Positions 1-64,000 of a DNA stretch of 64,000 nucleotides are shown here, piece after piece. This DNA is from Martelella mediterranea DSM 17316 (GTDB lineage Bacteria; Pseudomonadota; Alphaproteobacteria; Rhizobiales; Rhizobiaceae): the NCBI RefSeq assembly GCF_002043005.1, contig NZ_CP020332.1, forward strand, positions 186,001 through 250,000, given 5' to 3'. The translations under genes were made by a program, and so were the position numbers. Below the pieces are notes generated by a model that worked only from the letters and a program-made list of their open reading frames with translations, had not been told where the DNA came from and did no database searches. Numbering within the stretch: the first letter of the stretch is position 1; the number at the start of each line of letters is the position of its first letter.

Positions 1-17
1 CAGAGAGCAATAGCCAT

Positions 18-47
18 GACCCCGGTGCAATGTGTCGCGCCGGGGTC
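18..47. repeat. Inverted repeat near the left edge
   Basis: GACCCCGG and its complement CCGGGGTC form an 8-bp stem with a 14-nt loop. No T-run follows, so a terminator role for an upstream gene outside the window is only a possibility. Confidence 0.3.
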
Positions 48-119
48 GACCATGATCGTCTTGATGGCGTTTCCGCCCGGGATTACTATTCGACTATGTT
101 CGTGCTCGCTTCGTACATC

Positions 120-467
120 ATGCGGATTGTTGCTGTTGTCACAGTGGTTCTGTCGATGACAGCCATGTCGTGGGCACAGATGTCCGGCGATGGCAGTCTC
201 GTGCAGCACCATAAGGCGCATCAGGTCAGCGCGGATGCTACGGTTTCGATGACCGGGCACGGACCCGAGAACAAGAAGACCGGGCTGCACCACAACACGC
301 TTTGCGCAACCGCGTGCGCCCTTGCTGGAACATTTCCAACGGCCTTGGACTTTAACTACCCACTTAGCTTAGAGCTGAAGTCTACGCCATTTAACGATAT
401 AGGCCGGCCTTCCTTCGGCCCCGAGCCGGGCCGCCGCCCTCCAAAATCCAACCCGATCCTCGCCTGA
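120..467 (+). CDS. Small exported DUF2946-like protein of the copper block
   Basis: This encodes about 115 residues, counted from an internal ATG that is directly followed by a hydrophobic signal-like segment (MRIVAVVTVVLSM) ending near an AWAQ-like cleavage site. The mature part is rich in His and Met, contains the pair LCATAC, and ends in a Pro/Arg tail (GRRPPKSNP) as seen in short DUF2946-type proteins found beside copper genes. The frame is open further upstream, but that extension places charged residues before the signal. It sits just before the multicopper oxidase and probably shares its transcript. A periplasmic metal-related role is inferred from neighbours only. Confidence 0.55.
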   Translation: MRIVAVVTVVLSMTAMSWAQMSGDGSLVQHHKAHQVSADATVSMTGHGPENKKTGLHHNTLCATACALAGTFPTALDFNYPLSLELKSTPFNDIGRPSFGPEPGRRPPKSNPILA

Positions 468-531
468 AGCTCCGCCTTGTTGGGCGGAAATGTACAGTCG
501 CGCCTTCGCGCGCAAAGATCGGATAATTGGA

Positions 532-1992
532 ATGACTATCACCTTGAACCGCCGTGGCTTTCTCACGGCGACAGCCGCACTTGCGGCATCCACTGCTTTC
601 CCTTTTGCAAGTCAGGGCCAAGAACCTGTCCGCCGACTCGTCGCCTCCACTCGTACGATCGAGGTCAATGGAAAGACCGCCTCCGTCTATGGCATTTCCG
701 GCCCAGATGGGCGGCAGGGGCTTACCCTCGATCCCGGCGAACGTTTCGCACTCACCCTCGAAAACAGCCTGGACGTCGAGACTATAATTCACTGGCATGG
801 ACAGCTTCCCCCCAACGCGCAGGACGGGGTCCCCGACATGCCGATGCCCAAACTCGCTAGTGGCGAAATCCGGTCCTATGATTTCGAACCTCTGGCAGGA
901 ACCCATTGGATGCACAGCCACGTGCCGATCCAGGAGATGAACCTGCTTGCCGCCCCTCTCATCGTCCGCAGCGTAGAGGACGTAGCTGAGGATCGGCAGG
1001 AGGTTGTTATGTTCCTTCACGATTTTTCCTTCAAGAACCCTGAAACGATCCTCGAAGAGATTACCAGCGGAACCGGGCATGGGGATATGAGCCACGGTTC
1101 ATCGATGCCGATGGATCATGGCGGCATGGATATGGAGCGAATGGACATGAGCGACATGGAGAGCATGTCCACGATGGCCATGGACCTCAACGATTTCGAT
1201 TTCGACGCGTACCTCGTCAATGATCGGACCCTGGACGATCCCGAACTCGTGCATGTCGAACGCCGAGGACGGGTTAAGCTGCGCATCATTAACGGGTCTT
1301 CGGCGACGTCCTTCTGGATCGATACCGGAGTTGATGGGCGCCTAGTAGCAGTCGATGGCCACAAGGTCGCTCCCATCACCGGACGTCGGTTCGGCCTTGC
1401 TATGGGACAGCGTCTCGACATCGACCTTGATCTGCCCACAGAGTCCCGGGCGTTCCCCATTCTGGCGCTGCGCGAAGGTGAGCGGGAACGCACCGGTCTG
1501 ATCCTCGCACCGCGAGGAGCAGCAGTCCCGACGATGTCAGGAATGAGCGATACTGCTGCCCCGGCGTTCGACGTCGATTTCTCGCAAGAGGCAGCTTTAC
1601 AGGCTCTCGACCCTCTGCCCGAACGGACGGTTTCCAATAGTCGGATGGTGATGCTGGAAGGGACCATGTCCCCCTATGTCTGGACCATCGACGGTCGCGG
1701 CTGGGGCGAACATGAACCGATCGTCGCCAAAAGCGGTGAGCGTGTCGAACTCACTTTCCACAACATGTCGATGATGGGCCACCCGATGCACCTGCATGGC
1801 CACGCCTTTCAAGTCGTGGGTCACGGATCGCGTCGTTTTTGGGGCGCGGTGCGCGACACAGTTTACGTGCCGCCGATGGCGAGCGTGACAATCGCCATTG
1901 ATGCGGGCGAAGCGGCAAGGTGGATGCTCCATTGTCACCATATGCCTCACCTCTCAACGGGCATGATGACCGAATTCCGCGTCGAGACTTGA
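532..1992 (+). CDS. Tat-exported multicopper oxidase (CopA/McoP-like)
   Basis: The protein has 486 residues from an ATG that gives a clean twin-arginine signal (NRRGFLTATAALAAS); a longer in-frame start 14 codons upstream would bury that signal. The copper ligand blocks of multicopper oxidases are visible: HWHG near residue 88, HWMHSH near 125, HPMHLHG near 418 and HCHHMPH near 468, giving T1 and the T2/T3 cluster. Residues about 183-220 are a Met/His-rich insert (DMSHGSSMPMDHGGMDM and more), typical of cuprous oxidases that use Met residues to take up Cu(I). It is expected to oxidise Cu(I) to Cu(II) in the periplasm. It is followed closely by an exported BNR protein, likely in one operon. 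Confidence 0.88.
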   Translation: MTITLNRRGFLTATAALAASTAFPFASQGQEPVRRLVASTRTIEVNGKTASVYGISGPDGRQGLTLDPGERFALTLENSLDVETIIHWHGQLPPNAQDGVPDMPMPKLASGEIRSYDFEPLAGTHWMHSHVPIQEMNLLAAPLIVRSVEDVAEDRQEVVMFLHDFSFKNPETILEEITSGTGHGDMSHGSSMPMDHGGMDMERMDMSDMESMSTMAMDLNDFDFDAYLVNDRTLDDPELVHVERRGRVKLRIINGSSATSFWIDTGVDGRLVAVDGHKVAPITGRRFGLAMGQRLDIDLDLPTESRAFPILALREGERERTGLILAPRGAAVPTMSGMSDTAAPAFDVDFSQEAALQALDPLPERTVSNSRMVMLEGTMSPYVWTIDGRGWGEHEPIVAKSGERVELTFHNMSMMGHPMHLHGHAFQVVGHGSRRFWGAVRDTVYVPPMASVTIAIDAGEAARWMLHCHHMPHLSTGMMTEFRVET

Positions 1993-2049
1993 GCCGAAAC
2001 CAGCCGGCCTCGAACAACGGGGTCGGCACTGACATTTGAGGAGATGACC

Positions 2050-2910
2050 ATGTCATTTTTCAAGACTGCTTCGGTCGCATTGGTCGCCGCGTTGCTGGTT
2101 TCGCCACACATCGCACTGAGCCAGGAAGCCCGCCCGCTGAGCGAAGTCCTTAAGCAGACCCACGTTCACGGCCTGGCACCTGAGCTGAATTCGAGCCGTA
2201 TCCTGATGGCGACGCACCACGGCTTATGGGCTGTCAATCTCGATCAGGAGACAGCACATCTGCTGGGAGACAGCCGCGACGACTTCATGGGCTTCTCGCA
2301 CCACCCTGCCGATGCTGGAAGGTTTTGGGCAAGTGGCCATCCGATTACAGGTGGCAATCTCGGTGTGATCATGAGTACGGATGGTGGTGAGAACTGGACG
2401 AAAGTTGCCGAGGGTGTCGGCGGCCCCGTCGACTTCCACCAAATGACCGTTAGCCAAGCTGATCCAGACGTACTTTACGGCGTTCACCACGGCGCAAGCC
2501 TTCAGAAGAGCGACGACGGTGGGCGCAGCTGGGACGAAGTCGGGCTTCTGCCCGACGGCATTATCGATCTAGCTGCCTCCGCGATCGCGCCAAACGCTCT
2601 ATTCGCGGCCACCAACACGGGACTTTTCAAGAGTGAAGATGCAGGCCGGACGTGGATTAGGAGCTATGAGAGCAGCGCCCCGGTTTCTTCGATTCACGTA
2701 GACGAGACCGGTGTCGTCGCCTTCATCCTTGGCGTCGGGTTAGTCACGGCGAGCGAGAACGACCTCGCCTTTTCTGTTGTCGCCGATGGCTTTGGCGACA
2801 CTTACCTGTTGCATCTGACGTCCATCGAGGAAGGGTTCGTGGCCGTGACGGATCAAAACGCCCTTGTCGTCCTGTCACCCGAAGGCGAACCGGTAAAATC
2901 GATTTTGTGA
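2050..2910 (+). CDS. Exported F510_1955-type BNR/sialidase-fold protein
   Basis: A 286-residue protein with an N-terminal signal (SVALVAALLVSPHIALSQ). Several Asp-box-like repeats (STDGGENW, SDDGGRSW, SEDAGRTW) mark a beta-propeller of the BNR type. The motif THVHGLA after the signal and HHPADAGRFWASGHP are typical of the F510_1955 group that often accompanies copper and heavy-metal genes in proteobacteria. GAGGAG lies 6 nt before this ATG; an ATG two codons earlier touches the Shine-Dalgarno and is less likely. Catalytic function is unproven; the family is named a glycosylhydrolase only from its repeats. It follows the multicopper oxidase and probably acts in the same periplasmic metal response. 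Confidence 0.75.
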   Translation: MSFFKTASVALVAALLVSPHIALSQEARPLSEVLKQTHVHGLAPELNSSRILMATHHGLWAVNLDQETAHLLGDSRDDFMGFSHHPADAGRFWASGHPITGGNLGVIMSTDGGENWTKVAEGVGGPVDFHQMTVSQADPDVLYGVHHGASLQKSDDGGRSWDEVGLLPDGIIDLAASAIAPNALFAATNTGLFKSEDAGRTWIRSYESSAPVSSIHVDETGVVAFILGVGLVTASENDLAFSVVADGFGDTYLLHLTSIEEGFVAVTDQNALVVLSPEGEPVKSIL

Positions 2911-2919
2911 CGAAGAGCA

Positions 2920-2943
2920 TTGGGGGCGCATTGGCGCCCCCAA
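2920..2943. terminator. Hairpin between convergent genes
   Basis: A 10-bp stem (TTGGGGGCGC / GCGCCCCCAA) with a 4-nt loop lies just after the BNR gene and before the stop of the convergent FixH-like gene. No long T-run follows on either side, so it may be a weak bidirectional terminator. Confidence 0.5.
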
Positions 2944-2953
2944 GGCAGGGGTC

Positions 2954-3382
2954 CTACCATCGAAGTTCGATCTGTCCGAACTCATCAGCGAATCGAATTC
3001 GAACCTCCCAGATCCCAGCCATGGGAAGAATGGCACTCGCTTGGTAAGCTCCTGGCCCGGCAGACAGGATCTCGACCGGGACACTCATCTGGTGCGCGGG
3101 CATATTAACTTGCACATCTGGTTCTGGGGATTCCTCGTGGCCAATCGGCACATCGATGAACACGGTCAGGATTCCGCTGCTGTTGATACTGGCACTGACG
3201 TCAAACGACATGTTGTCGGTAATGGGTGCCGACAATCCACCTGATCCCGGAGGAATCCGAGCGATCCATGGGATGCTGGCGAGCATCAAGACTAATCCCA
3301 AAAACAAGGCGCCTGCCGTCCAAATGGCCACGGACGGGAAGGAGTATCGGCGTCGACGATGGCGCTGATCATGCAGCTTCAT
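2954..3382 (-). CDS. FixH/YtkA-like membrane-anchored protein
   Basis: About 142 residues from an ATG preceded by AGAGGAAAAGG. An Arg-rich cytoplasmic start (HRRRRYSF) leads into one membrane helix (IWTAGALFLGLVLMLASI), then a beta-rich periplasmic part with NMPAHQMSVPVEIL and GIWEVRIRF. This arrangement resembles FixH/YtkA-like and CopC-like small domains that sit near copper or cytochrome oxidase assembly genes. The ATG overlaps by ATGA the stop of a truncated acyltransferase frame, so it was once translated behind that gene. The exact role is unknown; copper handling is inferred from the surrounding block. Confidence 0.6.
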   Translation of the reverse strand: MKLHDQRHRRRRYSFPSVAIWTAGALFLGLVLMLASIPWIARIPPGSGGLSAPITDNMSFDVSASINSSGILTVFIDVPIGHEESPEPDVQVNMPAHQMSVPVEILSAGPGAYQASAILPMAGIWEVRIRFADEFGQIELRW

Positions 3383-3570
3383 AGTACCTTTTCCTCTGCT
3401 CGCGCCTTCAGTTGAAGCGCAGGCTTTTCGATCCATCGCCACGAGAGATAAGCCAGGCCTCCGGCGATGGTGCCGGAAAGGACGAAAAGAACCAGGACTT
3501 GGGGGCCGGCCCAGATTGGCTCGCGCGTCAGAACCTGCTGAACTGGCCAGGCGAGAAGGTGGCCCCCTGT
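3379..3570 (-). pseudogene. 3'-terminal remnant of an acyltransferase-3 (OafA/YrhL-like) gene
   Basis: Reading the minus strand gives about 60 codons with one hydrophobic helix (VLVLFVLSGTIAGGLAYL) followed by SWRWIEKPALQLK, the usual last helix and tail of acyltransferase-3 membrane proteins. An in-frame stop precedes the segment, so the N-terminal nine or so helices are gone. The surviving stop overlaps the next gene's ATG. It is not expected to be functional. Confidence 0.6.
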
Positions 3571-3717
3571 GCATTATTGGGACATAGATTCACGGTAGGA
3601 ACCTGCTGGACGGTACCAACGCGGTCGGGCAACAAGCGACGCCATCCGGGACGTCCCTGAGGCAGGTCATTGCTTCTGAAACCAGACGCTGCAGGTGGCC
3701 GACGTCACCGCGACCTA

Positions 3718-4830
3718 TCATACCGGCACGTCGCGACCGGAGCAGAATTTCGCGCATGCGGCGACAACTGCGGAAGCATCTTCACCAGCGCCCATCACGA
3801 GGGCTGAAGCACGATTTCGCTGCCACGGACGTCCTAGATGAAAAAGGCCCGGTACGGGAGAAAGGCCGCCTTCTTGCAGAATGCTTCCGTTGGAACGGGT
3901 ACTGCCTGGAATCTGGAGCCATGCGCTATCGTCTCGATATCCGATGCACCAGATGACGGAATCGATCACCCGTTTCGATCCATCGGCAAAGAATGCGAGG
4001 CGGTCTTGTGAAGAGACTAAGCGTTTCGCGACGGCTACGCCCCTTCGTTCCAAGTCGTCAAGGCTCCGATCCCTGTCAGGAAAGGGGTCCGCGCGCCGCA
4101 TCACGCGTCCTATCGTCGATTCGGGCCTTGCTCTCATCAAGCCCAATGTGTGCAGCCACCACCATGTACTCTGGCCCAGAATGCGCTCGGGAAACAGACG
4201 GCGGCTGCGTCCAGCCGCAAGCACCACTTCATGGGTCAAAGCCAGCTCGGCTGCGATGTCGCGTCCGCTTGCTCCATCTCCGACAATAAGGACCATGCCA
4301 AGCGGGAGATCACTGGGATTGTGATAACTTTCCGGTGTTAGTTGCTTGACTGCGCTGTCGAAGCCGGCAGCAATCGTTGGGATTATCGGTTTCTGAAACG
4401 CACCCGTCGCGACGATCACTGCCTTCGCTACTATGTACCTGCCATCGTCGAGTTGCGCGGCGAACCGCTCATCGGCCCGGCGTTCGAGCCGAGCCACACC
4501 ATTTCCGGAATGCACCGGTAGGTCGAAATGGCTGGCGTAGGTTTCGAGATAATTCGCAAACTCGTCTCGCGTTGGATAGCCTTCTGGGTCCCCATCGAGC
4601 GCAAGACCAGGCAGCGAACTAAATGCGCGCGGAGTGAACAGGGTCAGGGAATCGTAGCGATGGCGCCAACTGTCGCCGACGCGGGCATGGCGATCGACGA
4701 TTTGGAATGAAAGCTCTGGTCGGGCAAGATAATAGCCGGCTGCGAGTCCCGCTTGACCCGCGCCGATCACTAGAACGTCTATTTCCTCCGAACCATGGCT
4801 CACGGATAGCTGGCGAGGGCTTCTGTTCAT
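3718..4830 (-). CDS. Flavin-dependent monooxygenase / NAD(P)-binding oxidoreductase
   Basis: The 370-residue protein has an FAD-binding Rossmann start (VIGAGQAGLAAGYYLA) and a second nucleotide fold in the middle (VLIVGDGASGRDIAAELA, the usual GxGxxG partly changed to GDGASG). RVGDSWRHRYDSL is typical of the class B flavoprotein monooxygenase/ArsO-like group. The chosen ATG overlaps the lspA stop as ATGA, which argues for translational coupling; the frame upstream is inside lspA. As the last gene of the minus-strand metal block it could oxidise an organic or thiolated metabolite, but the substrate cannot be told from sequence. A role in arsenic or metal stress is only suggested by similar neighbourhoods. 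Confidence 0.7.
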   Translation of the reverse strand: MNRSPRQLSVSHGSEEIDVLVIGAGQAGLAAGYYLARPELSFQIVDRHARVGDSWRHRYDSLTLFTPRAFSSLPGLALDGDPEGYPTRDEFANYLETYASHFDLPVHSGNGVARLERRADERFAAQLDDGRYIVAKAVIVATGAFQKPIIPTIAAGFDSAVKQLTPESYHNPSDLPLGMVLIVGDGASGRDIAAELALTHEVVLAAGRSRRLFPERILGQSTWWWLHTLGLMRARPESTIGRVMRRADPFPDRDRSLDDLERRGVAVAKRLVSSQDRLAFFADGSKRVIDSVIWCIGYRDDSAWLQIPGSTRSNGSILQEGGLSPVPGLFHLGRPWQRNRASALVMGAGEDASAVVAACAKFCSGRDVPV

Positions 4831-5291
4831 GCAGCCTTTGCTTTGCCTTTTACCAGAATGCTCTCCATCAGCAAAAGCCCTACCCCACAGACAATCGCCA
4901 CGTCGGCAAGATTGAAGGCGGGCCAATGATAGCTGCCGATGTAAAAATCCAGGAAATCCGTCACGGCACCCTGCCGGAGCCGGTCGAGCAGATTGCCGAG
5001 CGCCCCCCCAACCACGAGCCCGAGGGCGGATGCCGTCAGGCGGCTGTCGCTTCGATGGATCCAGATAAGGAGGCCGGCGACTATAGCGAGCGGGAACGCC
5101 ATCAGGAGCCAAACCGGCGCCTGGCCGAACAATCCGAAGCTCACGCCGGTGTTAAAGCCGAGCACGAGATTAAAGAAGCCGGTGACGGGAATGACCTGAG
5201 GTGGATTCATAACATGGTCCATGACCCACCACTTCGTCGCCTGATCAATGAAAAACCCGCCAAGGGCGAGTGGAAGGCCGAGCCTGAGCAT
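4827..5291 (-). CDS. lspA: Lipoprotein signal peptidase II
   Basis: This encodes 154 residues, close to the usual 160, with four membrane helices. The two catalytic aspartates appear in NLLDRLRQG and FNLADVAI, and FNTGVSFGLF is the conserved N-terminal family box. It cleaves the signal peptide of diacylglyceryl-modified prolipoproteins in the inner membrane. The start is the Met of MLRLGLPL. Metal-resistance islands often carry an extra lspA next to cadA-type genes, so this is likely a second, accessory copy rather than the housekeeping gene. It lies between ccdA and the flavoprotein, and its stop overlaps the latter's start. Confidence 0.9.
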   Translation of the reverse strand: MLRLGLPLALGGFFIDQATKWWVMDHVMNPPQVIPVTGFFNLVLGFNTGVSFGLFGQAPVWLLMAFPLAIVAGLLIWIHRSDSRLTASALGLVVGGALGNLLDRLRQGAVTDFLDFYIGSYHWPAFNLADVAIVCGVGLLLMESILVKGKAKAA

Positions 5292-5316
5292 GTCCGAATG
5301 TCCTTTAAACTCCGGC

Positions 5317-6060
5317 TTAGCCGATCCGACCGAGGGCCGGGAACGTCTGGAGCAGCCATATTGCAAAGCTAGAGAGATGGCCGGTGATCATGGCGATGCC
5401 CATCACCACCATCACCCCACCAGCGACGATTTTGAGCACCCGGCCGGTGCGGCGCATCGACATCATCCGCGCCATGAACCCGCGCATGAATAAAGCCGCC
5501 AAGATGAAAGGGAGGCCAAGGCCCAGGGAATAGACGGCGAGCAGCGTCGTTCCGCTTGCAACCGTGGCGTTGGCAGCGGAGAGGGTCAGAATCGCACCTA
5601 GCACTGGTCCGATGCAGGGAGCCCAGCCGAACGCAAAAGCGAGACCCAGGAGATAAGCGGCCCCAGCGCTTCCGCTGCCCGGATTGGCATGGAACCGGGC
5701 TTCACGATTGAGCCAGGGCATTGGTACGAGGCCGGTCGTGAATAGGCCGAAGACGATAACGATCCCTCCGCCAATCAGGTTCGCTTCGAAAAGATACATG
5801 CGCAAGAGCCGGCTCAACACGGTGGCGCTGGCCCCAAGGATGACAAACACGGTCGTGAAGCCGAGCACGAAGCAGAGGCTGAGGCCGAGAGTTCGGCCCG
5901 CTGCCCTGAATTCTGTATCGGCCGCAATTCCGTCCGGGCTAATCGTGCGGCCTGCAACGTAGGAAATATAGCCCGGCACCAGCGGCAGAACGCAGGGCGA
6001 CAGGAAGGATATAACGCCAGCGGCGAAAGCCGTCGCCATTCCGATACTGGAGAACTCCAT
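5317..6060 (-). CDS. ccdA: Cytochrome c biogenesis protein CcdA (DsbD-type membrane domain)
   Basis: The protein has 247 residues with six predicted membrane helices. FLSPCVLPLVPGY holds the first redox Cys and FAFGWAPCIGPVLGAIL the second, both in the positions expected for CcdA. It moves electrons from cytoplasmic thioredoxin to periplasmic thiol proteins. Its ATG overlaps the stop of the SCO1 gene by ATGA, so the two are coupled. The placement next to SCO1 and PCu(A)C suggests it keeps the copper-chaperone cysteines reduced. Confidence 0.88.
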   Translation of the reverse strand: MEFSSIGMATAFAAGVISFLSPCVLPLVPGYISYVAGRTISPDGIAADTEFRAAGRTLGLSLCFVLGFTTVFVILGASATVLSRLLRMYLFEANLIGGGIVIVFGLFTTGLVPMPWLNREARFHANPGSGSAGAAYLLGLAFAFGWAPCIGPVLGAILTLSAANATVASGTTLLAVYSLGLGLPFILAALFMRGFMARMMSMRRTGRVLKIVAGGVMVVMGIAMITGHLSSFAIWLLQTFPALGRIG

Positions 6061-6680
6061 CAGCCAATCTCGCCCACTAGACGGCGGAGCTTCTGCAAGC
6101 GAATCTCACGCGGCTCGTGCATGTCGAGCGTGCCGACGAATTGGCTCTCGGCATCCATCATGTAGACGCCTGCGGTGTGATCCATCGTGTATTCGCCCCC
6201 CTCCAGAGGCACTTTTCGCGCGTAGGCCGCAAAGGCCTTCACCACGGCGTCCGTTTCCTGTCGATTTCCCCGCAATGCGAGGATGCGATCATCAAAGGCT
6301 GTCATGTATTGAGCCAGCAGCTCTTGGCTGTCTCGTTCGGGATCGACGGTGAAGAACAGTACGTTGAACTGGTCGGCCACCGGCCCGAGCTCGTTCATGA
6401 GATCGCTGAGTTCGTAGAGCGTCGTCGGACACACATCGGGACAATGGGTGAAGCCGAAGAAGGCGAGATAAGGCTTTCCAGCAAGCGCGGCATTGTCGAT
6501 CGTCCCGCCTTGATGCGATGTGAGCTGGAACGGGCCGCCGATAGCTGCGATGCCTGTCGAAGACGCGACCGCCGCATTTTGCTGCTGCCAAGGCTTGGAC
6601 ACTGACAAGCCGATGAAAAGCCCACCGACAGCGGCGACGGCAACCCATGCAACAAGACGGAAAAGTTTGACGCCGCTCAT
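6060..6680 (-). CDS. SCO1/SenC/PrrC copper chaperone
   Basis: A 206-residue protein with one N-terminal membrane anchor (LVAWVAVAAVGGLFIGL) and a thioredoxin-like domain. Cys80 and Cys84 form the CPDVCP copper site and YTMDHTAGVYM supplies the conserved His. FFGFTH and FFTVDPERD are further family markers. SCO proteins deliver copper to the CuA site of cytochrome oxidase or act as thiol reductases. It overlaps ccdA downstream and the PCu(A)C gene upstream by 4 nt, which fits one translationally coupled copper-trafficking unit. Confidence 0.9.
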   Translation of the reverse strand: MSGVKLFRLVAWVAVAAVGGLFIGLSVSKPWQQQNAAVASSTGIAAIGGPFQLTSHQGGTIDNAALAGKPYLAFFGFTHCPDVCPTTLYELSDLMNELGPVADQFNVLFFTVDPERDSQELLAQYMTAFDDRILALRGNRQETDAVVKAFAAYARKVPLEGGEYTMDHTAGVYMMDAESQFVGTLDMHEPREIRLQKLRRLVGEIG

Positions 6681-7180
6681 TGGACAGCCTCTCCGTGCCC
6701 GTCATGTTCGTTCGCAAATTCCGGACGAGCACCCATGTTCTGCACAGCGAACTCAACGTCGATGGTACCGGCCTGCTCGAACACCAGTGTTGCGGCAAAC
6801 CGCTCCCCTTCCTTCAAAGGACGCGATGGCTTCAAAAACATGATGTGTATACCGCCAGGTTGAAGTTCGACCGTCTTGCCAGCCCCAATTTCGATGCCAT
6901 TTTGCACCGGCCTCATGCTGGCAACCCCGTCGATCACGGTCGACTCGTGGATTTCCGCCCGTTCTGACAGAGGTGATGAGATCGAAACCAGACGGTCGGC
7001 CATACCGCCATCGTTCGTTAGCGTCAGATAGCCGCCGGCTACCGGCGCGACCGGCGGAGTCGCGCGCGACCACGGATGATTGATGGTGATCGAACCGGCT
7101 TGGAAGTCGTGACCAACGGCAGGAGAGATCAATACCGCAAGGGTAAGGAAGGCGGCGGATAGGGCTCGTGAACTAATCAT
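6677..7180 (-). CDS. Periplasmic copper chaperone PCu(A)C
   Basis: About 167 residues from the ATG that starts a signal peptide (ALSAAFLTLAVLISPAVG). The copper-binding pattern of the family is present: EIHESTVIDGVASM gives His...Met and GGIHIMF gives the later His-x-Met. It carries Cu(I) in the periplasm, usually passing it to SCO1 or cytochrome oxidase. The C-terminus has additional metal-liking residues (EHDGHGE). It overlaps SCO1 by 4 nt and the upstream transporter gene by 8 nt. Confidence 0.88.
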   Translation of the reverse strand: MISSRALSAAFLTLAVLISPAVGHDFQAGSITINHPWSRATPPVAPVAGGYLTLTNDGGMADRLVSISSPLSERAEIHESTVIDGVASMRPVQNGIEIGAGKTVELQPGGIHIMFLKPSRPLKEGERFAATLVFEQAGTIDVEFAVQNMGARPEFANEHDGHGEAVQ

Positions 7181-7790
7181 GTTGATTAACTTTCTCTCCA
7201 GCTTCCCCGGCCTTTTCAAGAATTTCCAAGCCGCTTCTGACAACGACAACAACCACGCCCAGGCCGATGATCAGATCCGGGTAGGGCGAATTGAAAAGGA
7301 TTACGGCCAGACCCGAAAGCGCGATGGCTGAGTTCACGAGCATGTCGTTTGTCGTGAAAATCCATGAGGCTTGCAGATGCACGCCGCCTTCCCGATGAGA
7401 ATTCAGGAACCACATGCAGATCATATTCGTAAGCGCGCTCGCGATTGCCACGGCAATCATGACCGGCCCTATCGGATCGGAGCCAGTGAAGAAGCGACGA
7501 CCGACTTCAAATAGAAGAAGACCAGCGAAAACCATCAGAAGGATACCCGACAGCCGGGCAACTCGAACCTTCGCCGCCAAACCGCGACCTACGACGAAAA
7601 GGCTAATAGCGTAGACACCGGCATCGCCAAGATTATCGAGTGCAGAGCCCATCAATCCTGTTGACTGAGCCCACCACCCTAATCCCCCCACAATGGCTGC
7701 CTGGGCCGTATTGATCGCAAGCACCCATGCGAGCGCCCATTGTTCGCTCTTCTCGGATGAAGTGGCACTGCCCTTGGACTGATTACTCAT
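7173..7790 (-). CDS. Cation-diffusion-facilitator-like membrane transporter
   Basis: The protein has 205 residues and about five to six membrane helices, matching the transmembrane part of CDF transporters without the C-terminal cytoplasmic domain. LMGSALDNLGDAGVY corresponds to the helix-2 metal site (DxxxD), and HLQASWIFTTNDMLVN to helix 5. It should exchange divalent metal for protons across the inner membrane. GAGGTG precedes the ATG. Position just after cadA and before copper chaperones suggests co-induction with cadA. Metal specificity is not decidable. Confidence 0.75.
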   Translation of the reverse strand: MSNQSKGSATSSEKSEQWALAWVLAINTAQAAIVGGLGWWAQSTGLMGSALDNLGDAGVYAISLFVVGRGLAAKVRVARLSGILLMVFAGLLLFEVGRRFFTGSDPIGPVMIAVAIASALTNMICMWFLNSHREGGVHLQASWIFTTNDMLVNSAIALSGLAVILFNSPYPDLIIGLGVVVVVVRSGLEILEKAGEAGEKVNQHD

Positions 7791-7856
7791 AAATTACACC
7801 TCGGCTTTCTTGGCGAGAAGTGGAAGCCGCGACCTGCCTTCGCGCACTGCTTGGGC

Positions 7857-9989
7857 TCATTTGTCGCGGGTGCCGCGCCAGGTCAGCAGGCGCAGCGCAT
7901 TGGCTGTAACGAGGACCGTAGCGCCCGTATCGGCGAGAATCGCCATCCAGAGCGTGGTAATGCCGAATAGAGTCGTCACGAGGAAGACGGCCTTCAGACC
8001 AAGCGCTATGGCGATATTTTGCCAAATATTGCCGAGTGTCGCCTGTGACAACCCGATGAGATCGGCAACACCCGTCACCCGGTTTCTGAGCAGCGCGGCA
8101 TCTGCGGTCTCCAGAGCAACGTCGGTGCCTGCACCCATGGCAACGCCAACGGAAGCGGCTGCGAGCGCCGGCGCGTCATTGATACCGTCTCCCACCATGG
8201 CGATCGGGCCATTAGCTTTGAGGCGACCGATCTCGGCGAGCTTGGCGTCGGGCAACAATTCGGCGCTTGCCTCAAGGCCAAGATGGGCCGCAATGGCGTC
8301 GGCCGTGCGCTTGTTGTCGCCGGTCAGCATCAGTGGCCGCACACCTCGATCTGTCAGCCGCTTCACACCTTCGATAGCGTCGTCGCGCGGTTCGTCGCGC
8401 AACGCGATCAATCCCTCGATGGTCTTGCCCTTTATAAGCACGACGACCGTCTTGCCCTGGCTCTCCAGTATGGTGATCGTCTCGGCAATGTTCTCTTCGA
8501 GGGCAGCCTGTTCGGCGGCATGACGGGGAGACCCGACCGAAGCGAAGCCGTCCTTCAACCGCGCTGTGACCGCTTTGCCGGGTGTGGCAACGCCGCCCCC
8601 GAAGGTGACGGGCAGTTCGAGCCCCCGCACTTTTGCCGCCTCCACGATTGCAACCCCGAGAGGATGGCTGGTGCTGCGCTCGACGGCCGCTGCAATGGCA
8701 AGGACGGCGTTCTCGTCCCCATTGATCGGCACAATGTCCGTCACCTGGGGATGGCCACGCGTCAGCGTTCCTGTCTTGTCGAAGGCAACAGTTACGACCT
8801 TACCGAGTATTTCCAGTGCCGCGCCCCCCTTAATCAGCAATCCCTGACGCGCGCCGGCGGCAAGACCCGAGGCAATAGCCGCCGGCGTGGAAATCACGAG
8901 CGCGCAGGGGCAAGCAATCAGCAACGTCGCAAGACCCCGATATACCCATGTCATCCAGTCACCGCCGAAGGCGAGCGGCGGCACCACGACGATCAGAGCC
9001 GCGACGACCATAGCGCCAGGCGTATACCAGCGGCTGAAACGGTCGATCATACGCGCCGTCGGGGCCTTTGATTCCTGAGCTTCCTCGACCATGTGGATGA
9101 TGCGGGCAATGGTATTGTCGGCCGCGACATGACTGATCGACACTCGCAACTCGCCATTTGCATTGATGCTGCCGGCATAGACGTTTGCGCCGGCTTCTTT
9201 AAGCACGGGCATGGATTCGCCTGTCACGGGCGCCTCATCGACCTCAGATGCACCATCAATCACCGTGCCGTCAGACGGCACACGGTCCCCAGGCCGAACA
9301 ACGACGACATCACCAATAGCCAACTCTTCGGCAGCGACCTGCTCAATGACACCATCACGCTCGCGGAACGCGACCCGGGGCACGAGATCGATCAGCGCTT
9401 CAATGCCTGCCCGCGCACGGCCTGCCGCCACGGTTTCAAGCAGCTCGCCCACTGCGAACAGGAAGATCACGACAGCAGCTTCTTCGGCCTCGCCGATGGC
9501 GACCGCGCCGAGTGCCGCGACCGTCATCAACGTCTCGATGGTGAAGGGTGAGCCGGACATCGCACCGGCGACCGCCCGCCGCGCGAACGGGATAACGCTG
9601 ATCAGGGCCGCACCTGAATAGAGCCATTGCTCCCAATCCGGCAGGATACGCGCAATGGCGAAGGCAAGCATGAACAGTGCGCCGGTCAGCAGTACAAGCC
9701 GACCCTTGCTGCCTTTCCACCACGCCTCTGTGATGCGCTTCCGAGGCGGCCCCCCCTTCGTCTCAGCCTGCTCGATCACTGGCGTGTACCCGAGCGCTCG
9801 GATCTTTTGCTCAATAGTGCCGAGGGCCGTCCGGTCTTCATCGAGTTGCAATGCTAGCGTCTCGTTGGCGTAGCTGACATTGATGTCGCTAACGCCCGGC
9901 AGGCGTTGCATCGCCGTCTCGATTTTCAATGCGCACGAGGCGCAGTCCATGCCTTCTATACGCAGTCTGTAAGGGCTCGCTGCCGCCAT
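7857..9989 (-). CDS. cadA: P1B-type heavy-metal-translocating ATPase (CadA/ZntA-like)
   Basis: A 710-residue pump. An N-terminal heavy-metal-associated domain holds GMDCASC (Cys16, Cys19). CPC lies in the ion-binding helix near residue 360 (IACPCALVIS), the phosphorylation motif DKTGTLT near 402, HPLG, and the hinge GDGINDAP near 604. The final helix ends DTGATVLVTANALRL, with the Asp expected for Zn/Cd/Pb exporters. The ATG follows GAGGTGACACC. A MerR-type promoter with a 19-bp spacer lies directly upstream, so induction by Cd, Zn or Pb is likely. The downstream transporter and copper genes on the same strand may share this transcript. Confidence 0.92.
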   Translation of the reverse strand: MAAASPYRLRIEGMDCASCALKIETAMQRLPGVSDINVSYANETLALQLDEDRTALGTIEQKIRALGYTPVIEQAETKGGPPRKRITEAWWKGSKGRLVLLTGALFMLAFAIARILPDWEQWLYSGAALISVIPFARRAVAGAMSGSPFTIETLMTVAALGAVAIGEAEEAAVVIFLFAVGELLETVAAGRARAGIEALIDLVPRVAFRERDGVIEQVAAEELAIGDVVVVRPGDRVPSDGTVIDGASEVDEAPVTGESMPVLKEAGANVYAGSINANGELRVSISHVAADNTIARIIHMVEEAQESKAPTARMIDRFSRWYTPGAMVVAALIVVVPPLAFGGDWMTWVYRGLATLLIACPCALVISTPAAIASGLAAGARQGLLIKGGAALEILGKVVTVAFDKTGTLTRGHPQVTDIVPINGDENAVLAIAAAVERSTSHPLGVAIVEAAKVRGLELPVTFGGGVATPGKAVTARLKDGFASVGSPRHAAEQAALEENIAETITILESQGKTVVVLIKGKTIEGLIALRDEPRDDAIEGVKRLTDRGVRPLMLTGDNKRTADAIAAHLGLEASAELLPDAKLAEIGRLKANGPIAMVGDGINDAPALAAASVGVAMGAGTDVALETADAALLRNRVTGVADLIGLSQATLGNIWQNIAIALGLKAVFLVTTLFGITTLWMAILADTGATVLVTANALRLLTWRGTRDK

Positions 9990-10020
9990 GGTGTCACCTC
10001 GATGGTTTAATGTGACACCG

Positions 10021-10051
10021 CAGATAGACCCTGTAGCAACTATAGGGTCAA
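10021..10051 (-). promoter_or_regulatory. MerR-family-type promoter of cadA
   Basis: On the minus strand TTGACC and TATCTG are separated by 19 bp, the over-long spacer characteristic of MerR-family activation. The spacer contains an inverted repeat (GACCCT ... AGGGTC) resembling CadR/PbrR/ZntR operators. Confidence 0.85.
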
Positions 10052-10124
10052 GAGTGGACTTCGTTTATTTGATTTCGCGCTGCGATCCACGTGCAAATTC
10101 GCGGTACAACTTCATTAAGGAGCC

Positions 10125-10155
10125 TTGACCCTGTAGTGGGTACAGGGTGCAGAAA
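10125..10155 (+). promoter_or_regulatory. Second MerR-family-type promoter, facing dsbB
   Basis: TTGACC is followed after 19 bp by a weak -10 (CAGAAA). The spacer carries CCTGTAGTGGGTACAGGG, closely matching the operator in front of cadA. It would place dsbB under the same metal-responsive regulator. Confidence 0.75.
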
Positions 10156-10210
10156 TAGTTGAATGCAAAGGTAAATGGAGCGAAGCGAAACGATGGCGAA
10201 AGGGAGTGCT

Positions 10211-10717
10211 ATGACCACCGGGGCGGGCACGACTGCAAATACCTGGGCGTTCGTCTTCTCGGCATGGCTCATTGCGCTTGCCGCCTCGCTCAGCGCTCTC
10301 TTCATTGGTGAGGTCATGGGACAGACGCCGTGCAATCTGTGCTGGCATCAGCGCGCTTTCATGTTTCCGCTGGCGGTCATTCTGGCTGTCGCTAGCTTTC
10401 GAGGTGATGCCAGCGTTTCCCGGTACGGACTTCCACTGGCTGCCCTAGGTGCCGCCATCGCTGCATTCCACTCCCTCCTTTATGCGAGGATCCTTCCAGC
10501 AGCCATCGAGCCTTGTACACAAGACGGCCCGTCATGTTCTGGCGTCGAGATGACGGTCCTTGGCATTTTGCCGCTCCCTTACCTATCGCTCGCCGCCTTT
10601 GTGTCATATGTGGAACGACCCGCTTGGCAAGGGCTTTTTCAGACAGTTGATCACGCGGGAACGGTGCGGTCATATGTTCGGCCTTTCAGCGCGGCGATTA
10701 ACCGCTGGCCTCGATGA
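10211..10717 (+). CDS. dsbB: DsbB-family disulfide bond formation protein
   Basis: A membrane protein of 168 residues with four helices. Cys41 and Cys44 (TPCNLCWHQR) and the second periplasmic pair Cys102/Cys109 (EPCTQDGPSCSG) are those of DsbB, which reoxidises DsbA using quinone. I chose the ATG with AGGGAG 4 nt upstream; in-frame ATGs at 10175 and 10193 are possible and would add up to 12 polar residues. The MerR-type promoter in front suggests metal induction, plausibly because thiophilic metals damage disulfide formation. It is divergent from cadA. Confidence 0.85.
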   Translation: MTTGAGTTANTWAFVFSAWLIALAASLSALFIGEVMGQTPCNLCWHQRAFMFPLAVILAVASFRGDASVSRYGLPLAALGAAIAAFHSLLYARILPAAIEPCTQDGPSCSGVEMTVLGILPLPYLSLAAFVSYVERPAWQGLFQTVDHAGTVRSYVRPFSAAINRWPR

Positions 10718-10878
10718 GATCCGCGATGCGAGCGGCTAATCAACGGCACGCGCTTTGAGCGCGTTGACACAAGCGGCCTCTCTCGCCTCGGGATTTCGTC
10801 CCATGGAATCATCGTCTGCTTTTGCACCTCACCTCTGCCGGCTACCGCGCCGACAGTTCATTTTGGCCGACTTCCGGT

Positions 10879-11433
10879 TCAAGCATTCGCGACGCTATCT
10901 ACCGGTGCCATGCCTCGATATATCCCGCCCTTGGTCAGAAGTGCCCATATGACCCGGGCCGTCTTGTTTGCGAGCGCGACGGCCACGACCTTGTAGGGCC
11001 GTCGGGTCAGAAGCGCGCTCAGCCATTTCGGCGCTTTATCGTTGCCTCGGACGCGTCGCAGGACAGAGCTCGCGCCGAGGACGAGCAAGGAGCGGAGCTC
11101 GGGATTGCCCATCTTTGATATTCCTCCCAACCTCTCTTTGCCACCGCTCGAATGGGATCTCGGCGTTAATCCCAGCCAGGCTGCGAAGTGGCGAGCGGAT
11201 TTGAACCCGCCAGGATCTGGAACAAGCGCCTTGATTGACGCCGCCGTGATCGGGCCGACGCCTGGTATAGTGGCCAGACGTCGCATATCCTCATCGCGCT
11301 TCGCTTCGGCGACAATCTCCCGTTCGAGCTTCACGATCTGCGCGAACAACGCCTCGATCTGATCGGCGAGGGTGGACAGAGCGAAGCGCGCAGTCTTCGG
11401 CAGGCGAGCATCGGTCGCATCACGCACGATGTC
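10879..11433 (-). pseudogene. C-terminal remnant of an IS110-family transposase
   Basis: About 185 codons of the C-terminal half remain: a coiled segment, then the IS116/IS110/IS902 domain with TIPGVGPITAASIKAL, FAAWLGLTPRSHSSGGK and ALANKTARVIWALL. The N-terminal DEDD catalytic domain is absent because the frame stops at the inverted repeat of the adjoining IS21-like remnant. It cannot encode an active recombinase. Confidence 0.8.
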
Positions 11434-11507
11434 TGTCCGTCATCGAATGATTATGGACAGAATGCGGTTTGGATTTCAGGAGGATCTGGCTCGTCTGATG
11501 TGTTGAT

Positions 11508-12488
11508 TTAAACGGCGTTTGCGTGATGTTGCAAGCGTCGGTTCTGAATGGTCTGTTGCTTGATCCTTTTTCGCTGTTTCAGGATTTCGTCTCCTCTGCC
11601 GAAGTAGACATCCGCTGGCGTGAGATTGCCGAGGCTCTCGTGGTATCGGCGATTGTTGTAATGGTCGATAAACGCCCCGATCTGAGCTTCGAGGTCTTCC
11701 GGGAAGAAGTAATTTTCCAGCAGGATCCGGTTTTTCAGCGTCTGGTGCCAGCGCTCGATCTTGCCTTGGGTCTGCGGATGACCAGGCGCGCCGTGCAGCT
11801 GCTCCATTTTCCTGTCCTTCAGCCAATCCGCCAGGTCTTCGGCGATATAGCATCCGCCATTATCCGACAGCAGTCGCGGCTTGTGCTCCACCTTGACGCT
11901 GTCGCAACCGGATGCGGCCAGTGCAATGTTCAGCGTGTCGGTCACGTCGCCGACTTTCATGTTCGTACACAGCTTCCAGCCCACTATGTAACGCGAGAAG
12001 TCATCGAGAATGGTGGACAGATAGAACCAGCCCCAGCCGATTACTTTCAAATAGGTGAAATCGGTTTGCCACATCTCATTGGGGCGAACGGTCTTGTCCT
12101 TGAACTCATTGTCCGCCTTGACGACGATAAAAGCCGGTGAGGTGATCAGGTCATGGGCCTTGAGCAGGCGATAAACGGACGCTTCTGATACGAAATAGCT
12201 TTTTGTATCGGTGAAGGTCACCGCCAGTTCGCGCGGGGAGAGCTCCGGCTCTTCAAGCGCCAGTTCGATCACCTCCTCCCTGATAGCATCGGGAATCCGG
12301 TTCCACACGCGTGATGGAGCCGATGAGCGGTCCTCCAGCCCCTCAACGCCAAAGCGCTGGAAACGGTCATACCAGCGGTAAAAGGTCTGCCGTGGAATGG
12401 CGAGCTGTTCCAGCGTCTTCTTCACCGGCAGGTGCGATTGCTCAACCAGCCGGATGATTTCCAGCTTCTCGGATGCGGGATATCTCAT
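11508..12488 (-). CDS. IS3-family transposase OrfB (integrase catalytic domain)
   Basis: A 326-residue protein with an N-terminal helix-turn-helix (LAIPRQTFYRWYDRF), an HTH_21-like region, then a retroviral-type integrase core. The DDE residues are in MWQTDFTYL, LLSDNGGCY and GKIERWHQTLK. Its start overlaps the orfA stop by 4 nt, the layout in which IS3 elements make a fused OrfAB by frameshifting. It looks intact. Confidence 0.9.
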   Translation of the reverse strand: MRYPASEKLEIIRLVEQSHLPVKKTLEQLAIPRQTFYRWYDRFQRFGVEGLEDRSSAPSRVWNRIPDAIREEVIELALEEPELSPRELAVTFTDTKSYFVSEASVYRLLKAHDLITSPAFIVVKADNEFKDKTVRPNEMWQTDFTYLKVIGWGWFYLSTILDDFSRYIVGWKLCTNMKVGDVTDTLNIALAASGCDSVKVEHKPRLLSDNGGCYIAEDLADWLKDRKMEQLHGAPGHPQTQGKIERWHQTLKNRILLENYFFPEDLEAQIGAFIDHYNNRRYHESLGNLTPADVYFGRGDEILKQRKRIKQQTIQNRRLQHHANAV

Positions 12489-12865
12489 TCTTCTGCGTCC
12501 CCATCCCCGATCATGCTTTTTTTGAGCAGGCGCAGCTCCAGCGTCTGCTCGGCCACGACCTCTTTCAGATCGCGTGCTTCCCGGCGCAACGCCTTCACCT
12601 CATCCGTGGTTGCGGCCCGTGCCGTATCGCCGGCCAAGCGCCGCTTGCCGGCCTCGAGAAATTCCTTCGACCAGGTGTAATACATGCTCTCGGCGATGCC
12701 CTCACGGCGGCAGAGTGCGGCAATGCTGTCTTCGCCGCGCAGGCCTTCCAACACAATGCGGATCTTTTCCTCAGCCGAATAGGATTTGCGGGTGGAACGG
12801 CGGATATCCTTGATCGCCTTGTCTGCGCTCGGCTTCTGCTGACCGGATTTCTGTCTCATCGTCAC
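12485..12865 (-). CDS. IS3-family transposase OrfA (helix-turn-helix)
   Basis: This 126-residue protein carries the HTH_Tnp_1 domain (KSYSAEEKIRIVLEGL, ALCRREGIAESMYYTWSKEF) followed by a leucine-zipper-like coiled coil (EVKALRREARDLKEVVAEQ). It binds the IS ends and pairs with OrfB. Confidence 0.88.
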   Translation of the reverse strand: MTMRQKSGQQKPSADKAIKDIRRSTRKSYSAEEKIRIVLEGLRGEDSIAALCRREGIAESMYYTWSKEFLEAGKRRLAGDTARAATTDEVKALRREARDLKEVVAEQTLELRLLKKSMIGDGDAEE

Positions 12866-12929
12866 TTCCTTTGCGTGCGCTATGATGAGCCAAAACCCTC
12901 CCTTATCCGTTAAGCCTGATCTGTCTCAA

Positions 12930-13493
12930 AGGCGTTGAGACGGGACAGGCATCGAATAACATCTCGTGCGTCTGAAGCGGATAAGCCCGTACCAGGAAGG
13001 CGCGGCTATGCGACAGCTTCGTATGGGCCACCTGAAGTTTGACCCGTTCTCCGCCGATACTGGCCCAATCCTCGCTCCAATCGAACTGGAATGCCTCGCC
13101 GGGTTGAAACACCAAGGGGACGAAGGTGCCGCGTCCTGCTGTTTGCTCTGCGCGAAGCCGATCCTCCCGCCATGCCCGGGCAAAAGCCGCCACACGTCCG
13201 TAGGACCCATCGTAACCGAGCTTGGCCAGATCCTCATGCATCTGCTTTACGGTTCGACGGTCTTTGCGCGACTTGCGCGTTTGCGCCAGAAGCCAGGCCG
13301 ACAATCGATCCGCATACGGATCCAACTTGCTCGACCGGGCCGGCGTCTTGAACTTCGGCTCGACCGCGCCCTCGCGCAAATACTTTCTGATGGTGTTGCG
13401 AGACAGCCCCGTTCGTCTGGAAATCTCGCGAATTGGCATTTTGTCACGCAATGCCCAACGTCTAATGACACTCAAAAATCCCATGTCGATCAC
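12930..13493 (-). pseudogene. N-terminal fragment of IS21-family transposase IstA
   Basis: About 188 codons match the N-terminal region of IstA: a helix-turn-helix (REISRRTGLSRNTIRKYL), a linker, and the start of the integrase core with FQFDWSED, the first catalytic Asp. The frame then runs into IS3 sequence and stops. The second Asp, the Glu and the whole of IstB are missing, so it is inactive. The start is near the right inverted repeat as expected for IS21. Confidence 0.82.
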
Positions 13494-13646
13494 TCCATAT
13501 CTCCCCGACTGAAACCGTCAGGGCAATGTGTTCACATGGGTCAATTCTCAGTGAAAATTTGGGGGCCTACCGGGTCACTTCTCAGCGGAAATCAACACTC
13601 CTGATAGTCGATCCGCATTCTGTCCATAATCATTCGACGACGGACA

Positions 13647-14038
13647 CTCTTCCGATTTCGCGGCGCCACCTTGGAAAACTAGACGGACTATCCGGGTAGA
13701 TGCCAATGGCCGGATGAGGTCAAAGCGCAGATCGCTTTTCGTTAGGCGTCAGGCCGGAAACGTTGCAATCGAAGCTCGTGGCGGAGACCGGCGAGGCAGG
13801 ACGCCGCCGCGAAAACGGCGGCCATGACGGAACATGTTGCCTTGCGATGGAAGTCAAAAGCAGCATTGAATCTCTTTCTCGTTTCAACTGCAGATAATCT
13901 TATTCGCTGAGTAAATTATGGCCGTTTCAAGGTATTTGCGGTTGTAGCGGCCTTACCGGGGAACTCTTCGTAGTTCAGTCGATTAAGCATTTGGGCCAGC
14001 CGACTGTCTGGCTTGGCCTATCGCAAGGGAGTGCTTCA
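13647..14038. other. Intergenic stretch, nothing recognised
   Basis: About 390 bases between the IS21-like end and the sulfatase-fold gene. No convincing reading frame, RNA or repeat was seen. AAGGGAG at its end is the ribosome binding site of the next gene. Confidence 0.4.
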
Positions 14039-15547
14039 ATGGCCTTTTCTATTTCTCGTCGCAGTCTTCTTACCGGCACGGCCGCCGGTGTCAGCCTTGG
14101 CGTTGTCGGCACTGCTCTGGCCGTAGAGCAAAAAACTCAGGCACGCGCCGCGGCAACCGCCGGTCACTTGGAAAAACCGAACGTGATCCTGATCGTCACC
14201 GATACCACGCGGCGCGATCATATTGGCGCCTATGGCAATGACTGGATTCAGACTCCGAACCTGGACAAGCTTGCCGCCGCGAGCCTGCGCTTTACCCGGG
14301 CCGTGCCCGAGGCGATGCCGACCGTGCCGGCGCGCCGTTCCATCCACAGCGGCATGCGCACCTTTCCGTTCCGCAATTGGGTCAAGCGCAGCGGCAATGA
14401 ATCGGGCGTCTGGGGCTGGCAGCACATCCCCGACGATCAACCTACACTCGCCGAACTGTTGTCGGCCGGCGGCTATACGACGATCCTGGTTTCCGACAAT
14501 CCGCACACCTTCAAGCCGTCGATGAATTTCGCACGCGGCTTCAAGTCGCTGCAATGGATCAGAGGGCAGGAAGGCGATGACTATATGCCGCCATGGCTCG
14601 CTGATGACAGACTCATCGACCGATACCTGTATCAGGACGCAGGCGGCGAGGAACTGACCTCCAAGGGCGAAAATCTGCTGCTCGCCAACGAGTTGAGACA
14701 GTATCTCGCCAACAATGCAGATCGCGTTCGCGAAGAGGACTATCTCTGTGCCAAGGTGTTCCGCACCGCCGCGCGCATGCTGGAAAGTACGCCGCCCGAC
14801 CAGCCGTTCTTTATGTCGATCGATTCCTTTGATCCCCACGAGCCCTGGGATGCGCCGCGTCACTATGCCGATCTTTATGACCCCGATTACGCCGATCCGG
14901 AGCCGGTTTCGCCGCGCTACGGCAAGAGCGACTATCTGACGCAGCGCCAGCTGAAGCGCATGCGCGCTCTCTATGCCGGTGAGCTCACCATGGTCGATCG
15001 TTGGATTGGTTATTTCATGCGGCAGGCGGAACAGCTCGGCCTTCTGGAAAACACGCTTGTCATCATGACCAGCGACCACGGCATGGCGCTTGGCGAACAC
15101 GGTGCGCTTGGAAAACCGTCCTTCGCGTTATGGCCGGAGATGACGGATACGCCCTTCTTCATCCGCCACCCGGACGGCAAGCGCGCCGGTGAGGCCATGG
15201 ACTATTTCGCATCGACCCACGACATTGCGCCGACCATCCTCTCCTTTGTCGGCATCGAGCCTGAAACCAGGTTCGACGGCGTCGACCTGATGCCGACGCT
15301 CGACGGCAAGATGCCATCCGATTCGCGTGATCATTTCACTTCCGGGATGAATAACTATGTCTGGGTATCGGACCGGCAGTATACGATGATTTCGAAGAAC
15401 GATGGCAGCGATGCCAAGCTCTACGACATCGTTGCCGATCCCGATCAGCAGAATGACATTGCAGCCGACAATCCCGATATCGTCGAGCAGATGTTCGCGC
15501 TGGTGCTCGAGGATGCCGGGGGGGAACCGCTGCCGAGTTACGGCTGA
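14039..15547 (+). CDS. Tat-exported sulfatase-fold hydrolase with Thr in place of the formylglycine Cys
   Basis: A 502-residue protein. The start with AAGGGAG 7 nt upstream gives a Tat signal (SRRSLLTGTAAGVSLGVVG). Alkaline-phosphatase-superfamily features follow: NVILIVTDTTRRDHIGAYG, then the sulfatase signature region with Thr95-Val-Pro97-Ala-Arg99 where type I sulfatases have Cys/Ser-x-Pro-x-Arg, and TSDHGMALGEHG near residue 345 supplying metal ligands. With Thr at the nucleophile position formylglycine cannot form; phosphodiesterases of the same superfamily use Thr. It may therefore be a phospho-ester hydrolase or an altered sulfatase. It stands alone, followed by a terminator. Confidence 0.8.
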   Translation: MAFSISRRSLLTGTAAGVSLGVVGTALAVEQKTQARAAATAGHLEKPNVILIVTDTTRRDHIGAYGNDWIQTPNLDKLAAASLRFTRAVPEAMPTVPARRSIHSGMRTFPFRNWVKRSGNESGVWGWQHIPDDQPTLAELLSAGGYTTILVSDNPHTFKPSMNFARGFKSLQWIRGQEGDDYMPPWLADDRLIDRYLYQDAGGEELTSKGENLLLANELRQYLANNADRVREEDYLCAKVFRTAARMLESTPPDQPFFMSIDSFDPHEPWDAPRHYADLYDPDYADPEPVSPRYGKSDYLTQRQLKRMRALYAGELTMVDRWIGYFMRQAEQLGLLENTLVIMTSDHGMALGEHGALGKPSFALWPEMTDTPFFIRHPDGKRAGEAMDYFASTHDIAPTILSFVGIEPETRFDGVDLMPTLDGKMPSDSRDHFTSGMNNYVWVSDRQYTMISKNDGSDAKLYDIVADPDQQNDIAADNPDIVEQMFALVLEDAGGEPLPSYG

Positions 15548-15572
15548 AACGGATAGCAAAGGGACATCAAAC

Positions 15573-15602
15573 GGATCGGTTGCGAAATCGATCCATTTTT
15601 TT
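15573..15602 (+). terminator. Rho-independent terminator after the sulfatase-fold gene
   Basis: GGATCG and CGATCC form a 6-bp stem with a 10-nt loop, followed by A and a run of eight T. Confidence 0.65.
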
Positions 15603-15636
15603 AATGTCGTCGCCCATTATTCCGCCCGTTCTGCAA

Positions 15637-15901
15637 GGGAGCGGCCGACGCGCTGACCATCGGTCTGTCCCGCGAGCTCGGACCGAAGGGCATTCGGGTG
15701 AATGCAGTCCGGCCCGCCTTCATCGAAACCGATATCCATGCAAGCGGCGGCCGGCCCGACCGGGCCGGAGTGCTTGGCGCGACAACGCCCATGGGACGAT
15801 CGGGACAACCGGAGGAAGTCGTCGACGCGATCACCTGGCTGATCAGCGATGCGTCATCTTACGTGACCGGCACTTTCGTGGACATGTCGGGCGGCCGATA
15901 G
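15637..15901 (+). pseudogene. C-terminal remnant of a short-chain dehydrogenase/reductase
   Basis: About 87 codons read KGAADALTIGLSRELG, then RVNAVRPAFIETDIH, PMGRSGQPEEVVDAITWL and SYVTGTFVDMSGGR, the conserved second half of a classical SDR beginning at the catalytic Lys of YxxxK. The Rossmann half is missing; the preceding frame is unrelated. It is probably a relic from an earlier recombination. Confidence 0.8.
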
Positions 15902-16277
15902 GTTGGCGCAAAGCTGCCTCTCGAGACTTCACCCGCACCTTGGAGCGACACAGCCCGTATTGACGGACGGCATCAAGGTCCTGAAGGGATACGAACCTGT
16001 GAAACGTGCCTGTCTCTCCATAAGCCATTGATAGATTGATACTCTCTGAAATTGTACGCCCGCGTTGTCAGCGGAATCTGAAACTGTTCGGTATTTGTGG
16101 CCTGAGCCGCCACTGCGGTTTGTTGGGGGCTGGGGCTGGCCAATAGGCATCGCCCCCTCCTCCCTTGAACACCGGCATCATAAACGGACGCTGGCGGCAA
16201 GGCGGGCCATCCATAAAGGCGAGGAAAATGTCGTTGATCGTGTCTTCGGAAACGACAATGAACAACGACTACGGCAC
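15902..16277. other. Intergenic stretch without a recognised gene
   Basis: About 375 bases between the SDR remnant and the yhhJ stop. A short piece resembles a tRNA T-arm but no cloverleaf can be drawn. Nothing else was recognised. Confidence 0.35.
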
Positions 16278-17390
16278 TTATCGCAGGAACCCGCGGAAAC
16301 GGCGCAGCGCGATGGTAAAGAGCGCCAGCCCGAGGACGGCCAGCCAGACGAATTGCGGCCAGACGACATCAAACCCCGCGCCGCGAAACAGGATGGCCTG
16401 CGACAGCGTCACGTAATGGGTATTGGGCGCCAGCAGCATGATGTCCTGAATGAATTGCGGCATGCTTTCGCGCGGCGTCAGACCGCCGGAAAGCACCTGC
16501 AGCGGCAGCAGCACCAGCATCAGCAGCAGGCCGAACTGCGGCATCGAGCCCGCAATCGTCGCCAGGAAAATGCCGAGCGAGCACATCGCGAACAACATCA
16601 ACGCGCTGCCGGCCATGAACAGCGGCATGGAGCCGTTGACGGGCACGCCGAGAATGCCTTCAACCACGATCACGAGGGAAAGCGTCGAGGCAACGAGGAC
16701 GACGAGGCCGATCGACCAGATCTTGCTGACCACGATTTCAAGCGCCGTGACCGGCATGACCAGAAGGTGTTCGATCGTGCCATGCTCGCGCTCGCGGATC
16801 AGCGCCGCGCCGGAAAGGATCATCGACAGCATGGTGATGCTGGTGATGATGTTGATGATCGAGCCGAACCACATCTGGCTGAGCTGCGGATTGTAGCTGG
16901 CGCGGATATCGAGAGAGACCGGAATTTTGCTGCCGCCTGGAGCACGGTTAAGATATTCGCTGACGGTATTGTCGATGATCTGCTGGATGTAGGTGTTGCC
17001 GGTAAAGGCCTGTGTCATGCGCGTGGCGTCGATATTGAGCTGCAGCTCCGGTTTTCGCCCGGCGAGCACATCCCGTTCGAAATCCGTCGGTATATCGAGC
17101 ACGAAGGTCGATGTTCCGGTATCCAGCCGGGCGTCCATCTCGGCGGTGGTAATAATTTCAGGCTCGATGAAATAGGGAGGATAGAAGGCATCGACAATGC
17201 GTTGCGACAGCGCCGAGCGATCCTCATCGACAACCGCTATCGCCGCGCGGTTAAGCGTTTCCGGCATCGCCGAGGACTCCATGTAGATGGACAGCGAAAA
17301 GGCATAGACGATCAGAATGATCATCAGCGTGTCGCGGCCAAGCCCCCGTAATTCCTTGATGCCGAGCTGGAGGATATTGGAAAACCGCAT
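16278..17390 (-). CDS. yhhJ: ABC-2 type transporter permease (YhhJ-like)
   Basis: The protein has 370 residues with one N-terminal helix (LMIILIVYAFSLSIYM), a large periplasmic loop, and five C-terminal helices, the ABC-2 permease plan. IREREHGTIEHLLVMPV is the conserved cytoplasmic coupling motif. It follows the large RbbA-type gene by 3 nt and belongs to the yhiI-rbbA-yhhJ operon. Together with RbbA's own permease half it may form the membrane channel of a HlyD-linked exporter of unknown substrate, probably a drug or small amphiphile. Confidence 0.87.
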   Translation of the reverse strand: MRFSNILQLGIKELRGLGRDTLMIILIVYAFSLSIYMESSAMPETLNRAAIAVVDEDRSALSQRIVDAFYPPYFIEPEIITTAEMDARLDTGTSTFVLDIPTDFERDVLAGRKPELQLNIDATRMTQAFTGNTYIQQIIDNTVSEYLNRAPGGSKIPVSLDIRASYNPQLSQMWFGSIINIITSITMLSMILSGAALIREREHGTIEHLLVMPVTALEIVVSKIWSIGLVVLVASTLSLVIVVEGILGVPVNGSMPLFMAGSALMLFAMCSLGIFLATIAGSMPQFGLLLMLVLLPLQVLSGGLTPRESMPQFIQDIMLLAPNTHYVTLSQAILFRGAGFDVVWPQFVWLAVLGLALFTIALRRFRGFLR

Positions 17391-17393
17391 GAC

Positions 17394-20165
17394 CTACCTC
17401 GCCTGCTTGCCGAGCAGAAGCGTGCTGGCGATCGTCAGAACCGGAATGGCGATGAGAAGAGGCACGAAAGCAGCCTGCAGATCGGCAAGGCCGAGCGCCT
17501 TGGTGAAGGTTCCGCGCGATATCGTCACGAAATAGGTAGCCGGATAGACCTCGCCGATCATGGCGCCGAACCCCTGAAGCGCGCTGACCGGATCGATGAG
17601 GCCGGAATACTGGATTGCCGGAATGAGCGTAAGAAGAGCGGTGGCGAAAAGGGCTGCGATCTGACTGCTGGTAAAGGTCGACACCAGCAGGCCCATGCCG
17701 GTTGAAATGGTGACGAACAGCAGGGCCGCCAGCGAAAAGGCAAGCATGCTGCCGGTAAAGGGCACCTGAAACACCATCAGCGAGGTTGCCAGCAGCAGGG
17801 CGAAATTGAACATGGCAAGCACGATATAGGGCAGCTGCTTGCCAATCAGGAATTCCAGCCTCGTCGTCGGCGTGACATAAAAATTGACGATCGAGCCCAG
17901 CTCCTTTTCCCGCACCACGGAAAGCGTGGTGAGAATGGCGGGAATGAGCAGCAGCAGCAGCGGAATGACCGCCGGCGCCATGGCGACGAGGCTGCGGATA
18001 TCCGGGTTGTAGCGATAGCGCGCGGCGACCGAATAGGCCGGATCAGCCGCCCCCGCCCCGTAGACCTCCTCGATCTTGCGGGTAAGCCACGTGGCATAGA
18101 CGCCCTGAATATAGCCTCTGGCCGACGATGCGCGCTGCGGCATCGAGCCGTCCAGCCAGACACCGACTTCGACATCGCGCCCGCGCGCCAGATCGGCGGC
18201 GAAATGCGGCGGGATTTCAATGGCGAAACTGATTTCCCCGTCACGCATGCGCCTGTCCATATCGGCATAATCGACGAGCGGGGCTTTCTCATCGAAATAG
18301 CGCGATCCGGAGATATCGAGCGTCAGGTCCCTGCTCGTTACGGTCTGATCGCGGTCAAGCGTGGCATAGCTGAGGTTTTCGATATCGAGATTGATGCCGT
18401 AGCCGATCACCAGCAGCAGAATGACGCTGCCGATGATCGCCATGGTGGCGCGGATCGGGTCGCGACGCAGTTCCAGCGCCTCGCGCCAGGAATAGGCCAT
18501 CATCCGGCGAAAGTCGAAACGGTGTTTCAGCGCCCTTTCGGCGGCACGCCCGTCGGTGTCGTCCTTTTCGGCATCTTCGGCGATCGCGGGCTCTTCAGCC
18601 TCCTGCGCCTCGTCCGTAACCGCTTCCAGATGGCTGATGAAGGCCTCTTCGAGCGTTGCTTTTCCGCTTGCCTCGATGATGCCGGCCGGGCGGTCGCTCG
18701 CCAGCACCCGGCCGGCATGCATCAGCGAAATCCGATCGCAGCGCGCCGCCTCGTTCATGAAATGGGTGGAGACGAAAATCGTGACATTGTCGTTGCGCGA
18801 AAGCGCGATCAGCATGCGCCAGAAATCATCGCGGGCCAGCGGGTCAACCCCGGAGGTCGGTTCGTCCAGGATCAGGATATCCGGCCCGTGGATCATCGCG
18901 ACCGCCAGCGACAGGCGCTGGCGGATGCCGAGCGGCAGCGCCTCCGGCAGGCTGTCGGCAACGTCGGCGAGATCGAACCGCGCGATCATTTCGGCAACGC
19001 GCGGTTCGATCGTCTCCGCCGGCAGCCGGTAAAGCCGTGCGTGCAAATAAAGGTTCTGCCGCACGGTCAGCTCGGTATAGAGCGAGAAGGCCTGGGACAT
19101 ATAGCCGACCCGCCGGCGCACATCGAGATTGCCGGGATCGACCGGCTGGCCGAACAGCTTTGCCGTGCCGCCGCTCACATCCAGAAGCCCGGTCAGCATT
19201 TTCATGGTCGTGGTCTTGCCGCAGCCATTCGAGCCGAGAAAGCCGAAAATCTCGCCCCGGCGAATGCGGAAGCTGACATCGTCGACGGCGGTGAAATCGC
19301 CGAAACGCTTGCTCAGATGCTCGGCCTCGATGGCAAAATCGCCGGCATCACCCTCCTCGCGCGGGGTAATATCCAGCGCCTTCCGGTCGCCGCGGATCGC
19401 TTCCGGCAGCAGCGCCACGAAAGCGTCGTCGAGATTGTCGGTGGCGGTCGCGCTCAAAAGCTCGGCCGGGCTGCCGGTGGCAAGAACATTGCCGTCATTC
19501 ATCGCAGCCAGCCAGTCGAAGCGCGCGGCCTCCTCCATATAGGCGGTTGCGACGATAACGCTCATGCCGGGGTGCGCGGCGCGGATATCGTCGATCAGGC
19601 TCCAGAACTGCCGTCTGGACAGTGGATCGACGCCGGTCGTCGGTTCGTCGAGAACCAGAAGATCGGGGTCGTGGATCAGCGCGCAGCAAAGCCCGAGCTT
19701 CTGTTTCATGCCGCCCGAGAGCTTGCCGGCCGGCCTGTCGGCAAAGGGCAGCAGCCCCGTACTTTTCATCAGGTTTTCGATGCGCCGCCGGCGCTCCGCA
19801 TGGGCATGGCCGAAAAGACGGCCGAAGAAATCGATATTCTCGTAGACCGACAGCGTGGCGTAGAGATTGCGGCCGAGCCCCTGCGGCATATAGGCGATGC
19901 GCGGGCAGACGGCGCGGCGGTGCCCGTCATCGGAGATGTCGCCGCCAAGCACGCTGACAGCGCCGGTCTGCACCTTGCGCGCGCCGGCAATCAGCGACAG
20001 CAGGCTTGACTTGCCGACGCCGTCCGGGCCGATGAGACCGGCCATGCAGCCGGCGGGAATATCAAGCGATATGTCGTTCAGCGCCGTCGTCTTGCGATAA
20101 AGCAGGCTGACGCCTTCGAGGCGAGCGACTGCGCCGGCGCCACCCTGCTCATCCGCGGCATTCAT
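17394..20165 (-). CDS. rbbA: Fused double-ATPase and permease ABC protein (RbbA/YhiH-like)
   Basis: A 923-residue protein with two ABC ATPase domains and one ABC-2 permease. Domain 1 (about 8-250) has Walker A GPDGVGKS at 47-54, signature LSGGMKQK and Walker [14 protein letters not shown]. Domain 2 (about 275-515) has Walker [10 protein letters not shown] near 308, Walker [14 protein letters not shown], but a degenerate signature LPLGIRQR. An acidic linker (about 520-550) precedes the permease (about 570-923). E. coli RbbA was described as ribosome-associated, but the neighbours here (HlyD-like protein, YhhJ) favour a tripartite-like exporter. Its ATG overlaps the yhiI stop by ATGA. Confidence 0.9.
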
Positions 20166-21265
20166 TGGGCGAGATTTCCTTCAAGCGCGTCGGGCCAGGC
20201 GGCATTGGGGTCATAGCGCACATAGGCGACGCCGGGCAGGCCGGTCTTGACGAGGTCGATATGCTCGCGCAACAGAGCCGGGTCGATGCGGGCCTTGACC
20301 CTGAACATCAGCTTCTGGCGCTCCACCTCCGTCTCGACGGTCTTCGGCGTGAATTGGGCGACGTCGGAAACATAGGAAATGCTGGCGGGGATGGTGAATT
20401 GCGGCGCGGCATCGAGCACCAGCCGGGTCTCCGCGCCGATTGCCGTCCGGCCCGCCTGTTCGGTCGGCAGGAAGAAGTTCATATAGACGTCGGTCAGGTC
20501 GACAATGTTGAGAATACGACCGCCGGCGGCAACGATCTCGCCCGGCTGGGCGACGAGATACTGCACACGCCCGGGCCGCGGCGCAGTCAGTGTGCTGTCG
20601 TCAATGATCGACTGGATATAGTCTATGCTCGCCTCCGCGGCATCGATCGCCGCTTCCGCCTTGGTTAGCTGCGCTTCGGCGGTGCTGACGGCCGCGCTCG
20701 CAGCGGCGGATGAGGCCTCGCCCGCGGCAACGGTGGCCTTCGCCTGCAGCGCCTTCGCCTCGGCATCCTCGAGCGCCTGCCTGGAAGTGACATTTGTCTG
20801 GACCAGCTTCTGGAAGCGCGCGAAAGTGGCCTCGGCGGAATTGAGTACGGCCTTGCGCTGTTCGACGACGGCTTCGGCGGCCCGCTTTTCAGCCTTCGCC
20901 TGTTCTATCGTCGCATTGGCGGCGTCCACGCCGGTGCGGGCGCTGCGCAGCTTGGCCTCGGCCTCGCGTTTTTGCGCCTCCAGCTGCCTGGTGTCCATCT
21001 GCACCAGTTTCTCGCCGGCCTGAATGAAATCGCCCTCATTGACGAAAATCTCGCTGATTCGCCCGGCCGTCTTGGCGGAGATATCGATTTCCGTCGCCTC
21101 TATACGGCCGTTCCCGCTGGCAATGCCTTCAGGAAGAGCGTTGCCGTTGAGATTGCGCCATGCGGCATAACCGCCGGCCGCAACGGCTGCCAGGACGACG
21201 ATCGCAACCCATTTACCCAAACCTGTCCGCACTCTGCCATCCCCCATTTCGGCGTGAGATTCCAC
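20162..21265 (-). CDS. yhiI: HlyD-family membrane fusion protein (YhiI-like)
   Basis: The protein has 367 residues: one N-terminal membrane anchor ([18 protein letters not shown]), a biotinyl-lipoyl-like half ([20 protein letters not shown]), a long Ala-rich alpha-helical hairpin (about 95-215), and a beta-barrel part. It should link the RbbA/YhhJ inner-membrane complex to an outer-membrane channel. The reading frame opens at GTG, with an ATG six codons later. However, the best Shine-Dalgarno (AAGGAG) lies in front of an ATG at 21279 that is out of frame by one base, with a run of four G between them. Either the start is weak or one G has been lost. Confidence 0.85.
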
Positions 21266-21759
21266 CCCGACATATGCATGTAATCGCTCCTTAGCATTTT
21301 AGCGGGTGGAAAGATTGTGACAATGCGACATGTCGCCTTTATATCTCGAACTTCACAAAACTAATGCCGATTTACGTTTGAAATCGGGGTTCGTACATTC
21401 TCGGATGCTTACACGCAAAATGAGACTCGTTGCGCGGTAGATCGATCGCAGCATTCATTAGAGGCCAGAACAAGAGCAACTCATATGGTCAAACCCATGT
21501 TTCTGAAGCCTTCACAGCAGCGGGCAGGAGCTTCAGCTTGACCTGACCGGGCGGCTCGGCGAGAGTAGATAAGCGCCGCATTATCTCGTTCGGCGACGGA
21601 GCCGAGGTGAAAAGAAGATGGCCCACGGACAAGACAGCCCGGCGGCTCCGGCCTGCCGGTATGGATCGTGGGACGGTGCAGGCTGTTGAGGCGAAGGCAA
21701 ACCGTCACCCAGACACGTTCGCAACCGTTCCATAGTGCCCGCCATGGGGAGAACTCATC
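21266..21759. promoter_or_regulatory. Upstream region of the yhiI operon with a perfect 12-bp palindrome
   Basis: GCGACATGTCGC is a perfect palindrome at 21325-21336, about 45 bp before the likely translation start on the minus strand and therefore a candidate operator. The remaining bases up to the Crp/Fnr fragment show no convincing gene. Confidence 0.45.
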
Positions 21760-21982
21760 ATGCAGATCAGCGGACCTTTACAGAAAGCCTATCGGAGTAT
21801 CCCACGGTCCTCGGTTGTCGATGCCTATACCGCACTGCGTCCGAAACAGGCTAAACTCCGGGCCGCGAAGGGTCAGACCATCGTGCAGGAATCGGGATAC
21901 GCCGAACATTCGATGTTGCTGCTGAACGGCTGGGCGGCGCTTTCCAAGACAATGCCCGAAGGCGAGGTACAGATCATCGACG
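21760..21982 (+). pseudogene. N-terminal fragment of a Crp/Fnr-family regulator
   Basis: About 74 codons remain, starting at an ATG with GGGGAG upstream. ALRPKQAKLRAAKGQTIV, YAEHSMLLLNGWAALSK and EGEVQIID are typical of the cyclic-nucleotide-binding-like sensor domain in rhizobial Crp/Fnr regulators. The frame is cut by the left end of an IS6 element; the rest of the sensor and the DNA-binding domain are lost. Confidence 0.72.
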
Positions 21983-22791
21983 GGCATCGTCAACTTAACG
22001 AAGCTTGGACCTGAATGTGGGATGCTCGGCCATGACTGACCGAGATCCTCTTTACCGCCGCCATCGTTTTCCACCCGAAATCATCGCCCATGCGGTGTGG
22101 CTCTATTTCCGCTTTCCCCTGAGCCTGCGGATGGTAGAGGATTTGTTGGCGGCGCGTGGCATCATTGTCTCGCATCAGACCGTCAGACTGTGGGCGGAGA
22201 AGTTTGGCCGGACCTTCGCCAACGAGATCCGTCGCCGGTCATCCGGGCGGCTTGGTGATAAGTGGCACCTAGATGAGGCCGTTATCTCGATCCGGGGCAA
22301 GAAGCATTGGCTATGGCGCGCCGTGGATCAGGACGGTTTCGTCCTGGAGGTCCTGGTGCAAAGCCGCCGCGACACCAAGGCGGCCAAGCGCCTGATGCGC
22401 AAGCTTTTGAAAGGCCAGGGACGATCGCCGCGCGTGATGGTCACCGACAAGCTTCGCTCCTATGCAGCCGCAAAGCAGAAAATCATGCACGGCGTCGAGC
22501 ACCGCTCGCATAAGGGCCTGAACAATCGGGCGGAGAATTCCCACCAGCCAGTCCGACGGCGAGAGCGGATCATGAAGCGCTTCAAGTCAAAGCGACATCT
22601 CCAACGCTTCGTTTCCATTCACGATCCGATCGCCAACCTCTTCCACATCCCTCGCCACGACATTTCCACCAGCCACCATCGCGAACTGCGCGCCTCAGCC
22701 ATGAGCATATGGGCGGAAATCGCTCGGATTTAGTCGACAAGTCGAGCAACCGGGCAAACCAGAGCCTATCGGGTGTTAAGTTTACGGTGCC
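21983..22791 (+). mobile_element. IS6-family element, copy A (complete)
   Basis: The ends GGCATCGTCAACTTAACG and the inverted TTAAGTTTACGGTGCC bound an 809-bp unit holding one transposase gene. It truncates a Crp/Fnr gene on the left and abuts a 3' piece of a second, related IS6 copy on the right. Confidence 0.8.
22032..22733 (+). CDS. IS6-family transposase (copy A)
   Basis: A 233-residue DDE transposase. The conserved blocks are DKWHLDEAVI (first Asp), VMVTDKLRSY (second Asp) and NRAENSHQPVRRRE (Glu). FRFPLSLRMVEDLLAARG and VSHQTVRLWAEKFG form the N-terminal DNA-binding part. The start chosen (MTDRDPLYRRH) matches the second copy in this window. It differs from copy B by scattered substitutions, e.g. 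near its C-terminus (HDISTSHHRELRAS). Confidence 0.92.
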   Translation: MTDRDPLYRRHRFPPEIIAHAVWLYFRFPLSLRMVEDLLAARGIIVSHQTVRLWAEKFGRTFANEIRRRSSGRLGDKWHLDEAVISIRGKKHWLWRAVDQDGFVLEVLVQSRRDTKAAKRLMRKLLKGQGRSPRVMVTDKLRSYAAAKQKIMHGVEHRSHKGLNNRAENSHQPVRRRERIMKRFKSKRHLQRFVSIHDPIANLFHIPRHDISTSHHRELRASAMSIWAEIARI

Positions 22792-22942
22792 CTTCCATAT
22801 CCCGCGCTACGACATCCCCTCCAACCATCATCGCCAACTGCGCGCAGCGGCGATGAACCTGTGGGCGAAGATCGCTCGAGCATGAGCGGCCGCAGATACA
22901 CAGCATCTCCGCTTGTTTCGTCACCGTTAAGTTTACGATGCC
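22792..22942 (+). mobile_element. 3'-end fragment of IS6 copy B
   Basis: These 151 bp equal the transposase tail and terminal repeat of the complete copy B at 26967-27774, in opposite orientation. The last codons (RYDIPSNHHRQLRAAAM) and the end CCGTTAAGTTTACGATGCC are preserved. It begins exactly where copy A ends. Confidence 0.85.
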
Positions 22943-22984
22943 AGGAAGAGATCGCCCTCGTCTTTCGATGATGTGGGGATCGGC

Positions 22985-24391
<1,407 letters not shown>

Positions 24392-24484
24392 TCAGCACCG
24401 CGAGCGCCCATTTGCTAGGGTCGTGTCGCGAATGCTGTGGAAATTCCGTGGCGGCGTTCTGCGGGCATGTGAAGGTGCATCCGA

Positions 24485-24795
24485 TCAGGCGGCGAGGTCA
24501 AGGGCGATCGGCTCGATGGGCTGAGAGAGGGTCTCCCACCCGTCGACTTTGCGCATTTGGATCTGGCCGGAGGCCAAGAGCGCCCAAAGCAGCATCGGCA
24601 CGGTCTCGGCGCAGGGAAGCACGGTCTGGGTCTTGATCCGGCGGCGGAATTCCTCGTTCAGCCTTTCTATGGCATTTGTCGTCCGGGCCGATTTCCATTG
24701 CGACTGGTCGAGCCTGGTGAAGGTGAAGAGCCGCTCGCCTGCTTCCTCCAAGCTGTCGGCCACCGCCCGGCACTTGAACCGAAATGGCCCCACCG
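24485..24795 (-). pseudogene. C-terminal fragment of an IS256-family transposase
   Basis: About 100 codons with WKSARTTNAIERLNEEFRRR, the conserved Glu-containing C-terminal block of IS256 transposases, followed by LLWALLASGQIQMRKV and the stop. The Asp-bearing N-terminal part is gone, replaced by a fragment of a different IS on the opposite strand. Confidence 0.8.
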
Positions 24796-24811
24796 CGCGG
24801 TTCCGGGGCCA

Positions 24812-25083
24812 CCCTTTCGACCGGGCATGCTGGCGACACGGTATCGAGCACCGGCTAACCAAGCCCAAACATCCCTGGACGAACGGACAAGTTGAGCGAA
24901 TGAACCGGACGATCAAGGAAGCCACGGTCAAACGGTGCCACTACGACAACCACGAACAGCTCCGAAGTCATATCGACAATTTCGTCGCCGCATATAATTT
25001 CGCCCGACGTCTCAAAACGCTCAGGGGGCTCACACCCTATGAATACATCTGCAATGTCTGGACAAAGGAGCCAGAAAGATTCA
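24812..25083 (+). pseudogene. C-terminal fragment of an IS481-like integrase-type transposase
   Basis: The segment reads HGIEHRLTKPKHPWTNGQVE, RMNRTIKEATVKRCHYDN and FNFARRLKT-like text ending LTPYEYICNVWTKEPERF. These are the last catalytic Glu block and tail of IS481-type transposases. Both ends are cut, on the left by the IS256 piece and on the right by an IS5 element. Confidence 0.75.
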
Positions 25084-26004
25084 GAGTCTGTTCAAGAAAG
25101 CGGATATCGAGCGAGCCGCCTTGTCATGAGCTTGATCATAGCGGTTTGAATGAAGGCGAGGCTTGTTGCAGAGAACCGCTCGAAATCCTTTGCCAAGCGG
25201 CGGTTTATCCCGAGCCAGGCCAATGTTCGTTCGACAATCCAGCGTTTCGGCAGAACCTGAAAGCCTGCTTGGTTGCGCTTGACGATTTCCATCGGTCTCG
25301 GGCTTGCCTCTTCGACCCTTTGGCCTTGATAGCCGTCATCACCGCAGATTTTTTCGATGAAGGGAAAACGATTGGCGATTTTGTTGAACACGAGCGCTGC
25401 TCCGTCGCGATCCTGAATGCCTGCCGAGTGAACCTCTGCCTTGAGAAGCATGCCGAGCGTATCGACCAGAATGTGCCGCTTGCGGCCCTTGACCTTCTTG
25501 CCTGCATCATAACCGACATCGCGGCGGGCATCCGGGCCAGTCTTCACCGACTGGCTGTCAATGATGGCAAACGACGGCTGTTCCTCGCGCCCCTCCAAAC
25601 GCCGGGTCCGGCAATAGAGTGCGTCATGAATACGTCGCCATGTTCCGTCCCGGCAGAACCGTTTGAAATAGTGATGGACTGTGCTCTTCGGCGGAAAGTC
25701 GTGTGGCAGCAAAGCCCATTGGCAACCCGATTGCAGCAGGTAGAAAATGGCGTTGATCACGGCGCGAAGCGAAGTCCTGCGTCTGCGGCTGCGCAACGGC
25801 TGCGATGGCATAAAAGGCGTGATCATGCTCCATTCCCGATCCGTCAGGTCACTTGCGTAGCGCAGGCGGCTTCTGTCATGGTGACGGCGGGTGAAGGGTG
25901 TCCAAGCCATTCGATATCTCCGTATTTGTCGTAAAATACAAAGAATCTGATTGCCGCCCTTCACTCAACCCCGCGACGTCAGCGCCATTCTGGGACAGAC
26001 ACTC
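25084..26004 (-). mobile_element. IS5-family element 1
   Basis: A unit of about 920 bp with one transposase gene and imperfect ends, GAGTCTGTTCAAGAAAGCGG on the left and inverted GAGTGTCTGTCCCAGAATGG on the right. It is inserted into the IS481-like fragment and lies one base from the next IS5 element. Confidence 0.7.
25092..25910 (-). CDS. IS5-family transposase (element 1)
   Basis: A 272-residue DDE transposase from MAWTPFTRRH; an upstream in-frame Met is less likely. YASDLTDREWSMITPF and INAIFYLLQSGCQWALLP form the IS5 N-terminal DUF4096-like region. The catalytic region shows AIIDSQSVKTG (Asp), ICGDDGYQG (second Asp) and RWIVERTLAWLGINRRL (Glu). It appears intact. Confidence 0.9.
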   Translation of the reverse strand: MAWTPFTRRHHDRSRLRYASDLTDREWSMITPFMPSQPLRSRRRRTSLRAVINAIFYLLQSGCQWALLPHDFPPKSTVHHYFKRFCRDGTWRRIHDALYCRTRRLEGREEQPSFAIIDSQSVKTGPDARRDVGYDAGKKVKGRKRHILVDTLGMLLKAEVHSAGIQDRDGAALVFNKIANRFPFIEKICGDDGYQGQRVEEASPRPMEIVKRNQAGFQVLPKRWIVERTLAWLGINRRLAKDFERFSATSLAFIQTAMIKLMTRRLARYPLS

Positions 26005-26005
26005 A

Positions 26006-26938
26006 GAGTCTGAGTCGAAAAGTCCTCAATAATAGCAATACCTTGCCAGACGCCTGGTGATAAGGCGAATGTGGGCGATCATGATCCACGCCTCGGCTGA
26101 TGCGATGGATTTTTCGACGTCCTTTGCCAATCTGCGGCATCTGCCGAGCCATGCGAAGGTGCGCTCGACCACCCATCGGCGGGGCAGAGCTTCGAAGCCT
26201 TTGGCCTTGTCGGAGCGCTTGATGATTTCCACCGTCCAGCGCCCAATCTTTTTCAGCCGCCGCTTCAGCTTGTCGCCCGCATAGCCACCATCGGCAAAGA
26301 CATGCAGTAACCATGGCCATCTGTGGCGGATGGATTTCAGGAGATCGGGAGCGCCGTCACGATCCTGGATATCAGCGCTGTGCACCATGAGGCCGACCAT
26401 CAGGCCGAGCGTGTCGACGATGACGTGGCGCTTGCGGCCCTTGATCTTCTTGCCCGCGTCATAGCCCCGGATACCGCCGCTTTCCGTGGTCTTCACGCTT
26501 TGGCTGTCGATCACACCCGCTGTCGGGCTTGCCTCCTTGCCCTCCAGTTCACGCGCCTCCATCACCAGATGATGGTTGATGCGCCCCCAAATCCCCAGTG
26601 CCCTCCACTCGTAAAAATATCGCTGGACGGTCGAACAAGGGGGAAAGTCCTTCGGCAGCATCCGCCATTGGCAGCCAATCGTGGCGATGTAAAGCAGAGC
26701 GTTGACGACCTCACGCAAATCCGTGATCCGCGGGCGTCCAAGACGGCGCGGCATTGGTAGAAAAGGCTCAACCAGAGCCCATTCCCGATCCGACATATCG
26801 CTTGCGTAGCGTCCAGTTCGCAGGGCATATTGCCGACGGGTGATTTCGGTCCAGACCATCGTGTGCTCCATCGAATCTTTGCAAATCCGAAGGAATCATA
26901 ACCTGTTGAAATCACCCACCTCTTTTTGAGGCAGCCTC
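26006..26938 (-). mobile_element. IS5-family element 2
   Basis: The ends GAGTCTGAGTCGAAAAG and inverted GAGGCTGCCTCAAAAAG bound a 933-bp unit with one transposase. It is side by side with IS5 element 1 in the same orientation but has a clearly different transposase. Confidence 0.78.
26026..26859 (-). CDS. IS5-family transposase (element 2)
   Basis: A 277-residue protein. RYASDMSDREWALVEPFLP starts the IS5 N-terminal domain; catalytic residues are in VIDSQSVKTTE, VFADGGYAGDKL and RRWVVERTFAWLGRCRRL. GGAG lies before the chosen ATG; an ATG four codons upstream is also possible. It appears complete. Confidence 0.9.
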   Translation of the reverse strand: MVWTEITRRQYALRTGRYASDMSDREWALVEPFLPMPRRLGRPRITDLREVVNALLYIATIGCQWRMLPKDFPPCSTVQRYFYEWRALGIWGRINHHLVMEARELEGKEASPTAGVIDSQSVKTTESGGIRGYDAGKKIKGRKRHVIVDTLGLMVGLMVHSADIQDRDGAPDLLKSIRHRWPWLLHVFADGGYAGDKLKRRLKKIGRWTVEIIKRSDKAKGFEALPRRWVVERTFAWLGRCRRLAKDVEKSIASAEAWIMIAHIRLITRRLARYCYY

Positions 26939-26966
26939 TAAACAGCAAGAGCGCAAGGATTATATG

Positions 26967-27774
26967 GGCATCGTAAACTTAACGGTGACGAAACAAGCGG
27001 AGATGCTGTGTATCTGCGGCCGCTCATGCTCGAGCGATCTTCGCCCACAGGTTCATCGCCGCTGCGCGCAGTTGGCGATGATGGTTGGAGGGGATGTCGT
27101 AGCGCGGGATATGGAAGAGGTTGGCAATTGGATCATGGATGGAAACGAAGCGTTGCAGATGCCGCTTTGACTTGAAGCGCTTCATGATCCGCTCTCGCCG
27201 TCGGACTGGCTGGTGGGAATTCTCAGCCCGATTGTTCAGGCCCTTATGAGAGCGGTGCTCGACGCCGGGCATGATTTCCTGCTTTGCCGCGCCATAGGAG
27301 CGAAGCTTGTCGGTGATCATCACGCGCGGCGATCGTCCCTGGCCTTTCAAAAGCTTGCGCATCAGGCGCTTGGCCGCCTTGGCATCGCGGCGGCTTTGCA
27401 CCAGAACCTCCAGGACGAAACCGTCCTGATCCACGGCGCGCCATAGCCAATGCTTCTTGCCCCGGATCGAGATAACGACCTCATCAAGGTGCCACTTGTC
27501 GCCAAGCCGGCCGGATGACCGACGACGGATCTCATTGGCGAAAGTACGGCCAAATTTCTCCGCCCACAGACGAATGGTCTGATGCGAGACAATGATGCCA
27601 CGCGCCGCCAACAAATCCTCGACCATCCGTAGGCTGAGCGGAAACCGGAAATAGAGCCACACCGCGTGGGCGATGATTTCAGCAGGAAAACGGTGACGGC
27701 GATAAAGAGGATTACGGTTTGTCATGCCTCTTCATCGCCAATCAAGCTCCAAGTTCCGTTAACTTTACGATGCC
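26967..27774 (-). mobile_element. IS6-family element, copy B (complete)
   Basis: Terminal repeats GGCATCGTAAACTTAACGG and CCGTTAACTTTACGATGCC enclose 808 bp with one transposase gene. Its 3' end faces a matching 3' fragment at 22792-22942, and its 5' end faces a matching 5' fragment at 33556-33613, in each case inverted. Confidence 0.88.
27024..27725 (-). CDS. IS6-family transposase (copy B)
   Basis: A 233-residue DDE transposase close to copy A. DKWHLDEVVISIRGKKHWLW, VMITDKLRSYG-type block and NRAENSHQPVRR carry the catalytic residues. The N-terminal block FRFPLSLRMVEDLLAARG is identical to copy A. Confidence 0.92.
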   Translation of the reverse strand: MTNRNPLYRRHRFPAEIIAHAVWLYFRFPLSLRMVEDLLAARGIIVSHQTIRLWAEKFGRTFANEIRRRSSGRLGDKWHLDEVVISIRGKKHWLWRAVDQDGFVLEVLVQSRRDAKAAKRLMRKLLKGQGRSPRVMITDKLRSYGAAKQEIMPGVEHRSHKGLNNRAENSHQPVRRRERIMKRFKSKRHLQRFVSIHDPIANLFHIPRYDIPSNHHRQLRAAAMNLWAKIARA

Positions 27775-27940
27775 GTCTGCGGTGAAGGGCGCACGGTGTG
27801 TTTTTGCACGATCTGCTTTCCCACCCGTGTTGCTTGTGCGCCTCAATGGCGAGATGAAAGTGAAAGTTTAATACATGCATATATACAATCATAAAAAATT
27901 TAGCTAAGGCGAACTCAAGTGAAAGCTAAAGGAGGGATGA

Positions 27941-30900
27941 ATGGCTCGATCTGTGCGCGGTAAAAGCGGCTCAACTGCAGGTTTTTTTAACCGTAAAAGA
28001 AATCTGGCGAATCAGACCGCGCTTTCTGGCGTTCTCGCTCTTGGCATGGTTGCCCTGGCGTCAGCCCCCTCCTTTTCCGCTGATCGGGACTGGAAGGGGC
28101 TGTCTTTCAGCGGCAATCAAAACTTTGTGACGGGATCGAACTGGAGCGGAAATACTGTTCCGGGTGCTGGCGATAACGCGACTATTGGTTTCTCCTTATC
28201 AGGGTCGCCCTGGCTTGATCAGAGCCATACGGTTCAAACGGTTACGGTTGAAAACGCGGGTGCTTTGACCATCCGTAACGGCGGTGCCCTCACCGCTGAT
28301 TCCATGACGGTCACATCGGGGACGGTCACAATCAACAGCGGCGGCGCCTTCAATGGTGCGGTAACCGCAGGCAGTTTGGGCAGCGTAGGCAATAGTGGAA
28401 CGATCACCGGTTCCGTAACGGTGGAAAGCCTTGGCGGTTTTACCAATTCGGGCACCGTGGCGGGCACCACGCTGGTTGATGGTGGCGTTTTCACCAACAA
28501 CAGCAGCGGCATCCTGAACGGCGCAACCGGTATCTCCGGTGGCATCTCCACCAATGACGGTACGATTAATGGCGCGACGACGGTCTCCGGCGCGGCGACG
28601 CTGTTCACCAATAACGGCACGATCGACAACACGCTGGGCATTACCGGCGGCATAGTCACCAATAATGGTTCGGTCACCGGCATGGTGACCAATTCGTCTG
28701 TTGGCGCGATTCTTATCTCCGGCTTCACCAATGCCAATGGCGGCACGATCGGCGGGCTTACCAATTCCGGCATTGCGGAGAATGAGAACGGCGGCACGAT
28801 CGGCACGCTCTCCAATACCGGCGGCAGCTTCACCAATTCCGGTACGATAACCGATGCGGCCTCGATTTCCGGCGGCGTGGTGACCAATAACAGCGATGGC
28901 GTCTTTGAAGGCGCGACGACCGTTTCGGGAACGCTGACCCTGTTCACCAATGACGGAACGATCGACAATACGCTGGGCATTACCGGCGGCATGGTCACCA
29001 ATAATGGTTCGGTCACCGGCATGGTGACCAATTCATCTGTTGGCGCGATTCTGATCCCCGGCTTTACCAATGCCGATGGCGGCACGATCGGCGGCCTCAC
29101 CAATTCCGGCATTGCCGTGAATGAGAGCGGCGGCACAATCGGCACGCTTTCCAACACCGGCGGCAGCTTTACCAATTCCGGCACGGTGACAGGCACGACC
29201 TCGATTTCCGGCGGTTTGGTCACCAATAACAGCGATGGCGTGCTGGACGGCGCGACCGATATATCCGGCGGCGTCACTACGAATGACGGCACGATCAACG
29301 GGGCGACGACAGTCTCCGGCACGGTGACCCTGTTTACCAATAACGGGACGATCGACAACACGCTGGACATTAGCGGGGGCATGGTCACCAATAATGGTTC
29401 GGTCACCGGCATGGTGACCAATTCATCTGTTGGCGCGATTCTGATCCCCGGCTTCACCAATGCGGATGGCGGCACGATCGGCGGCCTCACCAATTCCGGC
29501 ATTGCCGTGAATGAGAACGGCGGCACCATCGGCACGCTTTCCAACACCGGCGGCGTCTTCACCAACTCCGGCACGGTGACGGGCACGACCTCGATTTCCG
29601 GCGGTTTGGTGACCAATAACAGTGACGGCATTCTGGACGGCGCAACCGATATCTCCGGCGGCATCACCACGAATGACGGCACGATCAGCGGGGCGACCAC
29701 CGTATCCGGCACGCTGACCCTGTTCACCAATAACGGGACGATCGACAACACGCTGGGCATTACCGGCGGCATGGTCACCAATAATGGTTCGGTCACCGGC
29801 ATGGTGACGAATTCTTCGGTCGGTCTGCTACTGGTTCCCGGCTTTACCAATGCCGATGGCGGCACGATTGGCGGCCTCACCAATTCCGGCATTGCCGTGA
29901 ATGAGAACGGCGGCACGGTCGGCACGCTTTCCAACACCGGCGGCGTCTTCACCAACTCCGGCACGGTGACCGGCACGACCTCGATCTCCGGCGGCGTGGT
30001 CACCAATAACAGTGACGGCGTGCTGGACGGCGCGACCGATATCTCCGGCGGCATCACCACCAATAATGGCACGATCAACGGGGCGACCACTGTTTCGGGA
30101 ACCCTGACGGTCTTCACCAATAACGGTCTGATTGACAATACGCTCGGCGTCTCCGGCGGGATCGTGACCAATAGGGGAACCGTTTCCGGTGCCACATCCG
30201 TTTCCGGCGGCATTTTCACCAATACCGCAAGCGGTTTGCTGGAAGGTGCGACGTCGGTCAGCGGCGGTGTATTCACCAGTCTCGGCACGGTTGACAATAC
30301 GCTTGATGTTTCCGGCGGCGTTGCCACGAATGCGGGCCTGGTCAATGGCGCCACCTCGGTCAGCAACGGGGCGTTCACCAATATCGGCACGATCGATAAC
30401 ACGCTTGACGTTTCGGGCGGCCTTGCCACCAACACCGGAACGGTCACAGGCGCGGCAACGGTTTCCGGCGCCGTGCTTGCCAATACCGGAACGCTGGAGA
30501 GCACGCTCGACGTCACAGGCGGTTTTGTCGCCAATGAGGCGGGTGGCGATGTCGTTGGCCTTACCACGATCTATGATGGCGACGTAACCAATGGCCTGAT
30601 CTCCGGCGCCAATTTCGGCAAGGTGGTCAATTATTCCGAAGGAGCTGTCAACTCCAACGGCTTTACCAATGGCAGCTTTGGCCGCACGGAAGAACTCGTC
30701 AATCACGGCTCGGCTGTGAACCTCATCGGCGGGTCCATCGGGACAGCGACCAATGAGGCCGGAACCTTCACCAATAGCGGCAGCATTGACGGCGCGCTTG
30801 TCGTCAATGGCGGTTTCGTCAACAATAATGGCAATGGCCTGCTGAATGACGGCACGGTCGGTGGTCTTACGACGATCAGCAATGACGGCGTCGTCACCAA

Positions 30901-33106
30901 TAGCGGTGTGCTTGCCGATGTGACCAACAGTTCCTCCGCCGGGGGCAGCGGTCTTGGCTTCATCAATGAGGATGGCGGCGTTGCTGGCATGCTGACGAAC
31001 AGCGGTAATGCGCTGAACGAAGCGGGCGGCACGCTTGCCTCCGTCGTGAACACGGCGGGCGCGTTCACCAATGCCGGTCTGGTCACCGGCACGATGGATG
31101 TATCGGGCGGCACGGCCGACAACACCGGCACGGTCGACGGTCTGACCACGGTCAGCGATGACGGCGTGGTGACCAATAGCGGCACGCTTGCCGATGTGGT
31201 CAACAGTTCCTTTGTCGCAGGCGGCCCCGGCAGAAGCTTCGGCTTTGGCTTTATCAATCAGAGCGGCGGAACCGCGGGTGCTTTGACCAACAGCGGCAAC
31301 GCCATCAACATGGCTGGCGGCACGCTCGCCTCGGTGACCAATACCGCCGGTTTCTTCCAGAATGACGGTGACGTCAGCGGCGCTGTCGCCATCTCGGGCG
31401 GTGCGGCAGACAATACCGGTTTCATCGGCGGAACGGCCGATATCGGCAGCAATGGTGTTTTGACCAATAGCGGCCAGATCGATGGTCTGACGACGAATGA
31501 TGGCCTGTTCATTACCAACGGAACGCTGAATGGCGGCCTTGTGAATAACGGCATGGCGGCGATTACCGGCACGATCAACGGCATGATCGTCAACAACAGC
31601 GCGCTGGACGATACATTCGTTCTGACCGGCGATCTTGCAGGCAATGGCACGCTGGACAATCAGGGCACGTTCACGGCTTGGGGCGGTTACACGGTGTCGG
31701 GCATCGACATCGAAAACAACGGCATACTCAATGCCTCGAACTATAATACCGACACCAATGCACTGAAATCGCCCGGCGCCTCGGCAACGACGCTGACTGT
31801 CGACGGCAACATCACGCGCGGCGGCCGGATCGCGCTCGGCACCTATGCCGACACGACCACCGATCAGATCCACGTCACTGGCAATTTCACCGGCGACAAT
31901 TATGACTTGTCGCTTTATGGTCTGAACTATCTCGATACGCCGGATGAGCGCACGCTGATCTCGGCTGACGGGACCTATTCGGCGCAGATTGGCGACATCT
32001 ACGGCCTCGGCAACACCGCCAACCCGTTGATCGTCAACAGTGTGAAGAAGACCGACAATGCGGTCATTCTGGCCACGTCGCTCGACATGGTGCCGATCAG
32101 CGGCACGCTGGGCGGGATCTATGCCACCCAGGCCTTTACCGGGATCACCACAAACCGGTTTGACGACAGCTATGTCACGCAGGTCGACGGTGCGCAGAAA
32201 GGCTGCGGTCCGGGCAGCTACACCCGCATGAATGGCGGTACGCTGGAGACCGCATCGACGGCATCTTCGGATGGCTCGACGTCGGCCAAGACCAATTCCG
32301 ATACCAAATATGGCGGCGTCGAAATCGGGATCGACTATGGCTGTTTTGATCTCGGCCAGAATGGCGGTCAGGTCAATTTCGGACTTCTGGGCGGCATCAG
32401 CTCCGGCACGGTCAGCTCCAGCGAAATGGTTGGCGGTATCGGCTATAGCGGTCTGAGCACGTTCGATCAGCACTATTTCGGCGGCTATGCGTCCTATTTC
32501 GCCGGACCGTTCATCGCCGAACTGCGCACGACCTATGGCCGGACCTCCTATGACATCAACCAGATGCGCATGGCCTCCGGGCTGTCGACATCGGTGTTCG
32601 ATCAGGACGGTTTCGATGCCGATCAGTACACCGCTGCGGGCTATATGGGCTACAGCTTCGACATTGACCGTTTCTCGGTGATGCCGTCGATCGGGCTGTC
32701 CTATTCGAACAGCAGCTTCAAGGACGATCTGCAGGTGGCCAGCGGCTCTCCGGCCAGCATCGCGTTCGACGATATGGATACGCTTGTCGGTTCACTCGGC
32801 CTTGCCGCCTCGGCGTCGTTCGTGCTCGATGATAACAAGGGCACGATCGAACCCTTCCTGGCGGGGACCTACTACAACAACTTCGCCGATGACCCGACGG
32901 CCTATTATGTCTCGTCGGCGGGCATCCGCACCCCGGTCACGGCATCGACCGTCGACAGCTATGGCGAAATCAGCATCGGCTTTAACTATCTGACGCCTGC
33001 AATCGGCAACATGCGCCAGATTTCGAGCCAGCTGCGCGCCGATTTCCCGGTTGGCGACGATGTTTCCGGCGGTCAGGTTTCCCTGTCGATCCGCGCCCAG
33101 TTCTAG
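27941..33106 (+). CDS. Large repeat-rich autotransporter adhesin-like protein
   Basis: A 1721-residue type V secreted protein. An extended signal (NLANQTALSGVLALGMVALA) precedes a passenger built from Gly/Thr/Asn-rich strands such as VTNNGSVTGMV and GGTIGGLTNSG, expected to fold as a beta-helix. Long units recur from about residue 238; three are exactly 390 bp (130 codons) apart and the first spacing is 339 bp. From about 1430 the C-terminal part (YGGVEIGIDYGCFDLG onward) is an autotransporter beta-barrel ending in SLSIRAQF with a terminal Phe. AAGGAGG lies before the ATG. No separate secretion partner is adjacent. Adhesion or biofilm roles are typical of the class but not shown here. Confidence 0.9.
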   Translation: MARSVRGKSGSTAGFFNRKRNLANQTALSGVLALGMVALASAPSFSADRDWKGLSFSGNQNFVTGSNWSGNTVPGAGDNATIGFSLSGSPWLDQSHTVQTVTVENAGALTIRNGGALTADSMTVTSGTVTINSGGAFNGAVTAGSLGSVGNSGTITGSVTVESLGGFTNSGTVAGTTLVDGGVFTNNSSGILNGATGISGGISTNDGTINGATTVSGAATLFTNNGTIDNTLGITGGIVTNNGSVTGMVTNSSVGAILISGFTNANGGTIGGLTNSGIAENENGGTIGTLSNTGGSFTNSGTITDAASISGGVVTNNSDGVFEGATTVSGTLTLFTNDGTIDNTLGITGGMVTNNGSVTGMVTNSSVGAILIPGFTNADGGTIGGLTNSGIAVNESGGTIGTLSNTGGSFTNSGTVTGTTSISGGLVTNNSDGVLDGATDISGGVTTNDGTINGATTVSGTVTLFTNNGTIDNTLDISGGMVTNNGSVTGMVTNSSVGAILIPGFTNADGGTIGGLTNSGIAVNENGGTIGTLSNTGGVFTNSGTVTGTTSISGGLVTNNSDGILDGATDISGGITTNDGTISGATTVSGTLTLFTNNGTIDNTLGITGGMVTNNGSVTGMVTNSSVGLLLVPGFTNADGGTIGGLTNSGIAVNENGGTVGTLSNTGGVFTNSGTVTGTTSISGGVVTNNSDGVLDGATDISGGITTNNGTINGATTVSGTLTVFTNNGLIDNTLGVSGGIVTNRGTVSGATSVSGGIFTNTASGLLEGATSVSGGVFTSLGTVDNTLDVSGGVATNAGLVNGATSVSNGAFTNIGTIDNTLDVSGGLATNTGTVTGAATVSGAVLANTGTLESTLDVTGGFVANEAGGDVVGLTTIYDGDVTNGLISGANFGKVVNYSEGAVNSNGFTNGSFGRTEELVNHGSAVNLIGGSIGTATNEAGTFTNSGSIDGALVVNGGFVNNNGNGLLNDGTVGGLTTISNDGVVTNSGVLADVTNSSSAGGSGLGFINEDGGVAGMLTNSGNALNEAGGTLASVVNTAGAFTNAGLVTGTMDVSGGTADNTGTVDGLTTVSDDGVVTNSGTLADVVNSSFVAGGPGRSFGFGFINQSGGTAGALTNSGNAINMAGGTLASVTNTAGFFQNDGDVSGAVAISGGAADNTGFIGGTADIGSNGVLTNSGQIDGLTTNDGLFITNGTLNGGLVNNGMAAITGTINGMIVNNSALDDTFVLTGDLAGNGTLDNQGTFTAWGGYTVSGIDIENNGILNASNYNTDTNALKSPGASATTLTVDGNITRGGRIALGTYADTTTDQIHVTGNFTGDNYDLSLYGLNYLDTPDERTLISADGTYSAQIGDIYGLGNTANPLIVNSVKKTDNAVILATSLDMVPISGTLGGIYATQAFTGITTNRFDDSYVTQVDGAQKGCGPGSYTRMNGGTLETASTASSDGSTSAKTNSDTKYGGVEIGIDYGCFDLGQNGGQVNFGLLGGISSGTVSSSEMVGGIGYSGLSTFDQHYFGGYASYFAGPFIAELRTTYGRTSYDINQMRMASGLSTSVFDQDGFDADQYTAAGYMGYSFDIDRFSVMPSIGLSYSNSSFKDDLQVASGSPASIAFDDMDTLVGSLGLAASASFVLDDNKGTIEPFLAGTYYNNFADDPTAYYVSSAGIRTPVTASTVDSYGEISIGFNYLTPAIGNMRQISSQLRADFPVGDDVSGGQVSLSIRAQF
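28652..30160 (+). repeat. Tandem long repeats in the autotransporter passenger
   Basis: Copies begin near 28652, 28991, 29381 and 29771. The last three are spaced exactly 390 bp and are nearly identical at DNA level (ATGGTCACCAATAATGG opening), differing in a few codons such as ILISGF, ILIPGF and LLVPGF. Such repeats can change number by recombination. Confidence 0.85.
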
Positions 33107-33165
33107 GCGCGGAAGGGGGCGTCGCCAAAAGGTGACTGCTCTGGCCAATTTGAAGAAAGACAGGA

Positions 33166-33198
33166 CCGGCGGCACGTGATGTGCCGCCGGACTTTTTT
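33166..33198 (+). terminator. Rho-independent terminator of the autotransporter gene
   Basis: A 10-bp GC-rich stem (CCGGCGGCAC / GTGCCGCCGG) with a 5-nt loop is followed by ACTTTTTT. Confidence 0.9.
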
Positions 33199-33412
33199 GT
33201 CGCTGATCGTTGGAAAGTGCGGCCGTCTGTAGTGAGGTGTGCTGCGATTTTAACCGGTGTTTCTGCACGGATGGCGTGATCGATGCGATTGTCAACTGGA
33301 CGCCTCGAATTACTCGGCTGAGAAGCTTTGACAGCCGTAAGCGCTCATTTCGCTGCACGTTGACGTCGGCGCTATGGCGGGCCGCGTTTGAATGGGAGAG
33401 CGTCGGATGCGA

Positions 33413-33555
33413 TCAGGCGGTGGCTATTTTCGGGAAGTTGAATGGCAGCAAATCGTTAATGTCGGCGTCGCCGACGCGCTGCGGCAATTCGGTGAGTACA
33501 TGGCGCAACCAGGCTAGCGGTTCGACGCCACAAGCCCGGCAGGTCAACATCAGAC
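33413..33555 (-). pseudogene. C-terminal remnant of an IS66-family TnpC transposase
   Basis: The minus strand reads LTCRACGVEPLAWLRHVL, then ELPQRVGDADINDLLPFNF and a stop, which is the characteristic IS66 C-terminal tail. Everything upstream is missing; it is interrupted by a short IS6 end. The 210 bases between the autotransporter terminator and this remnant show nothing recognisable. Confidence 0.75.
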
Positions 33556-33613
33556 GGCATCGTAAAGTTAACGGAACTTGGAGCTTGATTGGCGATGAAG
33601 AGGCATGACAAAC
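33556..33613 (+). mobile_element. 5'-end fragment of IS6 copy B
   Basis: These 58 bp are identical to the 5' end of complete copy B, including its terminal repeat GGCATCGTAAAGTTAACGG and the start of the transposase gene. The fragment stops where the IS66 left end (GTAAGCG) begins. Confidence 0.85.
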
Positions 33614-33696
33614 GTAAGCGCGAATTTCTCCGCACCTTTTGCCGTTGATCGCAGTGATGCATGAGGTGTCCACCAAAGATAGGTGGACACCATTTC

Positions 33697-34155
33697 ATGG
33701 AAGAAGAACAGAAGCTGAATGTGAGGCTGGTGGGTCGTGACGGTCGGCGTTGGTACGATCCGGCATCGAAAGCGCGTCTTGTTGCGGCCTGCCTTGAGCC
33801 CGGCGTGTCGGTATCGCGACTCGCGCTTGAACACGGGATCAATGCAAACCTGCTGAGGAAATGGATCAAGGCAGGCCAGGAGACCAAGACTGTGCTGTCA
33901 TCTTCAACGCCGGCATTTGTCCCGGTTTTGGCCGTGGATAGCAATCCGCCGCTGCCGAGCAGGCCGATGATGGAAGTGCGTCCCACGCGTGGTGAACAGC
34001 GGTTGACGAAATTGGAGAGAACGGGGTCTTTGCCCTCTCCAGCCAAGGTGAGCGCGACACTGCCGAACGGAGTGAAGCTGACGTTTGATTTTGATGATGC
34101 GAATGCGTTGTCGGCGATAATCGGAGCCTTGTGTGATGTTCAGACTGGCCGCTGA
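33697..34155 (+). CDS. tnpA: IS66-family accessory protein TnpA
   Basis: A 152-residue protein with a helix-turn-helix (SKARLVAACLEPGVSVSRLA, HGINANLLRKWIK) and a C-terminal stretch LPNGVKLTFDF typical of IS66 TnpA. It overlaps tnpB by 20 nt, as usual for this family. An in-frame Met 12 codons upstream exists but lacks a good ribosome site. Confidence 0.85.
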   Translation: MEEEQKLNVRLVGRDGRRWYDPASKARLVAACLEPGVSVSRLALEHGINANLLRKWIKAGQETKTVLSSSTPAFVPVLAVDSNPPLPSRPMMEVRPTRGEQRLTKLERTGSLPSPAKVSATLPNGVKLTFDFDDANALSAIIGALCDVQTGR

Positions 34156-34489
34156 CGTGTCTGTCTACCTGCACCGCGAGCCGATCGACTTCCGGGCCGG
34201 GATCAAAAGCCTTGCGGTGCGGGTTCAGGAAACGATGGGACTGGATCCCTTTGCCTCTGGGGTGTTTGCGTTCTGCAATCGCCGTCGCGACCGGATGAAG
34301 TTGTTGTTCTTCGACCGGTCCGGCTTCGTACTTGTGCTGAAGCAGCTGAGCGAGGACAAGTTCCGCTGGCCCCGGCGCGAGGATATGGTGGTGCGGCTGA
34401 CGAGCGAACAATTGCACTGGATCCTCGACGGCATCGATATCGATGCAATGGTCCGCCATCCAGTGCGGCATTACCAGGTCGCTGGTTGA
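34136..34489 (+). CDS. tnpB: IS66-family accessory protein TnpB (Orf2)
   Basis: A protein of about 117 residues with the hallmark IS66 Orf2 sequence: PIDFRAGIKSLAVRVQE, DPFASGVFAFCNRRRDRMK and LLFFDRSGFVLVLKQL. It looks complete and is needed for transposition together with TnpA and TnpC. Confidence 0.92.
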   Translation: MFRLAADVSVYLHREPIDFRAGIKSLAVRVQETMGLDPFASGVFAFCNRRRDRMKLLFFDRSGFVLVLKQLSEDKFRWPRREDMVVRLTSEQLHWILDGIDIDAMVRHPVRHYQVAG

Positions 34490-34543
34490 AGGTTCTCGCA
34501 TTCCGCAGTTGACGCGGCCGGACGGTTCAGATTCAAGAATCCG

Positions 34544-35325
34544 ATGAATCGAACCGGCAAACCAACTGTTGAAGAACTGATGGCGCAAATAGCTGCGCTG
34601 CAAGCGGAGAACCGTCAGCTCAGCAAACGCGTCGTCAAACTCGAGGAAGAATTGGCGCTTGCGCGCTCACATCGGTTTGCGCCGCGCAGCGAAAAACGTG
34701 GTGTGCGGGTCTTCAATGAAGCCGAGCAGGTTGCAGCCGCGGACGAAGGCGACGGCGAAGATGGCGCTGTTATTGATCTGCCGGATACCGGATTGCCGCC
34801 TGCGGACAAGCCGGAAGGCAGGAAGCGCGGCCGCAAGCCGCTGCCGGAAAACCTGCCGCGCGAGCGCGTCGAATATGACCTTCCCGACGATCAGAAGGCC
34901 TGCCCGTGCTGTCATGGCCGGATGCATCGCATGGGCGAGACCGTGACCGAGCAGCTTCATATCGAGGTCAAGGCGAAGGTCTTGCAGAATGTGCGGTTCA
35001 AATATGCCTGCCGCCATTGCGACCGCACCGGCATCAACACGCCGGTCGTGACCGCGCCGATGCCGGCGCAGCCCTTGCCTGGCAGTATCGTCACGGCCTC
35101 GACGCTGGCCTTCGCCCTGGTTCACAAATATGTCGACGGCACGCCGCTCTACCGCCTGGCGCAGACATTCGAGCGCGCCGGCGTTCCCGTCAGCCGTGGT
35201 GCCCTGGGACACTGGGTGATCGGCTCGAGCGAGACGCATCTCATCCGCACCTATGACGCGCTGAAGCTGCGGCTCAGATCGCAGCCCCTCATCCATGGCG
35301 ACGAGACGACGGTCCAGGTGCTGAG
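34544..35325 (+). pseudogene. tnpC: IS66-family transposase TnpC, truncated
   Basis: About 260 codons match TnpC: an N-terminal coiled coil (ELMAQIAALQAENRQLSKRV), a zinc-finger region (ACPCCHGRMHRMGE and YACRHCDRTG), then the start of the catalytic domain ending at LIHGDETTVQVL with the first Asp. After this the sequence changes to SFKEKPVIPG and stops at 35374. The full protein is normally over 500 residues, so this copy is inactive. Confidence 0.85.
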
Positions 35326-35464
35326 CTTCAAGGAAAAGCCGGTCATCCCGGGCTTTGTCGCCACCCCGGGATAGCGATGCTCGAAATACCTCAAGCGCCG
35401 CCGGCCACTCGTCCCTGCCATCTTCGTGCTCATGCCGACCTCCAGTCAGCCGACGAGAGAGGAC

Positions 35465-35620
35465 TCAGTTGAGCACAAGTGAGGGAAGCCAGGCGGTCAG
35501 GAAAGAAATGTAGCCGACGATCGACGGGCGGGGTCAGCCCGCCAAGCACCAGCGCCATCAGCGTGAAGATGCCGAACTGTACGCCGTCATATCCGTAAAA
35601 CTGAGCAATCGGCGTGGTCG
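35465..35620 (-). pseudogene. Fragment of a TRAP transporter large permease (DctM-like)
   Basis: The minus strand reads YGYDGVQFGIFTLMALVLGG with LTPPV, the conserved DctM segment, then by a shifted frame VGYISFLTAWLPSLVLN and a stop, matching a DctM C-terminus after an internal deletion. The flanking bases up to the ROK gene and the truncated TnpC show nothing else clear. Confidence 0.55.
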
Positions 35621-35844
35621 GAAAGGCCCTACGCCGCCGCCAAAACCTGCGGCGAGGCCGGTCACGGCGCGCAATGGGCTGGGCAAGGTGTCCGTTCAAG
35701 CTTGGAGCGGTTCCGCTTTTCACGGAAACACGGAACGCTCTATCTGCTGGTTTTGGCGCGTTTTCGCGGGCGTCAGGCGATTCCGCCTGACTGCGAAATG
35801 CTCTGGCGCAGGACATTGATCTCCTCTTGGTTTCCCTTTCGGTG

Positions 35845-37098
35845 TCACTCGGCCTTTTGCATTTCGGTGGGCCGCCTGTTGTCGAAGTCTGCCAGGCGCC
35901 ACTCCTGATATCGCTTCAGCAAGCGTTCGGAGCCATCTCTTGTGAACACTTTCTGCTTCAGCAGAAGGGCGGCGCCCGTCAGGCATCCGATCTCGTTGGG
36001 CGGCGCGGCTTCGATGATCAGGTTATTGGTCGCCAGCGGCAGGCAGCGTTGATAAACCCGCTCGCGCACGCCCGCGAGCAGGTATTCCTGCGCCGCAGCC
36101 AGCGTGCTGCCGATTCTGATCGTCCTGGGATTGAGAATGCTCACGACATCGGCAACCACCTCGCCGAGCGCGCGGCCGGCTTCCCGCAGAAGGCCGATCG
36201 CTTCGGGAACGTGTTGATCGATCAGGCGGATGACATCATGCGCATCCTCTGCCTCGAAGCCGCTTGCGCGCAGTTCGCGCGCGATCGCCCAGCCGGCGGC
36301 ATGGGCCTCGAGGCAGCCAACCTTGCCGCAACGACACAGCGGGGCCTTCTCCCGGTTGAGCTGGATGTGACCGATATCCCCGGAAGCGCCGTTGGCGCCA
36401 TGATAGAGGTGTCCGTCGGCGATCAGGCCGGAGCCGATCCCCGTGCCCATCTTGATGAAGAAGAAATCATCGCCGGCTTCCGGTGCGCGTCGGGATTCGT
36501 AGAGCGTCATCAGATTGACGTCGTTTTCGACAAACACGGGGATGCCCAGCCGCCTTTCCAGCCATGGCACGATCTGGAAATTATCCCATCCTCTCAGGAT
36601 CGAGGGGCCGACCACCAGTCCGACCTTGACGTCGATCGGCGCGGGCAGACTGACGGAGAGACCAATCAGGAAAGGCCTGTCCGGAAGGCCAGACAGCATG
36701 GTGTCGAAGCCGTTGGCGATGTTCCTGAGTGCAGGCTCCGCTCCATCCTCGGGTCGATAGTCAAGTGTCTCCCGGTGAAGGATGGTGCCCTGCACGTTGA
36801 GAACAGCAAGGCGGATGGTGGTCTCGCCGATATCGGCGGCAAGAAGGAGCCCGAGATCCGGATTGATTCCGAGCATTTTCGTCGGCCGGCCGCCGCTGGG
36901 AACCGTCTCGCGCAACTCCACGACCAGATCACTCTCGATGAGGGGGGCAAGTCTCTGACCGAGCGTCATGCGAGACAGACCGGTTGCACGCGCAAGCGCC
37001 GCCCGCGATATGTCGTTCTGCGCAATGATCGAAAACGTCTCTGCCGAAGCGGCGAATGAGGCCGGATCATCAAGCACGGTTTTTTCGGTGATGCTCAC
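35845..37098 (-). CDS. ROK-family transcriptional regulator
   Basis: About 417 residues from a GTG with AGGAG upstream (VSITEKTVLDD). The N-terminal winged helix (ISRAALARATGLSRMTLGQR) is followed by an ROK sugar-kinase fold: LLAADIGETTIRLAVLN nucleotide loop, GTGIGSGLIADG, and the zinc motif CRCGKVGCLEAH. Such proteins usually repress sugar uptake genes. An IS6 element ends only about 40 bp before the start, so its native promoter and divergent neighbour have been displaced. The frame runs into the IS, but those extra codons are IS sequence. The DctM scrap beside it may be a relic of its former target operon. Confidence 0.88.
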   Translation of the reverse strand: MSITEKTVLDDPASFAASAETFSIIAQNDISRAALARATGLSRMTLGQRLAPLIESDLVVELRETVPSGGRPTKMLGINPDLGLLLAADIGETTIRLAVLNVQGTILHRETLDYRPEDGAEPALRNIANGFDTMLSGLPDRPFLIGLSVSLPAPIDVKVGLVVGPSILRGWDNFQIVPWLERRLGIPVFVENDVNLMTLYESRRAPEAGDDFFFIKMGTGIGSGLIADGHLYHGANGASGDIGHIQLNREKAPLCRCGKVGCLEAHAAGWAIARELRASGFEAEDAHDVIRLIDQHVPEAIGLLREAGRALGEVVADVVSILNPRTIRIGSTLAAAQEYLLAGVRERVYQRCLPLATNNLIIEAAPPNEIGCLTGAALLLKQKVFTRDGSERLLKRYQEWRLADFDNRRPTEMQKAE

Positions 37099-37138
37099 GA
37101 TTTCACTCCTGCAGCGCCTTCGGCCATATGTCTGTACG

Positions 37139-37947
37139 GCATTGCCAAGTTGTTTGACCTCCGCGTTTCGGGTATCGAGACGAGATGAAGTTGCCGAGCT
37201 CATTTCCCCGTCTGAAGGGGTTTCGTTTTCCGCGTGAAGTTGTCGCCTTCGCGGTCTGGGCCTATCATCGATTTGCGTTGAGCACGGCCGATGTGGAAGA
37301 TCTTCTTGCTGAACGCGGTGTGATCGTGAGCAGGGAAACGGTTCGTCTCTGGATCAACCGCTTTGGCCGACATTTTGCCGACTGTATTCGCACAGACCGG
37401 CCCAAGCCGAACGATAAGTGGCATATGGATGAGGCTGTCATCACGATCAGCGGAAAAAAATTCTGGCTTTGGCGGGCAATTGACGCCGCTGGTGACGTGC
37501 TCGACATTTTGGTTCAAGCTCGCCGCAATACCAAAGCTGCCAAGCGTTTTTTCTCAAGGTTGGTCAAGCAATTCGGTGAACCACGTGTCGTCGTGACGGA
37601 CAAGCTGCGCAGCTATATCAAGCCGATACAAGACCTGACGCCAGATGCTGATCATCGGGCCCACAAGGGCCTGAACAACAGAATTGAAAACTCACACCGT
37701 CAGACGAGGAAGCGAGAGAAGATCATGGGGCGATTCAAATCACCTCGTCAAGCTCAACGTTTTCTGTCAGCCCACGATCAGATAAACACCCTCTTTCGTC
37801 CCCGCCGATACAACCTCTCAGCTCTCTCATATCGACACGCAAGAGCAGATGCCTTCTGCCTGTGGGCCGATTACACGGCAGAAATGGCAGCTTGAAAAAC
37901 GAACGCCTCGCCAACCCGCGACCAAAGACAAACAACTTGGCAATGCC
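37139..37947 (+). mobile_element. IS6-family element C (a different type)
   Basis: Inverted ends GGCATTGCCAAGTTGTTTG and CAAACAACTTGGCAATGCC bound 809 bp with one transposase. It belongs to a different IS6 lineage from copies A and B. Confidence 0.9.
37185..37895 (+). CDS. IS6-family transposase (element C)
   Basis: A 236-residue DDE transposase. DKWHMDEAVITISGKKFWLW, VVVTDKLRSYIKP and LNNRIENSHRQTRKRE hold the catalytic Asp, Asp and Glu. YHRFALSTADVEDLLAERGV forms the DNA-binding start. It appears intact. Confidence 0.92.
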   Translation: MKLPSSFPRLKGFRFPREVVAFAVWAYHRFALSTADVEDLLAERGVIVSRETVRLWINRFGRHFADCIRTDRPKPNDKWHMDEAVITISGKKFWLWRAIDAAGDVLDILVQARRNTKAAKRFFSRLVKQFGEPRVVVTDKLRSYIKPIQDLTPDADHRAHKGLNNRIENSHRQTRKREKIMGRFKSPRQAQRFLSAHDQINTLFRPRRYNLSALSYRHARADAFCLWADYTAEMAA

Positions 37948-38138
37948 ACGTGAGGTGGTCGAGCAGTACGGACAGTTCCAGCACGCTCTCGAATAGCGTC
38001 TGAAATCCGGTAAAGTCTGGCCCGGGCGCGGTTTTTCCGGTAACATGTCTGCAGTTTGCCCGTCTTGCGCTACCCGGATGCCCGTTGCGGATCGAGGCTA
38101 GGAAATCTGTTGCCTCTCAGGCCTCAACGGGAAAGTTC

Positions 38139-38321
38139 ATGCGATTTCTTTTGCTCATCACGCTTCTGATCGCTCCGCTACTTGCACATGCAGAGACGCT
38201 ACGGATCGCAAGCTGGAACATCGAGCATCTGGTCGCTGATACCGATCGTGGATGCCGACCGCGAAGTGAGGCGGACTTCCAGCGCGTACGTGATGTGATC
38301 GCGCAGGTGGATGCTGACATC
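38139..38321 (+). pseudogene. N-terminal fragment of an exported endonuclease/exonuclease/phosphatase-family protein
   Basis: A signal peptide (MRFLLLITLLIAPLLAHA) leads into TLRIASWNIEHLVAD and DFQRVRDVIAQVDADIW, the first motif of the EEP (DNase I-like) fold. Right after DADIW the sequence switches to the start of a TRAP permease gene, and the catalytic remainder is missing. The break coincides with a rise in GC content. Confidence 0.75.
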
Positions 38322-38323
38322 TG

Positions 38324-38830
38324 GTGGCGCGTCAGGGGGTCGACCTTCTGGTCACCCTCTCGGCCTGGGTCGGCGGCCTGGGATTGGCCGCAGGCCTCGG
38401 CGTCGTGCTATATGACGTGATCGCCCGGGCCTTCGGGCATCCGCTGTCCGGCTCGCCCGACATCGTGCAGATGTGCTTCGTGGTCATCGTCTTCGGCTGT
38501 GTGCCGCTGTGCGAACGCACCGCGGGCAATGTGCGGCTGGATCTGCTGGAAACCCTGTTCCCGCCCGCCCTGAACCGCGTCTTCGACCTGATCGCCACGG
38601 CGCTGGGGGCCGCGCTTTTCGTGCTGATCGGCTGGAAATGCTGGGAGGCGGCGCAGATTTCGCGGATGCTGAACCTCGGCACCAATGTGCTGCGCATCCC
38701 CAAGGCGCCGTTCCAGATCGCCATCACCCTGGCCTCGGGCATCGTCGCGCTGTCGATGGTGCTGCACCTGATCGAAATCGCGTTGGGTCGGGCCCAATCC
38801 CCCGCCGCGCAGCAGGAGCCCGCAACGTGA
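38324..38830 (+). CDS. TRAP transporter small permease (DctQ)
   Basis: A protein of 168 residues with four membrane helices, opening at GTG. GVVLYDVIARAFGHPLSGS and the SPDIVQMCFVVIVFG segment are typical DctQ features. It is the small integral-membrane subunit of a solute-importing TRAP system. Its first codons lie directly on a recombination joint, so a few native N-terminal residues may be lost. Its stop overlaps the dctM start (GTGA). Confidence 0.82.
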   Translation: MARQGVDLLVTLSAWVGGLGLAAGLGVVLYDVIARAFGHPLSGSPDIVQMCFVVIVFGCVPLCERTAGNVRLDLLETLFPPALNRVFDLIATALGAALFVLIGWKCWEAAQISRMLNLGTNVLRIPKAPFQIAITLASGIVALSMVLHLIEIALGRAQSPAAQQEPAT

Positions 38831-40170
38831 CACCCGCAATGATCGGGGGGCTGGGGATCCTCGCCCTCTTCGTGCTGATGGCGATCCGCGTCCCCATCGC
38901 CTTTGCCATGCTGGCCGTGGGTCTGGCCGGAACCGCGGCGCTGAACGGGTTGAACCCGGCGCTGAGCATGCTGGCCACCGAGAGCTTCACCGTCGCCACC
39001 TCCTATGAGCTGATCGTGGTGCCGCTGTTCATCCTGATGGGCAATGTTGCGACACAGGCCGGGATGAGCAGTTCTCTCTACGACGCGGCCTACGCCTGGA
39101 TCGGGCGGCTAAGGGGCGGGCTTGCCTCGGCCACCATCGTCGGCTGCGCCGGGTTTGCGGCGCTGTCCGGCTCGTCGATCGCCTCGGCGCTGACCATGGG
39201 CAAGGTGTCGATCGGCGAGATGGACCGCTTCGGCTATTCCCCGCGCCTGTCGACCGGCGTGGTCGCCGCGGGCGGCACGCTGGGGATTCTGATCCCGCCC
39301 TCGACCGGCTTCGTGCTCTACGCGATCCTGACCCAGCAGAGCATCGGCCGCCTGTTCCTGGCGGGGGTGGTGCCCGGGATCCTGCTGGCGCTGCTGTTCG
39401 TCGGCACCGTGACGCTTCTGTGCACGATCTTCCCCAGCTGGGGGCCCCGCGGCCCGCGCACCAACTGGACCGAGAAGGCCCGCGCGACCCTCGGCGCCCT
39501 GCCGATCCTGGCGATCATCCTCGTCTCCATCGGCGGGATCTACACCGGTATCTTCTCGCCCATCGAATCCTCGGCCGTCGGCGCGGGACTGGCCATCGTG
39601 CTGGGCTTCGCGCTGCGCCGCCTGACGCTGGCGGGGCTCTGGCGGGCGATCCTCGACAGCGGCCGGACCACGGCGACGGTGATGCTGATCCTGATCTCGG
39701 CCTATATCCTGAACCCGTTCATCTCGCTCACCGGCGTGCCGCATGTGGTGGGCGAATGGCTGGCCGGGGTCACCGCCGGGCCGATCACCACGCTGGTGCT
39801 GATCCTGCTGTGCTATCTGGTGCTGGGCTGCTTCCTTGAGGGGCTGTCGATGATCGTGCTGACCATGCCGATCCTCTACCCCATCGTCATCGGGCTGGGC
39901 TTCGATCCGATCTGGTACGGCGTCATCATCGTCATCGTGCTGGAAATGGCGATGATCTCGCCACCGGTCGGGGTCAATGTGTTCATCGTCCGATCCATCG
40001 CGCCCCGGGTGCCGCTGGCTGAAATCTTCCTCGGCGTGTTGCCGTTCTGGGTGGCGATGATCCTGCTGGTGGGGATCCTGATCCTGTTCCCGGCGTTGGC
40101 CACATATCTTCCGGATAGGATGATGCAGTGGGGTTTTAAATGCTGTCTACGTAAGCATCGCTCCTTCTGA
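38827..40170 (+). CDS. TRAP transporter large permease (DctM), altered C-terminus
   Basis: About 447 residues with some 12 membrane helices; GTG start overlapping dctQ. VPLFILMGNVATQAGMS, LGILIPPSTGFVLYAI and MAMISPPVGVNVFIV are hallmark DctM blocks. It imports organic acids using a Na+ gradient together with a periplasmic binding protein. The normal end is probably about LATYLPDRMM; the last 14 residues come from the joint with an IS3-family end. The matching binding-protein gene nearby is only a fragment, so the system may depend on another binding protein. Confidence 0.85.
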   Translation: MTPAMIGGLGILALFVLMAIRVPIAFAMLAVGLAGTAALNGLNPALSMLATESFTVATSYELIVVPLFILMGNVATQAGMSSSLYDAAYAWIGRLRGGLASATIVGCAGFAALSGSSIASALTMGKVSIGEMDRFGYSPRLSTGVVAAGGTLGILIPPSTGFVLYAILTQQSIGRLFLAGVVPGILLALLFVGTVTLLCTIFPSWGPRGPRTNWTEKARATLGALPILAIILVSIGGIYTGIFSPIESSAVGAGLAIVLGFALRRLTLAGLWRAILDSGRTTATVMLILISAYILNPFISLTGVPHVVGEWLAGVTAGPITTLVLILLCYLVLGCFLEGLSMIVLTMPILYPIVIGLGFDPIWYGVIIVIVLEMAMISPPVGVNVFIVRSIAPRVPLAEIFLGVLPFWVAMILLVGILILFPALATYLPDRMMQWGFKCCLRKHRSF

Positions 40171-40245
40171 CCTGAGCCCCACTTCTTCCTCCAGTTTGAG
40201 GTAGAGTCCGCCCCAACCAGGAGACGGACAATGAGGCGATCAAGG
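40169..40245 (+). mobile_element. Left-end fragment of an IS3-family element
   Basis: The stretch TGACCTGAGCCCCAC, an AACCAGGAGACGG leader, and ATG followed by codons for MRRSRFT match the 5' end of an IS3-type (IS407-like) element. Only this leader and the first codons of orfA remain. Confidence 0.5.
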
Positions 40246-40324
40246 TTCACGGTGTCAACGGCGGTTGCGTGCGCGTCTCCGTCATCCAGAGCAAGACCCA
40301 ACGCCCCGTTCAGTTCGAGGTCAC

Positions 40325-40535
40325 AGAGAACACCTCGGCCAGGGTCTGGGTCCAGAACGGCATATCCCGCTCGGCATAGAGCGGCATGAAGCTGGCTGAG
40401 CCCGATGATGTTGAGATGCCCTTGGCTCAGCTCCTGCGCCAGCGCGGGGCCGGTGAAGCCACCTGCGAACAGCGCGGAAGAAAGCGCGGTGGTGAGAAGG
40501 GGCTTTCCGGTATGGCGGATCGTATTGGCCTCCAG
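40325..40535 (-). pseudogene. N-terminal remnant of a TRAP substrate-binding protein
   Basis: The minus strand has a signal-like segment (TTALSSALFAGGFTGPALAQ), then SQGHLNIIG, and in a shifted frame SFMPLYAERDMPFWTQTLAE, resembling the start of DctP-type binding proteins (PFW.TL). The remainder is absent and the start codon is unclear. The 80 bases between it and the IS3 fragment are unassigned. Confidence 0.5.
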
Positions 40536-40537
40536 TG

Positions 40538-40552
40538 TTCTATATTGTAGAA
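40538..40552. promoter_or_regulatory. Perfect palindrome in front of the IclR gene
   Basis: TTCTA-TATTG-TAGAA is an inverted repeat of IclR-operator style, located between the binding-protein remnant and the divergent iclR-type gene. Autoregulation is likely. Confidence 0.6.
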
Positions 40553-40614
40553 AATGCGTACCGGAATTAGAGAATAATCTTTCACATTTCTTTCCGTCGA
40601 GTGAGGCGTGCAGC

Positions 40615-41442
40615 ATGACCGACGAAAGCCCCGATCTGCCCTACAATAAGGCAGGTCTTGACAAGTCCTTCTCGAAGGGGCTGATCCTGTTGCGGCACCT
40701 GGCAACCTGCGAGGCGCCGGCGGGCATCAGCGACCTGTCGGCGGCTCTCGGCATGACCAAGAGCAACGTGCACCGCCTGTTGCAAACCCTTGCGGCGTAT
40801 GGATTCGTTCACAAGAACGCCAAGTCCCGCTACAGCCCTTCGCTGCGCTACTGGGAGATGGGCTACGAGGTCTGGCTGCACTCGCGCGCGGGGCAAGTTG
40901 CGCTGAACGACGCGGACGGGCTCGCGCTCAAGGCGAACTGCCTCGTGCACATCACTTTGGCAGCCGAGGAAAGCCAGGAACTGATTCTCTATGATCGGAT
41001 CGGTACGCCGATCGCCCATCCCATGCGCAGGCTTTGGCCCACGGGCACCCGCGTGCCGATCTGGCGAATCATCAACGGCTGGTCCGATTTCGTGGCCTTC
41101 CAGATCGCCTATATCGCCGCCAAGCCCGAGGTCGAGCTGACCTCGCGCCGCGATGAGATCAGCCGCCACCTGGAAGACAGCGGCCTGACCTACGAGGGTC
41201 TGGCCGAGCACGTCACCGCCGCCCGCGACCTGGGTTACGCCGAGAACCTCGGCAGCGGGCTGGAGAATATCGAGGGCACAGCATGCGCCTTCCGCGACGA
41301 GACCGGTGCGCCGGTGGGCGTGCTCAGCACGATCTACGACCGTGACGGCAGCCGCGACGGCCGGCGCGAGGATACCCGGCGGCTCAACCGCCTCTATGCC
41401 CATTCCATATCCCGATCCCTGGGCTTCCGGGATCCAAACTGA
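40615..41442 (+). CDS. IclR-family transcriptional regulator
   Basis: A protein of 275 residues. FSKGLILLRHLATCEAPAGI and LSAALGMTKSNVHRLLQTLA form the winged-helix DNA-binding part; the C-terminal effector domain includes AYGFVHKN, IAHPMRRLWPTGTRVP and TACAFRDETGAPVGVLS. The ATG follows a GTGAGG-like site. It is followed after 10 nt by the cysteine hydrolase gene, suggesting one transcript. It probably responds to an aromatic or organic acid metabolite of the catabolic block. Confidence 0.88.
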   Translation: MTDESPDLPYNKAGLDKSFSKGLILLRHLATCEAPAGISDLSAALGMTKSNVHRLLQTLAAYGFVHKNAKSRYSPSLRYWEMGYEVWLHSRAGQVALNDADGLALKANCLVHITLAAEESQELILYDRIGTPIAHPMRRLWPTGTRVPIWRIINGWSDFVAFQIAYIAAKPEVELTSRRDEISRHLEDSGLTYEGLAEHVTAARDLGYAENLGSGLENIEGTACAFRDETGAPVGVLSTIYDRDGSRDGRREDTRRLNRLYAHSISRSLGFRDPN

Positions 41443-41452
41443 GAGAAACTTC

Positions 41453-42076
41453 ATGGACGAACAAGCCTTCAAGGCCCGTGGATTCGGGCAGACCATCGGT
41501 TTCGGCCGCCGCTCGGCGCTGGTGGTGATCGATGTCATCAAGGGTTTCACCAATCCCGACCTGCCGCTGGGCGCGGACCTGTCGTCGCAGATCGTGGCGA
41601 TCAACGCACTGATCGCCGATTTCGCGGCCCGCCGCGAGCCGGTGTTCTTCACCACCGTGCGCTACGACGAGCCGGATCTGTCTGACGCCGGGATCTGGCC
41701 ACTGAAACAGGGCGGGCTGAAGACTCTGGCCGCCAGCGGCGATGGGGCCGAGCTGGACCCGAGGCTGAGCCTCGCGGCCGGAGAACGCACGCTGGTGAAG
41801 AAATACGCCTCGTCCTTCTTCGGCACCGACCTGTCGAGCCGGCTGGTGGCCGAGGGTGTCGACACGCTCGTGATCACCGGGTGCACGACCTCGGGCTGCG
41901 TGCGCGCGACGGCGGTGGACTCGCTGCAGAACGGCTTCCGTCCGATCGTCGTGCGCGAGGCGGTGGGCGACCGCAGCCAGCCCGCACATGAGCAGAGCCT
42001 GCTGGACCTGCAGGCGAAATATGCTGACGTGGTCTCGCTCGACGCGGCGCTGATGCGCGAGATGGCGGGCGCCTGA
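41453..42076 (+). CDS. Isochorismatase-family cysteine hydrolase
   Basis: A 207-residue alpha/beta enzyme with the family triad: Asp27 in LVVIDVIKGF, Lys in LVKKYASSFFGTDL, and Cys near 149 in TGCTTSGCVRATAVD. The group includes N-carbamoylsarcosine amidase, maleamate amidohydrolase (NicF-like) and nicotinamidase. With ring-oxidising enzymes nearby, an amidase acting on an amide intermediate is plausible, but specificity is not readable. It is placed with the IclR gene and convergent with marR. Confidence 0.85.
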   Translation: MDEQAFKARGFGQTIGFGRRSALVVIDVIKGFTNPDLPLGADLSSQIVAINALIADFAARREPVFFTTVRYDEPDLSDAGIWPLKQGGLKTLAASGDGAELDPRLSLAAGERTLVKKYASSFFGTDLSSRLVAEGVDTLVITGCTTSGCVRATAVDSLQNGFRPIVVREAVGDRSQPAHEQSLLDLQAKYADVVSLDAALMREMAGA

Positions 42077-42112
42077 ACGGCGCCCTGCCCCACCAACCCG
42101 CCTGCGACCCGG

Positions 42113-42634
42113 TCAGAAGCTCGACCGGGTCGCGGGCACCTTGATCCCCTGCTCGGCGGCGGCGTTCTCATCGGCCTCGAGATTCGTGATGATCGCCAGG
42201 AGACCCTTGCGCAGCACGCGCACCTCGTCCTCCTCCAGCCCCTTCAGCGAGATCAGGTTGACGTCATGCGCCATCGGCTCCAGCCGGTCGCGCAATTCCC
42301 AGCCCTTGGGCGTCAGGAATATCCGCAAAGTCCGCTTGTTGCCGTCCATCTTCTGCCGCGTGATCACGCCCTGCTTCTCCAGCTTGGTCAGCGCGGCATG
42401 CGCGGTGGGTTCGGTCAGATGCGCGCGCTGGCTCAGCTCGCGCTGCGACAACCCGTCATTGTACCAAAGGATGCGCAGGAAGATCCATTGGCCGAAGGTG
42501 ATCCCCTCGTCCTGAAGGCGCATCTGCAGCGAACGGTTGAAAGCCCTGGCGGCGAGACGAACGAGACGCGCGAGGCGCTCTTCGGTCAGCTTGGGATCGA
42601 AGTCTTCATGCCCCGAGGGCGCGGTTTCATCCAT
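42113..42634 (-). CDS. MarR-family transcriptional regulator
   Basis: About 173 residues from MDETAPSGHEDF; an upstream in-frame Met 24 codons earlier is possible, and neither has a strong ribosome site. The winged helix is clear: FGQWIFLRILWYNDGLSQRE, ELSQRAHLTEPTAHAALTKL and KMDGNKRTLRIFLTPKG. MarR repressors usually bind an aromatic ligand and release palindromic operators. It lies at the end of the long minus-strand catabolic operon and is a good candidate regulator of it. Confidence 0.88.
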   Translation of the reverse strand: MDETAPSGHEDFDPKLTEERLARLVRLAARAFNRSLQMRLQDEGITFGQWIFLRILWYNDGLSQRELSQRAHLTEPTAHAALTKLEKQGVITRQKMDGNKRTLRIFLTPKGWELRDRLEPMAHDVNLISLKGLEEDEVRVLRKGLLAIITNLEADENAAAEQGIKVPATRSSF

Positions 42635-42737
42635 GTGGAACGGTCTCAATCGGCCAGAAACGAAAGCCCCGTCGCCAGCGCGATGCCGGCGACGGGTCGC
42701 TTCCATTTGTGCTGATTTCCCGTGCAGGACGCAAGGG

Positions 42738-42755
42738 TTAGATGTCTTTTCAACC
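42738..42755. promoter_or_regulatory. Operator-like half site before marR
   Basis: TTAGATGTCT recurs here; the same TAGATGTCTA core is part of the element before the TAXI binding-protein gene at about 60.79 kb. It may be a binding site for autoregulation. Confidence 0.4.
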
Positions 42756-42805
42756 GTTTCGTGTCACCCGTTGCCCATCCACGACGCCCCGCATAGCCAT
42801 TCTGT

Positions 42806-44566
42806 TCAGCCGTCCTGTTCCGCGGTCATGCCTTCGGCCATCTCCTTGACGTAGCCGCGCAGGATGCGGGCGTCGATCACCACCGACTTGCCCGCGCGCA
42901 CCTGCGCCACGGCATCGGCCAGCGCGGCCTCGAAGGCGGCCACCGTCGCGACCGGGCCGATGCCCACCGCGCCCTGCGCCCGCGCGAGGCCGGCGATGTC
43001 GATATCCGGCTCGTCGATCGCCTGGCCGATATGCTTGTTCTCGACCGGGCGGTCGCGGTCGCGGGCGACGCGTTCCTGGTGGATCTCGTCGTTGAAGAAC
43101 GAGCGGTTGTTGGCCACCACGATCAGCATCGGCACGCTCTGATGCGTCCCGGTCCACAGCGCGGTCGCGCCCATGATGAAATCGCCGTCGCCCAAAACCG
43201 CGACCGGCATGCGGCCCGTGTCCTTCAGTGCCAGCGCCGCGCCCACGACCATGCCGGGGCCCGAGCTGATGCCTGCGCCGCCGTCATAGCCCAGATAATC
43301 GAGCGGCCCGGTGAAATCGCAATGGCGACCGTCCCAACCCAGGGGCAGACGCACCAGCGTGTGCGGATCCTCGGCCAGCCCCGCGCGCAGCACATGCGAG
43401 AGCGCGTCGAGCGACAGCACGGCATCGGGCTCCTGCCCGTGCGGCGCGGGTGCCGTGCGGGGCGCGGGTGCGGCGGGTTCCAGCCCCAGCCGTTCGCACA
43501 GCGCCGCGACCAGCGCATCGGCCTCGGTCAGGATGGTGAGATCGCTCGCCACCACGTCCTGATGATCCATCGACCAGCCGTTCGTCAGCATCGGCTCGAG
43601 CGTGGCGTTGACCACCTTGGCCCCGGCGCCCAGCTTGCCCTGCGCCAGCGTGCCGGCCGGGTCCACCCAATCGAGGCACAGCACCAGATCCGCGCCCGAC
43701 AGCGCCTCGACCGATTCAGCCGACAGGAAGAACCCGGGCGCGCCCGCGTGCAGTTTGTGGCGCGTCGGGAAGGCGGCGCCGGTCTTGATGTCGGTGATGA
43801 CGCGGGCGCCGAAATACTCGGCCAGCGCCACGCGCCGCGCCCAGTCCCCTTCATCGCGCGAGACGCGGCCCATCAGGATCACCGGCGATTGCGCCTCGGC
43901 CAGCATGTCGGCCAGGGCCGAGACCTGCGCGGCACTCGCACCCGGGGCCTGAGGGGCTGCGAAACGCGCGGGATCGGGCAGCGCGGGCATGGCTTCGATG
44001 GCGGTTTCCTGCACCGTCACGTCGAAGCAGACATAGGTGGGCGCCATCGGGGCCGAGGTGGTAATCTGCATCGCCCGCATCAGCGACGACAGCGAGGCGG
44101 CCAGCGACGCCGGTTGATCATCCCATTTCACATAGGGCCGCACCACCGCCGCCTGATCGCGCGAGGTATGCAGCCAGTCGATCCAGGGCCGACGCTTGGC
44201 CGCGTCGACCGGGCCGGTCGCGCCGAGGATCAGCATCGGCACGCGGTCGCACCAGGCGTTGTAGATGGCCATCGCGGCGTGCATCAGGCCCACATTCGCG
44301 TGCAGCACCACGGTCATCGGCTTGCCGGTGATCTTGGCCCAGCCATGGGCGATGGAAACCGCGTGTTCCTCATGCAGGCACAGCAGCATGTGCGGATCCT
44401 GGTTGCCGAGGTAGTTGACCATGCTGTCATGAAGGCCCCGGAAGCTCGAGCCGGGGTTGAGCGCGACGTAGGGCGTGTCGAGCCGGCGCAGCATCTCGGC
44501 GATGGCGTCGCTGCCGTAGAGCGTCTTCACCTCGCAGGGTGTGGGGCGGTCGGTTTCCCTGGTCAT
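42806..44566 (-). CDS. Thiamine-diphosphate-dependent enzyme (acetolactate synthase / benzoylformate decarboxylase family)
   Basis: A 586-residue protein with the three-domain ThDP plan. Glu66 in LCLHEEHAVSIAHGWAK is the conserved cofactor-activating Glu; the ThDP/Mg motif begins GDGDFIMGATALW near 459 and ends VVANNRSF. The middle domain spans about 195-340. The substrate pocket residues are not diagnostic. It could decarboxylate a 2-oxo acid or perform carboligation. GGGAG precedes the ATG. It lies in the minus-strand operon downstream of the DMT transporter and the Pht-like enzymes, which is an unusual partner for phthalate-type pathways. Confidence 0.88.
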   Translation of the reverse strand: MTRETDRPTPCEVKTLYGSDAIAEMLRRLDTPYVALNPGSSFRGLHDSMVNYLGNQDPHMLLCLHEEHAVSIAHGWAKITGKPMTVVLHANVGLMHAAMAIYNAWCDRVPMLILGATGPVDAAKRRPWIDWLHTSRDQAAVVRPYVKWDDQPASLAASLSSLMRAMQITTSAPMAPTYVCFDVTVQETAIEAMPALPDPARFAAPQAPGASAAQVSALADMLAEAQSPVILMGRVSRDEGDWARRVALAEYFGARVITDIKTGAAFPTRHKLHAGAPGFFLSAESVEALSGADLVLCLDWVDPAGTLAQGKLGAGAKVVNATLEPMLTNGWSMDHQDVVASDLTILTEADALVAALCERLGLEPAAPAPRTAPAPHGQEPDAVLSLDALSHVLRAGLAEDPHTLVRLPLGWDGRHCDFTGPLDYLGYDGGAGISSGPGMVVGAALALKDTGRMPVAVLGDGDFIMGATALWTGTHQSVPMLIVVANNRSFFNDEIHQERVARDRDRPVENKHIGQAIDEPDIDIAGLARAQGAVGIGPVATVAAFEAALADAVAQVRAGKSVVIDARILRGYVKEMAEGMTAEQDG

Positions 44567-44601
44567 CTGTCTCTCTCCCGTTTCGGAATTCTTGTGTTAT
44601 T

Positions 44602-45531
44602 TCAGGTGCGCACCAGCGCCAGCACGATCACGCCTGCCATCGCCATCAGCGAAGCCAGCGCGAAGATCGGGCCGGGGCGATCCTCGGTGCGCAGGACCCA
44701 GGCGGCCAGCCAGGCCGCGAGGAACATCTCGATCGTGCCGATGATCGCCACGGCGGTGACGGTGGTGAAACTGAGCGCCACGAATTGCGCGGTCTGGCCC
44801 AGCGATACGAAGGCGGCCGCCACCAGCTGCCAGCCGGTCGGGCGGCGGAACAGTTCGCTCAGGTGGCGGCGATAGGCGGCGCTGAACAGGGCTGCGACGG
44901 CGAACCACACGAAGGCGGCTACCGCGCCAATGAAGGCGCCGATCAGCGGATCGGGCAGCCAGCGCATGGCGAACTTGCGCGCCACGTAGGATCCGCCATA
45001 GCTCGCCGCCGACATCAGCGCCAGGACACGGCCGGTGTTGCGCTCGCCGGCCGCTCGCCGGGCGTCCTCGTCATCGGCGACGATCTGGCCCCTGTTCGAC
45101 AACACCACCAGCGCCACGGCGGCGAAGACCAGCACGAAGGCCAGCGCGCTGGCGATGGTCAGGCTCTCGCCCAGGAACAGGATCGCCAGCACGGCGGCGA
45201 ACACCGGGATCAGCCGGCGGATGAGCCCGGTCTCGATGGCGCCGGCCAGCTCGATGGAGCGGAAGAAGAAGATCCGCCCCAGCACCGTGGCCAGCATGCC
45301 GGCGACGACGAAGATCGCCACGCCGATCCAGAAGCCTGTGTCAATCGGCGGCAGCGACGGCCCCATGATCAGCCACAACCCGCCCGAGAACAGCGCCGTC
45401 AACACGATCGACAGCAGCACGGCATTGCCCCGCCCGCCCTTTTCGCGCGCGTTCTTGGTCGCGGCGACCGAGCCGAAGGCATAGCAAAAGGCGGCGAGGA
45501 TGGCGAAGATCTCGCCGATAAAGGGGATCAT
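44602..45531 (-). CDS. EamA/DMT-superfamily transporter
   Basis: A 309-residue membrane protein with ten predicted helices in two EamA repeats (first half GEIFAILAAFCYAFGSVAAT, second half LALMSAASYGGSYVARKFAM). Members export or import metabolites such as amino acids, aromatic acids or nucleosides. It sits between the small unknown gene and the ThDP enzyme with short spacing, so it likely belongs to the catabolic operon; direction and substrate are unknown. Confidence 0.85.
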   Translation of the reverse strand: MIPFIGEIFAILAAFCYAFGSVAATKNAREKGGRGNAVLLSIVLTALFSGGLWLIMGPSLPPIDTGFWIGVAIFVVAGMLATVLGRIFFFRSIELAGAIETGLIRRLIPVFAAVLAILFLGESLTIASALAFVLVFAAVALVVLSNRGQIVADDEDARRAAGERNTGRVLALMSAASYGGSYVARKFAMRWLPDPLIGAFIGAVAAFVWFAVAALFSAAYRRHLSELFRRPTGWQLVAAAFVSLGQTAQFVALSFTTVTAVAIIGTIEMFLAAWLAAWVLRTEDRPGPIFALASLMAMAGVIVLALVRT

Positions 45532-45553
45532 GGGGACCTGTCGTGTTTCGTGC

Positions 45554-45997
45554 TCAGGCCGGGGCCTGCAATTCCTGCAGCAACCTGGCTGAGGACATCA
45601 CCTCGCGCAGCGGCAGGCTGTCCTGGATCGCGTCCAGCTCGACCGAATAGCTCAGCCCTTGCCCGTCCCAGAACCACCAATAGACAATCTCGCCCTGCTT
45701 GTCGCGGATCGGCATGCGGAAGGTGGGGAACTTGCGCTCGTCCTCGGGCAGCGCGGCGCTGCCCGCCTTTTCATGCGCCAGCCCCAGCCGGTCCAGCGCC
45801 TGTTCCAGCGGGATCATCGCCGTCAGGCGCGGAGCCTGCGCGACATGCGCCTCCAGATCGGAGGGGCGGCTGTCGCTCAGCCCCCGGAACAGGCGCACGA
45901 CGGGCGGGTAGCTTTCGTGCTCATGGGTCAGCTGGGCATAGGCGAGGCCCTGCTCCAGCCGGATCTCGACGATATCGCCGGGTTGGTAACGGCTCAT
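45554..45997 (-). CDS. Small conserved-looking protein of unknown function
   Basis: This 147-residue soluble protein starts with MSRYQPGDIVEIRLEQG behind a strong AAGGAGG. It has a beta-rich opening (SH3-like PGDIVEIRL), a middle segment rich in Leu and Ala, and an aromatic block EIVYWWFWDGQGLSYS. I do not recognise a catalytic motif or membrane segment. It is 13 nt after the decarboxylase-like gene and 22 nt before the DMT gene, so co-expression with the ring-oxidising enzymes is very likely. It might be an accessory or sensing protein. Confidence 0.7.
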   Translation of the reverse strand: MSRYQPGDIVEIRLEQGLAYAQLTHEHESYPPVVRLFRGLSDSRPSDLEAHVAQAPRLTAMIPLEQALDRLGLAHEKAGSAALPEDERKFPTFRMPIRDKQGEIVYWWFWDGQGLSYSVELDAIQDSLPLREVMSSARLLQELQAPA

Positions 45998-46010
45998 GGG
46001 GCCTCCTTGC

Positions 46011-47003
46011 TCACAGGCTGTAGGCTTCGAGGGTCGAGGGGTGGAACAGCTCGTCGACCTGCACCCGGCGCGGCGAGAGGCCCTGCGCGAAATGGTAGTC
46101 GAGGAATTTGTCGAGCACATGCGCATTGGCGCCGACGCCATAGCTCCAGGGATCGGGGCCCATCAGCGCGCGGGCACGGTTCAGCGTGTCCTCGACGAAG
46201 GGCATCGTCACCTTGGTGGCCGAGGTGTCGTTCAAGGCCTCTTCGGCCAGCTTCTTCGACTCCGAGAACGCCTTGAGCAGCGCTGCGGGCAGAAAGGGGT
46301 ATTCCTCGACCAAGGTCCGGCGCACGCCCAGAACGTGCATCACCGGGAAGATGCGGGTCTGGCGGAAATACTCCTCGGCCGCGCCGATGCTGTCGCGGAA
46401 CAGGCGGCCGACATGGGGATGGCCCTCGGCAAAGCAGCGCGGCCAGCGCGGGCCGATGAAGCCGTCGATCTCGCCCGCCGCCAGCATGCCGTTCAGCGTG
46501 GCACCCTCGGGCGCCTGCTCGATGGTGATGTCGTCGGGCAGCGTCAGCGCGATCTTTTCCGGGCGGCCCGGCGTGTCCATGCCGCCGCGCACCCAGGTCA
46601 CGTCCGAGGGTTTCACGCCGAAATGCTCTTCCAGGATGCCGCGCACCCAGACGTTGGCCGACAGCTGGTACTCGGCGATGCCGATGCGCTTGCCCTTCAG
46701 ATCCTCGGGCCGGTCGATGCCGCGGTCGGTGCGGATATAGACCGAGGTATGACGGAACGCGCGGCTCAGGAACACCGGGATCGCGACGTAATGCGGGTTC
46801 CCGCGCGCGACCGAGATCGAATAGGACGACAGCGACAGCTCCGAGATGTCGAAGGCCTCGTGCCGGAAGGCGCGGAAGAACATCTCTTCGGGCGACAGCA
46901 GCATCGGCACGGGATCGACGCCGTCGATCTTGACCCGGCCGTCGACGATGGCCCGCGTGCGGTCGTAATTCCCCATGGCGAGGGAGAGTTTCAGATCGGA
47001 CAC
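46011..47003 (-). CDS. pht5: 4,5-dihydroxyphthalate decarboxylase-like protein
   Basis: About 330 residues from GTG with a strong AGGAGG site (VSDLKLSLAMGNYDRT). The fold is that of periplasmic-binding-protein-like enzymes, without a signal peptide. GNYDRTRAIVDGRVKIDGVD, FDISELSLSSYSISVARG and FRHTSVYIRTDRGI are features of the Pht5 group, which removes a carboxylate from 4,5-dihydroxyphthalate to give protocatechuate. The operon order with Pht2-, Pht3- and Pht4-like genes supports this family assignment; the real substrate may differ. Confidence 0.82.
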   Translation of the reverse strand: MSDLKLSLAMGNYDRTRAIVDGRVKIDGVDPVPMLLSPEEMFFRAFRHEAFDISELSLSSYSISVARGNPHYVAIPVFLSRAFRHTSVYIRTDRGIDRPEDLKGKRIGIAEYQLSANVWVRGILEEHFGVKPSDVTWVRGGMDTPGRPEKIALTLPDDITIEQAPEGATLNGMLAAGEIDGFIGPRWPRCFAEGHPHVGRLFRDSIGAAEEYFRQTRIFPVMHVLGVRRTLVEEYPFLPAALLKAFSESKKLAEEALNDTSATKVTMPFVEDTLNRARALMGPDPWSYGVGANAHVLDKFLDYHFAQGLSPRRVQVDELFHPSTLEAYSL

Positions 47004-47014
47004 GTGTTCCTCCT

Positions 47015-48178
47015 TTACGTGATGCCGCATTGGCGCTGCAGATCCACCGGCTGGCCCGAGGCCGCCGATTCCAGGATCGCGTGACAGATTTCGAGGCTCG
47101 CGCGGCCCCAGGCGCCGGTCTGGGCGGGCGCGCGATCCTCGCGCACGGCGCCGACCAGCGCGTCGATGACAGGTCCGCGCGGGGCGGGGCCGAAGGGCAC
47201 CTCGACGAAGCGGCGCTCGATGTCGCCGAAGACATCCAGCCCGGCAGGCGTCAGCCGCAGGTCGGCGCGGTCGCACAGCGCGATCACCGGGCCGAAATGC
47301 TCGTTGTTTTCCGCCTCGATAAGCCCGGCCCCGCTGCCGTAGGTGCGGGTCTGCTTGAGCGCGGCTTCGGCCTCGGCGTCGAGCCCCTGCAAGGCGCGAC
47401 GCGCCTTGCCATAGGCGGCGGGGTCCTTGCGCTGGCCCAGCTCGCCCACATTATCCATCCAGACGTCGCTGTCGAAATGCGCGTAGCCGGAATAGGTCAG
47501 GCTGGCGAAGGATCCATTGGCAAAGGCGATGAGCGCGCTGAACGCGCCTTCCGTCGGGCGCGCGGGATCCCAGGCGCCGGTCATCGCGGTGACTCGGGTG
47601 GCAAGGCCACCGGCCAGCCGGCGCACCACGTCGATCTGGTGGATCGCCTGGCTGAACAGGATGCCGCCGCCCTCTTCGGTGCGCAGTTCCTCGGGGCGCC
47701 GGGGGCGGTAGAGGAAATCGGTGTAGTTGAACGCCTGGATCATCCGCAGGGATCCCACCTCACCGCTCTCGATCAGGCGCGCCGCGGCCTCGACTGGCGG
47801 GTCGAAGCTGTGGCTGGGGCCTACGATCAGATGCTTGCTCGAGGCCTCGGCGGCCGCGACCATGCGGTCGGCATCCGCCATCGAGATGGCGATCGGCTTG
47901 TCGACCAGCACATGCTTGCCGGCGGCCAGCGCGGTGCAGACGTGGTCGGCGTGCATCTGGTGCGGCGTGGCGATATAGACCGCCTCCACCTCAGGATCGG
48001 CGCAAAGCGGCACGATGTCGTCATAGGTCCGACCGCCGAACTCGGCCTCGAACGCCGCGCGGCTTTCGGCGCGGGGGGCGGCGGCGGCGACCAGTTTCAC
48101 GCGCGGATCGGCGGTGAAGGTCGGGATCATCAGCATGAAGCCGCGACCCAGCCCGACGACGCCTAGCCTGACGGGCAT
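47015..48178 (-). CDS. pht4: Gfo/Idh/MocA-family dehydrogenase (Pht4-like dihydrodiol dehydrogenase)
   Basis: A 387-residue oxidoreductase with an N-terminal Rossmann fold (RLGVVGLGRGFMLMIP; AVYIATPHQMHADHV) and the diagnostic VLVDKPIAI with the catalytic Lys. EEGGGILFSQAIHQIDVVRR holds the catalytic His region. In phthalate 4,5-pathways this family oxidises the cis-dihydrodiol to 4,5-dihydroxyphthalate. A TTG seven codons upstream overlapping the reductase gene is an alternative start. It lies between reductase and decarboxylase genes. Confidence 0.85.
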   Translation of the reverse strand: MPVRLGVVGLGRGFMLMIPTFTADPRVKLVAAAAPRAESRAAFEAEFGGRTYDDIVPLCADPEVEAVYIATPHQMHADHVCTALAAGKHVLVDKPIAISMADADRMVAAAEASSKHLIVGPSHSFDPPVEAAARLIESGEVGSLRMIQAFNYTDFLYRPRRPEELRTEEGGGILFSQAIHQIDVVRRLAGGLATRVTAMTGAWDPARPTEGAFSALIAFANGSFASLTYSGYAHFDSDVWMDNVGELGQRKDPAAYGKARRALQGLDAEAEAALKQTRTYGSGAGLIEAENNEHFGPVIALCDRADLRLTPAGLDVFGDIERRFVEVPFGPAPRGPVIDALVGAVREDRAPAQTGAWGRASLEICHAILESAASGQPVDLQRQCGIT

Positions 48179-48188
48179 TTGCGCGGGC

Positions 48189-49130
48189 TCAGAGGTCAAG
48201 GACCAGCCTCCCGCCCGAACAGGCGCGCGAGACGCAGATCATGATCTTGTCGGCCTTTTCCTCGTCCATCAGCACCATGTCGCGGTGATCGGCCTCGCCC
48301 TCCAGGAGTCGCGTCTTGCAGGTGCCGCAGGTGCCGCTCTCGCACGAGCTGACGGTCGGGAACCCGGCATCGCGCATAGCCTCGAGGATCGAACGGTCGG
48401 CGGGCACGGTCAGCGTGATGCCGGTCTTCTTCAGCTCGACCTCGAAGGCCTCGTCATCGGCGCGCACAACGTCGACGGGCTTGAAATCCTCGAAGTTGAC
48501 GCGGCCTTCCGGCCAATGGCCCGAGATCGCCTCGATCTCGTCCATCAGGGGCTTTGGCCCGCAGCAATAGACATTCAGCTTCTGCGGCTCGGCAAAATGG
48601 TCCCAGAAATCGTAGATCTTCTCGGGGTCGCCCTCGTCGTGATGGGCCAGGACACGGTCGCCGTAAGCGGTGGTCAGGTCTTCCAGGTAGGCCGCCTCTT
48701 CCGCGCTGCGGCTGAGGTAGATGATGTTGAAATCCTTGCCTTCGCGCTCAAGATGCGCGGCCATGGCCGAGATTGGCGTGACCCCGATGCCGCCCGCGAT
48801 AAGCAGGTAGCGCGGCGCGTCGGCCATGGGGAAGTCGTTTTCCGGCGCCTCGACGTTCAGCTCGAACCCCTCGACCGCCTCGTCATGCATCGAGGCCGAG
48901 CCGCCCCGGCTGGCCGGCTCGCGCTTCACGGCGATCTTGTAATGGTCCGGCGCGGTGCCGTCGTTGACCAGCGAATAGCGCCGCATTGCCCCCGAGGGCG
49001 TCTCGACCGTGACATGCGCGCCGGGCGTGAATCCGGGCAGCGCGCCCTCTTCCATCGGAACCAGCGTGAATTCGGTGATCTGCGGGGTCAGCGCGCGTCT
49101 TGCACCGACGCGCATCCTGATGAGCTCCAT
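48189..49130 (-). CDS. pht2: Phthalate-dioxygenase-reductase-type flavoprotein
   Basis: A 313-residue reductase of class IA. The flavin-binding part has MRRYSLVND, the NAD-binding part has YLLIAGGIGVTPISAM and YCCGPKPLMDEI, and a C-terminal plant-type 2Fe-2S domain carries SSCESGTCGTCKTRLLEG with the remaining Cys in CVSRACSG. It passes electrons from NADH to the Rieske oxygenase encoded on the other strand. It is the first gene of the long minus-strand operon and shares the divergent regulatory region with the oxygenase. Confidence 0.92.
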   Translation of the reverse strand: MELIRMRVGARRALTPQITEFTLVPMEEGALPGFTPGAHVTVETPSGAMRRYSLVNDGTAPDHYKIAVKREPASRGGSASMHDEAVEGFELNVEAPENDFPMADAPRYLLIAGGIGVTPISAMAAHLEREGKDFNIIYLSRSAEEAAYLEDLTTAYGDRVLAHHDEGDPEKIYDFWDHFAEPQKLNVYCCGPKPLMDEIEAISGHWPEGRVNFEDFKPVDVVRADDEAFEVELKKTGITLTVPADRSILEAMRDAGFPTVSSCESGTCGTCKTRLLEGEADHRDMVLMDEEKADKIMICVSRACSGGRLVLDL

Positions 49131-49167
49131 TCGCCCCTCCCAAAAAACGTGTATCTGCCCTTGCTCA

Positions 49168-49187
49168 TTTAGATAGCTAAGTATATG
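49168..49187. promoter_or_regulatory. Operator-like palindrome in the divergent oxygenase/reductase control region
   Basis: TTAGATAGCTAA with flanking AGTATATG lies between the divergent genes. The reverse strand reads CTTAGCTATCTAAA, matching similar elements in front of three other units in this block. Confidence 0.75.
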
Positions 49188-49242
49188 TTGTCAAGCATTC
49201 GAGATTGGCCTTCACGGGCCCGGGCCGCAGGAGGAGTACGAG

Positions 49243-50520
49243 ATGCTGACCCCCGAAGAGAACGAAGTCCTGACCCGCGTGACGGGTGACGCGCCGATGG
49301 CGAAACTGATGCGTCAGCACTGGACGCCGGTCTGCCTGATGGAAGAAGTGGCGGAGAACGACGGCAAGCCGCTGCGCGTCGAAGTGCTTGGCGAATCCTA
49401 CGTCGCGTTCCGTGATACCAAGGGCCGTCTCGGCATGCTCGACGAGCTCTGCCCGCACCGCAAAGCCTCGCTGGTCTACGGTCGCAACGAGGATTGCGGC
49501 CTGCGCTGCCTGTACCACGGATGGAAGATGGATGTGGACGGCAACGTCGTCGCCATGTCGTCCGAGCCCGAGGGCAGCCCGCTGATGGACAAGGTCAAGG
49601 CCCGTTCCTACCCGGTGCGCGAATGGGGCGGTTTCGTCTGGGCGTGGCTCGGCGACAAGACCGACATGCCGGAGTTCCAGCCCCCCGCCTTCGCCCCAAC
49701 CGAAGACACCCCGGTCGCCATCCTGAAGATCCGTGTCCCCGCCAACTGGGCGCAGATCCACGAAGGACAGATCGACAGCGCGCATTCCTCGTCGCTGCAT
49801 TCATCAACGATGAAACCGGCCCGCGTGGAAAGTGCCGCAGCCGATGACAAATCGTGGTACCGCCCGTCGACCGACAAATCGCCGCGCATGCAGACCGAGA
49901 CCACCAGCTACGGCTTCCACTACGCAGCGATCCGCAAGCCGATCAAGAACGCAGCAACGCATCATTACCTGCGCATCACCGAGTTCGTGGCGCCATACTA
50001 CTCGCTGATCCCGCCCAACAACGCCTACAAGGTCGCCAGCGTCATCGTGCCGATCAACGACGACGAGACTGCGTTCCACTTCCTCGCCTTCGGCGGCCCG
50101 AAAGTGCCCTCGACCGAGGAATGGCGCGCCTTCAACCACGCTGTTCCGGGCAAGGACCTGGATGAGAAGTGGCGCACGCTTCGGACGCTGGACAACGACT
50201 TCAAGCAGGACCGCGAGCTGATGAAGGAAGGCCACTTCACCGGCGTTCCGGGCATCCCGAACGAGGACATCATCATGTGGGTGTCGATGGGCAGCCGCGT
50301 GCAGCGCCATACCGACGTGCTGGGCGCCTCGGACCTCGCCATCGTCGAGTTCCGCCGACTGATGACCGACGCCGCGCAGAAGGTGGCCGAGGGCGGCCCG
50401 GCGATCGGCACCGCGAGCTTCGCGCTGCAGTCGCGCATCGCCTCGCACGAGGGGGTCTATCCCAAGGATGTCGACTGGCGCACGCTGGTCGCCCATGACC
50501 CGGCCGAAGCGGCCGAGTGA
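49243..50520 (+). CDS. pht3: Rieske non-heme-iron oxygenase, phthalate 4,5-dioxygenase-like
   Basis: A 425-residue alpha-subunit. The Rieske centre is in DELCPHRKASLVYGR (about residue 68-82) and LRCLYHGWKMD (about 87-97). The mononuclear iron site appears as HEGQIDSAHSSSLHSS with Asp and two His. Sequence and gene order match oxygenases of the Pht3/OphA2 type, which act alone with a Pht2-like reductase. AGGAGG precedes the ATG. It is divergent from the reductase and ends at a strong terminator. The exact aromatic substrate is unproven. Confidence 0.9.
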   Translation: MLTPEENEVLTRVTGDAPMAKLMRQHWTPVCLMEEVAENDGKPLRVEVLGESYVAFRDTKGRLGMLDELCPHRKASLVYGRNEDCGLRCLYHGWKMDVDGNVVAMSSEPEGSPLMDKVKARSYPVREWGGFVWAWLGDKTDMPEFQPPAFAPTEDTPVAILKIRVPANWAQIHEGQIDSAHSSSLHSSTMKPARVESAAADDKSWYRPSTDKSPRMQTETTSYGFHYAAIRKPIKNAATHHYLRITEFVAPYYSLIPPNNAYKVASVIVPINDDETAFHFLAFGGPKVPSTEEWRAFNHAVPGKDLDEKWRTLRTLDNDFKQDRELMKEGHFTGVPGIPNEDIIMWVSMGSRVQRHTDVLGASDLAIVEFRRLMTDAAQKVAEGGPAIGTASFALQSRIASHEGVYPKDVDWRTLVAHDPAEAAE

Positions 50521-50555
50521 CGCGCTGGCGCTTTCCTCCCAAGGCGCACGCAGGG

Positions 50556-50589
50556 AAGGCCCGCACGAGCAATCGTGCGGGCCTTTTTT
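50556..50589. terminator. Bidirectional terminator after the oxygenase gene
   Basis: AAGGCCCGCACGA / TCGTGCGGGCCTT form a 13-bp stem with a 4-nt loop, followed by TTTTTT. It lies between convergent oxygenase and IclR genes. Confidence 0.92.
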
Positions 50590-50620
50590 CATGGTCTTGT
50601 TCAGAGTTGCGCGCGCCTCT

Positions 50621-51412
50621 TCAGACGGTTTCGAGGCGCGCCGCCAGCTCCGCCGACGTCCGGCGCAGCAGCTCGGAGAGTTCATCCGCGCGGCGTGATA
50701 TGCGCTCCGTCGGCCCATGAATCCCGATGCCCAGCGGGCGTGCGTGCCCCGGCGGCACCGGGATCAGCGTCGACATCATAGACGCATCCCAATGCACCGT
50801 GCGGTGCGTCGGAATGTCCAGCAGGTCGCGCGCGTGCAGGATCGACACGTCGGTATCACGATTGGCGTCGAGCACCGCCTCGAAGGCCGCCTGGGGGTAG
50901 TCGCGCGGCGAGATCAGCCCCTCGGCCACGGTGCGGCGGTAGATCTGCAGCGCCACCGGCCGCGGCGCGCGCGCCAGCATCAGCCAGCCGGTGCCGTTCT
51001 GCACCATCAGCCGCCGGTCGCCCGCGCGGATATGGGTGTTGCGCCCCTCCTGCCGGTGCAGCGAGGTGACGTAATCGACATGCAGGTCGGCGGGCGCGGC
51101 CAGCACCACCGGCTCGCCCGCAGCCTCGCGCAGACGGCACAGGGCATCGAACAGCACGGTCTGCTCATAATCGTCGACCTGCATCCAGCCCGTCAACGTC
51201 TGCAGCCGGGGCCCGGGGAGATAGGCATGGGTCGCGGGATCGAGCGTCATGTAACCCATGTCCAGCATTGTACGCAAAAGCGCGGTCAGGCTGGAAACCG
51301 GATAGCCGAGCGCGGCGCCCAGTTCGTGCAGCCGGGCAGGCTGTCGGTGACTGGCGAAGAACTCGAGGATCTCGAACACCCGCGCGGCGGATTTCACCTT
51401 GTCTGCGGTCAT
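50621..51412 (-). CDS. IclR-family transcriptional regulator (second)
   Basis: A 263-residue regulator. The winged helix is SAARVFEILEFFASHRQ with LGAALGYPVSSLTALLRTM; the effector domain includes DYVTSLHRQEGRNTHIRAG and RTVHWDASMMSTLIP. It is convergent with the oxygenase gene and divergent from the 3-hydroxyacyl-CoA dehydrogenase-like gene. It may control that gene and, with MarR and the first IclR, the catabolic block. Confidence 0.86.
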   Translation of the reverse strand: MTADKVKSAARVFEILEFFASHRQPARLHELGAALGYPVSSLTALLRTMLDMGYMTLDPATHAYLPGPRLQTLTGWMQVDDYEQTVLFDALCRLREAAGEPVVLAAPADLHVDYVTSLHRQEGRNTHIRAGDRRLMVQNGTGWLMLARAPRPVALQIYRRTVAEGLISPRDYPQAAFEAVLDANRDTDVSILHARDLLDIPTHRTVHWDASMMSTLIPVPPGHARPLGIGIHGPTERISRRADELSELLRRTSAELAARLETV

Positions 51413-51750
51413 CTCTCCTGCCCTTCCGATTCACACGACTCGGCGACCCGTACCGGCCAGCTCCGTCCTGTCCCAATCTAGGCGAATCGGCGCGCTGCGG
51501 AAAGGGTTCGCGACGCGGCCCCGGCGGATGTCCCGCAGCCGGCGCACGGGACTACGGGCAGAATTCACATCCTCGAAATATCCGCCGTGCGGGGCGGTTG
51601 GCGTTGACCGGAGGCCCGATTTCGCAAGGCTGTCGGCAAGGGAGACGGCGGGATGCGCGCGCGATGGCGCAGCGGCACGGCCCTCCCCGTTCATCCCTTT
51701 CGGCAGGCGGCCGGCACGCCCCGACCGCCCCTGACACCAGACGAGGTTCC
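51413..51750. other. Divergent intergenic region between iclR-type and dehydrogenase genes
   Basis: About 340 GC-rich bases. TTGACC at about 51605 could serve as a -35 element for the plus strand, and GAGG precedes the dehydrogenase ATG. The TAGCTATCTA element found elsewhere is not present. No gene was recognised. Confidence 0.4.
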
Positions 51751-52737
51751 ATGCCCGACACCGCCCCCTCCATCCCCCGCCCGCCGTCGTCCGGCACGAT
51801 CTGCGTCGTCGGCGCGGGCTTCATGGGCTGCGTGATCGCCACGCTCTATGCCCACCACGGCCATGATGTCGCGCTGTGCGACATGAATACCGAGTTGCTG
51901 GCCAGCTTTGCCGAGCGCGCGCGCCCGATCGCCGCGACCTTCGCAGACGACCCGGCCGCCGTCGACGCGATGCTGGCGCGTGTGCGCACCGAGCCCTCGC
52001 TGGCCGAGGCCGTGAAGGGCGCATTCATGGTGCACGAGGCGGTGCAGGAGAAGCTCGAGACCAAGCAGGCGCTGTTCGCCGAATTGGACGCGTTCTGCCC
52101 GCCCGAGGTGGTGCTGGCCACCAACACCTCGTCGCTGTTGCTGTCGGACATCGGCGCCAAGGTGAACGGCAAGCAACGGATCCTGGGCCTGCACTATATC
52201 ACGCCCGGGCACATCATCCGCTCGATCGAGGTGATCCACGCCGATTTCACCCCGGCGTCGCTGGTGGAATGGGGCCGGGCCTTCGTCGAATCCATCGATC
52301 ACGTGGGCGTCGCCTGCGGGGAGCGGCCGGGCTTCCTGATCAACAAGATCCAGTTCGCCATGCTGACCGAGATCTATCGCCTGATGGACGAAGGCATCGC
52401 CAGCCGCGACGATATCGACGCGGCCGTGCGGCTGAGCATCGGGCCGCGCCTCGCGCTGTGGGGGCCGCTGCTGACCGAGGATCTGATCGTGTCGAAGGCG
52501 ACGGCGCTGGCCGTCACGGATTCGCTGTACCACCAGACCGGGGACGAGAACTACAAGGGCCGCAAGGCGCTGCGCGACCTGGTCGAGGCCGGGCACATGG
52601 GCGCGATCACCGGACGCGGCTGGTACGAGTACGACGCGCCCTATGCCGAGATCGTCTTGGAGCGCGACCGCCAGCTGACAGACCTCCTGGAGTGGCTGCG
52701 GGAGCGCGACCCGGTGGGCCGGCTGGCGCCCCGCTGA
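51751..52737 (+). CDS. 3-hydroxyacyl-CoA dehydrogenase-like NAD enzyme
   Basis: A 328-residue protein with an N-terminal Rossmann fold (ICVVGAGFMGCVIATLYAHH), NTSSLLLSDI, the catalytic His region RILGLHYITPGHIIRSIEVI, and a C-terminal 3HCDH domain (ERPGFLINKIQFAMLTE; GRGWYEYD). The group also contains carnitine and L-gulonate dehydrogenases, so the substrate need not be a CoA ester. It is monocistronic on the plus strand and ends at a terminator. A role in oxidising a hydroxylated side chain is possible. Confidence 0.85.
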   Translation: MPDTAPSIPRPPSSGTICVVGAGFMGCVIATLYAHHGHDVALCDMNTELLASFAERARPIAATFADDPAAVDAMLARVRTEPSLAEAVKGAFMVHEAVQEKLETKQALFAELDAFCPPEVVLATNTSSLLLSDIGAKVNGKQRILGLHYITPGHIIRSIEVIHADFTPASLVEWGRAFVESIDHVGVACGERPGFLINKIQFAMLTEIYRLMDEGIASRDDIDAAVRLSIGPRLALWGPLLTEDLIVSKATALAVTDSLYHQTGDENYKGRKALRDLVEAGHMGAITGRGWYEYDAPYAEIVLERDRQLTDLLEWLRERDPVGRLAPR

Positions 52738-52745
52738 GACACGAA

Positions 52746-52778
52746 AAAGGGGGCGGATGATCCGCCCCCTTTCCTTTT
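52746..52778. terminator. Bidirectional terminator between dehydrogenase genes
   Basis: AAAGGGGGCGGA / TCCGCCCCCTTT form a 12-bp stem with a 3-nt loop, followed by CCTTTT. The two genes converge here. Confidence 0.88.
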
Positions 52779-52798
52779 GCCACAGTCCGGATAAAGGC

Positions 52799-54259
52799 TT
52801 ACTGGCCGCCCAGGTTGATGTGGATGTTCTTCTCCTGCGTGAACGAGATCAGCTCGCCGATCCCCTCCTCGCGCCCGAGGCCCGACTGCTTGTAGCCGCC
52901 GAAGGGCGCACCCAGGAAGTGCCGCCCGACCTCGTTGATCCAGACGAAGCCGGCCTCCGCGCGGGCCGCCGCGCGATGCGCCGTGGCCAGGTCCTTCGAC
53001 CAGATCGAGCAGGTCAGGCCCACGTCTAGGCCATTCACCTCGTCCATCATTGCCCCCTCGTCCGACCAGCGGCGCAGCACCAGCACCGGGCCGAAAATCT
53101 CCTCCCTGGCGACGCGCATGTCCGGTGTGACATCGGCGAAGATCGTCGGTTCGACGAAGCAGCCGTCCGCCATCGCGCCCTCGGTCACCGCGTTGCCGCC
53201 GGTGACGACGCGCGCGCCCTCTGCCTTGCCCGAGGCGATGTAGCCCATCACCCGATCGAAATGCTCGCGCCCGACCAGCGCGCCCATTGTCGTCGCGGGG
53301 TCGGTCGGCATGCCCGGCTTGAAGCGCGACACAGCCGCCGCCAGCCGCTCGACGACCGCGTCGTGCAGGTCGTCATGCAGGAAGGCGCGGCTGGTCGAGC
53401 CGCAGCTCTGCCCGCACCAGCTGAAGTTCATGCCCGCGACGATGGCGTTGGCCACCTTGTCGGGGTCGCTGTCCGGATAGGCGATCAGGGCGTTCTTGCC
53501 GCCCAGCTCCAGCAGCACCGGCTTCAGCGTGTCGCTGGCCGCGCGCATCACCGCGCGCCCGGCCCCCACCGAGCCGATCAACGTGACCTTGTCGACACCC
53601 TTTTGCGAGGCCAGCGCCGCGCCCGCCTCCGTCCCGCCGGGGAGCACGGTAAAGACACCCTTGGGCAGCAGGCCGTCGATCAGCTCGGCCAGCCTCAGCG
53701 CCGAGAGCGGCGCCTGCACCGGAGGCTTGATGATGACCGCGTTGCCCGCAGCCAGCGGTGCGCCCATCTTGCCGCCGCAGAACATCAGCGGGTGGTTGAA
53801 CGCCAGGATCCGCGCCACCACGCCCAACGGCTCGCGCAGGGTCATGTTGATGCGCTCGGGGCCCATCGGGATGGTGTCGCCCTTCATCTCGGTGACGAGG
53901 CCGGCAAAGAATTCCATCTGCGCCGCGGCGACACCCGCGTCGCCGCGCATTTCGGTATAGGGGTTGCCGCAATTGGCGGAATCCAGCAGCGCCAGCTCGT
54001 CGCCATGCTTGCGGATGATGGCGGCGATCTCCTTCAGCACGCGCGCGCGCTCCAGGGGCGCCACGTCGCGCCATTCGCGGAAGCCCGCGCGGGCGCTGGC
54101 CACGGCCGCGTCCACGTCCGCTTCGCCCGCCGTGGCGACCTGCGCCAGCACCTTGCCGGTGGCCGGATCGAAGGTGGGATCGGTGCGGCCGGATTGTGCC
54201 GCGTGCCATGCATTGCCGTAGTAGAGCCCGAGGTTCGCGGGCAGGGTCGGTTCGAGCAT
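52799..54259 (-). CDS. Aldehyde dehydrogenase (betaine-aldehyde-dehydrogenase-like)
   Basis: A 486-residue NAD(P)-dependent aldehyde dehydrogenase. LLELGGKNALIAYPD carries the catalytic Glu and SWCGQSCGSTSRAF the nucleophilic Cys; HFLGAPFGGYKQSGLGREEG is the C-terminal family block. It converts an aldehyde to an acid in the cytoplasm. It is the last gene of the dctP-dctQ-dctM unit, so its substrate is probably derived from the imported compound. Confidence 0.9.
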   Translation of the reverse strand: MLEPTLPANLGLYYGNAWHAAQSGRTDPTFDPATGKVLAQVATAGEADVDAAVASARAGFREWRDVAPLERARVLKEIAAIIRKHGDELALLDSANCGNPYTEMRGDAGVAAAQMEFFAGLVTEMKGDTIPMGPERINMTLREPLGVVARILAFNHPLMFCGGKMGAPLAAGNAVIIKPPVQAPLSALRLAELIDGLLPKGVFTVLPGGTEAGAALASQKGVDKVTLIGSVGAGRAVMRAASDTLKPVLLELGGKNALIAYPDSDPDKVANAIVAGMNFSWCGQSCGSTSRAFLHDDLHDAVVERLAAAVSRFKPGMPTDPATTMGALVGREHFDRVMGYIASGKAEGARVVTGGNAVTEGAMADGCFVEPTIFADVTPDMRVAREEIFGPVLVLRRWSDEGAMMDEVNGLDVGLTCSIWSKDLATAHRAAARAEAGFVWINEVGRHFLGAPFGGYKQSGLGREEGIGELISFTQEKNIHINLGGQ

Positions 54260-54329
54260 GGAGCCCTCCTAGTCTTACAGATGGCGTCTCAGGAAAGGCG
54301 GGCGACCGGGGCCGCCGCGCCGAGGGTTG

Positions 54330-55640
54330 TCACAGCATCGACGGCAGCAGCGTCGACAGCCCGGGAACCAGTGCCAGCACGATCATGCCCAGCAGGTACA
54401 GCAGCACAAAGGGCCAGGCCGAGGAGAAGACCTTGCCGAGGCTGGCGTCTTCCCACGCGCTTTTCAGCGCGAAGAGCGTGTAGCCGAAGGGCGGGGTCAT
54501 GCCCCCCACGGTGATGTTCACCAGGAACAGTAGCCAGAACCAGATCGGATCGAATTGCAGTTCCTCGATGATCGGCAGGTAGATCGGGATGACGATCAGC
54601 ATCAGCGCGATCTGGTCGATGAACATGCACAGCACGAAAGGCAGCAGCATCAGCAGGATGAGCATCACCCAGCGCGACTGTTCCAGCCCCACGACCCATT
54701 CGGTCATCGCCGAGGCACCGCCGGTGAAGGCCAGCAGCTGGCTGAACAGTTTCGAGCTGGCCATGATGAACAGGATCATCGCCGCCACCTTGGCCGAGGA
54801 AACCAGCGACTCGCCGATCATCTTGAACGACAGGTTGCGATAGATCGCGGCGATGATCAGCGAACCGATGACACCCATCGCGCCGGCCTCGGTCGGCGTG
54901 GCGATGCCGACCAGGATGAGCCCCATCACCATCAAGATGATGATCGAGAACGGCACCACCCGCAGCAGCGCCCAGCCCTTGTCGGCCAGCGTGGCGCGGG
55001 TGCCGTCGTCGGGCTCGTCGGGCGCCAGCGACGGGTTCAGCCAGACGCGGATGAAGCAATAGCCCAGGAAGATCGCGGCGAACATCAGGCCGGGAATGAT
55101 CCCGGCGATCAGCAGCCCGGCGATGGAGACGCCGGCCAGCGTGCCGATGATGATGACCAGCACACTGGGCGGGATCAGCGGCGCCAGGCTGGCGCCCGCC
55201 AGGATCGTGCCGGCCGACAGCCGCGCGTCGTAGCCGCGCGCGACCATGCCCGGCAGCAGCGAGCGGCCCAGCATGGCCGCCACGCCCATCGCAGCACCCG
55301 ACAGGGTGCTGAACACCGTGGCCAGCAGGATCGACAGCACGTACTGGCGCCCTTTCACCCGACCGACCAGAGTGTCGATGGACCGGAGCAGCACCTCGAC
55401 CGAGTTCGAGCGGAACAGGATCTCGCCCATCAGGATGAACAGCGGGATGGTGACCAGCGATTGCGTGGTCGTCGTCTCGTAGAGCGAGTTGACGAACATG
55501 CCGTAGCCCATCGGTCCCATGATGACCGCGACGGCCAGCAGGTTGACCAGCAGGAAGGCCGCGAAGACGGGCAGGCCTACGGCCATGAAGCCCAGGAGCA
55601 GCCCCACGCCGGTCGCGACGGCGGCGATACCTTCAACCAT
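54330..55640 (-). CDS. TRAP transporter large permease (DctM), second system
   Basis: A 436-residue protein with 12 or more membrane helices. LVTIPLFILMGEILFRSN, LAPLIPPSVLVIIIGTLAG and VNITVGGMTPPFGYTLFALK are DctM blocks. Its start overlaps the small permease gene by 8 nt. It forms the sodium-coupled channel of a complete DctPQM system followed by an aldehyde dehydrogenase. Confidence 0.9.
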   Translation of the reverse strand: MVEGIAAVATGVGLLLGFMAVGLPVFAAFLLVNLLAVAVIMGPMGYGMFVNSLYETTTTQSLVTIPLFILMGEILFRSNSVEVLLRSIDTLVGRVKGRQYVLSILLATVFSTLSGAAMGVAAMLGRSLLPGMVARGYDARLSAGTILAGASLAPLIPPSVLVIIIGTLAGVSIAGLLIAGIIPGLMFAAIFLGYCFIRVWLNPSLAPDEPDDGTRATLADKGWALLRVVPFSIIILMVMGLILVGIATPTEAGAMGVIGSLIIAAIYRNLSFKMIGESLVSSAKVAAMILFIMASSKLFSQLLAFTGGASAMTEWVVGLEQSRWVMLILLMLLPFVLCMFIDQIALMLIVIPIYLPIIEELQFDPIWFWLLFLVNITVGGMTPPFGYTLFALKSAWEDASLGKVFSSAWPFVLLYLLGMIVLALVPGLSTLLPSML

Positions 55641-56142
55641 GGGTCACCTCGGGTTGGGAGTCGGTCTCGGAAAGCGCCTGGCCGAAGGCGAGGCGCAGAA
55701 AATACAGGCCGGAATTGGCCACGCCATAGGTGATGAAGGCCACCAGGATCCATTTCGGAATGCGCACGGTGGTCAGGGTCGCCGTCCCGCGCGAGGCCAG
55801 GTGCTGCACCTCGCCGATGCAAAGCCAGGCAGCCCAGAGACAGGTCGCCGCCGCCACCAGGAAGCCCGCGCGCAGGATCACCTGGCGCAGCCGGCCGACC
55901 AGGTCGGGCAGGATAGTCACGGCCACGTGCCCGCCTTCGCGGGTCAGCCAGGGCGCGGTGCTGAACACCGTGATCAGCAGCAGGAAGGAAACGAAATCGC
56001 TCGCCCAGAGGGTCGGCGCGCCGAAGGCATAGCGCGAGACGACCTCGAAGGCGTAGATGAGCACGATGGCTGCCAGCGCACCGACGCCGATGAAGAACAT
56101 CAGCCGGGTCAGCACGTCCTGAAGCGTCAGGATCGGTCGCAT
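55633..56142 (-). CDS. TRAP transporter small permease (DctQ), second system
   Basis: A 169-residue protein with four membrane helices. IVLIYAFEVVSRYAFGAPT is the typical first-helix R-Y motif, and FLLLITVFSTAPWLTREGGHV the second. It partners the large permease with which it overlaps, and is preceded by the binding-protein gene and a stem-loop. Confidence 0.85.
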   Translation of the reverse strand: MRPILTLQDVLTRLMFFIGVGALAAIVLIYAFEVVSRYAFGAPTLWASDFVSFLLLITVFSTAPWLTREGGHVAVTILPDLVGRLRQVILRAGFLVAAATCLWAAWLCIGEVQHLASRGTATLTTVRIPKWILVAFITYGVANSGLYFLRLAFGQALSETDSQPEVTHG

Positions 56143-56209
56143 GGAGGGAAGCTCCTGGAACGGAAAGGCCGAAGAGAATGGGCCGAGAAGGAGGACCGGG
56201 GGACGGAAA

Positions 56210-56237
56210 GACGCGCGGCACCAAGCGGCCGCGCGTC
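56210..56237 (-). other. Stem-loop between binding-protein and permease genes
   Basis: GACGCGCGG and CCGCGCGTC make a 9-bp stem within the dctP-dctQ spacer. It lacks a T-run, so it more likely stabilises the dctP transcript than ends transcription. Confidence 0.5.
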
Positions 56238-56256
56238 GGAAGGGGCCGGGCCCCGA

Positions 56257-57258
56257 TCAGCCGTCGAGATCGGCTTCGGTCGCCAGACGGCGAATTTCCT
56301 CGATCGCCTCGCCCGATTGCGTGGCCGCGAGGTCCATCACGCCCGAGAACCAGGCCGAGCTGAGCGTGCCCGCCAGTTCCTCGGACAGCTCGGTCACGCT
56401 CATGCCCTCTGCTTCCAGGGCGGCGCTCTCTTCGGCGACTAGCGTGTCGAACAGGCCATTGGCTTCGATCTCGAACTCGCGCGCGGCGGTCTCGATCTCG
56501 GCCCGGGTTTCCTCGGACAGGTCGTTCCAGGTGTCAAGGTTCATCAACACCAGATGGCCGACCTGGCCGAAGGTCGGGCGCATCATGTAGTCGGCGACCT
56601 CGAACCAGCGGTAGGACAGAGCGCCGATGGTCGGCCAGGCCGCACCGTCGATCACACCGCGTTCCAGCGCCGGGTAGATCTCGCCGCCCGGCAGCACCAC
56701 GGGCGAGCCACCCAGTACGTTGATCGCCGGGTGGTAGATCGGCGTGCCGCGCACGCGACGTCCTTCGAGGCCGTTCTCGCCGACCGGCTCGTTCAGCATG
56801 ATGTGGTAGCCATTCAGGTCGTAAAGCACGGCGATCAGCTTCAACCCCTGCTCCTGGTAATCGGCATCCACCGCGTCCCAAATTCCGGCTTCGCGCAAGG
56901 CCTCGGTATCGCCCGACAGGCCGTCCAGCGCCATTCCCACCGAAGTCTGGTTGAAGTGATAGGCACCATTGGTGAACAGCAGGTCGAACAGGCCGCGCGA
57001 CACCGGGTCGAACTGCTCGAACGGGGGCACGGTCTCGGGGCCCATGACGTTGACGCCGAAGCCCTCGGTTACGGCTTCGTCGAGCGTCTCGATGAACGAC
57101 GTCAGCACGTCGACCGCAACATAGCTGGAATCCCAGCCCGACAGCAGGCGGAAGTCGCGTGCCTCGGCGGCACCAGTCAGGCCCAGCGTCGCGGCCGACA
57201 GCGCCGAAGCGCCCGCAAGGGCACGCAGTTTGTTGGTGAATGTGGTGGATGAAGTCAT
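56257..57258 (-). CDS. TRAP transporter substrate-binding protein (DctP)
   Basis: A 333-residue exported protein with a signal peptide (LAGASALSAATLGLTGAAEA). RDFRLLSGWDSSYVAVDVLT starts the mature domain; LEGRRVRGTPIYHPAINVLGG carries the Arg position used to bind carboxylates in DctP proteins, and PGGEIYPALERGVIDGAAW is the conserved family segment. It captures an organic acid in the periplasm for the DctQM permease. The palindromic element upstream suggests control with the oxygenase operon. Confidence 0.9.
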   Translation of the reverse strand: MTSSTTFTNKLRALAGASALSAATLGLTGAAEARDFRLLSGWDSSYVAVDVLTSFIETLDEAVTEGFGVNVMGPETVPPFEQFDPVSRGLFDLLFTNGAYHFNQTSVGMALDGLSGDTEALREAGIWDAVDADYQEQGLKLIAVLYDLNGYHIMLNEPVGENGLEGRRVRGTPIYHPAINVLGGSPVVLPGGEIYPALERGVIDGAAWPTIGALSYRWFEVADYMMRPTFGQVGHLVLMNLDTWNDLSEETRAEIETAAREFEIEANGLFDTLVAEESAALEAEGMSVTELSEELAGTLSSAWFSGVMDLAATQSGEAIEEIRRLATEADLDG

Positions 57259-57341
57259 GTCGCTCGCTCCTCCCGTAGCGTTCCGTCTGCGCCGCCCCTG
57301 GGCGGACAGTCTGGTCTGGATTGGCTGCTCAACCTAAAGGG

Positions 57342-57358
57342 TAAGCTATCTAAGCTTA
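57342..57358. promoter_or_regulatory. Operator-like palindrome before the dctP operon
   Basis: TAAGCTATCTAAGCTTA has perfect arms TAAGCT / AGCTTA and contains the AGCTATCTA core shared with the other elements of the block. Confidence 0.75.
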
Positions 57359-57447
57359 TTTGGCGGAGAGCACCTTGTCTTGATTGCCGGCGGGATCATT
57401 GCGACATTTCACATATATGAAATCGTACCGCCCTGCCCGTTCCGGCC

Positions 57448-57723
57448 TCAGCGCGCAGCCAGCCAGCGCCCCAGCTTCCTGTTCAGGAATGGCAGGATCA
57501 GCCCGACATTCAATCCGGTCAGCAGCAGCGCCACGATGAACAGCGAGACCGCCATTGGCATGCCCTGGGTGAAGGGCCGCGTGGCCAGCACCAGGACGAT
57601 AAGCGCGGGATAGACGGCCAGCATGCTGACCGCCCAGCGCTTCCAGAACTTCGGTTGTTGCGGCGGCACGGCGGAGGGGCTCTGCGTCGTGAGTCGGTCG
57701 GCGGTCTGGGTCGGATGGGTCAC
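57448..57723 (-). CDS. Small two-helix membrane protein in the TAXI-TRAP operon
   Basis: A 91-residue protein with a polar N-terminus (about 1-28), two membrane helices (WAVSMLAVYPALIVLVLATR and MAVSLFIVALLLTGLNVGLI), and a basic tail (NRKLGRWLAAR). The architecture resembles the membrane tail of some antibiotic-biosynthesis-monooxygenase fusion proteins, but no enzymatic domain is present. It follows the fused TRAP permease by about 80 nt and may be an accessory subunit. The function is unknown. Confidence 0.65.
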   Translation of the reverse strand: MTHPTQTADRLTTQSPSAVPPQQPKFWKRWAVSMLAVYPALIVLVLATRPFTQGMPMAVSLFIVALLLTGLNVGLILPFLNRKLGRWLAAR

Positions 57724-57801
57724 GTCGGTCTCTCTTGCAAAAGGACGCGCGGCCCGGAGGGGTCCGGGCCGCGCGATCTGTTAGGCTGCGCCAGAGTGGC
57801 A

Positions 57802-59709
57802 TCAGTCGGCGGCGTTCTGTTGCACGCTGGCCCGGCGCCCCGCCACCAGGTGACGCGCCAGCAGAACCGCCCCGATCGCGATGCCCGCCACCGCGAACAG
57901 CTGGAAGGGCGAGACAGCCGCAATCGCACTGCCCAGCATAAGCAGCCGCTCCGCCGGCGACACCGGCTTGCTGGCGAAGGCCTCGACCACGGTGGCCACG
58001 GCCAGCGTGGCAATCACGCCTCCTACCACGGCCAGCGTATTCGACAGGGGGTCGGCCAGCAGCATCAGCGCCGGGTTCCAAACGAAGGCGAAGGGCAGCA
58101 TGAAGCCGATCGAGGCCAGTTTCACCGAGGTGAAGGCGATCTTGAACGGGTCTTCATGTGCAATCGCCGCCGCCGACAGGGCCGCCACCGCAATCGGCGG
58201 GGTCAGCGCCGAGAGAACGGCAAAGTACAGCAGGAACATGTGGCTCTGCAGCACCGGATAGCCCAGTTGCGCCAGCGCCGGACCGACCAGCACGGCAGCC
58301 AGGATGTAGGCGCTCGGGGTCGGCATGCCGAGACCCAGGATGATCGTCACGACAGCGGCGATAACCAGCGTCAGGATCGGCTGCGAGTTGCTAATCACCA
58401 GGATCAGGTTCGCGGCCTTCATACCCAGCCCCGTCATCGACAGGCCCCCGATCACCAGACCCGCGGCGGCACAGGCGCCAGCCACCGGCAGGATGCGCAG
58501 CGTGGTCTCGCCCAAGCCCTCGATCACCTGCCACGGCGACAGGCGCGTCGCCTTCAGCAGCGTCGAGGCGATGATGACACCCATCACGCCGATCCCGGCG
58601 GTGAAGGTCGGAGAATAGCCCGAGAGCAGCGCCACCACGATGCCGATGATCGGCAGCAGGAAGACCCAGCCCGTGCGGAACGTCTGCGCTACGGTCGGCA
58701 TCTCGTCCTCGGACGGGCGCAGGTCTTCGCGCACGGCGCGCAGGTGGACCTGACTAAAGACGCCGAGGTAGTAGAGCAGTGCGGGCACCACGGCGGCGAC
58801 GACCACCGCCTTGTAATCCACGCCGGTATATTCGGCGAGAATGAAAGCGGCCGACCCCATCACCGGAGGCATCGCGCTGCCCCCCGTCGAGGCCGCGACC
58901 TCGACCGCGCCGGCGAAGCGCGCGCTGTAGCCCAGTCGCTTCATCACCGGGATGGTGATCGAGCCCGTCGCCACCACGTCCGAGGTCGGGCTGCCCGACA
59001 TCGTGCCGTAGAGCCCTGAGGAAATCACCGCGATCTTCGCCGGACCGCCGCGGGTGCGCCCGGTCAGAAGCGCCGCGAGGTTGAAGAAGAACTCGCCCCC
59101 GCCCGCTTTCGACAGAAAAGTGCCGAACATCACGAACAGGAAGACGTAGCTGGCGACCACCTGGATCGGCACCCCGAACACGCCATCCGTGGTGAAGACC
59201 AGGATATCGAGCAGGTAGGTGAAATCGTCGACGCCATGCCCGAAGGGCGGCGGCAGCAGGTAGCCGAACCAGTTGTACGCCAGGAAGGCCACGACCACGA
59301 TGGTAAGTCCCATGCCCGTGGTCCGGCGCGTCGCTTCGAGGGTCAGGAGGAGTAGCGAGATGCCGAAGAAGAGCTGCGCGGGCGTGAACGGATCCAGCAG
59401 GCTGATGCGGTCCGCAATGGCGGTGGCGTTCACGAAGAAGAAGATGCCCGCTGCCAGGCTGAGCAGCGACAGGGCGATATCATAGAACGGGATGCGGTCG
59501 GGAGCGTTCGGCGTGGCACCGATCGCCGCGAACATGATCGCGTAGATCCCCGAAACGAAGAGGATGCCCAGAACTAGCGGATCCGAGATGGTGAAGAGGT
59601 TGGCGTAGATCACCCAGGCCGAGAAGATCGCGGCCACCACGACGATGGCCCGTTGCTGGCCGGCCGCAAGATCCCTCCTGCGGCCGGTGGAGACGAGTGT
59701 CCCGATCAT
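57802..59709 (-). CDS. TRAP transporter fused permease (4TM/12TM, TAXI type)
   Basis: A 635-residue membrane protein in which the small and large TRAP permease parts are fused. The N-terminal helices (AIVVVAAIFSAWVIYANLFT onward) correspond to DctQ; the later blocks SSGLYGTMSGSPTSDVVATG, STGGSAMPPVMGSAAFILAE and GLGMPTPSAYILAAVLVGP are those of the large subunit. It overlaps the TAXI binding-protein gene by 4 nt. This is a second, independent importer next to the DctPQM system. Confidence 0.92.
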   Translation of the reverse strand: MIGTLVSTGRRRDLAAGQQRAIVVVAAIFSAWVIYANLFTISDPLVLGILFVSGIYAIMFAAIGATPNAPDRIPFYDIALSLLSLAAGIFFFVNATAIADRISLLDPFTPAQLFFGISLLLLTLEATRRTTGMGLTIVVVAFLAYNWFGYLLPPPFGHGVDDFTYLLDILVFTTDGVFGVPIQVVASYVFLFVMFGTFLSKAGGGEFFFNLAALLTGRTRGGPAKIAVISSGLYGTMSGSPTSDVVATGSITIPVMKRLGYSARFAGAVEVAASTGGSAMPPVMGSAAFILAEYTGVDYKAVVVAAVVPALLYYLGVFSQVHLRAVREDLRPSEDEMPTVAQTFRTGWVFLLPIIGIVVALLSGYSPTFTAGIGVMGVIIASTLLKATRLSPWQVIEGLGETTLRILPVAGACAAAGLVIGGLSMTGLGMKAANLILVISNSQPILTLVIAAVVTIILGLGMPTPSAYILAAVLVGPALAQLGYPVLQSHMFLLYFAVLSALTPPIAVAALSAAAIAHEDPFKIAFTSVKLASIGFMLPFAFVWNPALMLLADPLSNTLAVVGGVIATLAVATVVEAFASKPVSPAERLLMLGSAIAAVSPFQLFAVAGIAIGAVLLARHLVAGRRASVQQNAAD

Positions 59710-60689
59710 TGCGACAGCCCTGCCTCACTGTAGGCACGGGCGGCGCCGGGGTGGAACTCGAGCACGCTGGGCGTGGCGAGCAACTCGGGCGTCAGGGATT
59801 GCATGGCGCTGTGAACCGCGCGCACCTCGTCGATGTTGGTGATGAGGGCGTTGGTCAAGGCATAGGCGTCGTCGTCGCTCATCGCGTCGGTCGCGGCCAG
59901 CAGCGCCCCCAGCGTCACGGTGTTCACGTCCGCCTGCTGGTTCGAATAGCTGCCAGCGGGAATGACCATCTGGCCGGTGCCGAAGCGCTCGTTGGTGGCG
60001 TCGATGACCTCCTGCGGGACCGACAGCAGCACAACGTCAGCATTCGTGTCAACCGCGCGAAACGACGAGTGGTTGATGAAGATGCCGTTGGTAATCATGT
60101 CGAGCCGTCCGTCCTGCAGCAGCTCGCCCTGCTCATTGGCGCCGGCGCGCACGAACTGGCCGCCAGCTTCGGCCAGGGATTCGTCGGTCACCCCCACCAG
60201 CTCGAACATCATCAGCGCGATGTTCGAGGTGATGTTCCCCGAGCGGTTGATGCCGATGCGGATCGGCGCGCCGCTGCCGGCGATGTCGTCCAGGCTGTCG
60301 ATGCCGTATTGCTCGGCCATCGAGCGGTCGAGGAAGAAGTGCATCGGCGCCCAGTTGTACATGTAGCCGATGGCCCGCATGTTCGTGATCGGCCCGCGGA
60401 AGGGCTCTTCGCCTCCCAGCGCGAGCTGCGCCTCGGCGTCGTGCACCAGGCCCAGATCCGTGCGCCCGGCGCCCAGCAGGCCGATGTTGGCGAACCCGCC
60501 GCCCGTAGCCTGATAGGTCACCACGGCCGAGGTGTCCGCCACCTGCGCGGCGCGGTCGATGCCGGCGCCCAGCAGCGACCAAAGGCCGCCCGGGTTCCCG
60601 CCTGAAAGAGTGAGGTTGAGCGATTGGCCGTGACCAGCCGTCGCCGAGACGGCGAGGCCGGCAGCCATCGCGATTGCAGTGAAACGCAT
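59706..60689 (-). CDS. TAXI-family TRAP solute-binding protein
   Basis: A 327-residue exported protein. The start chosen gives the signal MRFTAIAMAAGLAVSATAG with GGAGG 8 nt upstream; an ATG two codons earlier is closer to that site. NLTLSGGNPGGLWSLLGAGI is the hallmark TAXI opening (GG.xGGxWxxxG), and TYQATGGGFANIGLLGAGRTD follows. It feeds the fused permease. The family mostly binds organic acids such as glutamate or 2-oxoglutarate, but aromatic acids are possible in this context. Confidence 0.9.
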   Translation of the reverse strand: MRFTAIAMAAGLAVSATAGHGQSLNLTLSGGNPGGLWSLLGAGIDRAAQVADTSAVVTYQATGGGFANIGLLGAGRTDLGLVHDAEAQLALGGEEPFRGPITNMRAIGYMYNWAPMHFFLDRSMAEQYGIDSLDDIAGSGAPIRIGINRSGNITSNIALMMFELVGVTDESLAEAGGQFVRAGANEQGELLQDGRLDMITNGIFINHSSFRAVDTNADVVLLSVPQEVIDATNERFGTGQMVIPAGSYSNQQADVNTVTLGALLAATDAMSDDDAYALTNALITNIDEVRAVHSAMQSLTPELLATPSVLEFHPGAARAYSEAGLSQ

Positions 60690-60777
60690 AATCATGTCCT
60701 CCCGTTTGGCCCTGCGTCGCGCCCCTCTCCCGTCCGACATCCGGAACACGGGGGCCGGATCGGTGGTTTGCGAAACA

Positions 60778-60798
60778 TAGCTTAGACATCTATCTTTA
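60778..60798. promoter_or_regulatory. Operator-like element before the TAXI-TRAP operon
   Basis: TAGCTTAGACATCTATCTTTA contains TAGCTTAGA and ATCTATCT half sites. The reverse strand reads AGATAGATGTCTAAGCTA, a spaced variant of the element in front of the oxygenase, dctP and hydrolase genes. Confidence 0.6.
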
Positions 60799-60937
60799 AA
60801 GCCCTCGCTAGGAGATTGTCAACGATTAGATACCAAAGCTTGCTATCCCCCCACTCAAGCTCGACGCGGAAGGCGTTACGGTCCCCCGCGGCGCTGGAAA
60901 CCGGGTAATGCCGACACTCACGAAGGCAACATACATC

Positions 60938-61054
60938 ATGACGAAGACCCTGTGCGGGCGGGCGCCCTCGCCCATCCTGCAGCAGCACTATTGCGCCTAC
61001 CGGTGCTACGACGCCGAGGCGGGCCGCGCATTTCATGAGGATTTGCGGCTTTGA
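60938..61054 (+). pseudogene. N-terminal fragment of a VOC-family (glyoxalase/ring-cleavage fold) protein
   Basis: Starting at an ATG with GAAGG upstream, about 38 codons include PILQQHYCAYRCYDAEAGRA with FHEDL, resembling the first beta-alpha unit of VOC enzymes including the early metal-ligand His. A stop follows at once, where IS110 sequence begins. The remaining metal ligands are absent. Confidence 0.5.
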
Positions 61055-61123
61055 TGGTGTGCCCCCCCCGACGGCATCGATGTGCCAAGGTGGGTCTGCA
61101 AGGATCCACAAAGGAGAGCGGTC

Positions 61124-62151
61124 ATGTCGGAGATTATCACGGTCGGGCTCGATCTGGCGAAGAATGTGTTTCAGGTCCACGGTGCCGACGCTACGGGCCG
61201 GGCGGTGCTGCGCAAGAAGCTGCGAAGAGATCAGGTCTGGCATTCTTTGGACAGCTGCCGGCCTGCGTCGTCGCGATGGAAGCCTGCGGTGGCGCCCATT
61301 TCTGGGGGCGCGAGATCGGGAAGATCGGGCATGACGTGCGGTTGGTCCCACCCGCCTACGTGAAGCCATTCGTGAAGCGCCAGAAGAATGATATGGCTGA
61401 TGCCGAGGCGATCTGCGAGGCGGCGACGCGCCCGACGATGCGCTTCGTGCCGGTGAAGAGCGAGGAGACCCAAGGCGCGGCGATGGTCTTTCGCATCCGC
61501 GAGTTGCTTATCCGGCAGCGAACCCAGACCATCAATGCCCTGCGCGGGCATCTGGGCGAGTTCGGAATGATCGTTCCGCAGCGCGCGGCCAACATGTCGA
61601 AGCTGATTGCCATTGTGGAAGACCCGGAAAGCGGTCTGCCTGCCGATGCCATCCCCACGCTCAAGGTGTTGGTGGCGTCACTCGCCCATCTCGGAGCGGA
61701 AATCGGCAAGCTCGATGCCGAGATCGCCCGGTGTGCCAAGGAGAATGAGGTGGCGCGGCGCCTGATGACAGTCCCGGGGATAGGTCCTCTGATTGCCACG
61801 GCCATAGCGGTTCTGGCTCCGCCCCCCGAGACGTTCCGCAAAGCGCGCGACTTCGCGGCCTGGCTCGGGCTCACGCCCCGTCAGCATTCCACAGGAGGCA
61901 AGCAGCGTCTCGGGGCCAACACGAAGATGGGCGAACGGTCGTTGCGGCGATTGCTGATCATCGGGGCCAACAGCGTCATCATCAAGCGGCATGTTCATGC
62001 CGCTGCCCGGCCGGGCACATGGCTTGGCGAGATGCTGACGCGCAAGCCGCCGATGCTGGTGCGGGTCGCGCTGGCGAACAAAATGGCGCGGATCGTCTGG
62101 GCGCTGATGGCCCGAGGCGGCGCCTACCAGTCTCCGACCGCTGCGGCGTAA
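61124..62151 (+). pseudogene. IS110-family transposase with a single-base frameshift
   Basis: The ATG follows AAAGGAGAG. The frame begins ITVGLDLAKNVFQVHGADA with the first catalytic Asp, then at about 61236 the coding sequence continues in another frame (LAFFGQLPACVVAMEACGG), consistent with loss of one base in GGTCTGG. The rest is complete: KNDMADAEAICEAATRP in the DEDD part, MTVPGIGPLIATAIAVLA and FAAWLGLTPRQHSTGGK in the Ser-bearing part. A 342-residue protein would result if the base were restored. Confidence 0.85.
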
Positions 62152-62395
62152 GCCGTCACTGGTCGCGAGGACGTCGGAGCGGAAGAGGGCAAGGAGACGT
62201 TTGGCGCACGGTCGAGAGACGGGATCGGGAGAACCAGAGCGCAACAGAGTGCCATCGAGCACGCGGCTTTGATCTGGACCCGACCTGCGAACACCATACG
62301 GGCCCGCGGCGTGATGATGGCCGCAACAGAGGCCGGATACATGTCAGCACCCGACACCGCGCGAAACTGATCCAGAAACCCTCTTGCGCAAGGGG
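62152..62395 (+). ncRNA. Candidate bridge/seek RNA region of the IS110 element
   Basis: The 240-nt noncoding right flank lies where IS1111-type members of the IS110 family encode a structured guide RNA. No secondary structure has been computed; this is placement by analogy only. Confidence 0.25.
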
Positions 62396-63450
62396 CGGTT
62401 ATACATGTTGCGCAAATGCTGTGAAGGTTTCACCTTGCGAATCCAGTCTGTTAGTCAGGCTGCATGAGCAGACCCATACCCCCGACCTACAAGACCAGGA
62501 ACTGGCCAGCCTACAATGAAGCAGTCAAGCGCCGGGGCTCGCTGACGATCTGGTTTGACCCCGAGATGAGCTGGGATGCCGCGCCGACAGGCAGGCGTGG
62601 CCGCCAGCAGACCTACAGCGATGCCGCTATCCAGACGTGCCTCTCGATGAAAGTGCTGTTCGGCATGGCGCTCCGGCAGACGACCGGGTTCGTCGAGAGC
62701 CTGCTACGGCTGGTCGGCCTGAACTGGACGGTGCCCGACTTCAGCACGCTATCTCGCCGCCAGAAGACCTTGGCCGTGAACATCCCCTACCGCGGCTCCA
62801 AGGGGCCGTTGCACCTGCTGATCGACAGCACCGGGATCAAGGTCGAAGGTGAAGGCGAGTGGCACGCACGCAAGCATGGCGGCCCGAAACGGCGCGTTTG
62901 GCGCAAGCTCCACCTTGGGATCGATGAAGAAACGTTGGAGATCCGGGCCGTCGAAGTCACCGGGAGCCACATCGGTGATGCGCCCATCCTACCCACCTTC
63001 TCGACCAAATCCCGCAGGACCAGGAAATCGGTAGCGTTACGGCTGATGGCGCCTACGACACGCGCAAATGCCACGATGCGATTGCAGATCGCGGTGCCCA
63101 TGCCGTCATCCCGCCCCGCAAGAACGCGAAGCCCTGGAAGACGATCACCGCCGGAGCCGTGGCGCGAAATGAGGCCCTGCGCGCGGCGAAATACCTGGGC
63201 CGCGCGCTCTGGCGACGATGGAGTGGATACCACCGCCGAAGCCGCGTCGAGACAAAGATGCATTGTATCAAGTTGCTGGGCCAGCGGCTCATGGCACGGG
63301 ACTTCGACCGACAGGTCGCCGAACTCCAGGTCCGCATCGCCGTCCTGAACGGCTACACCGCGCTCGGAATACCCGTCACGGAAGCTGTGGGATAAGTCCG
63401 TCCGGGGAAAGGGGAACCTCGGCCTTAAGCCGATTTGTGCATCAGAGCCC
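62396..63450 (+). mobile_element. IS5-family element 3 (IS903-like)
   Basis: The left end contains TTGCGCAAATGCTGTGAAGG and the right end, inverted, GGGCTCTGATGCACAAATCG; both have the GCACAAAT/GCGCAAAT core. The element of about 1.05 kb ends one base before the -35 of the hydrolase promoter. Confidence 0.65.
62464..63395 (+). pseudogene. IS5-family transposase with a single-base frameshift
   Basis: The N-terminal part includes TYSDAAIQTCLSMKVLFGMA, FVESLLRLVGLNWTVPDFST and LLIDSTGIKVEGEGEW (first Asp). After GSHIGDAPILP at about 62995 the homologous reading continues one base out of phase (LLDQIPQDQEIGSVTADGAY, second Asp; YHRRSRVETKMHCIKLLG, Glu). Loss of one base in the CCC(G)ACC context explains it. 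The protein would be about 310 residues. Confidence 0.85.
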
Positions 63451-63478
63451 TTGACACTAATAATTAGCTATCTATGTT
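63451..63478 (+). promoter_or_regulatory. Promoter with overlapping operator element before the hydrolase gene
   Basis: TTGACA and TATGTT are separated by 16 bp. The spacer holds AATTAGCTATCTA, the same core as the elements at 49.17 and 57.35 kb, so a bound regulator would cover the -10 region. Confidence 0.7.
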
Positions 63479-63545
63479 TGTTCCCGGCGATGGTTCCCCG
63501 GAAGAGGAGCCGGATTTCATCGCTGCATCAAACTGGAGGAAATTC

Positions 63546-64000
63546 ATGTCACGGACAGCCAATTTGGCCGGCCCGCGTTCGCGGACCGGAATGGTGGTGC
63601 TTTGCCTCGCTCTGACCGCGGGCTTCGCCCCGCTCGCGTCGGCGCAGGAGCAGCCCGCCTTCAACGAACATGCGGGAACCCTGCCGGACGGGACGGCATG
63701 GCTGATCCGCGTGCCCGAGAACTGGAATGGTCGACTACTCAGGGATCTGGATTTCGCCAGCAACGTTTCGGTCGCGTCAGCGGTCCAGCGGTATGACGAC
63801 CTGCTCGGTCGTGGCTATGCCTTCGCCGGGCTCGCCCGGCACCCGCTGCGCCTGTGGCAATACGATCCGCAGCGTGAAATCCTGAATCTACAAGCTGTTC
63901 AGGACATTTTCACGGACCTGGAGCGCGCTCCTGACATGGTGCTGCAATACGGCTGTTCTGGCGGAGGGCTCGACAGCCTCGCTTCGGCCGAGGATTACCC
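63546..64000 (+). CDS. Exported alpha/beta-hydrolase-like protein (partial, runs off the right edge)
   Basis: The first 151 codons are in the window. CTGGAGG lies before the ATG. The signal peptide is TGMVVLCLALTAGFAPLASA. The mature start reads LPDGTAWLIRVPENWNGRLL, a pattern of exported esterase/tannase-like hydrolases, and MVLQYGCSGGGLDSLASAED supplies a G-x-S-x-G nucleophile elbow. It could be a secreted esterase that frees the aromatic acid used by the downstream pathway; this is inferred from shared regulation. The acid and His residues lie outside the window. Confidence 0.7.
   Translation, partial: MSRTANLAGPRSRTGMVVLCLALTAGFAPLASAQEQPAFNEHAGTLPDGTAWLIRVPENWNGRLLRDLDFASNVSVASAVQRYDDLLGRGYAFAGLARHPLRLWQYDPQREILNLQAVQDIFTDLERAPDMVLQYGCSGGGLDSLASAEDY

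Follow-up and report, generated by a model that had tools for sequence, protein, structure and literature searches.

A TTAG-N4-CTAA operator shared by phthalate-degradation promoters of Martelella mediterranea and its candidate MarR-family regulator

Plasticisers contain phthalate as a building block, and the window analysed here, a 64,000-nucleotide stretch from Martelella mediterranea DSM 17316, raises the question of whether genes of phthalate breakdown, from hydrolysis and uptake to ring oxidation, are switched by one regulator through one operator. An earlier note had picked out a palindromic repeat by eye at the 5' ends of four transcription units and proposed that one regulator coordinates hydrolysis, uptake and ring oxidation. 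Comparison with other genomes supports that proposal well, in that the same operator precedes the same gene classes and is accompanied by one group of MarR proteins. The repeat thereby becomes a defined operator for phthalate breakdown and acquires a candidate regulator: the palindrome is, very probably, where a single local MarR-type protein binds.

Results

Phthalate pathway and transporter genes

Judging from homology and annotation, the window encodes a phthalate 4,5-dioxygenase pathway, with genes for the oxygenase, its reductase, a Gfo/Idh/MocA dehydrogenase and a 4,5-dihydroxyphthalate decarboxylase lying together. The pathway, transporter and hydrolase genes are:

46011..47003, minus strand: 4,5-dihydroxyphthalate decarboxylase (pht5-like), by homology and annotation of a 99%-identical plasmid
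47015..48199, minus strand: dihydrodiol dehydrogenase (pht4-like, Gfo/Idh/MocA), by domains and annotation of the 99%-identical plasmid
48189..49130, minus strand: phthalate dioxygenase reductase (ophA1-like), with Fer2 and NAD-binding domains; ophA1 in the 99%-identical plasmid
49243..50520, plus strand: oxygenase subunit of phthalate 4,5-dioxygenase (pht3-like), with LigXa_C and Rieske domains
52799..54259: aldehyde dehydrogenase (phdK-like), downstream of DctP
54330..55640: DctM, downstream of DctP
55633..56142: DctQ, downstream of DctP
56257..57258, minus strand: DctP solute-binding protein, by domains and homologous annotation
57802..59709: fused TAXI permease, downstream of the TAXI solute-binding protein
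59706..60689, minus strand: TAXI solute-binding protein, start adopted from homologous annotation
63546..64000, plus strand: exported hydrolase (o-phthalyl amidase by annotation), 479 aa, continuing beyond the window end (L058:3546-4985)

The PDB matches of the oxygenase subunit include 7fjl (573.6 bits) and 7fhr, a 'Putative Phthalate 4,5-dioxygenase' (202.5 bits). The name o-phthalyl amidase is taken from the annotation of the 99%-identical plasmid; the exported hydrolase gave no Pfam or NCBIfam match, and the structure predicted from the single sequence of its Devosia homologue, with a pLDDT of 40.6, was of no use.

Definition of the operator and its frequency in the genome

The earlier note had taken TAGCTATCTA as the shared core. 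Cross-genome comparison showed instead that the conserved unit is an inverted repeat, TTAG-N4-CTAA (ideal form TTAGATATCTAA), of which TAGCTATCTA is a portion; since the four central bases differ from genome to genome, TAGCTATCTA was rejected as the operator. The 5.69-Mb genome contains exact TAGCTATCTA twice, each time in the window (49170-49179 minus and 63465-63474 plus; reversed control, 3), and exact TTAGNNNNCTAA likewise twice, one copy being 49169-49180 (reversed control, 46). With up to two mismatches, TTAGATATCTAA is found at 26 places genome-wide, five of them within 14.3 kb here, and its reversed control at 27. Five operators were recognised in the window, listed below with the promoter boxes read from the sequence around them:

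49169..49180: operator TTAGATAGCTAA, reductase/oxygenase divergent region; matrix score 22.5, rank 1; conserved in the Limimaricola and Marinibacterium plasmids
49189..49194, minus strand: TTGACA, -35 box of the reductase operon; the operator is centred 20 bp downstream of it
57342..57353: operator TAAGCTATCTAA, upstream of the dctP operon; score 13.1, rank 4
60782..60793: operator TTAGACATCTAT, ahead of the TAXI operon, on the downstream side of its -35 box; score 18.0; conserved in Limimaricola
60817..60822, minus strand: TTGACA, -35 box of the TAXI operon, flanked by the two TAXI operators
60826..60837: second operator of the TAXI operon, TTAGATACCAAA, on the upstream side of the -35 box; score 12.7, rank 5
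63451..63456, plus strand: TTGACA, -35 box of the amidase gene, a few bases from the end of an upstream IS5-type element
63464..63475: operator TTAGCTATCTAT, just past the amidase -35 box; score 22.4

The scores come from a scan of ~459 kb of the genome with a matrix built from 57 sites of other genomes, the window and its near-identical relative L059 being left out of the training. The five window sites ranked first to fifth. Given that the best match outside the window, a chromosomal one, scored 12.3, the dctP and second TAXI sites lie only just above background by score. These two also miss the score of 14 required in site counts, which three of the five window sites reach; both are kept in the diverged Limimaricola plasmid, where TAAGTTATCTAAGCTTAT at the dctP operator is retained although the intergenic region has diverged.

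All four palindromes noticed by eye are present and make up four of the five best matrix matches, the one overlooked being the second TAXI site. The first TAXI site, which had been described as a spaced variant, has the same N4 spacing as the others. Before dctP, the perfect TAAGCT/AGCTTA palindrome is real, but the register that fits the operator family (57342-57353) lies ~2.5 bp off its centre. The observation that no site falls inside a gene extends to all five (0/5 within any gene accepted as real).

In the reductase and amidase promoters the operators directly follow the -35 box and cover the spacer and -10 region. The 20-bp offset between -35 box and operator centre of the reductase operon recurs in 10 of 50 reductase-upstream contexts, where it is the commonest offset. 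An inverted repeat of ~12-20 bp at a regulated promoter is the form expected of a MarR-type operator, and TTAG-N4-CTAA, with its AT-rich flanks and promoter overlap, has that form. The overlap with promoter boxes is suggestive of repression. The TAXI operators are paired in other genomes also, 45-46 bp apart in Limimaricola, Roseivivax, two Sulfitobacter plasmids and locus L062 (44 bp in the window). We note that tandem sites repeatedly lie 13-14, 42-46 or 58-62 bp apart. Helical phasing of such sites was considered and rejected (resultant 0.08 at 10.5 bp for 53 spacings below 250 bp, score cut-off 11).

Conservation of the operator at phthalate loci

Upstream of the orthologous oxygenase, an exact TTAG-N4-CTAA was found in 61 of 84 loci, window included and L075, which came without upstream DNA, left out, compared with a mean of 0.1 and a maximum of 1 in 40 shuffles. 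The operator-bearing loci span alpha-, beta- and gammaproteobacteria. In 80 loci gathered by oxygenase similarity (the best 80 of 588, near-copies among them), 143 sites scored at least 14, against 1-9 with ten column-permuted matrices; L051 and L063 are one region, and both were kept in one of the comparisons. No site of that score occurred in 200 kb of chromosome, in 186 kb of the window's own replicon taken from beyond its borders, or at 20 loci of paralogous MarRs, which together make up 67 kb. Of the 50 long loci, 49 have one. A separate count of perfect 12-mers in 15 hand-chosen genomes placed all 17 within the phthalate locus. In other genomes the operator precedes oxygenase genes, reductase operons, TAXI and DctP TRAP transporters, and the amidase; the Devosia homologue of the latter (63% identical) has an upstream site scoring 14.2 in different flanking DNA.

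The MarR protein encoded in the window

42113..42634, minus strand: MarR-family regulator, proposed operator binder (Pfam MarR PF01047, 43.2 bits, cut-off 24.6)

The AlphaFold model of this protein (pLDDT 85.8) shows the MarR fold, in which helices lie on either side of the winged helix, and its best Foldseek/PDB matches are MarR-family proteins (TM by target length 0.86 for SlyA and 0.84 for MepR-DNA). None of the named NCBIfam MarR families (reg_rSAM_mob, HpaR, BilQ, OhrR, SlyA) reached its cut-off, the best score being 57.4 against 240 bits and that of the HpaR model 49.5 against 121.2.

Homologues of this MarR are encoded in 48 of the 50 long loci, all 48 with an operator site, and the remaining two genomes encode one elsewhere. 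In the L064 genome the MarR gene lies ~0.6 kb past the fetched flank, and in the L110 and L072 genomes MarR adjoins sites though it is absent from the fetched oxygenase locus; in L110 a second oxygenase/reductase/MarR cluster contains the genome's only two exact CTTAG-N4-CTAAG sites. At locus L131 the MarR is a distant one (40%) and sites scoring 14 are absent, and the two exact sites and the MarR of the L105 genome are on different contigs. The window MarR groups with 65 other locus-borne MarRs in one branch (99/98), apart from 16 paralogues, in a tree that carries long-branch warnings. It is the likely regulator among the three local candidates of the earlier note, a MarR and two IclR proteins, of which the latter pair is not favoured.

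A site upstream of the MarR gene itself was seen in 10 of 61 MarR-containing loci of other genomes. The window MarR promoter carries no convincing operator by matrix score or Limimaricola comparison: a candidate autoregulatory site at 42738-42749, good by eye, was rejected, as it scores 4.2 and is absent in Limimaricola.

Discussion

The sites, their conservation, their placement at promoters and their co-occurrence with MarR genes make it very probable, in our view, that the repeat serves a phthalate regulon as its operator. The MarR protein, as a dimer, would bind the TTAG-N4-CTAA sites overlapping five promoter regions and block transcription of the reductase operon, the oxygenase gene, both TRAP-transporter operons and the gene for the exported amidase. 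Phthalate or a close derivative entering the cell would then bind MarR and release it from DNA, turning on together the amidase, which may free phthalate from amides, TAXI and DctP TRAP uptake, ring dioxygenation and decarboxylation.

HcaR, PcaV, CouR, BadR and HpaR are MarR-family repressors of aromatic catabolism, and in the known cases an aromatic acid relieves repression. The present system shares with them the MarR winged-helix fold, an AT-rich pseudo-palindrome at promoters and linkage to an aromatic pathway. HcaR and PcaV were returned by a structure search with the window MarR, CouR and HpaR by other searches; identity to HcaR in the fold alignment is ~21%, and solved members are of low identity in general. 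Unlike these repressors, the window protein accompanies phthalate clusters, and it falls under no NCBIfam family cut-off. HucR, the uric-acid MarR of Deinococcus, serves a different pathway, but the CTTAGATGTCTA contained in its operator has half-sites nearly those of the window operator.

It is unlikely, though worth weighing first, that MarR binds these sites mainly as an activator or answers to a downstream product such as protocatechuate. Sign and ligand are not readable from sequence, and the site at 60826-60837 lies upstream of the -35 box; the reductase and amidase sites, on the other hand, occupy the usual position of a repressor, which favours repression by MarR.

IclR proteins bind operators in other aromatic pathways; IphR and TphR, which regulate the use of phthalate isomers and so of similar substrates, belong to this family and not to MarR. 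Binding of the palindrome by a local IclR, encoded either at 50621-51412 (minus), adjoining the oxygenase gene, or at 40405-41442 (plus), is nonetheless improbable. The near-identical relatives L059 and Marinibacterium retain the former gene, Limimaricola has a helix-turn-helix gene at the equivalent position, and Thioclava and Phaeobacter clusters contain IclR-annotated genes; yet homologues of either window IclR (E 1e-12, over half the query) were found in none of the 50 long loci and so do not track the operator. The two proteins could regulate other steps.

Slightly less probable still is a regulator encoded elsewhere in the genome, the MarR linkage being incidental. The lack of a convincing operator at the window MarR gene would fit such a regulator, but MarR homologues are present in all 50 long-locus genomes, beside the sites in L110 and L072 where the fetched locus lacks them, and no other regulator stood out among widely shared reading frames, taken as a set rather than annotated individually. 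A chance likeness of AT-rich promoter DNA, to which the overlap with AT-rich -35/-10 regions and the two weakest sites might point, is hardly credible given that dinucleotide shuffles, reversed patterns and column-permuted matrices did not reproduce the counts.

A MarR regulon is known as a kind; of interest here are its breadth, a regulator without a family name and an apparently mobile amidase cassette with its own operator. Regulon members, including transporters, amidase and chemoreceptor, become predictable in many genomes. We give about even chances to a broader reading, in which this MarR group is an ancestral phthalate switch of alpha-, beta- and gammaproteobacteria, governing ring oxidation and uptake and, in some members, also chemotaxis and a universal stress protein. 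New functions would join this regulon as mobile cassettes bringing their own operator, and Roseobacter-group plasmids apparently offer an example in the amidase and its IS5-type element. In that case the amidase gene would have travelled from plasmid to plasmid together with its operator and come under a regulator already present there. Alignments with other copies of the IS5-type element stop at ~63444-63453, beside the amidase -35 box, and in Phaeobacter piscinae the MarR beside the amidase is only 60% identical to that of the window.

A shared, probable operator in front of separate transcription units

The shared palindrome described in the earlier note is real. All four of the sites reported there are present in the sequence. 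Their alignment yields a 12-bp palindrome, TTAGATATCTAA, from which they differ at 1, 2, 2 and 2 positions; a fifth site (60826-60837) differs at 2. The TTAG-N4-CTAA-type inverted repeats and the genes concerned are as follows:

49169-49180: site between the reductase (48189-49130, minus strand) and oxygenase (49243-50520, plus strand) genes
57342-57353: site before dctP
60782-60793 and 60826-60837: sites before the TAXI operon
63464-63475: site before the amidase (exported hydrolase) gene (63546-64000, plus strand, running past the window end)
42113-42634, minus strand: MarR gene
50621-51412, minus strand, and 40405-41442, plus strand: IclR genes

Places within two mismatches of TTAGATATCTAA number 26 genome-wide, five falling within the 14.3 kb that the reported sites span (reversed control, 27 genome-wide), and exact TTAG-N4-CTAA occurs twice in the genome, once in the window (control, 46). 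The sole other one-mismatch place genome-wide is CTAGATATCTAA on the chromosome (L003:1501-1512; G000:C1:637231).

A symmetrised matrix was built from 57 oxygenase-upstream sites, the window and its near-copy L059 being left out of training, and was applied to about 459 kb, made up of the window's replicon C3 plus 200 kb of chromosome C1. Its five best 20-bp matches had their first base at 49165, 63460, 60778, 57338 and 60822 and scored 22.5, 22.4, 18.0, 13.1 and 12.7, followed by a chromosomal match at 12.3. The training set consisted of oxygenase promoters alone, so the matches at the transporter and amidase genes were predicted from a different gene class. With the cut-off set at 14, reached by only three of the five window sites, 80 loci yielded 143 sites (ten column-permuted matrices, 1-9) and none turned up in the 200 kb of C1, in 186 kb from the rest of C3 or in 67 kb around 20 paralogous MarR genes. 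TTAGATGTCTTT (42738-42749), upstream of the MarR gene, looks operator-like but scores low and was not kept in Limimaricola variabilis by near-relative footprinting; it was rejected.

Conservation of the operator

A scan of named genomes supplied the best 80 of at least 588 oxygenase loci; together with L048, L050, L052, L053 and the window, and less one region without DNA, these gave 84 oxygenase-upstream regions. Exact TTAG-N4-CTAA was present in 61 of them (shuffle mean, 0.1), and 36 matched the 12-mer with no more than one mismatch (shuffle mean, 0.025). CTTAG/CTAAG arms with at most one mismatch occurred at 103 sites (control, 34) in 85 loci, namely the best 80 of at least 588 plus L048 and L050-L053 (L051 duplicates L063); locus rows include near-copies and are thus not independent. 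Of these sites, 92 preceded a recognised homologue by 350 bp or less and 11 were unassigned; no site fell inside such a homologue. Among 15 chosen genomes, all 17 perfect 12-mers fell in the phthalate locus, as did 39 of the 61 places with at most one mismatch (reversed control, 32 places in all). Exact CTTAG-N4-CTAAG was matched in 17 of 25 chosen genomes, at 22 places (reversed control, 76): 13 in the fetched locus, four at other oxygenase copies (G495, G497) and five elsewhere.

L. variabilis retains the reductase/oxygenase site, the dctP site and the TAXI pair, the latter spaced by 45 bp versus 44 in the window. Locus L050 (genome G066) carries four perfect and two one-mismatch palindromes, all intergenic, in the reductase/oxygenase, oxygenase/TAXI-operon and TPP-enzyme/aldehyde dehydrogenase gaps. 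On Sulfitobacter, Roseivivax, Thioclava, Phaeobacter and Thalassospira plasmids, sites precede varying subsets of the TAXI operon, oxygenase, reductase and aldehyde dehydrogenase genes, with a single case before dctP (L178). Tandem operators show recurrent spacings of 13-14, 42-46 and 58-62 bp, and no helical phasing was seen at the loci compared. Sites also precede universal stress protein genes on Thioclava and Phaeobacter plasmids (L177:20690, score 21.0; L179:31143, 21.3). In Thalassospira lucentensis, a site before a methyl-accepting chemotaxis gene (L182:27319-27338, 20.4) suggests that phthalate chemotaxis is part of the regulon.

The MarR protein as candidate regulator

The proposal that one regulator coordinates hydrolysis, uptake and ring oxidation is supported by the co-occurrence of site and MarR. 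A homologue of the window MarR was found in 48 of 50 loci of at least 15 kb, all 48 with a site scoring at least 14, and a homologue of either window IclR in none of the 50. At L064, with a site, a MarR gene (39% identity) lies about 0.6 kb beyond the fetched flank. L110 has neither at the fetched locus. Elsewhere its genome has another cluster, comprising oxygenase, reductase, dehydrogenase and MarR (44%) genes, whose oxygenase/reductase gap contains the only two exact CTTAG-N4-CTAAG matches of that genome. In the genome of L072, MarR and oxygenase are on different contigs and MarR adjoins a TAXI operon with a site. Poorer fits are L131, with a MarR (40%), a top site score of no more than 6.9 and, elsewhere in the genome, two exact sites, and L096 and L105, with neither site nor MarR in the stretch covered; in the genome of L105, a further oxygenase copy carries the two exact sites and the MarR is on a third contig. 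In a tree, 66 locus MarRs, including that of the window, split from 16 paralogues with branch support of 99/98, subject to long-branch warnings. Across 101 genomes searched, the best matches outside its own genome (54, 46 and 45% identity) came from other families of the order, those within the genus reaching at most 36%.

TTGACA begins 20 bp (reductase promoter) and 19 bp (amidase promoter) upstream of the operator centre, so that the operator covers the spacer and -10 region. This placement and the -20 offset, the most frequent one ahead of other reductase genes (10 of 50), argue for the operator acting in repression. We infer the ligand and sign of control from aromatic-catabolism MarR proteins in general. 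The regulon is of an ordinary kind; its breadth, a regulator for which NCBIfam holds no name and a mobile member, the amidase, make it noteworthy.

Phthalate genes and a mobile amidase

Judging from sequence, the genes around the sites encode a phthalate pathway. They lie on a 259-kb replicon, one of the four contigs that make up the 5.69-Mb genome. The oxygenase has LigXa_C and Rieske domains (nearest PDB structure 7fjl, next 7fhr). Other genes here encode the reductase of this oxygenase, a dehydrogenase of the Gfo/Idh/MocA type and an NMT1-like protein; these three are annotated as ophA1, pht4 and pht5, respectively, on a plasmid of Marinibacterium anthonyi with 99.0% identity across 21.8 kb. 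The same plasmid annotates the aldehyde dehydrogenase as phdK, the thiamine enzyme as mdlC and the exported hydrolase as o-phthalyl amidase.

An IS5-type element ending within a few bases of the amidase -35 box forms, with the amidase promoter, operator and gene start, a segment (61988-64000) that recurs at 99.8% identity on plasmids of Phaeobacter piscinae, two Salipiger species, Roseibium and Thioclava, besides Marinibacterium; its last 1.1-1.2 kb recur at 99.6-99.8% on other Phaeobacter, Celeribacter and Limimaricola plasmids. In P. piscinae, the amidase adjoins TniQ/TniB-type transposition genes about 20 kb from a phthalate-cluster MarR 60% identical to that of the window, and in Celeribacter indicus no annotated phthalate gene lies within 9 kb of the segment. 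Among 151 genomes searched at E 1e-10, only the window's own had an amidase homologue. A Devosia homologue (63%) with different flanks has its own site (14.2).

Benzoylformate-decarboxylase-like (42806-44566) and 2-formylbenzoate-dehydrogenase-like (52799-54259) genes, so named from the Marinibacterium annotation, accompany the cluster, joined in other clusters by an alpha-hydroxy acid oxidase gene; that the two move with the cluster hints at a side route feeding into phthalate. The quinolinate phosphoribosyltransferase gene nadC repeatedly lies within phthalate clusters (L177:14135-14926, L179:14684-15535, L182:16899-17780, L186:15365-16216) and, because quinolinate resembles phthalate, may be a tolerant spare copy.
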